DNA from: Actinomycetes bacterium
Lineage (GTDB): Bacteria > Actinomycetota > Coriobacteriia > WRKU01 > WQUG01
Length of the DNA stretch: 21,752 nt
Assembly: GCA_031268615.1 (NCBI GenBank)
Contig: JAIRWZ010000060.1
Span: forward strand, 1 to 21,752
Direction: 5' to 3'
Shown here: positions 1 through 21,752 of the stretch, in pieces
Layout: each line of letters opens with the position of its first letter
How positions within the stretch are numbered: position 1 is the first letter of the stretch
Translations under genes and position numbers: made by a program
The notes under the pieces: model-generated
The model's database searches: none
Seen by the model: the letters and a program-made list of their open reading frames with translations, nothing else
Told to the model about the DNA's origin: nothing

Positions 1-199
1 GTCCAGCAAAAACGTAATCGCCATATGCCACAACTTCCGAAAGGTCATCAACGTTAATAACTGAAGTGGAACTTTTTTCATATGTGGGAATTGATTTTGA
101 TGCTGACCGAGATTCGGAACAGCCCGCTACAATTAACGCAAGTGTGCAGATAAGAACATAAACTGATAGATGTCGAGTTCTGATGGTCCCATTATTCAT
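1..199 (-). CDS. Partial lipoprotein (N-terminus only)
   Basis: An open reading frame of 66 codons starts at an ATG at 199 and runs off the window edge. The start follows a GGGGGTG Shine-Dalgarno-like tract. The N-terminus has basic residues, a hydrophobic stretch (VYVLICTLALIVAGC) and a lipobox ending in VAGC, so export and lipid anchoring at that cysteine are likely. A serine-rich linker follows, then DLSEVVAYGDYVFAG, the start of a folded domain I cannot name with certainty. The gene begins 12 bp after the stop of the metalloprotease on the same strand, so the two are probably co-transcribed. Base composition is AT-richer than the rest of the window. Function is unknown; a role linked to the secreted protease is only suggested by position. 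Confidence 0.72.
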   Translation of the reverse strand, partial: MNNGTIRTRHLSVYVLICTLALIVAGCSESRSASKSIPTYEKSSTSVINVDDLSEVVAYGDYVFAG

Positions 200-211
200 A
201 AGTAGCACCCC

Positions 212-733
212 CTACATTCTGCCGACTTGGTTGCACCAATAGGCATAATCATATGATTCTTTGTCGTTCTTGCTCAACTTGTCACCATCAAGACTGGTTG
301 CGTGCATAATGTCAGTTTTGCTGGAATTGTGACTTAACCCAAGAGCATGGCCGATTTCATGTGCGGCAACTTCAATACGATTATGTTCACTAAGGCTGCT
401 CATATAATACGAATTGAACTTTAATGTTCCGGAAGGTGATGTAATGGCAATCGAACCATCTTTTTTTGAATAATGAGACATCGTTACATCATTCACGGTC
501 TTGCTAGTATCTTTTCTAATAACACCTTTTTTGTATGCATTCCACCACCCTACCGCAGTTGTAACACTAACTACATATTTGGAGTTATTGGTGTAGTCAA
601 GATGCTCTCCTGAGTCCATCAAGTTCCAAATATTAACAGCAACTTTCGCTTGGGCAACCTGAGCAACTCCAAAAATGCAGAGTAGTGCAATACAGATGAA
701 CGTAGTCAACTTACGCAAACAGGTATTGGTCAT
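212..733 (-). CDS. Secreted matrixin-like zinc metalloprotease
   Basis: This 173-residue protein has a signal peptide (residues about 8-29, ending VAQA) and a metzincin zinc site: AAHEIGHALGLSH gives His125, catalytic Glu126, His129 and His135. A Met-turn candidate follows (DIMHA, Met143). This is the HExxHxxGxxH arrangement of matrixin-like (M10-type) proteases, so it is probably an extracellular endopeptidase. The start at 733 is chosen because GGAGGTG lies 7 nt upstream; the frame stays open further upstream (to 799) without a ribosome site and would bury the signal peptide. It is followed after 12 bp by a lipoprotein gene. The substrate is unknown. The catalytic domain is short, about 140 residues, with no obvious propeptide. 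The gene is AT-rich relative to the window and may be acquired. Confidence 0.88.
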   Translation of the reverse strand: MTNTCLRKLTTFICIALLCIFGVAQVAQAKVAVNIWNLMDSGEHLDYTNNSKYVVSVTTAVGWWNAYKKGVIRKDTSKTVNDVTMSHYSKKDGSIAITSPSGTLKFNSYYMSSLSEHNRIEVAAHEIGHALGLSHNSSKTDIMHATSLDGDKLSKNDKESYDYAYWCNQVGRM

Positions 734-799
734 ATTCGACACCTCCAGTAAGATTGGAGAATCTTTTTTCGAACCGTGCTGCACATCCATAAATCCCAC

Positions 800-1250
800 T
801 CCATTCTGTCGGAACCATGTCCCACATTCATCTTAACATAACAATTTAATCGCGCTGTAGCGAGTTCCCATCGCGTACCCCAAGATTGCGAAGTTATTCT
901 GTGCAAGTAGCTAATATGCCCATAATAGTTTGCCACTGAGCGCGGTTCCAACATTGACTCATTGTGCCCGCCAGAACTTAGCAAGACAGCTAGGGGATTC
1001 GAAGCCATGAGGGCTGAACGCGACTATAGGAGCATTCAGGGGCGAACGAAGCGAGGCCTTAGCGAATTGCGCGAAGCGCAAGGCGCGCGAATCCCTCCTC
1101 CTCCGCAGAGTTTTTCTAGCCCATTTACCTGCTATTTTGTCTTATCGCTTCCTGTTTTTGGGGACAATCTGGGGCGGATTGTGCGCAGCGTAAGACATGC
1201 GAATCCCTGGACGTTGGGGCAGACACAACGCTTTGCTTTGGCGCAGGGGT
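800..1250. other. Gene-free stretch
   Basis: No convincing coding region is seen between the metalloprotease promoter side and the DUF4491 stop. Open frames here lack ribosome sites and recognisable domains. The only structured content is repeat copy A at 968-1107. At 1201-1208 the string GAATCCCT occurs again and could be a degenerate extra tRNA-like end. Confidence 0.5.
968..1107 (+). repeat. tRNA-end-mimicking structured repeat, copy A
   Basis: This non-coding stretch begins with CCGCCA and a TTAGCAA spacer, continues with AGGGGATTCGAA at 992-1003 and ends with CGAATCCCTCCTCCTCCGCA, which looks like the T-arm 3' half and acceptor end of a tRNA. The start and end pair (GGGATTCG with CGAATCCC). 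Inside are a perfect hairpin TTGCGC-GAA-GCGCAA at 1067-1081 and the tract GGGGCGAACGAAGCGAGG at 1039-1056. Copy B at 8376-8510, in the opposite orientation, aligns along the whole length, and 18 of 20 bases match over 1039-1058. No tRNA gene adjoins copy A. Function is unknown. Confidence 0.7.
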
Positions 1251-1586
1251 CTACTCTTGTTCTTTGTCCTGGGCTGTGGCGGTTTTTGCTTTTCTGGGGT
1301 TCTTGGGGAACCATCCCTTTTCGACTCGTTTGCGCTGCTCAAATAGTTCCGGAATAGACCAAAGAAACGAGAAACCCAGCACGGCGCAGAGCGATGACCA
1401 CATCTCAGAGGCGACGAACAGCGAGACAGCCGCACAGATGACGCCGCCCACCAGAAAAAGTGGCCAGGATTTTATACCGAAATGGTATTCAGCCTTGATG
1501 ACTACCGGGTGAAAAATACCAATAATGCAAAACGATGCCAAACCAACGACAAGGCCTGTAAAATTGATATGTATATCGACACCCAT
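1251..1586 (-). CDS. DUF4491 family small membrane protein
   Basis: This 111-residue protein has three hydrophobic segments (about 9-30, 42-58 and 64-80) and the characteristic family strings FCIIGIFHPVVIKAEYHFG near residue 18 and LWSIPELFEQRKRVEKGWFPK near residue 75. These match the DUF4491 family of short inner-membrane proteins, whose function is unknown. The cytoplasmic tail is short, charged and lysine-rich. The start has GAGGT 5 nt upstream, and a -10-like TACAAT sits only 9 nt before the ATG, so the leader would be very short. It is divergent from the methyltransferase gene. Confidence 0.85.
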   Translation of the reverse strand: MGVDIHINFTGLVVGLASFCIIGIFHPVVIKAEYHFGIKSWPLFLVGGVICAAVSLFVASEMWSSLCAVLGFSFLWSIPELFEQRKRVEKGWFPKNPRKAKTATAQDKEQE

Positions 1587-1651
1587 GACGACCTCATTGT
1601 ATCAAATGCCTTCCAAAAGAACTATCGGCACGGTCTCGTGGAATTGTTAGA

Positions 1652-1703
1652 TATGCCCTAATGTGGCATACTGGGAAGGACAGTTTGCGAACTGCCTTTT
1701 TTT
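1652..1703 (+). terminator. Hairpin plus intrinsic terminator in the leader of the methyltransferase gene
   Basis: Two stem-loops are visible. The first is TATGCC-(7 nt)-GGCATA at 1652-1670. The second is GG-A-CAGTT-TGCG-AACTG-CC at 1678-1696, followed directly by seven T residues (1697-1703), a standard intrinsic terminator on the plus strand. No plus-strand gene lies upstream that it could end, and the methyltransferase begins 63 bp downstream. It may therefore attenuate that gene. The first hairpin's ATATGCCCTA is repeated at 1757-1766 next to the start codon. Confidence 0.55.
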
Positions 1704-1765
1704 AGAACTACCAGTTAGCAATAGGTAACCTGCCCTGACAACGTCCCCGCAAAGGAATATGCCCT

Positions 1766-2590
1766 ATGGAAAAACAGGCCCTCCTGCAAGCACAGACCGT
1801 TCAGTCAACTATGCTCCTTGCCCTCTATGGCAGAGCCAAGGCCAGTCGTATGTTCCCTGACATCCTAAACGATGCCGAAGCGATAGATATCGTGGACACT
1901 ATGGATTACGACTTCACCGAGATAGACAAATCCTTTGGAACAGAATACGCCAGCCTGTGCTGTCTGCTGCGCGCCAAACGGCTGGACGAACGCTGCCACA
2001 CCTACCTGCAGCAACACCCAAATGGCACGGTTATAAATCTGGGAGCCGGACTTGACACAACCTTGAGCCGCATAGACAACGGTTCTGTCTACTGGTACAA
2101 CATAGACCTGCCGGACTCGATAGCCTACCGACACCAGTACATTGCCGCACCCGAACGCTGCACCGACATTGCTAAGTCTGCCTTCGATTACACTTGGTTT
2201 CCCGAAATAGAAACGCTTGACGATAGCGTGTTTGTCCTCGCAGGGGGACTGTTCTATTACTTTGAGGAGGCTCAGGTGCGAGAACTCATCAGCCGTATGG
2301 GAGAACACTTTCCCAAAGGTGAGATATTTTTTGACGCACAGTCAAAAACAACAGTAAGAATCTCTAATCGTATCGTGCGCAAAACGGGCAACACCAGTTC
2401 TGAAATGCACTTTTACGTGAACAACCCGCGCGAATTGAAAAACTGGTCGCCACATATCCGCACAATCGAAAGCATTCCATTTTTCGCCGGCCTCTGGAAA
2501 GAACGCCGTTTCAAACTGTCCTCAAAGATAAATATGTGGGGCTTCGACACCCTGAAAATGGGGAAACTTATCAGCATCCAATGGGGATAG
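1766..2590 (+). CDS. LCM-family (PPM1/TcmP-like) SAM-dependent O-methyltransferase
   Basis: This 274-residue protein matches the leucine carboxyl methyltransferase fold family. An N-terminal helical region (1-80) precedes the SAM-binding motif TVINLGAGLDTTL (about 88-100), and then NIDLPDS (112-118), where the acidic residue typically contacts the SAM ribose. FVLAGGLFYYFEEAQV (about 157-172) corresponds to the later family motif. Family members methylate carboxyl or hydroxyl groups on small molecules or proteins; the substrate here cannot be read from sequence. The ATG at 1766 has AAGGA 9 nt upstream. It stands alone on the plus strand, divergent from DUF4491 and convergent with the DUF975/CmpB gene. 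A terminator-like attenuator lies in its leader. Confidence 0.85.
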   Translation: MEKQALLQAQTVQSTMLLALYGRAKASRMFPDILNDAEAIDIVDTMDYDFTEIDKSFGTEYASLCCLLRAKRLDERCHTYLQQHPNGTVINLGAGLDTTLSRIDNGSVYWYNIDLPDSIAYRHQYIAAPERCTDIAKSAFDYTWFPEIETLDDSVFVLAGGLFYYFEEAQVRELISRMGEHFPKGEIFFDAQSKTTVRISNRIVRKTGNTSSEMHFYVNNPRELKNWSPHIRTIESIPFFAGLWKERRFKLSSKINMWGFDTLKMGKLISIQWG

Positions 2591-2642
2591 ACCCCGCCGA
2601 AATGTATCCGCCAAAATACATCCGCTGAAATAGGCGCGCAGC

Positions 2643-2672
2643 AATATATCCAGAACTAATATATCCAGAACT
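2643..2672. repeat. Perfect 15-bp tandem duplication
   Basis: AATATATCCAGAACT occurs twice head to tail (2643-2657 and 2658-2672). The second copy overlaps the stop codon (2671-2673) of the DUF975/CmpB gene. It lies in the short convergent gap with the methyltransferase. Confidence 0.9.
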
Positions 2673-4215
2673 ACTTTTGGGTGGGAGACGGAACCGTCTC
2701 GGAAATTACTCCGTAGCCCTCACGGGGATGAATGTGGGCTACAACATTGTCTGCGGCGAACAGCGCCACTAACAGCCCCGCCAGCGTGAGACGCCACTGC
2801 CGTGGGATACGATTCAACAAACTGTCTGCTAACGGCGCTGCCAGATAAATAGCTGTGCAGCAGCCCAATCCGAAAACAATCAGTCCTTCCAGACAAGTAC
2901 GTCCCTGGATATTGAAAAAATAACCGGTATAATCCCAGTATTTTAGATGTATGCTATCCCATAAAAAGGTTGCGGCAGCGTATTCAATGACGCCGCACAC
3001 CAGCATTGAGAGAAAAAAGGTGGCCAGCGGGTGTTCGCGTACCCGCCGCAGCAACACCAGAACAGCCACGCCACCTGCACCGTAAATGGGCAACCATGGT
3101 CCATAGAGGGTACCCCGATTTATGAATCGTCCTAACGACACGATACACAGAGAGCTTTCATACAACCACCCGATGAACGAAAACACAAAAAACAGCAGCA
3201 GCAAGTTCAGCACGGTATAATCACGTCGCCAATTGGCTCGCGAAGTGAGCGCCACCCCAAACCCAGACCTGAACCCAGATGTGGACACCGGAACCACAAT
3301 ACCGGGTAATAACCCAGCAGCCGCCGCGTCGCCGGAATGCGCAGCCAACCAACCGGAACGCAGCTCCTCATACAGTCTGGTATGAGCAGCATAGCGATAA
3401 GGGTTAACCCACACGTACAACAAAATCCCAAAGCTAAAGAACCCAAGCAAATCCCAAAGCGCAAAACTAAGGTCAAACAAGAAATAGCGCCACTTGTTGC
3501 CACGCATCATTTTCTGGCTCAACCTCAGAGCCGCGCGTGCGCCAATACCAGGATTTTCCGCCAGAATCTGCCCTGTCAAAATATATGCGTAATACTTTAC
3601 CGGCAGCATAACGACCGTCGGTGACCACACCAGCAGCCACAGCAGTTTCCACAACGCTGTTCGGGCGCAACACCAGACCCGTCGCTGTTGCCACACAAAC
3701 AACACCCGTGAAATTGGCGCCTGATAACCTGCACCGCCAACTTCGTTTTCCTGGAAAAACCGCAGGACCCCGACACGTAAACTTTCACGCACAAGTATTA
3801 CGAAGGCAAAACTCAGGACCAGACCGCTCACCATCAGTATCGTCCTCGACAGGCGATGATGAAACACCGCCGCATTAACTGCACGCAGCAACGCCGCGCT
3901 CAAGCCCCCTGACTGCCGACTGCTGCGGTACAGTCCAGAAATCACTCCGGCAGTCGAATCATCGCCAATAGAAGTCGCACGCTTTATCCGCGTCGCTGTC
4001 GTCTCCGCTCCCCGCAGCACCCGCAACGCGCCAGTCGCGCCGGTCGCCTTAAAGACATTCTCCAGCACTTCGGCAGGCAGCACCGTCACGTCCTGTACGC
4101 TGACGACACCCGTGACCACAACGCTTGCCAAAATGCCCACCACCAGGCAGGCGGCAAAATTGCGCCGCAGCGCCTGACGCCCCGCCCGTTTTATCTCTTT
4201 ACGCACAAATCGCAT
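2671..4215 (-). CDS. DUF975 / CmpB-type (putative ABC transporter type IV) membrane protein fusion
   Basis: This 514-residue multi-spanning membrane protein seems to have two parts. Residues about 1-290 carry a basic N-terminus, a first membrane segment near 22-40 and several later helices; the GNKWRYFLFDLSFALWDLLG region resembles DUF975 proteins. Residues about 335-500 carry FFVFSFIGWLYES and LYGPWLPIYGAGG, the signature of the putative ABC-transporter type IV (CmpB) family. Transport is a family label and has not been shown. The linker at residues about 309-325 coincides with a degenerate copy of the window's palindromic repeat (3243-3290). The start at 4215 has no Shine-Dalgarno. It is last in the minus-strand run after the histidine kinase. 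Confidence 0.75.
   Translation of the reverse strand: MRFVRKEIKRAGRQALRRNFAACLVVGILASVVVTGVVSVQDVTVLPAEVLENVFKATGATGALRVLRGAETTATRIKRATSIGDDSTAGVISGLYRSSRQSGGLSAALLRAVNAAVFHHRLSRTILMVSGLVLSFAFVILVRESLRVGVLRFFQENEVGGAGYQAPISRVLFVWQQRRVWCCARTALWKLLWLLVWSPTVVMLPVKYYAYILTGQILAENPGIGARAALRLSQKMMRGNKWRYFLFDLSFALWDLLGFFSFGILLYVWVNPYRYAAHTRLYEELRSGWLAAHSGDAAAAGLLPGIVVPVSTSGFRSGFGVALTSRANWRRDYTVLNLLLLFFVFSFIGWLYESSLCIVSLGRFINRGTLYGPWLPIYGAGGVAVLVLLRRVREHPLATFFLSMLVCGVIEYAAATFLWDSIHLKYWDYTGYFFNIQGRTCLEGLIVFGLGCCTAIYLAAPLADSLLNRIPRQWRLTLAGLLVALFAADNVVAHIHPREGYGVISETVPSPTQK
3243..3290 (-). repeat. Possible degenerate palindromic repeat inside the DUF975/CmpB gene
   Basis: Read on the minus strand this segment runs from TGTCCACATCTGG to GGCGCTCACTTC. 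The first resembles the CGTCCATATCTGG end found at 7754-7766 (11 of 13 bases); the second matches the CGCGCTCACTTC end of the 13584 and 14787 copies. It lies in frame between the two domains of the protein. The match is weak, so this is tentative. Confidence 0.3.
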
Positions 4216-4235
4216 ATATACATGGTATCCGACCA

Positions 4236-4290
4236 GAAGTGAGTAGTGAACCTATCCCCGGCTTGACCGGGGGTTCAAACCAGCAAGCAA
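4236..4290 (+). repeat. Palindromic repeat PR1
   Basis: GAAGTGAGTA opens the copy, followed by the core CCCCGGCTTGACCGGGGG at 4256-4273 and an ACCAGC tail. The right terminal arm is weak (TTCGCTCACAATT near 4331-4343). It sits in the 120-bp gap between the histidine kinase stop (4336) and the DUF975/CmpB start (4215). Confidence 0.75.
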
Positions 4291-4335
4291 TAAAAGGGGG
4301 CATGAAAACCGTCCCGGTCAAACCGTACGATTCGC

Positions 4336-5649
4336 TCACAATTTCGGGACTTGACTGGCAGGAATGCGAAAACTGACGGTAGTGCCCACGTCTACCGTGC
4401 TGTCAATCTTGAGCTTTGTGTCAGCGCCATAGTAGCCGCGCAGACGGTCGGCAACATTTTTGAGCGCAATGCCTAAGCCTCCACTCGCCCCCAGCCGAAC
4501 GGATTCACCAACACCCTCATGGCCATCGGTTGCGCTATGTACCTCCGCAAGGTCCATCCCGACACCGTCATCGGTGACCTTAAATATCCAGTCCCCGGTC
4601 TGGGCGCACTCACTCACCTGTACTTCTATTGTCAGGGGGCTGCCGTCGGGTCGCATGCCGTGCGCAATGCAGTTTTCAACCAGCGGTTGCAGCATGAACG
4701 ACGGCATGGGAAGACCGGCCAGGCGTCGGTCAACGTTCAGGTCCAGATGAACGCGGTCGCCAAAGCGCGCCTGCTCCAGCTCGAAATACTGCAGCAGAAA
4801 TTCCAGCTCCAGTTCCAGCGTGATGGGCTCGTCACCATGCTGTAGCGTGCGGCGGTAAAACGCCGCGAACTGGCGCAACAGGTGGCGCGCGGCGTCTGAA
4901 TCCGTGCGGATGTAGGAACCGATGGTGTTCAGCGTATTGAACAAAAAATGCGGGTTGATCTGCGCTTGCAGGGCTTTCAGTTCCATTTCCGTAACCAGAG
5001 CAGCCTGTTCCTGCAGGCGATGGATTTCCAACTGGGTAGACAGCAGGCGGGCCAGACCCTCGGCGGCGGCCAGTTCAGTTTCCGTTAATGCGCGCTCGTT
5101 GGTGTAATAGTATTTCAGCGTACCGACGGCGCGCCCGTCAACCTCCAAAGGCACGATGATAGCGGCGTGCAGCGGACAGTCCTCGTGGGGGCAGCCAATG
5201 TCCTTTTTCGTGCCGATGACTTCGGCGCGGTTCTGGTCCAGCGCCCGGTGTGTGGCACGGGTGACGATGGGGCGGACGGCGCCATGGTGGTCAGCTCCCA
5301 CGCCAGCAAAGCCCAGAACCTGTTGGTCATTGGTGATGGCAACGGCGGCGACATCATCGGTATCGGCAAGTATTATTTCGCTCACCGCTTGCGCGATGTC
5401 AGGTGTCAGGCCGCCGCGCAGAAAGGTTGCCGTAGCGCGTGCGATAGCCAGTGTGCGGTCAGATTCCACCGCGCGCAAGTGATCGGGACGCTGCAGAATG
5501 TGACCGATAGCAAGCACCGTCGCTGTCACCGCCAGACCAACGATTGTCACCGCAATGACCCAGCGTGGCCAGCCGGCCAAAAGCGCAACGACGGCCGAGC
5601 CCGCCAACACCAAAATGGCCAGAAAAGCGGAGACGTCCATGCCATCCAT
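4336..5649 (-). CDS. LytS/YehU-type sensor histidine kinase
   Basis: This 437-residue protein starts with two membrane helices (about 7-26 and 29-49). A GAF-like sensor region follows (about 85-205) with a CPHEDC cysteine pair (Cys153, Cys158), then the His_kinase domain with LQAQINPHFLFNTLNTI (phosphoacceptor His234). The ATPase domain has the N box QPLVENCIAHGM (Asn326), the D-box DDGVGM (Asp361) and GGLGIALKNV. Such kinases normally phosphorylate a LytTR response regulator; none is adjacent here, so the partner must lie elsewhere. The start at 5649 is preferred because AGGGG lies about 9 nt upstream and the membrane helix begins just after it; the longer frame overlaps the glycine-rich tail of DUF2207. 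It follows DUF2207 by 88 bp on the same strand. Confidence 0.88.
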   Translation of the reverse strand: MDGMDVSAFLAILVLAGSAVVALLAGWPRWVIAVTIVGLAVTATVLAIGHILQRPDHLRAVESDRTLAIARATATFLRGGLTPDIAQAVSEIILADTDDVAAVAITNDQQVLGFAGVGADHHGAVRPIVTRATHRALDQNRAEVIGTKKDIGCPHEDCPLHAAIIVPLEVDGRAVGTLKYYYTNERALTETELAAAEGLARLLSTQLEIHRLQEQAALVTEMELKALQAQINPHFLFNTLNTIGSYIRTDSDAARHLLRQFAAFYRRTLQHGDEPITLELELEFLLQYFELEQARFGDRVHLDLNVDRRLAGLPMPSFMLQPLVENCIAHGMRPDGSPLTIEVQVSECAQTGDWIFKVTDDGVGMDLAEVHSATDGHEGVGESVRLGASGGLGIALKNVADRLRGYYGADTKLKIDSTVDVGTTVSFRIPASQVPKL

Positions 5650-5737
5650 GCGAGCGACCCCTATCAGGCGCCCCCGTGCCCGGTTAGGTGGGCGAAGGTC
5701 AAACGGCTGCGACTGCGATGGCGTCGTGGTCGTATGG

Positions 5738-7783
5738 CTATCCCGCGCCACCGCCACCGCCTCCCCCGCCGCCGCCTCCACCACCGGAAAAACCGCCGCC
5801 AAACCCACCGGCAGACGACATGGTCGAGCCCGCAATAGCCGCAGCCTGTGCCGCCGTAATAGCGCCCAAGGTGTCGTTGAAAGCCTGTGCCGGACTGTGG
5901 TGCGGTCCGTAAATCCCCGCGTACAACCACCAACCGGTGACCCCCAGCGCTGGGTCCTCGGCTACCTGTGGCAGCGTAACTTTCAGGTCACGAGCGACCT
6001 GGTCGGCTATGCCAAATACCGTGGCCAGTACCAAAAACCGTTTCCAAATAACAAGGGAGGTCGGTGGCGCCTCGTGCAGACGCGAAAAGTCGCGCAGATA
6101 GTTATGGATGCCGCGATAATATTGGTACAATTCGTGTCCCTCGCGCGTGCGGCGACGCATGAAAATCGTCATGGTGACACAGGCAATGGCCGATATCAGA
6201 CCCGCACCTACACAAATCCAGGCGCCAACCGTAAAGGCTCCGACAGCGGCCGCAGCGCCGACCACTGCAGGAATCAGCGGCAGAAAACGCAGCGCTTCGC
6301 TGGTGGAATCCAACAACCCGCGCGTTTGCGTCTGCGCAACGGCCTGGTCAGTCCAATCCTTCATTTCTCGCGCATACGATTCGCGATGTTTCTCCGCGTA
6401 TGCTTTCAAGGTATCAAAGGTAAAGGCCGGCCCAATGCGCGCGAACACATCAAAGAGCTGCGCATCCACCGGGTCAAGCGTCGCACGCCGGTCCCCGCGC
6501 GGACGGAATTCATAGTCTCGTTTTGCTTTCTTTTCGCGCCCGAACAAACCCTTTTGGGGAATGGATATTTCAACCATACCAATAGCGCCCACGTCACAAA
6601 GATTCATCAGCGTCGCCACAATGTCGTCAGCCTTGACCTGCCCCAGCCGCCACAGCGCACCTACCAACGCCGGCGGCAGGTCAGGCCGCGGGTCCTCCCG
6701 CCAATACGTCCCGGCAAAAGGCGGCTTATTATCGAATTCCTTCCCATACCGACGAAACAACAGGACATACGTCAGCAGTGTCAGAACAACCGTTGCGACG
6801 GTCCCCACCGTATTTATGAGTAAGCGCGTCCATTCCAGCCGCCGTTGTTCCGCTGCATAGTTTTCACGGTACTGCTCACGCTGTTCGTTGGCCTCGTTAG
6901 CCCACGCTTCTTCTTCGTCCATTACCTCTTGTCGGTGATTGCCACTGATTGGCGTGACCGTCGGAAACCATTCCCGTGGATAGAGTACGCGTGCCTCGAC
7001 AAAAGTTTCAGCCGGAAGGTCGTTGACGGCCAGCGCCACACTGCCTTCGTCGGCAATGGTCACCTCACCCCACAGTGGTCCGTGCGCCCAAGCGCGAACT
7101 GCGTCCTTCGCTGTGGCAATGCCAGAAGGAGGCAGGATATCTACTTTGACCTCGGCGGTTGGGTTCTCCCATTCGTCGCCGATGAACTGCCAGTACAAAT
7201 CAGCACAGTCGTCGTATACCTGAACGACAGAGGAAAGTTCGTAGCCCAGCGTATAGGTTACTGAAGTGTCTTCGGCGTTGAAGAAAGCAGTGATTCGGTA
7301 ACGGTCGCTGCCTTCGCTTTGAACCATATAGGTGCCTGACGCCTCTGTCTCATCGGAATCGTAGCGCAATTGCACCGGATCCTGACCTTCTGTTTGTGCG
7401 GTCAGTTGCGTGATTGAAAAATCTGTTTCGCCAAAGGGCACGACCCAGTACACGAAACGATAGCTGTCCTCAAAGTCAAACGTGCGTTTCTCGGTGACGC
7501 TCATCGAGGCGTCGGCGTTCAGCTGTGCGTGGATAGTGACTTTCGGCATCTCGTAGGACTTCGCCTGTACTATACGGGGAGCAAGCAGGAGTAGCAGAGC
7601 GACCATGACCACCCCTGCTGTCGCTGTCATGCTTAGGCTTGGCTTCCGGGCCATCCTCAGGCTTGACTTGAGAGTCCAGCCCCACGGTTTCTGCCTCTTG
7701 ACTGGATTTTTGCGCGCCCGGAAATGACCCTGGTTACAGGGATGATAACGCTGCCAGATATGGACGTACTCACTTCTTTTCAT
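5738..7783 (-). CDS. DUF2207 family membrane protein with glycine-rich tail
   Basis: This 681-residue protein fits DUF2207. A signal-like hydrophobic segment (about 53-74, ending IVQA) precedes a beta-rich extracytoplasmic region (about 75-300). A membrane helix follows near LLINTVGTVATVVLTLLTYVLLF, then a cytoplasmic part, further helices near LIPAVVGAAAAVGAFTVGAW, and a C-terminus of phenylalanine and glycine repeats ending in a run of thirteen glycines. The start at 7783 has AAGGAG 8 nt upstream and overlaps the tadA stop as ATGA. Residues 3 to about 43 are encoded by a palindromic-repeat copy (7656-7775), giving an unusually long n-region before the signal sequence. If translation instead began at codon 44 (7654) the leader would look normal but lack a spaced ribosome site. 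Function is unknown. Confidence 0.82.
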   Translation of the reverse strand: MKRSEYVHIWQRYHPCNQGHFRARKNPVKRQKPWGWTLKSSLRMARKPSLSMTATAGVVMVALLLLLAPRIVQAKSYEMPKVTIHAQLNADASMSVTEKRTFDFEDSYRFVYWVVPFGETDFSITQLTAQTEGQDPVQLRYDSDETEASGTYMVQSEGSDRYRITAFFNAEDTSVTYTLGYELSSVVQVYDDCADLYWQFIGDEWENPTAEVKVDILPPSGIATAKDAVRAWAHGPLWGEVTIADEGSVALAVNDLPAETFVEARVLYPREWFPTVTPISGNHRQEVMDEEEAWANEANEQREQYRENYAAEQRRLEWTRLLINTVGTVATVVLTLLTYVLLFRRYGKEFDNKPPFAGTYWREDPRPDLPPALVGALWRLGQVKADDIVATLMNLCDVGAIGMVEISIPQKGLFGREKKAKRDYEFRPRGDRRATLDPVDAQLFDVFARIGPAFTFDTLKAYAEKHRESYAREMKDWTDQAVAQTQTRGLLDSTSEALRFLPLIPAVVGAAAAVGAFTVGAWICVGAGLISAIACVTMTIFMRRRTREGHELYQYYRGIHNYLRDFSRLHEAPPTSLVIWKRFLVLATVFGIADQVARDLKVTLPQVAEDPALGVTGWWLYAGIYGPHHSPAQAFNDTLGAITAAQAAAIAGSTMSSAGGFGGGFSGGGGGGGGGGGGGAG
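7656..7775 (-). repeat. Palindromic repeat PR-D spanning the 5' end of the DUF2207 gene
   Basis: The terminal arm GAAGTGAGTACGTCCA is read on minus from 7776. A degenerate hairpin core, CTCAGGCTTGACTTGAG on plus at 7656-7672, resembles the CCCCCGGCTTGACCGGGGG core of the other copies. The whole stretch stays open in the DUF2207 frame. The second terminal arm is not recognisable. Confidence 0.55.
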
Positions 7784-8232
7784 TGTCTGCGCTCCTTGAA
7801 AAAAGTTTGCAGTAGGGCGGCTGCTTCATCGGCGAGAATTCCGCTCGCCACGTCAAAGCGATGGTTCAGCCGGGCGTCGTCATGCAAGTCGTAAAGGCTG
7901 CCCAGCGCACCAGCTTTGGGATCGGGCGTGCCGTAGACGCAGCGTTTGACGCGCGCTTGGTGCATGGCGCCGGCACACATCGGACAAGGCTCCAAGGTCG
8001 CGTACACCGTGCAGTCCGACAGACGCCAGCGCTCCAGCGTGTGGGCGGCGTCGCGAATGGCCAGCAGTTCGGCGTGGCCCGTGGGGTCGGCATTGCGTTC
8101 GCGCCGATTGCTGGCGGTGGCCACGACCGCGCCTGTGCCGTCAACGACAATCGCGCCGATAGGGACTTCACCGTGATAGGCGGCGTCGCGGGCGGCGTCC
8201 AGCGCAAGGCGCATGTAGTCTGCGTCGTTCAT
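7780..8232 (-). CDS. tadA: tRNA-specific adenosine deaminase TadA
   Basis: This 150-residue cytidine-deaminase-fold enzyme should convert adenosine-34 to inosine in tRNA-Arg(ACG). The zinc and catalytic motifs are complete: TGHAELLAI gives His53 and the proton-shuttling Glu55, and LEPCPMCAGAM gives Cys83 and Cys86. Length and motifs are normal for TadA. The ATG at 8232 lies 6 nt after a TATAGT box with no Shine-Dalgarno, so the mRNA is probably leaderless. The stop overlaps the DUF2207 start (ATGA), which suggests translational coupling. It lies just downstream of the tRNA-Thr/tRNA-Ser pair and structured repeat copy B. Confidence 0.95.
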   Translation of the reverse strand: MNDADYMRLALDAARDAAYHGEVPIGAIVVDGTGAVVATASNRRERNADPTGHAELLAIRDAAHTLERWRLSDCTVYATLEPCPMCAGAMHQARVKRCVYGTPDPKAGALGSLYDLHDDARLNHRFDVASGILADEAAALLQTFFKERRQ

Positions 8233-8238
8233 GCTTCT

Positions 8239-8244
8239 ACTATA
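8239..8244 (-). promoter_or_regulatory. -10 box of tadA
   Basis: TATAGT on minus ends 6 nt before the tadA ATG, which places the likely transcription start at or next to the start codon. The -35 region is weak. Confidence 0.5.
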
Positions 8245-8315
8245 CCGCTACCCATGAGGTTCAAGCTACCGGTGTTGTTTCGGGGCGCATTTGCAAAAAA
8301 CCATTTTCCCCAAAT

Positions 8316-8337
8316 TCTCCCCCAAACAAGGGGGAGA
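8316..8337. repeat. Short inverted repeat
   Basis: TCTCCCCC and GGGGGAGA form a perfect 8-bp stem around a 6-nt loop, between tadA and structured repeat copy B. It lacks an adjoining T run on either strand, so it is not a classical terminator. Confidence 0.6.
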
Positions 8338-8375
8338 GAAGCAAGAATAGCAGGTAGATGGGGTATGAAAAGTTC

Positions 8376-8510
8376 TGGCGGAGAGCCAGGGATTTACGCA
8401 TCTTGTGCTTCGCACAACCTGCGGAGACCTCGCTTCGCTCGCCCCGAAACAGTCCTTAGGGACTGTTTCGCCCTCTCGGGTTCAAATCCCAAAAAGATTT
8501 TGCTAATAGA
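8376..8510 (-). repeat. tRNA-end-mimicking structured repeat, copy B
   Basis: Read on minus, this follows directly after the encoded CCA of tRNA-Ser. It has a TTAGCAA spacer, then GGGATTTGAACCC, and ends with AAATCCCTGGCTCTCCGCCA, an exact copy of the last 20 nt of tRNA-Ser including CCA (8376-8395 equals 8511-8530). Stems visible: outer GGGATTT with AAATCCC; CCC-GAGA-GGG; GAAACAGTCC-CTAA-GGACTGTTTC (perfect 10 bp); TTGTGC-GAA-GCACAA. Copy A at 968-1107 aligns end to end. Confidence 0.75.
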
Positions 8511-8603
8511 TGGCGGAGAGCCAGGGATTTGAACCCTGGATACGGCTCTAAACCGTATACGCGCTTAGCAGGCGCGCGCCTTCAGCCACTCGGCCAGCTC
8601 TCC
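8511..8603 (-). tRNA. tRNA-Ser(GCT)
   Basis: A complete class II tRNA is readable on minus: acceptor GGAGAGC paired with GCTCTCC, discriminator G and encoded CCA. The D arm is GGCCGAGTGGCTGAAGGC. The anticodon loop CTGCTAA between CGCGC and GCGCG gives anticodon GCT (codons AGC/AGT). A long variable arm (TACGGTTTAGAGCCGTA) and T loop GGTTCAAATCC are present. It lies 38 bp after tRNA-Thr on the same strand. Its last 20 nt are duplicated at 8376-8395. Confidence 0.97.
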
Positions 8604-8641
8604 GCATCGTGCCACTTCGGCGCATAAAAGAATACCACAGA

Positions 8642-8717
8642 TGGAGCCAGCTGCCGGACTCGAACCGGCGACCTACTGATTACAAGTCAGTTGCGCTACC
8701 AGCTGCGCCAAGCTGGC
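8642..8717 (-). tRNA. tRNA-Thr(TGT)
   Basis: A complete 76-nt tRNA including encoded CCA: acceptor GCCAGCT paired with AGCTGGC, anticodon arm CTGAC-TTGTAA-TCAG with anticodon TGT (reads ACA), and T arm GCCGG-TTCGAGT-CCGGC. It is the first of two tandem tRNAs downstream of yacP. Confidence 0.97.
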
Positions 8718-8727
8718 TCAAGGCAAC

Positions 8728-8733
8728 AGTATA
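8728..8733 (-). promoter_or_regulatory. -10 box of the tRNA-Thr/tRNA-Ser unit
   Basis: TATACT on minus ends 10 nt before the tRNA-Thr 5' end, a suitable distance for a tRNA promoter. No clear -35 element is seen. Confidence 0.45.
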
Positions 8734-8774
8734 GCACCTGGCAAAGGTTGGGGCGACAGCGAAACGATATATCG

Positions 8775-9281
8775 CTACTGGCCATCTCGGATTTTTTTCA
8801 GCAGCACGCGGGCTTCGGGACTAATACGTTCAATGATTGTGCTGTGTGACGACGGCACGTCACGATCGCGTTCATATTCGCGGTAGGCGAAGTGCAGGCT
8901 TTCAGCAAATTCTACCGCGCTGCGACGGATAACCCCAGCACCCAGCGAAGTCCATTGTACCGCCGCGTCACTACTCACGATTTCGCAGCTGACCGCGTCA
9001 GCGCCGCTCTGTTTAGCCAAACGCTCGATGACCGAATCTGCCGTCTTTCCGTAGGAGGAAAACAGCACCGTCACCCCCAGAATGTCTTCCGGGTCGCGTT
9101 CGGGCTGCGGGTTGTGTGTGCCATCGAAGACGACGGTAACCTGAAACTCCGGTTTAACGAATGACGCAATGTCAGAAATCAAGGCATCCCGTGCCGAATC
9201 CCATTCTCCCGCCTTCGCCAGCGAAGCATACGGCTCCGCCTGAAAAATCACGTTATAGCCGTCAATTATGAGGTGTTTCAT
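8775..9281 (-). CDS. yacP: YacP/Rae1-type NYN-domain ribonuclease
   Basis: This 168-residue protein carries the PIN-like NYN nuclease fold. It opens with the family signature MKHLIIDGYNVIF (Asp7), followed by VVFDGTHN, KTADSVIERL and IVSSDAAVQ, which supply the remaining acidic metal ligands. Bacillus YacP (Rae1) is a ribosome-associated endoribonuclease that cleaves mRNA in the A site; the same role is inferred. The start at 9281 places the signature at the N-terminus and overlaps the rlmB stop by 20 nt, so translation is probably coupled. An in-frame ATG at 9302 is possible but would add seven unconserved residues. The order cysS-rlmB-yacP matches Gram-positive genomes. Confidence 0.9.
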   Translation of the reverse strand: MKHLIIDGYNVIFQAEPYASLAKAGEWDSARDALISDIASFVKPEFQVTVVFDGTHNPQPERDPEDILGVTVLFSSYGKTADSVIERLAKQSGADAVSCEIVSSDAAVQWTSLGAGVIRRSAVEFAESLHFAYREYERDRDVPSSHSTIIERISPEARVLLKKIRDGQ

Positions 9282-10041
9282 AATTTTGCCGAAGGTACTC
9301 ATACATCAGCGCCGTTGCAGCTTGAGCGACATTGAGGGATGACACCTTGCCTTGTTGCGGCAACTTTATCAAGAAATCACAGGTCTCGCTGACCAAACGC
9401 GAGAGTCCGGTGTCCTCTGCTCCCATAACCAGTACGATTTTGCCGCGCAACGGGCTATCCCACGCCAAATCCGAGGCATGTTCTGAAGCTCCGGCCACCC
9501 AATACCCGGCATCTTTTAGCTCTGCCAGGGCACGAGTAATGTTGACAACCTGAGCTGTCGGCAGGTACGAAAAAGCCCCTGCAGCAGCCTTGTGCGCCGC
9601 CGGCGTCAATGCCGCCGCACGGCGAGAAGCCACCACCAGACCGGCTGCGCCTACGGCTTCCGCGCTGCGCGCAACAGCACCGAAATTGCCCGGGTCGGTT
9701 ATGTGGTCCAACACAACCACCAGGGCACTGGTCGCGGTGCGCGTCGCGGCAATGATGTCAGAAAGCGCTGCGAACTGATAGGGTTCTACTTCGGCGATGA
9801 CACCCTGATGAAACCCGCGAGCGGCACCTCGCGCAGCACCGCGGACAGTGCCTCGCTCGCTCATTTCATTCAACCGGTCATGACTGGTCACTTCCCAGGG
9901 AATCCCGGCATCCTGCGCCATCTGCATAATTACGCTAAGCGTCGCATCCGGCTTCATCCCCGACGCGCACCAGATACGTTGTATCGGTTGATGAGCCAGC
10001 AGAGCCTCTTCGATGGCGTGTTTTCCTTCAAGATACGGCAT
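9262..10041 (-). CDS. rlmB: 23S rRNA (guanosine-2'-O-)-methyltransferase RlmB
   Basis: This 259-residue SpoU-family enzyme should methylate the ribose of a conserved guanosine in domain V of 23S rRNA using SAM. The N-terminal substrate-binding part starts YLEGKHAIEEAL. The SPOUT knot motifs are intact: VVLDHITDPGNFGAVARSAE, LVMGAEDTGLS and KVSSLNVAQAATALMYEYL. The ATG at 10041 fits the family N-terminus; an upstream TTG at 10074 would add eleven odd residues. The loop around residue 65 has a short tandem expansion (RGAARGAARG) encoded by diverged 12-bp units. It lies 76 bp after cysS and overlaps yacP. Confidence 0.93.
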   Translation of the reverse strand: MPYLEGKHAIEEALLAHQPIQRIWCASGMKPDATLSVIMQMAQDAGIPWEVTSHDRLNEMSERGTVRGAARGAARGFHQGVIAEVEPYQFAALSDIIAATRTATSALVVVLDHITDPGNFGAVARSAEAVGAAGLVVASRRAAALTPAAHKAAAGAFSYLPTAQVVNITRALAELKDAGYWVAGASEHASDLAWDSPLRGKIVLVMGAEDTGLSRLVSETCDFLIKLPQQGKVSSLNVAQAATALMYEYLRQNYETPHN

Positions 10042-10117
10042 AGTGTAGTAGTGGGCTGTCGAGACCAGCACCAAGCTTCGCCCAAAATGGGCAGCAGCGG
10101 TGCGCCATCCCTCTCCC

Positions 10118-11758
10118 TCATTCCTTTCGCACTAAGCGGGGGCCTTGGGCCGTATCTTCAATCAGCCACCCCAAGGCATCCAGACGGTCGCGCAGAGCAT
10201 CGGCGCGTTCCCAGTCCTTTGCCGAGCGCGCCTCCGTACGTTCTGCCAGTAGTTCTTCTGCCTCCACATCCGTCGCCGACCCCGAAGGCGTCACCACAAC
10301 CCCCAGTACGCCCAACAATTCGATGAGGGCGTCTACGGCCGCCTCCAGTGCGCGCCGGTCTGCGTCAGTCGGAACTTCACTGCCCAACCGGTCCAAAAAC
10401 GAGTTGCCTTCGCGTATCAGTTCAAATAAAGCAGCCAGCGCACCAGCCGTGTTAAAGTCGTCATCCATCTCGACTATGAACTTTGCGTGGGCCTTATCTA
10501 CCGCGTCTACCAAGACTTCGTGACGCGTGTGACGCGTATCAGTATCATCAGGACCGGATTCCCGAGTCAAACCCTGGGATGGCGGCGTAGTGTCAGCCAT
10601 GGCCCGCGTGCCAGGAATGGACGTACTCACTCCATTCTGTTCCGCCCCCCCGCTGGCCGTCACAATCCAGCACGCCCGGTCAACGAAAGTTTGTATGCGC
10701 TCGAGCGTCGTGCCCGTCTCTCGCAGCCGCTCGTCGCTGAACTCGATGGGGCTGCGGTAGTGGGTTTGCAGCATGAGGAGGCGGATGACCGGGACGGAGT
10801 AATTGTCCAGCAGGTCGTTTAGCAGCAGGAAATTGCCCAGCGATTTCGACATTTTTTCGCCGCCCGTTTGCAGCATGCCGCCGTGCATCCAGTAGCGTGC
10901 CATCGGACGGCCCGTTGCGGCTTCTGATTGCGCGATTTCGTTTTCGTGGTGCGGGAAAATCAGGTCCAGGCCGCCGCCGTGGATGTCAAAGGGCAGGCCC
11001 AGCTCTTCCCCCGACATTGCCGAACATTCGATATGCCAGCCCGGTCGTCCCAATCCCCAGGGACTGGGCCAGGCAGGTTCACCCGGTTTCGCGGCTTTCC
11101 ACAGCGCGAAGTCCAGCGGGTCACGTTTGCGATTGCGGTCGGCGGCGCTAACGCGCACACCGCTTTCCAGCTCGTCGATGTTGCGGTGCGACAGCTTGCC
11201 ATAGGTGGGAAAACTGCGCACAGCAAAGTAGACGTCGCGGGCGCCAGCCTCGCCATCAGCGCAGCCAGCACCACCCGCACCCTCCTCGCCGCCACTGTCG
11301 GCGCCATCCCCGCCATCCTCATCGACGCCATCGACGCCGTCCCCCCCATCGGTCACATACGCGTGCCCGTCATCGACCAATCGCTCAATCAGCGCCACCA
11401 TCGCCGGAATGGTTTCCGTTGCACGCGGACGAATGGTGGGGTCCTCGACGCCTAGCGCACGCATTTCGCTGATAAACGCGTCGGCGTATTCCGCGGCAAC
11501 CGCGGCGGGCACGCGTCCTTCCTCATGTGCGCGGGCGATGATTTTGTCGTCCACATCGGTGATATTCTGGACAAATCGCACATCCCACCCACGCCAAACC
11601 AAGTACCGCCGCACCACGTCAAAGGACAGAAAAGTCCGCGCGTTCCCAATATGAATGTAGTTATACACGGTCGGCCCGCACACATACATCGACACCCGCC
11701 CGGCCTCGCGCGGCTGAAATTCCTCTTTACTGCGACTCATGGTGTTATAGATTTTCAT
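10118..11758 (-). CDS. cysS: Cysteinyl-tRNA synthetase with two inserts
   Basis: This class I synthetase charges tRNA-Cys. Motifs are complete: zinc ligand Cys27 in [14 protein letters not shown] at 36-39 (the HIGH motif), Cys245 in [22 protein letters not shown] near 268-279 and KMSKS at 302-306. At 546 residues it is longer than the usual 460-490. Two inserts explain this. One is a Gly/Asp-rich stretch at about 138-173, between VTDG and [10 protein letters not shown]. The other, at about 371-414, just before the conserved [12 protein letters not shown] helix, overlaps a palindromic-repeat copy. The ATG at 11758 is chosen because the family N-terminus (MKIYNT) starts there; the longer open frame to 11887 only reads through another repeat. 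TATAAT ends 7 nt upstream, so the mRNA is probably leaderless. It leads the cysS-rlmB-yacP group. Confidence 0.95.
10549..10634 (-). repeat. Palindromic repeat PR2 inside cysS
   Basis: On minus the terminal arm GGAGTGAGTACGTCCA is followed by TTCCTGGC and later by a diverged core CCCAGGGTTTGACTCGGG. The copy is in frame and encodes part of the second cysS insert (from [13 protein letters not shown] to SQGLTRESG). The far terminal arm is degenerate. Confidence 0.6.
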
Positions 11759-11765
11759 AGTGTCG

Positions 11766-11771
11766 ATTATA
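11766..11771 (-). promoter_or_regulatory. -10 box of cysS
   Basis: A perfect TATAAT on minus ends 7 nt before the cysS ATG, which predicts a leaderless transcript. The -35 region is T-rich and poor. Repeat PR3 begins about 30 bp further upstream. Confidence 0.6.
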
Positions 11772-11800
11772 CGGGATATACGGAACAGAAAAATAAAACG

Positions 11801-11850
11801 GAGTGAGTACTGAGCCTGCCCCCGGCTTGACCGGAGGTCCATACCAGCCA
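11801..11850 (+). repeat. Palindromic repeat PR3
   Basis: GAGTGAGTACTGAGCCTG is followed by the core CCCCCGGCTTGACCGGAGG and the tail TCCATACCAGCC. It lies 15 bp beyond the vapC remnant and 42 bp upstream of the cysS start. It is nearly identical to PR4 over its first 46 bp. The right terminal arm is missing. Confidence 0.85.
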
Positions 11851-11865
11851 CCCACACTATCCCCG

Positions 11866-11972
11866 CTACAGCTGGGTAAGCTCCCAAGTCTCCAGACGCA
11901 GACCCACTACCCGCCTGAACTCGCGTTGATTGTCAGTGATGAAATGCAGGTATCGGTATCCAGCAGATACAT
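11866..11972 (-). pseudogene. vapC PIN-domain toxin remnant with internal deletion
   Basis: An ATG at 11972, overlapping the vapB stop as TGATG, begins MYLLDTDTCI, the typical start of a VapC PIN ribonuclease with its first metal-binding Asp. The frame ends after 21 codons. In a shifted frame the same stretch encodes FITDNQREFRRVVGLRLETW, the typical end of a PIN domain, closing at 11866. Roughly 100 central codons are gone, including the remaining acidic residues, so no active toxin can be made. I infer an out-of-frame deletion of the centre of the gene. Confidence 0.75.
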
Positions 11973-12229
11973 CACAGCGTCTGCCTTCGCACATCGTCAT
12001 CAAAGGAAGACTGCTCCGGTCGCCTGAAATCGCTGCCCACGTCTCTGTTGCTACCGACACTGTCCCGAAGCGCGCCAAACAGATTTCGCATGCGCGCCGA
12101 CCAACCCTTACGCAGGTGCATATCCAACGCCGCCGCAACATACTTTGACACTGACACCTGCTCGCTGTTGGCCTCACGACTAATCCGTGCCAAAGTCGCG
12201 TCATCCACATATAAAGAAATCTGCGCCAT
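11972..12229 (-). CDS. VapB-type ribbon-helix-helix antitoxin, orphaned
   Basis: This 85-residue protein has an N-terminal ribbon-helix-helix DNA-binding region (ISLYVDDATLARISREAN... then VSVSKYVAAAL, residues about 4-35). An acidic, aromatic-containing tail ends in FRRPEQSSFDDDVRRQTL, as in antitoxins that bind PIN toxins. It should bind DNA as a dimer and repress its own promoter. The stop overlaps the start of vapC, but vapC is gutted, so this is an antitoxin without its toxin. It may still autoregulate or buffer a related toxin. The start at 12229 has only a weak AGAG-type ribosome site. A TATACT sits about 30 nt upstream. Confidence 0.82.
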   Translation of the reverse strand: MAQISLYVDDATLARISREANSEQVSVSKYVAAALDMHLRKGWSARMRNLFGALRDSVGSNRDVGSDFRRPEQSSFDDDVRRQTL

Positions 12230-12294
12230 TCTGTGCTCTTGTCGCTCAAGGCCTCACAAGTATATCAGTGACGACTTTGAACAAAAGCCACTAA

Positions 12295-12426
12295 TCTAAT
12301 ATACGCAGGGACATCATCGAAACCTTCAAGGAAATGCGCGACCGCGCAAACAGCATTGACGTCAAGACCGAAGTAGCAACGCTCGATAAAACCAAGCTCT
12401 CACAAACCCCCTGGCAGAAGGAGTGA
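12295..12426 (+). pseudogene. 3' remnant of an unidentified gene
   Basis: A plus-strand frame without a start reads RDIIETFKEMRDRANSID, then VKTEVATLDKTKLSQTPW, then QKE and stop. The composition is that of a real protein C-terminus (helical, charged, then a T-P-W motif), but I cannot name the family. It is cut at its 5' end near 12295, where the frame meets a stop. Its stop codon is the TGA inside the GAGTGAGTA arm of PR4, so the repeat abuts or truncates the gene end. It is probably debris of a gene lost during rearrangement of the island. Confidence 0.4.
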
Positions 12427-12470
12427 GTACTAAGCCTGCCCCCGGCTTGACCGGGGGTCCATACCAGCAG
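12420..12470 (+). repeat. Palindromic repeat PR4
   Basis: GGAGTGAGTACTAAGCCTG is followed by the perfect core CCCCCGGCTTGACCGGGGG and TCCATACCAGC. It lies 20 bp beyond the nucleotidyltransferase stop, and supplies the stop codon of the plus-strand gene remnant. Confidence 0.88.
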
Positions 12471-12490
12471 CACAACGAGAGCATGAGACA

Positions 12491-13036
12491 CTATTCATCC
12501 CGCAGAGCAGCTTCCAGAGCAACAACACTGGCAGCCTGCAAGCCTGTTCGTAATTCCGGCAACTGCTCACGCGCAATGGCCAGCGCAGCATCCACGTCTC
12601 TAATTTCCAGATGGTGCAAAAGAAAACGTAAGTCGTCCAAATCCGGCGTATCGGTAAAAATCCGCGCTGACGCAATTTTCAGCGCTAACAAGGCTTCCGG
12701 ACGCAATACTTTGACGCGTAGTCCCGGCAATGAGAGAAAGTCCAAGGCTTCATCCTGCATGCTTTGTGTTAGAAAAAATGCGCCTTTCCGGTTTAGCCAA
12801 TCCGAATCAGCATGAAATTGGTGACCGATAGTACGTACCAGTTCACCAATCTGGTCCGTCAATTCGGCTTGAAAAGCAACATCCAAATCTTTTGTCTGTT
12901 CACGTGAGCCGTAATACAACGACAACGCTCCGCCGCCAAACAATACAAATTCCACAAACCGTCCACTTTTGTGCAAACGCGCCGACAGCTCTGTCAGCAT
13001 AAGCATGAATTCATCCGGCGTAAAGCGTGTTTTCAT
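12491..13036 (-). CDS. Nucleotidyltransferase-fold protein (DUF6036-like), probable TA component
   Basis: This 181-residue protein shows a minimal nucleotidyltransferase signature: FGGGALSLYYG at residues 33-43, then DLDV with two acidic residues (Asp50, Asp52). Later VLRPEALLALKIASAR and LDDLRFLLHHLEI resemble the helical half of DUF6036/AbiEii-like enzymes. Relatives transfer nucleotides to RNA or protein and often act in toxin-antitoxin or defence pairs; the substrate here is unknown. It follows a small partner gene by 41 bp on the same strand. The start at 13036 lacks a strong ribosome site, and TATGAT sits 6 nt before the ATG. PR4 lies 20 bp past the stop. Confidence 0.75.
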   Translation of the reverse strand: MKTRFTPDEFMLMLTELSARLHKSGRFVEFVLFGGGALSLYYGSREQTKDLDVAFQAELTDQIGELVRTIGHQFHADSDWLNRKGAFFLTQSMQDEALDFLSLPGLRVKVLRPEALLALKIASARIFTDTPDLDDLRFLLHHLEIRDVDAALAIAREQLPELRTGLQAASVVALEAALRDE

Positions 13037-13077
13037 ATTCTCATCATACTCTGCGCCGCAACCGCCTTGTGCCCCAA

Positions 13078-13518
13078 CTATACCCGCGTCAAGGCGTTGG
13101 CAGACACGAGCAGATTGCGTCGCGCAAACGCCGAAGGACTTTCGCGCCGCAGCGTTTCAACCGATGACGGCGACAAACATTGGCAGGAAATAGGACCGCA
13201 AACCGCCTGATTATCTGATAGAAAATAGCGCGGCAAAGTCGTCCATTCTGGCACCTGCAAATCGTACTCACCAGCCAGCTGTTCGGCTATGGCGGCAAGC
13301 GTCGCCACCTCTGCCTGCGTCATCGCCCCCGAAACTGGTGGCTCGGTATCCAAAAAGACCTGCCGCCGTCCGGAACCAGCCGCGTAAAACGCATCCAGAA
13401 AGTCCCCGACGGCCACATGACCCGGAACCCCCAGCTCACGCTGATACACCACTTCAGCAAAATTGCGCGCCCGACGACGCAAAATATCGGACGAATATGT
13501 CGTGGGAACGGTATGCAT
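13078..13518 (-). CDS. Small partner protein upstream of the nucleotidyltransferase
   Basis: This 146-residue protein has no catalytic motif I can identify. It contains a helical region with LAAIAEQLAGEYDLQVPEWT (about 82-101), then PRYFLSDNQAVCG, and it ends with the strongly patterned FARRNLLVSANALTRV. Proteins with this layout often sit directly before DUF6036-type nucleotidyltransferases and are treated as their cognate partner or antitoxin; that role is inferred from position. The ATG at 13518 has AGGAG close upstream and a GATAAT box 8 nt before it. The gene is the first of a two-gene unit. Confidence 0.65.
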   Translation of the reverse strand: MHTVPTTYSSDILRRRARNFAEVVYQRELGVPGHVAVGDFLDAFYAAGSGRRQVFLDTEPPVSGAMTQAEVATLAAIAEQLAGEYDLQVPEWTTLPRYFLSDNQAVCGPISCQCLSPSSVETLRRESPSAFARRNLLVSANALTRV

Positions 13519-13583
13519 GGTCTCCTATTATCGCACGAAACAAGTGAGCAGACAGGTAGATATATGCTCGTAAAAGCGCCAGG

Positions 13584-13644
13584 AAGTGAGTAACTGAGCC
13601 TGCCCCCGGCTTAACCGGGAGTCCAGTCCTGGGCGCGCTCACTT
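13584..13644 (+). repeat. Palindromic repeat PR5 (complete, 61 bp)
   Basis: This complete copy runs from AAGTGAGTAACTGAGCC through the core CCCCCGGCTTAACCGGGAG to CTGGGCGCGCTCACTT. The arms AAGTGAG and CTCACTT pair, with a nested core stem. The TGA of the fic gene is inside its right arm (minus strand AAGTGA). Confidence 0.92.
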
Positions 13645-14697
13645 CTTTGGCGGTGCGTAGCGAACTGAACGACCGGCTCCCTCGGTAGCCAGGAGGCCGT
13701 CCTGCACCAAACCGGCCAGCACCCGCTGAACCGAACGGCGGGATAGTTGCGGCAGGATACTTTGAGCTTCGCTCACCGAAATATCGCCAAAACGCTGTAC
13801 GTATGACAGCAGGTCTGTCTGTTCCGCTGTCAGTCGGCGCACGGGACGGCGCGCGTCGTTCAGCCTTCCCGCCGCTTCAGAGAGCAACGACACCTCTGTC
13901 CATAACACCTTGGCCGAGGACAGAAAGCCCACCGCAAAATAGTTCAGCCATTCGGTAAGGTCACGTCCCTCCGCGTAGCGGGTGCCATGTCCCTGCTGCA
14001 ATGCCGCATAATATTCCCTCCGATTGGCGGCGTAATAGCTGTCCAAAACAATCGACGCGCGAAAATCGTAGTCGCGCAGTCCCAGATAACAGGCAGTCGC
14101 CAGCCGGGTCGTGCGGCCATTCCCGTTAGCAAAGGGATGGATACTGACGAGCTGATAATGCAGAATACCCGACGCAATCACCGGATTCAGGTTTTCTGAC
14201 CGCTCTGCCAACCACTCGATTAGTTCATCCACCTTTTCTGCTACCTCATGCGGCGCTGTCCCGGTGTACGCCACCCGGTCGCCATGGTCAACAACAAAAA
14301 TTTCACCACTGCGATACTGCCCGGTTTTTTCCGCCGGCAACAAATCGAGCATGGTCAGGCGATGCAATTCCAGCAGGTCAGCTACTTGCAGGGGCAAACC
14401 GGCGCCTCTGCGTTTCTCAATATAATCCAAGGCCGCACGATAATTGCTCACCTCACGTTGCGCATACCGGTGACGCGTCAGTCGCTCCCCGCTCAGGACA
14501 GCCTCAACCTGCTTGCGCGTCAGAGGATTTCCCTCAATGGACGTTGAATCATGCGTCGCGTCAACCGTTGAACGATGGCGCATTTCGATTTCGCGTTCCG
14601 GCAAAATCGCGCTCGTGTCTGTTCTGACCCGGTAAGCCTCAATCTGCGCAACGGTATTCAGCAGTTTGTTAGATATGGTGTAGTGCGGTTGAAACAT
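13639..14697 (-). CDS. Fic domain protein (probable AMP-transferase, self-inhibited class)
   Basis: This 352-residue protein has an N-terminal inhibitory helix motif (STSIEGN at 51-57, the S/TxxxE-G/N form). The Fic core carries the complete catalytic motif HPFANGNGRTTR (His187 to Arg198), and the C-terminal third looks like a winged-helix domain (VQRFGDISVSEAQSILPQLS then SRRSVQRVLAGLVQDGLL). This matches class II Fic proteins, which transfer AMP to hydroxyl groups of target proteins and are restrained by their own N-terminal glutamate. The target is unknown. The ATG at 14697 fits the family N-terminus; the longer frame to 14844 only translates repeat PR6. TATGCT lies 6 nt before the ATG. 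The stop codon is provided by the arm of PR5. Confidence 0.9.
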   Translation of the reverse strand: MFQPHYTISNKLLNTVAQIEAYRVRTDTSAILPEREIEMRHRSTVDATHDSTSIEGNPLTRKQVEAVLSGERLTRHRYAQREVSNYRAALDYIEKRRGAGLPLQVADLLELHRLTMLDLLPAEKTGQYRSGEIFVVDHGDRVAYTGTAPHEVAEKVDELIEWLAERSENLNPVIASGILHYQLVSIHPFANGNGRTTRLATACYLGLRDYDFRASIVLDSYYAANRREYYAALQQGHGTRYAEGRDLTEWLNYFAVGFLSSAKVLWTEVSLLSEAAGRLNDARRPVRRLTAEQTDLLSYVQRFGDISVSEAQSILPQLSRRSVQRVLAGLVQDGLLATEGAGRSVRYAPPKK

Positions 14698-14786
14698 AAA
14701 CACAGCATACCATAGTTTGCAGCTAATCGCGCCATAATCGCGCCAACTTTCGCGCCATTTTGTGTATGGAAAACACGACAGCGACG

Positions 14787-14846
14787 AAGTGAGTAACTGA
14801 GCCTGCCCCCGGCTTGACCGGGGGCCAGTCCTGGGCGCGCTCACTT
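14787..14846 (+). repeat. Palindromic repeat PR6 (complete, 60 bp)
   Basis: It runs AAGTGAGTAACTGAGCCTG, core CCCCCGGCTTGACCGGGGG, then CCAGTCCTGGGCGCGCTCACTT. It differs from PR5 at three positions, one of them a single-base gap. It sits upstream of fic and upstream of the divergent surface-protein gene, the only clear copy not at a gene 3' end. Confidence 0.92.
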
Positions 14847-14956
14847 ACTCACCACAGGCGCTAGTCGTGCTATGTGCCGAAAGACAGTTCGGTCGATTAC
14901 GGTTTGCTCTAGGCAGTAATTGTCAAAAACCGCTGAAAAATTGAGTGCGCGCCACT

Positions 14957-14962
14957 TATAAT
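14957..14962 (+). promoter_or_regulatory. -10 box of the surface-protein gene
   Basis: A perfect TATAAT lies 64 bp before the ATG at 15027. The -35 position holds TGAAAA, a weak match. The leader would be about 57 nt, long enough for the AAGGAG ribosome site seen at 15014-15019. Confidence 0.45.
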
Positions 14963-15026
14963 TGCCGGGCAATAGGACTACCATTGACCCAAGTAATTCA
15001 ATCTACCCTATGGAAGGAGCGGGGAA

Positions 15027-16052
15027 ATGGACAAACGTAAGCGTCGTATCGGGAAAGTCATGTCAGGCAAGGCGGCTGCTGTACTGCTTGTAGCAGCCGT
15101 ACTCTTGTGTGCGTTACCGGTCACAGCCGGAGCTTGGATGTATGGCCAAGTAACGATTCACCAAGGCAATGCGGCAGGTACGATAACTGCCACAAACATC
15201 ACCACGTACTATCCGGAAACCGGCCCTTTGGTAGTCAAAATTGATTCCTTTCTTACCAGTATTGCCGCCAATAACGCTGAACTGGCGATTCTCAACTCAT
15301 CGGGCGCAAAAATCTGGCGCGACACCGGCAACAAGTATTTCCTTAAAGGCACGTTTAAGCTAACCGGCTTGGATACCGTACCGGTCGGCGCCTACCGCGT
15401 GCAATTGACCTGGGGCAGTCTGGATTTGGGGACAGACGGCTATAAGGATTTCACTATTGCGAAAAAGGCGGGAAGCCCCGGCGGTGGAAGCCCTGCTACT
15501 GGCGGCGCCTTTACCGATACCAGCGGGAAAAAGATTAGCATTACTGTCGCCGCTATTGCGAACAAAACCTGGACAGGCAAACAGATTAAACCGAAGGTTG
15601 CCGTCGTTACCGCAGAGGGCACGACACTAAAAAGCGGAACAGACTACACGCTTTCGTATGGCAAGAACAAAAACATCGGTAAAGCAACCATCAAGGTCAC
15701 CGGAAAAGGCAGCTACAAAGGAAGCATTTCTGCCACGTTCAAAATCGTGCCAAAAAAGCCAACGAGCCTCAAGCTCACCGCCGCGAAAAAATCTCTGAAA
15801 GTAACTTTCAAAAAAGTGAGCAAGGCACAAAAAATAACCAGCTACAAAGTTCAGTATCGCCTCAAAGGAACGTCCGCATGGAAATCGAAGACAGTCAAAG
15901 TGAAACTGACGGGCGCCTCGGCAAAGAAAACCACCGCGGTCGTCACGCTGAAAAAGCTGACGAGCAAGAAAACCTATCAGGTTCGTGTCTATGCCTACAA
16001 AGGAGCCTACGCTGGCAATGCGACCGGCATTAAAACCAAGAAAATAAAATAG
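15027..16052 (+). CDS. Secreted lysine-rich surface protein with Ig-like/Fn3-like repeats
   Basis: This 341-residue protein has a signal peptide (basic 1-15, hydrophobic 16-34, likely cut after TAGA at 36). A beta-rich domain (about 37-148) and a glycine/serine linker (SPGGGSPATGG) follow. Next is a domain starting near 167 with WTGKQIKPKVAVVT, GTDYTLSYGKNKNIGKATI and KGSYKGSISATFKI, a pattern common in surface proteins of Coriobacteriia and Clostridia. A fibronectin type III-like C-terminal part follows (about 247-341: LKVTFKKVS, SYKVQYRLKG, TYQVRVYAYKG). No sortase signal or membrane anchor is seen, and the C-terminus is strongly basic, so binding to the wall by charge is possible. AAGGAG lies 7 nt upstream of the ATG. 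Likely adhesive or structural; no enzyme motif. Confidence 0.8.
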   Translation: MDKRKRRIGKVMSGKAAAVLLVAAVLLCALPVTAGAWMYGQVTIHQGNAAGTITATNITTYYPETGPLVVKIDSFLTSIAANNAELAILNSSGAKIWRDTGNKYFLKGTFKLTGLDTVPVGAYRVQLTWGSLDLGTDGYKDFTIAKKAGSPGGGSPATGGAFTDTSGKKISITVAAIANKTWTGKQIKPKVAVVTAEGTTLKSGTDYTLSYGKNKNIGKATIKVTGKGSYKGSISATFKIVPKKPTSLKLTAAKKSLKVTFKKVSKAQKITSYKVQYRLKGTSAWKSKTVKVKLTGASAKKTTAVVTLKKLTSKKTYQVRVYAYKGAYAGNATGIKTKKIK

Positions 16053-16079
16053 CGCCGTAACAAAAAAGAGTTTATACAA

Positions 16080-16140
16080 AAGTGAGTAACCGAGCCTGCC
16101 CCAGCCTTGACCGGGGTTCCAGTCATGGGCGTACTCACTT
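16080..16140 (+). repeat. Palindromic repeat PR7 (complete, 61 bp)
   Basis: It runs AAGTGAGTAACCGAGCCTG, core CCCCAGCCTTGACCGGGG, then TTCCAGTCATGGGCGTACTCACTT. Here the outer arms pair for 9 bp (AAGTGAGTA with TACTCACTT). It lies 27 bp after the surface-protein stop. Confidence 0.92.
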
Positions 16141-16155
16141 CGCTTGCTTTTTTTT
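16080..16155 (+). terminator. PR7 hairpin followed by T8, probable terminator of the surface-protein gene
   Basis: The palindrome PR7 is followed after CGCTTGC by eight T residues (16148-16155). The T run is 7 nt past the stem, slightly further than ideal. It suggests the repeat has been taken up as a transcription terminator. Confidence 0.45.
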
Positions 16156-16212
16156 CCTACACAGCACGAGCGCGCCCCGGAGACGGGTGGTGCGCTCATG
16201 CTGTCACAAAGG

Positions 16213-16234
16213 AGACACTTGGAGTGAAGTGTCT
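16213..16234 (-). terminator. Hairpin after metQ
   Basis: AGACACTT and AAGTGTCT form a perfect 8-bp stem around 6 nt, 18 bp after the metQ stop. On minus it is followed by CCTTTGTG, a poor T tract, so termination is only possible. A second long inverted repeat (ACAGCA..GAGCGC with GCGCTC..TGCTGT) lies at about 16160-16204. Confidence 0.35.
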
Positions 16235-16252
16235 GCGAGGAGGAAGGGGCTT

Positions 16253-17143
16253 TTAGAAGACGGGAACTACCGCCGTTCCGAAGGTGCTGGTGATGAAGCT
16301 GCGGGTCGCGTCGCTGGTCAGCGCCGCCGCCAGTTTTTGGATGGCCGGGTCGTTTTCGTTGCCCGTTTTGACCACCAGATAGTTCGCGTAGGTCTGCGCG
16401 GCTTCGCTGGTGGGGTCTTCGGTCGCCAGCACCGTCGTGATGTCGATGTTGGAGCTAAGGGCATAGTTGCCGTTGATGACCGCAAAGTCCACGTCGGGCA
16501 GCAGGCGCGGCAGGTTCTGGGCGTCAGCTTCGGTGAATTTAATCTTGTGGGGGTTGTCCACGATGTCTTTCGGCGTCGCTTCCAGACCCACGCCTTCTTT
16601 CAGCGTGATGAGCCCTTGGGTCTGCAGCAACTGCAGAGAGCGCGCCTCGTTGGTGGCGTCGTTGTCGATGGCGATTTTCGCGCCCGTTTTGATGTCGGAC
16701 AGGGAATCCGATTTGCCCGGATAGATACCCAGCGGCTCGAAATGCACGGCCACAACCGGAGTCAGGTCAGTACCTTGCTCGGCGTTGAACTGCTCCAGAT
16801 AGGGTTTGTGCTGGAAGAAGTTGGCCTGCAGCTCGCCTTCCTGCAGGGCGGTATTCGGCAGGACATAGTCATCGAATTCCGTGATTTCCAGCGTGACGCC
16901 TTCAGCCGCCAGCGTTTCTTTCAGATTGTTCAGAATCTGGGCATGCGGAGCCGGCGTAGCGCCAACAACCAGCGTTACCGGTTCAGTCGTGGCAGCGCCA
17001 TCATCGGCGGTTGCCGCAGGTTCGGCGTTGTCGGTAGCGGACTTGCTGCAAGCGACAAGCCCAAAGGCGAGGGCAAGAGCGAGCGCCAACGCCAGAACCA
17101 CCGGCACAGAAAAATTACCCTTCTTCGTTTTCACTTTCATCAT
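16253..17143 (-). CDS. metQ: Methionine ABC transporter substrate-binding lipoprotein (NLPA/MetQ family)
   Basis: This 296-residue exported lipoprotein should capture methionine for the MetNI importer. The N-terminus has a lysine-rich start, a hydrophobic run rich in LA repeats, and the lipobox GLVAC with Cys32. The mature part opens with TLVVGATPAPHAQIL and continues with QANFFQHKPYLEQFN and FEPLGIYPGKS, typical of NLPA proteins. AAGGA lies upstream of the double ATG at 17143. It is on the same strand as metNI but 2.5 kb away, separated by two toxin-antitoxin pairs and a divergent membrane-protein gene, so it must have its own promoter. A dyad at 17244-17265 is a candidate operator. Confidence 0.92.
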   Translation of the reverse strand: MMKVKTKKGNFSVPVVLALALALALAFGLVACSKSATDNAEPAATADDGAATTEPVTLVVGATPAPHAQILNNLKETLAAEGVTLEITEFDDYVLPNTALQEGELQANFFQHKPYLEQFNAEQGTDLTPVVAVHFEPLGIYPGKSDSLSDIKTGAKIAIDNDATNEARSLQLLQTQGLITLKEGVGLEATPKDIVDNPHKIKFTEADAQNLPRLLPDVDFAVINGNYALSSNIDITTVLATEDPTSEAAQTYANYLVVKTGNENDPAIQKLAAALTSDATRSFITSTFGTAVVPVF

Positions 17144-17180
17144 TGTGTTCCTTTCTTTCGTCTGTTTCATCGTTTCCGAC

Positions 17181-17213
17181 GTTCCCGTTTCGTTCCTGTT
17201 TCGTTCCTGTTCA
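17181..17213. repeat. Three 11-bp tandem units upstream of metQ
   Basis: GTTCCCGTTTC, GTTCCTGTTTC and GTTCCTGTTCA follow head to tail in the metQ leader. Confidence 0.8.
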
Positions 17214-17243
17214 GCTTCCCGAACTGCTTTCCTGCTATAATCC

Positions 17244-17265
17244 TAGTATTCCTACCTGAATACTA
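17244..17265. promoter_or_regulatory. Dyad-symmetric operator candidate upstream of metQ
   Basis: TAGTATTC and GAATACTA are perfect 8-bp inverted arms around CTACCT. TATAAT occurs at 17236-17241 on plus, just beside it, and AT-rich sequence continues on the other side. The position, about 100 bp before the metQ start, fits a regulator site for metQ or for the divergent membrane-protein gene. I cannot name the regulator. Confidence 0.5.
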
Positions 17266-17321
17266 AGATATTCTATACCTCACCCCCCTGTCAACCCCTT
17301 TTCCGAAAAAGTAATTATCTC

Positions 17322-17357
17322 ATGGTATCGCCACCGGTTATGGTATCGCCACTAACA
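17322..17357. repeat. Two 18-bp tandem units
   Basis: ATGGTATCGCCAC occurs at 17322-17334 and again at 17340-17352, an 18-bp period. It is in the intergenic region between metQ and the holin-like gene. Confidence 0.85.
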
Positions 17358-17396
17358 TTTCCCGTTATCAGAAAAGAGGAAAACTGCGCTATGATT

Positions 17397-17428
17397 GGGG
17401 GGATGGACCACCGGGGGGATGGACCACC
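17397..17428. repeat. Perfect 16-bp tandem duplication
   Basis: GGGGGGATGGACCACC is repeated head to tail (17397-17412, 17413-17428). Confidence 0.9.
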
Positions 17429-17490
17429 GATGAGGACAGAACGACCTCAAGCGTCAAACAGAGGCGGCAGTTAAGGAAATCCACCGGAAT

Positions 17491-17530
17491 AAACAACGAC
17501 GAACAACGAAGAACAACGAAGAACAACGCA
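17491..17530. repeat. Four 10-bp tandem units
   Basis: Units of GAACAACGAA (first AAACAACGAC, last GAACAACGCA) run head to tail just before the ribosome site of the holin-like gene. Confidence 0.88.
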
Positions 17531-17550
17531 AAGGGGAGAGGGTGCTGAAA

Positions 17551-17928
17551 ATGAAGTTCGTAATACGTTGGCTGGTCAGCTCCATTGCGGTAGCCGCGGC
17601 AGTATTGCTGGTTCCCGGTATTGGAGTGGAAGGTTCCGCGCCCTGGTTGCCAATTGTTGTGGTCGGGCTTTTACTGGGTTTGGTTAACGCAAGTTTCGGT
17701 ACGATTATTCGGGCAATCAGTTTCGGGTGCATTTTTTTGACGCTGGGAATCTTCAGCTTAGTCATTAACGCATGGATGCTTCAACTTTCGGCCTGGGTTG
17801 CCACCACTTTCTTCGCGGTACCGTTGTATGTCACGAATTTTTGGGCGGCATTTTGGGGTGGCATTGTTATCAGTCTGGTGACTATGGCGCTTAACGCCGT
17901 TCTGCCACCCGTATCGCCCACAAACTAG
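17551..17928 (+). CDS. Phage holin family IV / YvlD-like four-helix membrane protein
   Basis: This 125-residue protein consists of four hydrophobic segments (about 4-24, 31-52, 56-80 and 90-115). GLLLGLVNASFGTIIR in the second segment and the short loops match the superfamily IV holin/YvlD group (PF04020-type). Despite the family name these are usually chromosomal membrane proteins of unknown function. The ATG at 17551 is preferred over the GTG at 17542 because GGGGAGAGG then lies at a proper distance. It is one of only three full plus-strand genes and is preceded by several short tandem repeats. PR8 lies 35 bp after the stop. Confidence 0.8.
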   Translation: MKFVIRWLVSSIAVAAAVLLVPGIGVEGSAPWLPIVVVGLLLGLVNASFGTIIRAISFGCIFLTLGIFSLVINAWMLQLSAWVATTFFAVPLYVTNFWAAFWGGIVISLVTMALNAVLPPVSPTN

Positions 17929-17963
17929 CGGCAGCGCGACAGGCCCCCCTGTCCGCAGACCAT

Positions 17964-17990
17964 AAGTGAGTACGTCCATACCTGCCAGCG
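17964..17990 (+). repeat. Palindromic repeat PR8 (one end)
   Basis: AAGTGAGTACGTCCATACC is followed by TGCCAGCG. Only the left arm and its first inner segment are recognisable. It lies between the holin-like gene stop (17928) and the RHH antitoxin stop (18028), which converge here. Confidence 0.7.
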
Positions 17991-18027
17991 CCGCTGCGTG
18001 AAACCTGTCATCCGATGTGTCTGAAGG

Positions 18028-18267
18028 TCAACCCAAGCGGTCGTATGACGCCGGCTCAACATCGGGTACCTTGTCCATAATGGTGTGGAAACTTTTCACT
18101 GACCCCCGTTGCGCGCGCCGCGCCAGATAGCTTTCCGTTTTCAGAGCCGACAATTTTTCCGCCAATGCCGAAGCAACCAGCTGATTGACCGAGATGTTTT
18201 CTTCCTTTGCCAGCTCGCGCGCTTCGTTGTGCAGCGACTGCGGCAACCGAATACTCATTGCGCTCAT
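18028..18267 (-). CDS. Ribbon-helix-helix antitoxin paired with a PIN toxin
   Basis: This 79-residue protein has an N-terminal RHH DNA-binding fold (SIRLPQSLHNEARELAKE, then ISVNQLVASALAEKL) and a C-terminal tail (VPDVEPASYDRLG) likely to wrap the toxin. It starts at 18267, overlapping the toxin stop as ATGA, with AGGAGGG 6 nt upstream inside the toxin gene. The order toxin first, antitoxin second is the reverse of most vapBC operons. It should dimerise and bind the palindrome over the shared promoter (18701-18726). Confidence 0.85.
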   Translation of the reverse strand: MSAMSIRLPQSLHNEARELAKEENISVNQLVASALAEKLSALKTESYLARRAQRGSVKSFHTIMDKVPDVEPASYDRLG

Positions 18268-18698
18268 AGCAACCCTCCTGTCTCTCCCAGCCGTTCCAGA
18301 TACTGGCGCGGCTTCAGAATTTCTATACCGAATTGCCTTGTCACTCCCGCAAAGTCCCGCAAGTTATAGGTCACGATACAGTGACAATTCGCCGCTACTG
18401 CCAACTCCAACACGTGGTCGTCATGACTGTCGCGCAAAAAGGGACGCCACAAATAATAAACTTCCTGCAAGTGCGCGATTGAGCATAAGTCACTCACCAA
18501 CTGTTCAATATCCGCATCCGAAAGTGTCTTGTTGGGATGCGCCCGCGTTGCCGCGTCTTCATATTCAGTTACTAAAGACACCGATAAAGCCAGCCGAAAT
18601 TTTTGTTGCGGTGCCAAGTTAAGCAATTGCCATGATGCCCCCGCGCGCGAACGTGTCGCGCTCACAAACACATTCGTATCCAGAAGAATGCAATCCAT
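18264..18698 (-). CDS. PIN-domain toxin (VapC-like ribonuclease)
   Basis: This 144-residue PIN protein starts MDCILLDTNVFVSA with the first metal-binding Asp7. Further acidic residues lie in VSLVTEYEDAATR, in RDSHDDHVLELAVAA and in CIVTYNLRDF. It fits the PIN_3-type toxins that cleave RNA in a magnesium-dependent way, and all acidic positions seem present, so it is probably active. The ATG at 18698 is chosen because the PIN signature begins there and a complete promoter ends 9 nt upstream; the longer frame to 18794 reads through that promoter. The transcript would be essentially leaderless. It is coupled to the antitoxin downstream by ATGA. Confidence 0.88.
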   Translation of the reverse strand: MDCILLDTNVFVSATRSRAGASWQLLNLAPQQKFRLALSVSLVTEYEDAATRAHPNKTLSDADIEQLVSDLCSIAHLQEVYYLWRPFLRDSHDDHVLELAVAANCHCIVTYNLRDFAGVTRQFGIEILKPRQYLERLGETGGLL

Positions 18699-18700
18699 AC

Positions 18701-18737
18701 TATTGGTATTATATACAATACCAATAAAGAAAATCAA
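18701..18737 (-). promoter_or_regulatory. Promoter and operator of the PIN/RHH pair
   Basis: On minus there is TTGATT (18732-18737), an 18-bp spacer and a perfect TATAAT (18708-18713) ending 9 nt before the toxin ATG. A perfect dyad, TATTGGTATT and AATACCAATA around 6 bp, covers 18701-18726 and so includes the -10 box. Binding there would block transcription, as expected for autorepression by the antitoxin. Confidence 0.75.
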
Positions 18738-18796
18738 GCGAACGTAACGGCAGCAGTCTTTTTGCAGGGCAGGCAAAATGCAGCTTCCCCCCACCC

Positions 18797-18846
18797 CGTC
18801 ATCTCGACCGGAACAGACTGCAGGTCTGCGGAGCGGAGAGATCCAA
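18797..18846. repeat. REP-like palindrome, second type
   Basis: CGTCATCTCGACCGG and GCGGAGAGATC form imperfect outer arms, with an inner CAGAC-TGCAG-GTCTG stem at 18814-18828. It differs in sequence from the AAGTGAGTA family, but like those copies it lies close behind a stop codon (36 bp after parE). Confidence 0.6.
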
Positions 18847-18881
18847 GACCCACGCCAGATAAACTTCCTATTGCATTTCCA

Positions 18882-19199
18882 CTATCCCAGTTCTGCCGTA
18901 TCATCAGCCAGCAATCGTTCGAAACGCCAGATACGGACAACAACGACTTTCTCCCCTGTAAAACGATACACGATACGAAAAGGCGGATGAATCAGCTGCC
19001 GCAAGTTTGGATTGTCGAATTCCTCCAGCACAGCGCCGCTTTCAGGAAACTGTCGCAGCTGATCCAATCGTTCCCGCACGGCGCGTACTAAACGGATGCC
19101 TACTTCCGGCACATCCTGGGCGGCATACCATGCTAAGACTTCCTCCAAATCAGCTGCTGCGGATTCGGCAACCTCCACCACAAACGGCTGTGGACTCAT
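18882..19199 (-). CDS. RelE/ParE-family toxin
   Basis: This 105-residue protein has the RelE/ParE layout: FVVEVAESAAADLEEVLAWYA, then RLVRAVRERLDQLRQFPESG, LRQLIHPPFRIVYRFTG, and a final strand with VVVVRIWRFERLL. FRIVYR and the final basic strand are where ParE/RelE toxins hold their functional residues. Whether it targets gyrase (ParE) or mRNA (RelE) cannot be told. The ATG at 19199 overlaps the antitoxin stop (ATGA), which gives the usual antitoxin-first order. Confidence 0.88.
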   Translation of the reverse strand: MSPQPFVVEVAESAAADLEEVLAWYAAQDVPEVGIRLVRAVRERLDQLRQFPESGAVLEEFDNPNLRQLIHPPFRIVYRFTGEKVVVVRIWRFERLLADDTAELG

Positions 19200-19474
19200 G
19201 AAAGTCCCAACCGCTCATCCAGCTTTTCTAACGACATCGTGCGCCCTGCCTCGACATCGGCCAATCCCTGAACGACGGCGTGCATAAACGCCAGCTCGTC
19301 CTGATTCGCCTCATAGCTTTCCAGCGACTGTACAACGGCGCGTCCACGCCCTCGTGAAGTTACCAGTATTGGCCGCTGACTACGCTCAACTTGTCGCACC
19401 ACTTTTCCGGGATTGGCTTTCAAATCCCCCAGCGCAATAACATCTTCAGAAAACTTCACTGTTGTCTGTATCAT
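19196..19474 (-). CDS. Phd/YefM-family antitoxin
   Basis: This 92-residue protein follows the Phd/YefM pattern: FSEDVIALGDLKANPGKVVRQ, then RPILVTSRGRGRAVVQSLESYE, an N-terminal DNA-binding fold with a helical tail that would mask the toxin. The ATG at 19474 has AAGGGGG 6 nt upstream; two TTG codons before it are less likely starts. It should repress its own operon. A short dyad lies upstream at 19495-19506. Confidence 0.88.
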   Translation of the reverse strand: MIQTTVKFSEDVIALGDLKANPGKVVRQVERSQRPILVTSRGRGRAVVQSLESYEANQDELAFMHAVVQGLADVEAGRTMSLEKLDERLGLS

Positions 19475-19485
19475 CAACAACCCCC

Positions 19486-19518
19486 TTAATAGCAGCTGTA
19501 AACAGCCCGTTTAATAGC
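19486..19518 (-). promoter_or_regulatory. Operator candidate of the Phd/ParE pair
   Basis: GCTGT-AA-ACAGC is a perfect short dyad (19495-19506). It is flanked by two direct copies of TTAATAGC (19486-19493 and 19511-19518), a symmetric arrangement suited to cooperative antitoxin binding. The minus-strand TATTAA within the distal copy could be the -10 box. Confidence 0.5.
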
Positions 19519-19541
19519 CCAACCATCATAGCATGGAAATT

Positions 19542-19677
19542 AAGTGAGCGCGTCCATACCTCGCTGTATCGTCATGCCGGAAACAGACTCCATACTTGCT
19601 GCCTCTGGGTGGCGGGCAAGGATTGCCCGCCCTACGCGCACTTGGCAATTGGGTTGCCGGTTTGGGCGTACTCACTC
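19542..19677 (+). repeat. Palindromic repeat PR9 (136 bp, long form)
   Basis: The copy runs from AAGTGAGCGCGTCCATACC to GGGCGTACTCACT, the same arms as PR5-PR8, but with an interior of about 100 bp. The interior has a perfect hairpin GGCGGGCAA-GGA-TTGCCCGCC and a second GGCAA-TTGGG-TTGCC. It lies between the Phd operator and the metI stop (10 bp away). Confidence 0.8.
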
Positions 19678-19687
19678 CTTTTGTGCT

Positions 19688-20368
19688 TTAGGCTCGTTTG
19701 TCTATGTGGCGGACTAGCAGGTTGCAGGCTGATTGGATGAGCTGGATGAGGACGATGATGATGACCAGCGCGGCCAGCAGGACGTCGTCCTGATAGCGGT
19801 TGTAGCCGTAGCGGATGGCGATGTCACCCAGGCCCCCCGCGCCGACCATGCCGGCAATGGCCGAATAGCCGAACAGCGTGATGACCGTGAGGGCGACGCT
19901 GCGCGCGATGGAGGGCAGGCCTTCTCGCAGCAGGACTTTGGTGATGATTTGGAAGGTGTTCGCGCCGCAGGCCTGAGCTGCTTCGATGACGCCAGCCGGG
20001 ACTTCGGCCAGCGAGTTTTCGATAATGCGCGCCACGAAGGGGATGGCGGCAATCACCAGCGGCACGATGGCGCCGGGCACACCGAGGGTCGTGCCGACCA
20101 CCAGACGCGTAAAGGGAATCAGCACGACGACCAGGATGACGAAGGGCAGCGAGCGTCCCATGTTGACAACCCAGCCCAGCGTTGCCGACAGCGTGCGGTT
20201 TGGTTTGAGGCCACCCGGCGCGGTGATGGTCAACAGGACGCCCAGTGGGATGCCCAGCAGGTAGGCGAGGGCTGAAGAAATCAGCGTCATCGCCAGTGTA
20301 GCCCACACACCTTCCAGCAGCAGGGGGCCGAATTCAGTGAGGAAGGCGCCGAAGCCGTCAGCGAACAT
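19688..20368 (-). CDS. metI: Methionine ABC transporter permease MetI
   Basis: This 226-residue permease should form the channel of the methionine importer. It has five or six membrane helices. The cytoplasmic EAA loop that contacts MetN is clear (EAAQACGANTFQIITKVLLREGLP region, about 135-158). NMGRSLPFVILVVVLIPFTR is typical of MetI. The ATG at 20368 fits the family N-terminus and overlaps the metN stop by 11 nt; the longer frame to 20488 would add a proline-rich, out-of-family leader that is the shadow of the metN tail. PR9 lies 10 bp after the stop. Confidence 0.93.
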   Translation of the reverse strand: MFADGFGAFLTEFGPLLLEGVWATLAMTLISSALAYLLGIPLGVLLTITAPGGLKPNRTLSATLGWVVNMGRSLPFVILVVVLIPFTRLVVGTTLGVPGAIVPLVIAAIPFVARIIENSLAEVPAGVIEAAQACGANTFQIITKVLLREGLPSIARSVALTVITLFGYSAIAGMVGAGGLGDIAIRYGYNRYQDDVLLAALVIIIVLIQLIQSACNLLVRHIDKRA

Positions 20369-21212
20369 GGTGGTCTGCACCTGCCTCTTGCGCGTCGTGC
20401 TGGGGGCGGCGGGTGGCGGTGGGGGTAGCGGCGGCGGCGGTAGCGATAACGGCGGTAGCAGCCCCGTTGTCTGCCCGCAGCAGCTCACGGGTGGCGGCCG
20501 CCTGCGGGTGGGCGAACAGGTCAGCCACCGTGCCAGTTTCTACCACGCGCCCGGCGTCCAACACCGCCACCTTGTTGCAGATACGATGCACCACCGACAT
20601 GGCATGCGTGATGACCAGCATGGTCACCCCCAGCTCGCGATTTATGTTGCGCAGCAAATCCAGGATGGACTGCGTCGTCGTCGTGTCCAGCGCGCTGGTT
20701 ACCTCATCGCAGAGCATGATGGAGGGATGATTGGCCAGCGCCCGCGCGATGGCGACACGCTGTTGCTGTCCACCGGAAAGCTGTGAGGGCCAGGACTGCG
20801 CCTTGTCGGACAAACCGACCAGTTCCAGCAGTTCCTGGGCGCGGGCACGACGCGCCTCGGCCCCGTCATGGCGAATCTCCAGCGGAAAGGAAACATTAGA
20901 CAGCACGGTACGCTGCGCAAAGAGGTTAAAGTCCTGAAACACCATCCCGATACGGGCGCGCAGGTCAAGCAGGTCCCGCCCGGCAAAGTGCGTCACATCC
21001 TGCCCGCTGACAAAAACCTGCCCGGCAGTCGGGCGTTCCAGCAGGTTGACGCAGCGCGCCAGCGTGGACTTGCCCGCACCGGACCGGCCGATAATCCCGT
21101 AGATGTCACCGGGCGCGACCGTCAGGCTGACGTCGCGCAACACCTCACTGGCCTCACCGTTCACCGTGAAGGACTTTGACAGCCCGCGGATTTCTATAGC
21201 AGCAGTTTTCAT
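20358..21212 (-). CDS. metN: Methionine ABC transporter ATPase MetN, lacking the NIL domain
   Basis: This 284-residue ATPase powers methionine uptake. Walker A is GRSGAGKST (42-50), the Q loop is in GMVFQDFNLF, the signature is LSGGQQQR (145-152), Walker B is IMLCDE (165-170) with VTSALD, and the switch is VITHAM. E. coli MetN is about 343 residues and has a C-terminal NIL domain that binds methionine and inhibits transport. Here that domain is missing, replaced by about 40 residues of Ala/Thr-rich low-complexity sequence. The ATG at 21212 fits the family. TATACT ends 7 nt upstream and CTCCCC takes the place of a Shine-Dalgarno, so the mRNA is probably leaderless. metI overlaps its end. Confidence 0.93.
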   Translation of the reverse strand: MKTAAIEIRGLSKSFTVNGEASEVLRDVSLTVAPGDIYGIIGRSGAGKSTLARCVNLLERPTAGQVFVSGQDVTHFAGRDLLDLRARIGMVFQDFNLFAQRTVLSNVSFPLEIRHDGAEARRARAQELLELVGLSDKAQSWPSQLSGGQQQRVAIARALANHPSIMLCDEVTSALDTTTTQSILDLLRNINRELGVTMLVITHAMSVVHRICNKVAVLDAGRVVETGTVADLFAHPQAAATRELLRADNGAATAVIATAAAATPTATRRPQHDAQEAGADHHVR

Positions 21213-21219
21213 GGGGAGT

Positions 21220-21225
21220 AGTATA
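21220..21225 (-). promoter_or_regulatory. -10 box of metNI
   Basis: TATACT on minus ends 7 nt before the metN ATG. The -35 region is weak. A second possible promoter has TTGACT, which overlaps the edge of the 21264-21290 palindrome, but its -10 is poor. Confidence 0.45.
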
Positions 21226-21263
21226 GCAATAGACCCGCTATTCGCCAGAAAGCTGAAGGGAGT

Positions 21264-21290
21264 CAACTGTACGAAAATATCGTACAGTTG
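21264..21290. promoter_or_regulatory. Perfect 27-bp palindrome upstream of metN
   Basis: CAACTGTACGA and TCGTACAGTTG are perfect 11-bp arms around AAATA. It lies 52 bp before the metN start and partly overlaps a TTGACT hexamer on minus. No T run follows on either strand, so it looks like an operator and not a terminator. The regulator is unknown; it does not match the MetJ AGACGTCT box. Confidence 0.65.
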
Positions 21291-21333
21291 AAATTGTTAT
21301 CGCTTGTCGATTTCGCACGGCTGCTTGAGGATG

Positions 21334-21386
21334 TAGTGAGTGACGAGGAGTAGAGGAATAGCTCGCAGGAATGGACGCACTCACTT
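21334..21386 (+). repeat. Palindromic repeat PR10
   Basis: A left arm TAGTGAGTGACG and a right arm ATGGACGCACTCACTT bracket about 25 bp. The right arm matches the 7754 and 10611 copies; the core hairpin is not evident. It lies 25 bp after the cysE stop. Confidence 0.55.
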
Positions 21387-21411
21387 ATGTTGGCTATGTT
21401 GACACGCTCGC

Positions 21412-21752
21412 TTAAATCCCGCCGCCGTCCTCGAACAGGTAGTGCGCGTATGCCTCGATTTCTGCCAGGTATTCATCGGGAACGGCGTCGCGCCCGGCCA
21501 GCGCCAGCGGCTCGGTCAGACCCGCACCTTCCTCCAGCCGTTTAATGCGCTGCATCAGCGTGGCAAACACCTCAATAATCGGGTCGGGCAGGTCCTCCTT
21601 CGGCAAGACCGGCGCCAGCGCCTCTTTCGTCTGCGCGCGACGGCGGCGGTCCACGACAGTATTGCGCACACCCACGCGCGCCGGAATGCCCACCACCGTG
21701 CAGTTGGGCGGGACGTCGTTGACGACCACCGCGCCGCCGCCGACCTTGCTGT
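21412..21752 (-). CDS. cysE: Serine O-acetyltransferase, C-terminal part (5' end outside window)
   Basis: The frame enters from the window edge and reads SKVGGGAVVVNDVPPNCTVV then GIPARV, the end of a left-handed beta-helix of the hexapeptide acyltransferase type as in CysE. CysE makes O-acetylserine from serine and acetyl-CoA, the precursor of cysteine. About 85 further residues follow GIPARV, a charged helical extension ending in YLAEIEAYAHYLFEDGGGI, somewhat long for CysE. The internal GTG at 21729 is not the real start. Its place beside metNI, with cysS further on, makes this a sulfur amino acid neighbourhood. Other hexapeptide acetyltransferases cannot be fully excluded from this fragment. 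Confidence 0.78.
   Translation of the reverse strand, partial: SKVGGGAVVVNDVPPNCTVVGIPARVGVRNTVVDRRRRAQTKEALAPVLPKEDLPDPIIEVFATLMQRIKRLEEGAGLTEPLALAGRDAVPDEYLAEIEAYAHYLFEDGGGI

Follow-up and report, generated by a model that had tools for sequence, protein, structure and literature searches.

The repeats at this locus raise the question of whether they are the shared ends of exchangeable gene cassettes or copies of a sequence that is spread over the whole genome. In an earlier note, the window (the entire stretch of 21,752 nucleotides) was described as a row of cassettes set between palindromic repeats, PR3–PR9, which were taken to be recombination ends. Pfam profile matches agree with the gene order given there: cysS, Fic, fn3 surface-type, MetQ-like, Phage_holin_4_2, HicB/RHH and PIN_3, Phd and ParE, MetI-like and MetN-like. 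The housekeeping neighbour cysS (cysteinyl-tRNA synthetase) is at 10118–11761 on the minus strand. The fic gene (PF02661) is at 13639–14697, minus strand; its ATG at 14697 was taken from the letters themselves, and the ORF as listed (13639–14844) begins farther upstream. An fn3-domain surface-protein-like gene is on the plus strand (15027–16052). The remaining units are on the minus strand: the metQ-like lipoprotein gene (PF03180; 16253–17170), the RHH/HicB-like and PIN_3 pair (18028–18794), the ParE and Phd-YefM pair (18882–19480), and the metI-like permease and metN-like ATPase genes (19688–21266). The ORF that had been called vapB (11972–12229) has no Pfam match. In the proposed nucleotidyltransferase pair, the nucleotidyltransferase is above the cut-off for DUF2204 (below it for DUF6036 and AbiEii) and the partner has no Pfam match.

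The basic unit of the repeats is an asymmetric word of about 14–20 bp with the core GAGYRCGYCCA (AAGTGAGTACGTCCATNCCTG, the extended form in this genome, G000). Copies are present at the places given for PR3–PR9, but they are not palindromes. PR3 (11800–11848) and PR4 (12420–12468), both plus strand, consist of word halves around a hairpin. PR5 (13584–13643), PR6 (14787–14845) and PR7 (16080–16139) are plus-strand split words, each joined to an inverted whole word on the minus strand (13630–13643, 14832–14845 and 16126–16139, respectively). PR8 is a plain whole word (17965–17978, plus strand; repeat region 17963–17983). The PR9 region contains two opposed plain words, one on the plus strand (19543–19556; repeat region 19541–19561) and one on the minus strand (19663–19676; repeat region 19651–19683). 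RNA folds are better than those of shuffled sequences for PR5 (z -2.1) and PR6 (z -3.0) and not clearly better for PR7 (-1.3), PR4 (-1.0), PR3 (-0.1) and PR8 (+0.7). Terminator-like sites in 11700–19750 are at chance level (11 vs 10.5), and Rfam at gathering scores finds only two tRNAs in the whole window.

Further copies occur in the window beyond these repeats, at 4236, 4614, 6819, 7774, 10631 and 21385. The first is a split word (half, hairpin, half; 4236–4284, plus strand) between an ABC-type protein gene and a histidine kinase gene, and the last is a plain whole word upstream of metN (21372–21385, minus strand). Three are inside ORFs: the whole word AGTGAGTGCGCCCA in the histidine kinase gene (4601–4614, minus strand), the one-mismatch word AGTAAGCGCGTCCA in the DUF2207 gene (6819–6832, plus strand) and a whole word in cysS (10618–10631, minus strand), where it falls in the variable region that links the catalytic domain to the DALR domain. 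The cysS word encodes GVSTSIPG; this 8-residue stretch is gapped in the best-matching relative shown, and two of ten alignments there are gapless. Another whole word (7761–7774, minus strand) coincides with the 5' end listed for the DUF2207 ORF, whose true start is probably downstream of the listed one, in agreement with the gene caller.

Many accessory units are bounded by a copy, as had been claimed for nearly all of them, but no copy separates the PIN and ParE units (none occurs between 17971 and 19549). The second-type REP reported between these two units is borne out as a different REP-like sequence, and two tested stretches of it have no match elsewhere in a 336-kb sample. Among gaps of at least 100 bp, the word is present in 8 of 11 in the window and 49 of 86 sampled outside it (Fisher P = 0.52). 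Because over half of the longer sampled gaps in G000 contain a word, the toxin-antitoxin genes are bounded by one, and caution is needed since a repeat at the edge of every accessory gene can follow trivially from this frequency.

The content upstream of cysS differs between family relatives. In G002 and G005 the gene directly before cysS is a homologue of orf21412 (39–40% identity), and the window therefore holds extra genes between the two. This compact interval, expanded here, is congruent with the earlier description of accessory genes placed among housekeeping genes. The metN, metI and metQ genes are contiguous in G002 and G007, which also upholds the description of metQ as split from metNI in the window. 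In G004, metQ is directly before cysS and an 18-kb stretch has no metNI match, so metQ appears apart from metNI there too. The CysS, RlmB and MetQ proteins of the family relatives are 50–58% identical, a distance too great for placing breakpoints.

The enlarged interval and the displaced metQ fit an array of exchangeable cassettes with shared recombination ends. PR5, PR6 and PR7 also form a local subfamily: AGTGAGTANNNGAGCCTG matches the genome exactly at these three places and nowhere else. Against such an array, the word is about as common in sampled gaps elsewhere, it recurs every 2.4 kb on average across the genome and within cysS and other genes, and the PIN and ParE units are not separated by any copy. 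The array is highly improbable, and the reading of the repeats as cassette ends was rejected on the gap comparison and the copies within genes. The interval between two conserved genes may instead be a minimal mobile element site, at which whole-gene cassettes are swapped when DNA taken up by natural transformation recombines homologously with the flanking genes. PMC3898611 defines a minimal mobile element by a pair of conserved genes with differing whole-gene cassettes between them, for which homologous recombination is the sole route of incorporation. In that case the words would promote uptake and the crossover points would lie elsewhere, which is compatible with the word being an uptake sequence. 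The varying content upstream of cysS fits such a site but is seen between genera only, and this explanation is a tentative one, short of an even chance.

The 1.07-Mb assembly of G000 contains 449 word sites at no more than one mismatch and none for the reversed pattern (whole-genome count), which gives a density of 0.42 per kb and the mean spacing of 2.4 kb. The sites are divided between the strands without orientation bias (227 plus, 222 minus). In de novo k-mer counting in samples, the word ranks first in G000. The density in the G000 sample is 0.65 per kb when split copies are included and as many as two mismatches allowed; this sample was drawn from contigs with listed hits, as were some of the relatives' stretches, so sample densities are inflated and whole-genome counts are unaffected. 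Copies in the G000 sample are spaced more evenly than random (CV 0.67 vs 0.82, P 0.003), and in G006 they are not (CV 0.93 vs 0.85, P 0.81). Adjacent copies in the same and opposite orientation number 39 and 55 in G000, 15 and 30 in G006, and 10 and 13 in G001. A polar motif such as Chi or KOPS is ruled out by this lack of polarity among neighbours. Close pairs in the G000 sample are all opposed (6 of 6 '+-'); the single close pair in G006 is not opposed (0 of 1), and G001 has one '+-' and one '-+' pair. A viral contig collection scanned for plain and split words and a genome contig collection scanned for AAGTGAGTACGTCCATNCC yielded no match, and either collection may omit the genome of the window itself or one very close to it.

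The word was counted in nine genomes of the family (G000–G008) and 387 other genomes of the class. Whole-genome counts of GAGYRCGYCCAT against the reversed control are 264/1 in G000, 197/4 in G006, 93/1 in G005, 82/4 in G001, 31/1 in G004, 13/1 in G008, 5/3 in G003, 5/4 in G002 and 3/8 in G007. Of the eight relatives, three thus have the core in abundance, two have a raised count and three a count at the control level, and the distribution is patchy within genera. The maximum among the 387 other genomes is 41 (control 20, in 3.4 Mb). Some genomes beyond the family exceed the reversed control several-fold (e.g., 23/5 and 19/4), and this excess may reflect composition. The top k-mers of G006 in the samples are GAGTGCGTCC and TGGACGCACTCC. 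The inner core is common to the genera and the flanking bases at -3 to -1 differ as a dialect, being AGT in G000 and G-x-G in G006. The G001 k-mer GTCCAGTTAGTAGC recurs with shared flanks and is a different, longer repeat. Copies occur at aligned positions between genera in 3 of 114 alignments, all three among the 40 against G001, G004, G005 and G006, as a raw count.

The consensus is strong, above all in G000, where 142 core copies are perfect and 76 have one mismatch, compared with 63 one-mismatch copies in the reversed control. The one-mismatch excess over the control is 70 vs 43 in G006 (57 perfect copies) and 48 vs 28 in G001 (37 perfect copies), and the excess of perfect copies is weaker in both than in G000. 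These counts bear on the possibility that the word is the binding site of an abundant chromosome protein, such as a nucleoid organiser or a partition or replication-linked factor. The genome-wide spread, conserved core and family dialects would fit a protein co-evolving with its site. Such a site is nevertheless unlikely, given neighbours without polarity, one-mismatch copies barely above background and three of the nine family genomes with the word at the control level only. PMC1626085 argues that regulatory proteins tend to bind sites whose consensus is relaxed.

The hairpin-bearing copies PR3–PR7, in which the word is split by a hairpin of 26–27 bp, would be a distinct layer, a mini-element observed in G000 alone. 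Samples of the eight relatives, several of which carry the word, yielded no such hairpin, and a hairpin family in G006 has the joined word in none of the nine copies seen. Within G000, 28 of 42 split copies are intergenic. The left half GTGAGTA[CT]T is common to 25 of the 42, although the search pattern itself included that half. PR6 is 95% identical to PR5 and 85% to PR7, and 81–93% to copies elsewhere, mostly over shorter stretches. By eye, the bases adjoining PR5, PR6 and PR7 show no likeness past the element ends. The split mini-element probably spreads by copying.

Of the 142 copies in G000, 81 are within called genes, compared with 88% coding sequence (P 4e-20), and a non-coding excess is also present in G006 (39 of 52 copies in genes, P 0.007) and G001 (27 of 34, P 0.03). 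The copies in G000 genes use restricted reading frames. Part of this bias is trivial because one avoided frame reads a TGA stop. In conserved segments (flank identity of at least 0.5; 11 sites), 3 of 20 alignments are gapped, one of them in the core, compared with 168 and 51 of 1012 controls, respectively. In these conserved coding segments the word therefore appears to arise via substitution rather than insertion. At a flank identity of at least 0.4, 16 of 37 alignments are gapped (controls 443 of 1700), and at 0.3 or more, 35 of 68 (controls 1093 of 2765). By this gap excess, the less conserved segments point the opposite way, towards a transposon end.

The word could be such an end if it belonged to a selfish interspersed repeat (REP/MITE-like), with the plain words left over as solo ends of a transposable mini-element. 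The split copies with inverted ends, PR5–PR7, resemble small elements with AAGTGAG terminal repeats, a young copying element would also show a strong consensus, and the shared left half of the split copies and the gap enrichment in weakly conserved protein regions are congruent with it. This explanation is distinctly improbable, since gapping is at the control rate in well conserved segments, no hairpin turned up in the sampled relatives that carry the word, and an insertion of about 20 bp usually shifts the frame, yet more than half of the copies are in called genes.

The repeats are instead moderately likely to belong to a DNA uptake sequence that is spread over the whole genome. This reading is based on the abundance of the word, the absence of polarity, the strong consensus, the dialects of sister genera, the lack of a gap excess in conserved coding segments, the opposed pairs and a comEC gene. 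The uptake machinery of the cell would recognise the asymmetric word, and DNA that bears it would be preferentially imported and recombined. With such a bias, the word would accumulate over the chromosome by substitution and recombination, in intergenic gaps and at coding positions where the protein tolerates it. ComEC is over the cut-off in eight of the nine family genomes, including G000. Its occurrence does not follow that of the word: the motif-poor genomes G002, G003 and G007 have it, and the search did not find it in G005, which is rich in the motif. The ComEA profile is over the cut-off in three of the nine genomes (seven at E 1e-3), and ComEA was not found in G000, an incomplete genome. 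The density of 0.42 per kb, the lack of even spacing in G006, the patchy distribution, the gap-rich weakly conserved regions and the 8-residue gap at the cysS word count against an uptake sequence.

PMC12616744 describes sequence-tagged DNA uptake as limited, as far as is known, to Neisseriaceae and Pasteurellaceae, and PMC5031613 gives these two families as well. It stands at about an even chance that the word is a third uptake sequence of independent origin and the first to lie beyond the Proteobacteria, with genus dialects in one family of probable Coriobacteriia and with a genus-specific mini-element that splits a captured word by a hairpin and rides on or disables a self-recognition tag. 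If true, this third case, in another phylum, would indicate repeated evolution of uptake words. It would offer an independent lineage, in which some sister genomes are rich in the motif and others poor, for tests of the molecular-drive and safe-sex models. It would also suggest that a DNA receptor of a new class exists, perhaps in a cell that lacks an outer membrane.

REP/MITE interspersed elements have a palindromic unit confined to intergenic DNA and are associated with a transposase (RAYT or that of a parental transposon). The split copies are like REP/BIME and MITE-like repeats in their short GC-rich hairpin and, in PR5–PR7, their inverted ends. The plain word differs from these repeats in being non-palindromic, common in genes and hairpin-free in the relatives' samples. 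The window resembles the neisserial minimal mobile elements, as described in part of PMC3898611, in having accessory genes between conserved genes and an interval that varies among relatives; those elements are exchanged as cassettes within a species, whereas only variation between genera is seen here. Unlike the DUS of Neisseriaceae and the USS of Pasteurellaceae, the word has an unrelated sequence, a probable Actinomycetota (Coriobacteriia) host, a hairpin-split derivative and a density of 0.42 rather than roughly 1 per kb. Biased uptake and a receptor are predicted features of the word. The DUS/USS traits used as criteria are listed in a section of PMC1626085. Within the portions of PMC3630211, PMC1626085 and PMC2397512 that describe them, DUS and USS are, like the word here, short, asymmetric, over-represented and present in both orientations. 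They share with it many coding copies with a non-coding excess, opposed pairs, a strong consensus, dialects within the family around an inner core that stays fixed, and copies in permissive regions.

The gene order described for the window in an earlier note is borne out, and the repeats between cysS and metI (PR3 to PR9) are present where that note placed them. The repeat unit, described there as palindromic, is not. Aligned copies give one asymmetric word, AAGTGAGTACGTCCATNCCTG, with the core GAGYRCGYCCA. PR8 and PR9 are plain copies of this word. In PR3 and PR4, the word is interrupted after AAGTGAGTAC by a 26–27 bp hairpin, TGAGCCTGCCCCCGGCTTGACCGGGG, and continues beyond it. In PR5, PR6 and PR7, the far end of a split word is joined by an inverted plain word. 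A pattern search of a 336-kb sample of the source genome (G000) finds 42 split copies, 28 of them intergenic, and an inverted plain word lies 61–86 bases downstream of six of the 42. Almost every hairpin copy listed has the hairpin at a constant position within the word. The exceptions are near 11008 in contig L026, where a whole word precedes the hairpin, and near 5748 in contig L033.

Over the element, PR6 is 95% and PR7 85% similar to PR5. Other copies are 81–93% similar, mostly over shorter stretches, and exact matches to AGTGAGTANNNGAGCCTG are confined to PR5, PR6 and PR7. These three form a local subfamily whose likeness ends at the element boundaries. The subfamily is the best remaining hint of an element-related event around fic, and a small element spreading locally would produce such a subfamily as well. 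On another G000 contig (L028), two similar composites of a split word and an opposed plain word (1595–1668 and 2807–2880) lie 1212 bases apart and resemble the PR5–PR7 cluster. The PIN and ParE units are separated by a different REP-like sequence, GTCATCTCGACCGGAAC...GCGGAGCGGAGAGATCC (18797–18846); neither of the two stretches of it that were searched recurs in the 336-kb sample. A palindrome, GGCGGGCA-N5-TGCCCGCC, lies between two opposed PR9 words (19611–19631) and is found at four distinct places in that sample.

The word is not restricted to the window. The G000 assembly (1,067,089 bases in 157 contigs, about 62% complete, the window being contig 41) contains 449 copies at one mismatch or fewer, 227 in one orientation and 222 in the other, and the reversed pattern occurs 0 times. 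Within the window, copies also lie inside genes for a histidine kinase, a DUF2207 protein and CysS. In a sample of 41 G000 contigs, including the window and picked mainly for having listed hits, a copy is present in 49 of the 86 intergenic gaps that span 100 bases or more and lie outside the window, and in 8 of the 11 inside it (Fisher P 0.52). Having a copy at its boundary therefore reveals little about a gene, and the earlier note's central claim, that the repeats are cassette ends, fails.

Cassettes aside, the interval between orf21412, which has no Pfam match, and cysS is unusual in the window. In G002 and G005, two relatives from the same family, an orf21412 homologue directly precedes cysS, so the window has extra genes between the two. 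In G004, metQ directly precedes cysS, and no metNI match is present in the 18 kb taken around them; in G002 and G007, metN, metI and metQ lie together at another locus. This comparison is between genera of the family. The top named match of the window CysS, among the best 80 of at least 590 matches, is from the coriobacterium Anaerotardibacter muris (48% identity); on this single protein, a place of G000 in the Coriobacteriia is probable. A Gly/Asp-rich low-complexity stretch (11243–11356) lies within cysS, apart from its copy of the word. A perfect 20-base direct repeat (8376–8395 and 8511–8530, starts 135 bases apart) lies at two tRNA genes (8514–8603 and 8645–8717).

Across 396 genomes of the class, GAGYRCGYCCAT was counted with its reversed pattern as control. 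Within the family, the counts (word/control) are 264/1 in G000, 197/4 in G006, 93/1 in G005, 82/4 in G001, 31/1 in G004, 13/1 in G008, 5/3 in G003, 5/4 in G002 and 3/8 in G007. The maximum in the 387 genomes outside the family is 41, in a 3.4 Mb genome with a control of 20. Some of these genomes are several-fold over their own control (e.g., 23/5 and 19/4), an excess tentatively ascribed to composition. Within two genera, word-rich genomes (G005 and G006) occur alongside genomes with control-level counts (G002, G003 and G007), a pattern suggestive of loss or of recent acquisition of the trait. In de novo k-mer counts of samples, with no motif assumed, the top sequence is the word in G000 and GAGTGCGTCC in G006. 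The bases preceding the core are genus-dependent, with AGT in G000 and G-x-G in G006, and 12 of 17 cores in the GC-rich G005 sample are GAGCGCGYCCA. Samples from all eight relatives did not yield the hairpin, and the word is therefore likely to be the older layer. The hairpin element, seen only in G000, is built on the word. G006 (L035–L037) carries a hairpin repeat of its own, GTCACCCCGCACTTGATGCGGGGTCTC; of the nine copies seen, none has a joined word.

ComEC exceeds the cut-off in eight of the nine family genomes, including G000 and the motif-poor G002, G003 and G007, and is not found in the motif-rich G005. The ComEA profile exceeds it in three of nine and is not found in G000, an incomplete genome. 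The G000 comEC frame is open up to the first bases of its contig. Competence is therefore possible, and the comEC and comEA genes do not track the word.

In G000, 142 perfect and 76 one-mismatch cores are found, versus 63 in the control; the pattern is weaker in G006 and G001. According to gene calls from our own script, 81 of the 142 copies lie in genes, fewer than expected from the 88% coding share, and in restricted frames, one avoided frame being a TGA stop. A gap test of insertion versus substitution was modelled on that of PMC1626085. Among alignments whose flank identity is 0.5 or higher, 3 of 20 (11 sites, e.g., SRP54, a PP-loop ATPase and an ABC ATPase) are gapped, versus 168 of 1012 control segments, and the gap is in the core in 1 of 20 versus 51 of 1012. 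At 0.4 or higher, the counts are 16/37 versus 443/1700, and over all alignments 70/114 versus 3197/5617, both of which count against substitution. That the word is a purely selfish repeat is considered quite improbable. Copies in the G000 sample are more evenly spaced than random (P 0.003), and even spacing is not seen in G006 (P 0.81). All six close pairs in G000 are '+-'. The word may alternatively be a site for a chromosome protein, an explanation judged unlikely. A Chi- or KOPS-like polar signal is disfavoured because neighbours do not tend to share an orientation (same in 39 cases, opposite in 55).

The window thus shows a DNA word that belongs to one family, forms dialects and has most of the sequence hallmarks expected for uptake, and a function in DNA uptake is somewhat favoured. 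Reading the interval as a minimal mobile element is compatible with this function. The titles and abstract openings searched, with subscription journals mostly outside their scope, name no uptake sequence from either Coriobacteriia or other Actinomycetota. Comparison was made with PMC3630211, PMC2346458, PMC1626085, PMC5031613, PMC12616744, PMC6370729, PMC3898611 and PMC2397512. In these, the USS of Pasteurellaceae and the DUS of Neisseriaceae are described as having an anomalously strong consensus (PMC1626085). Known DUS also occupy permissive regions, and some apparently arrived by recombination (PMC2397512).
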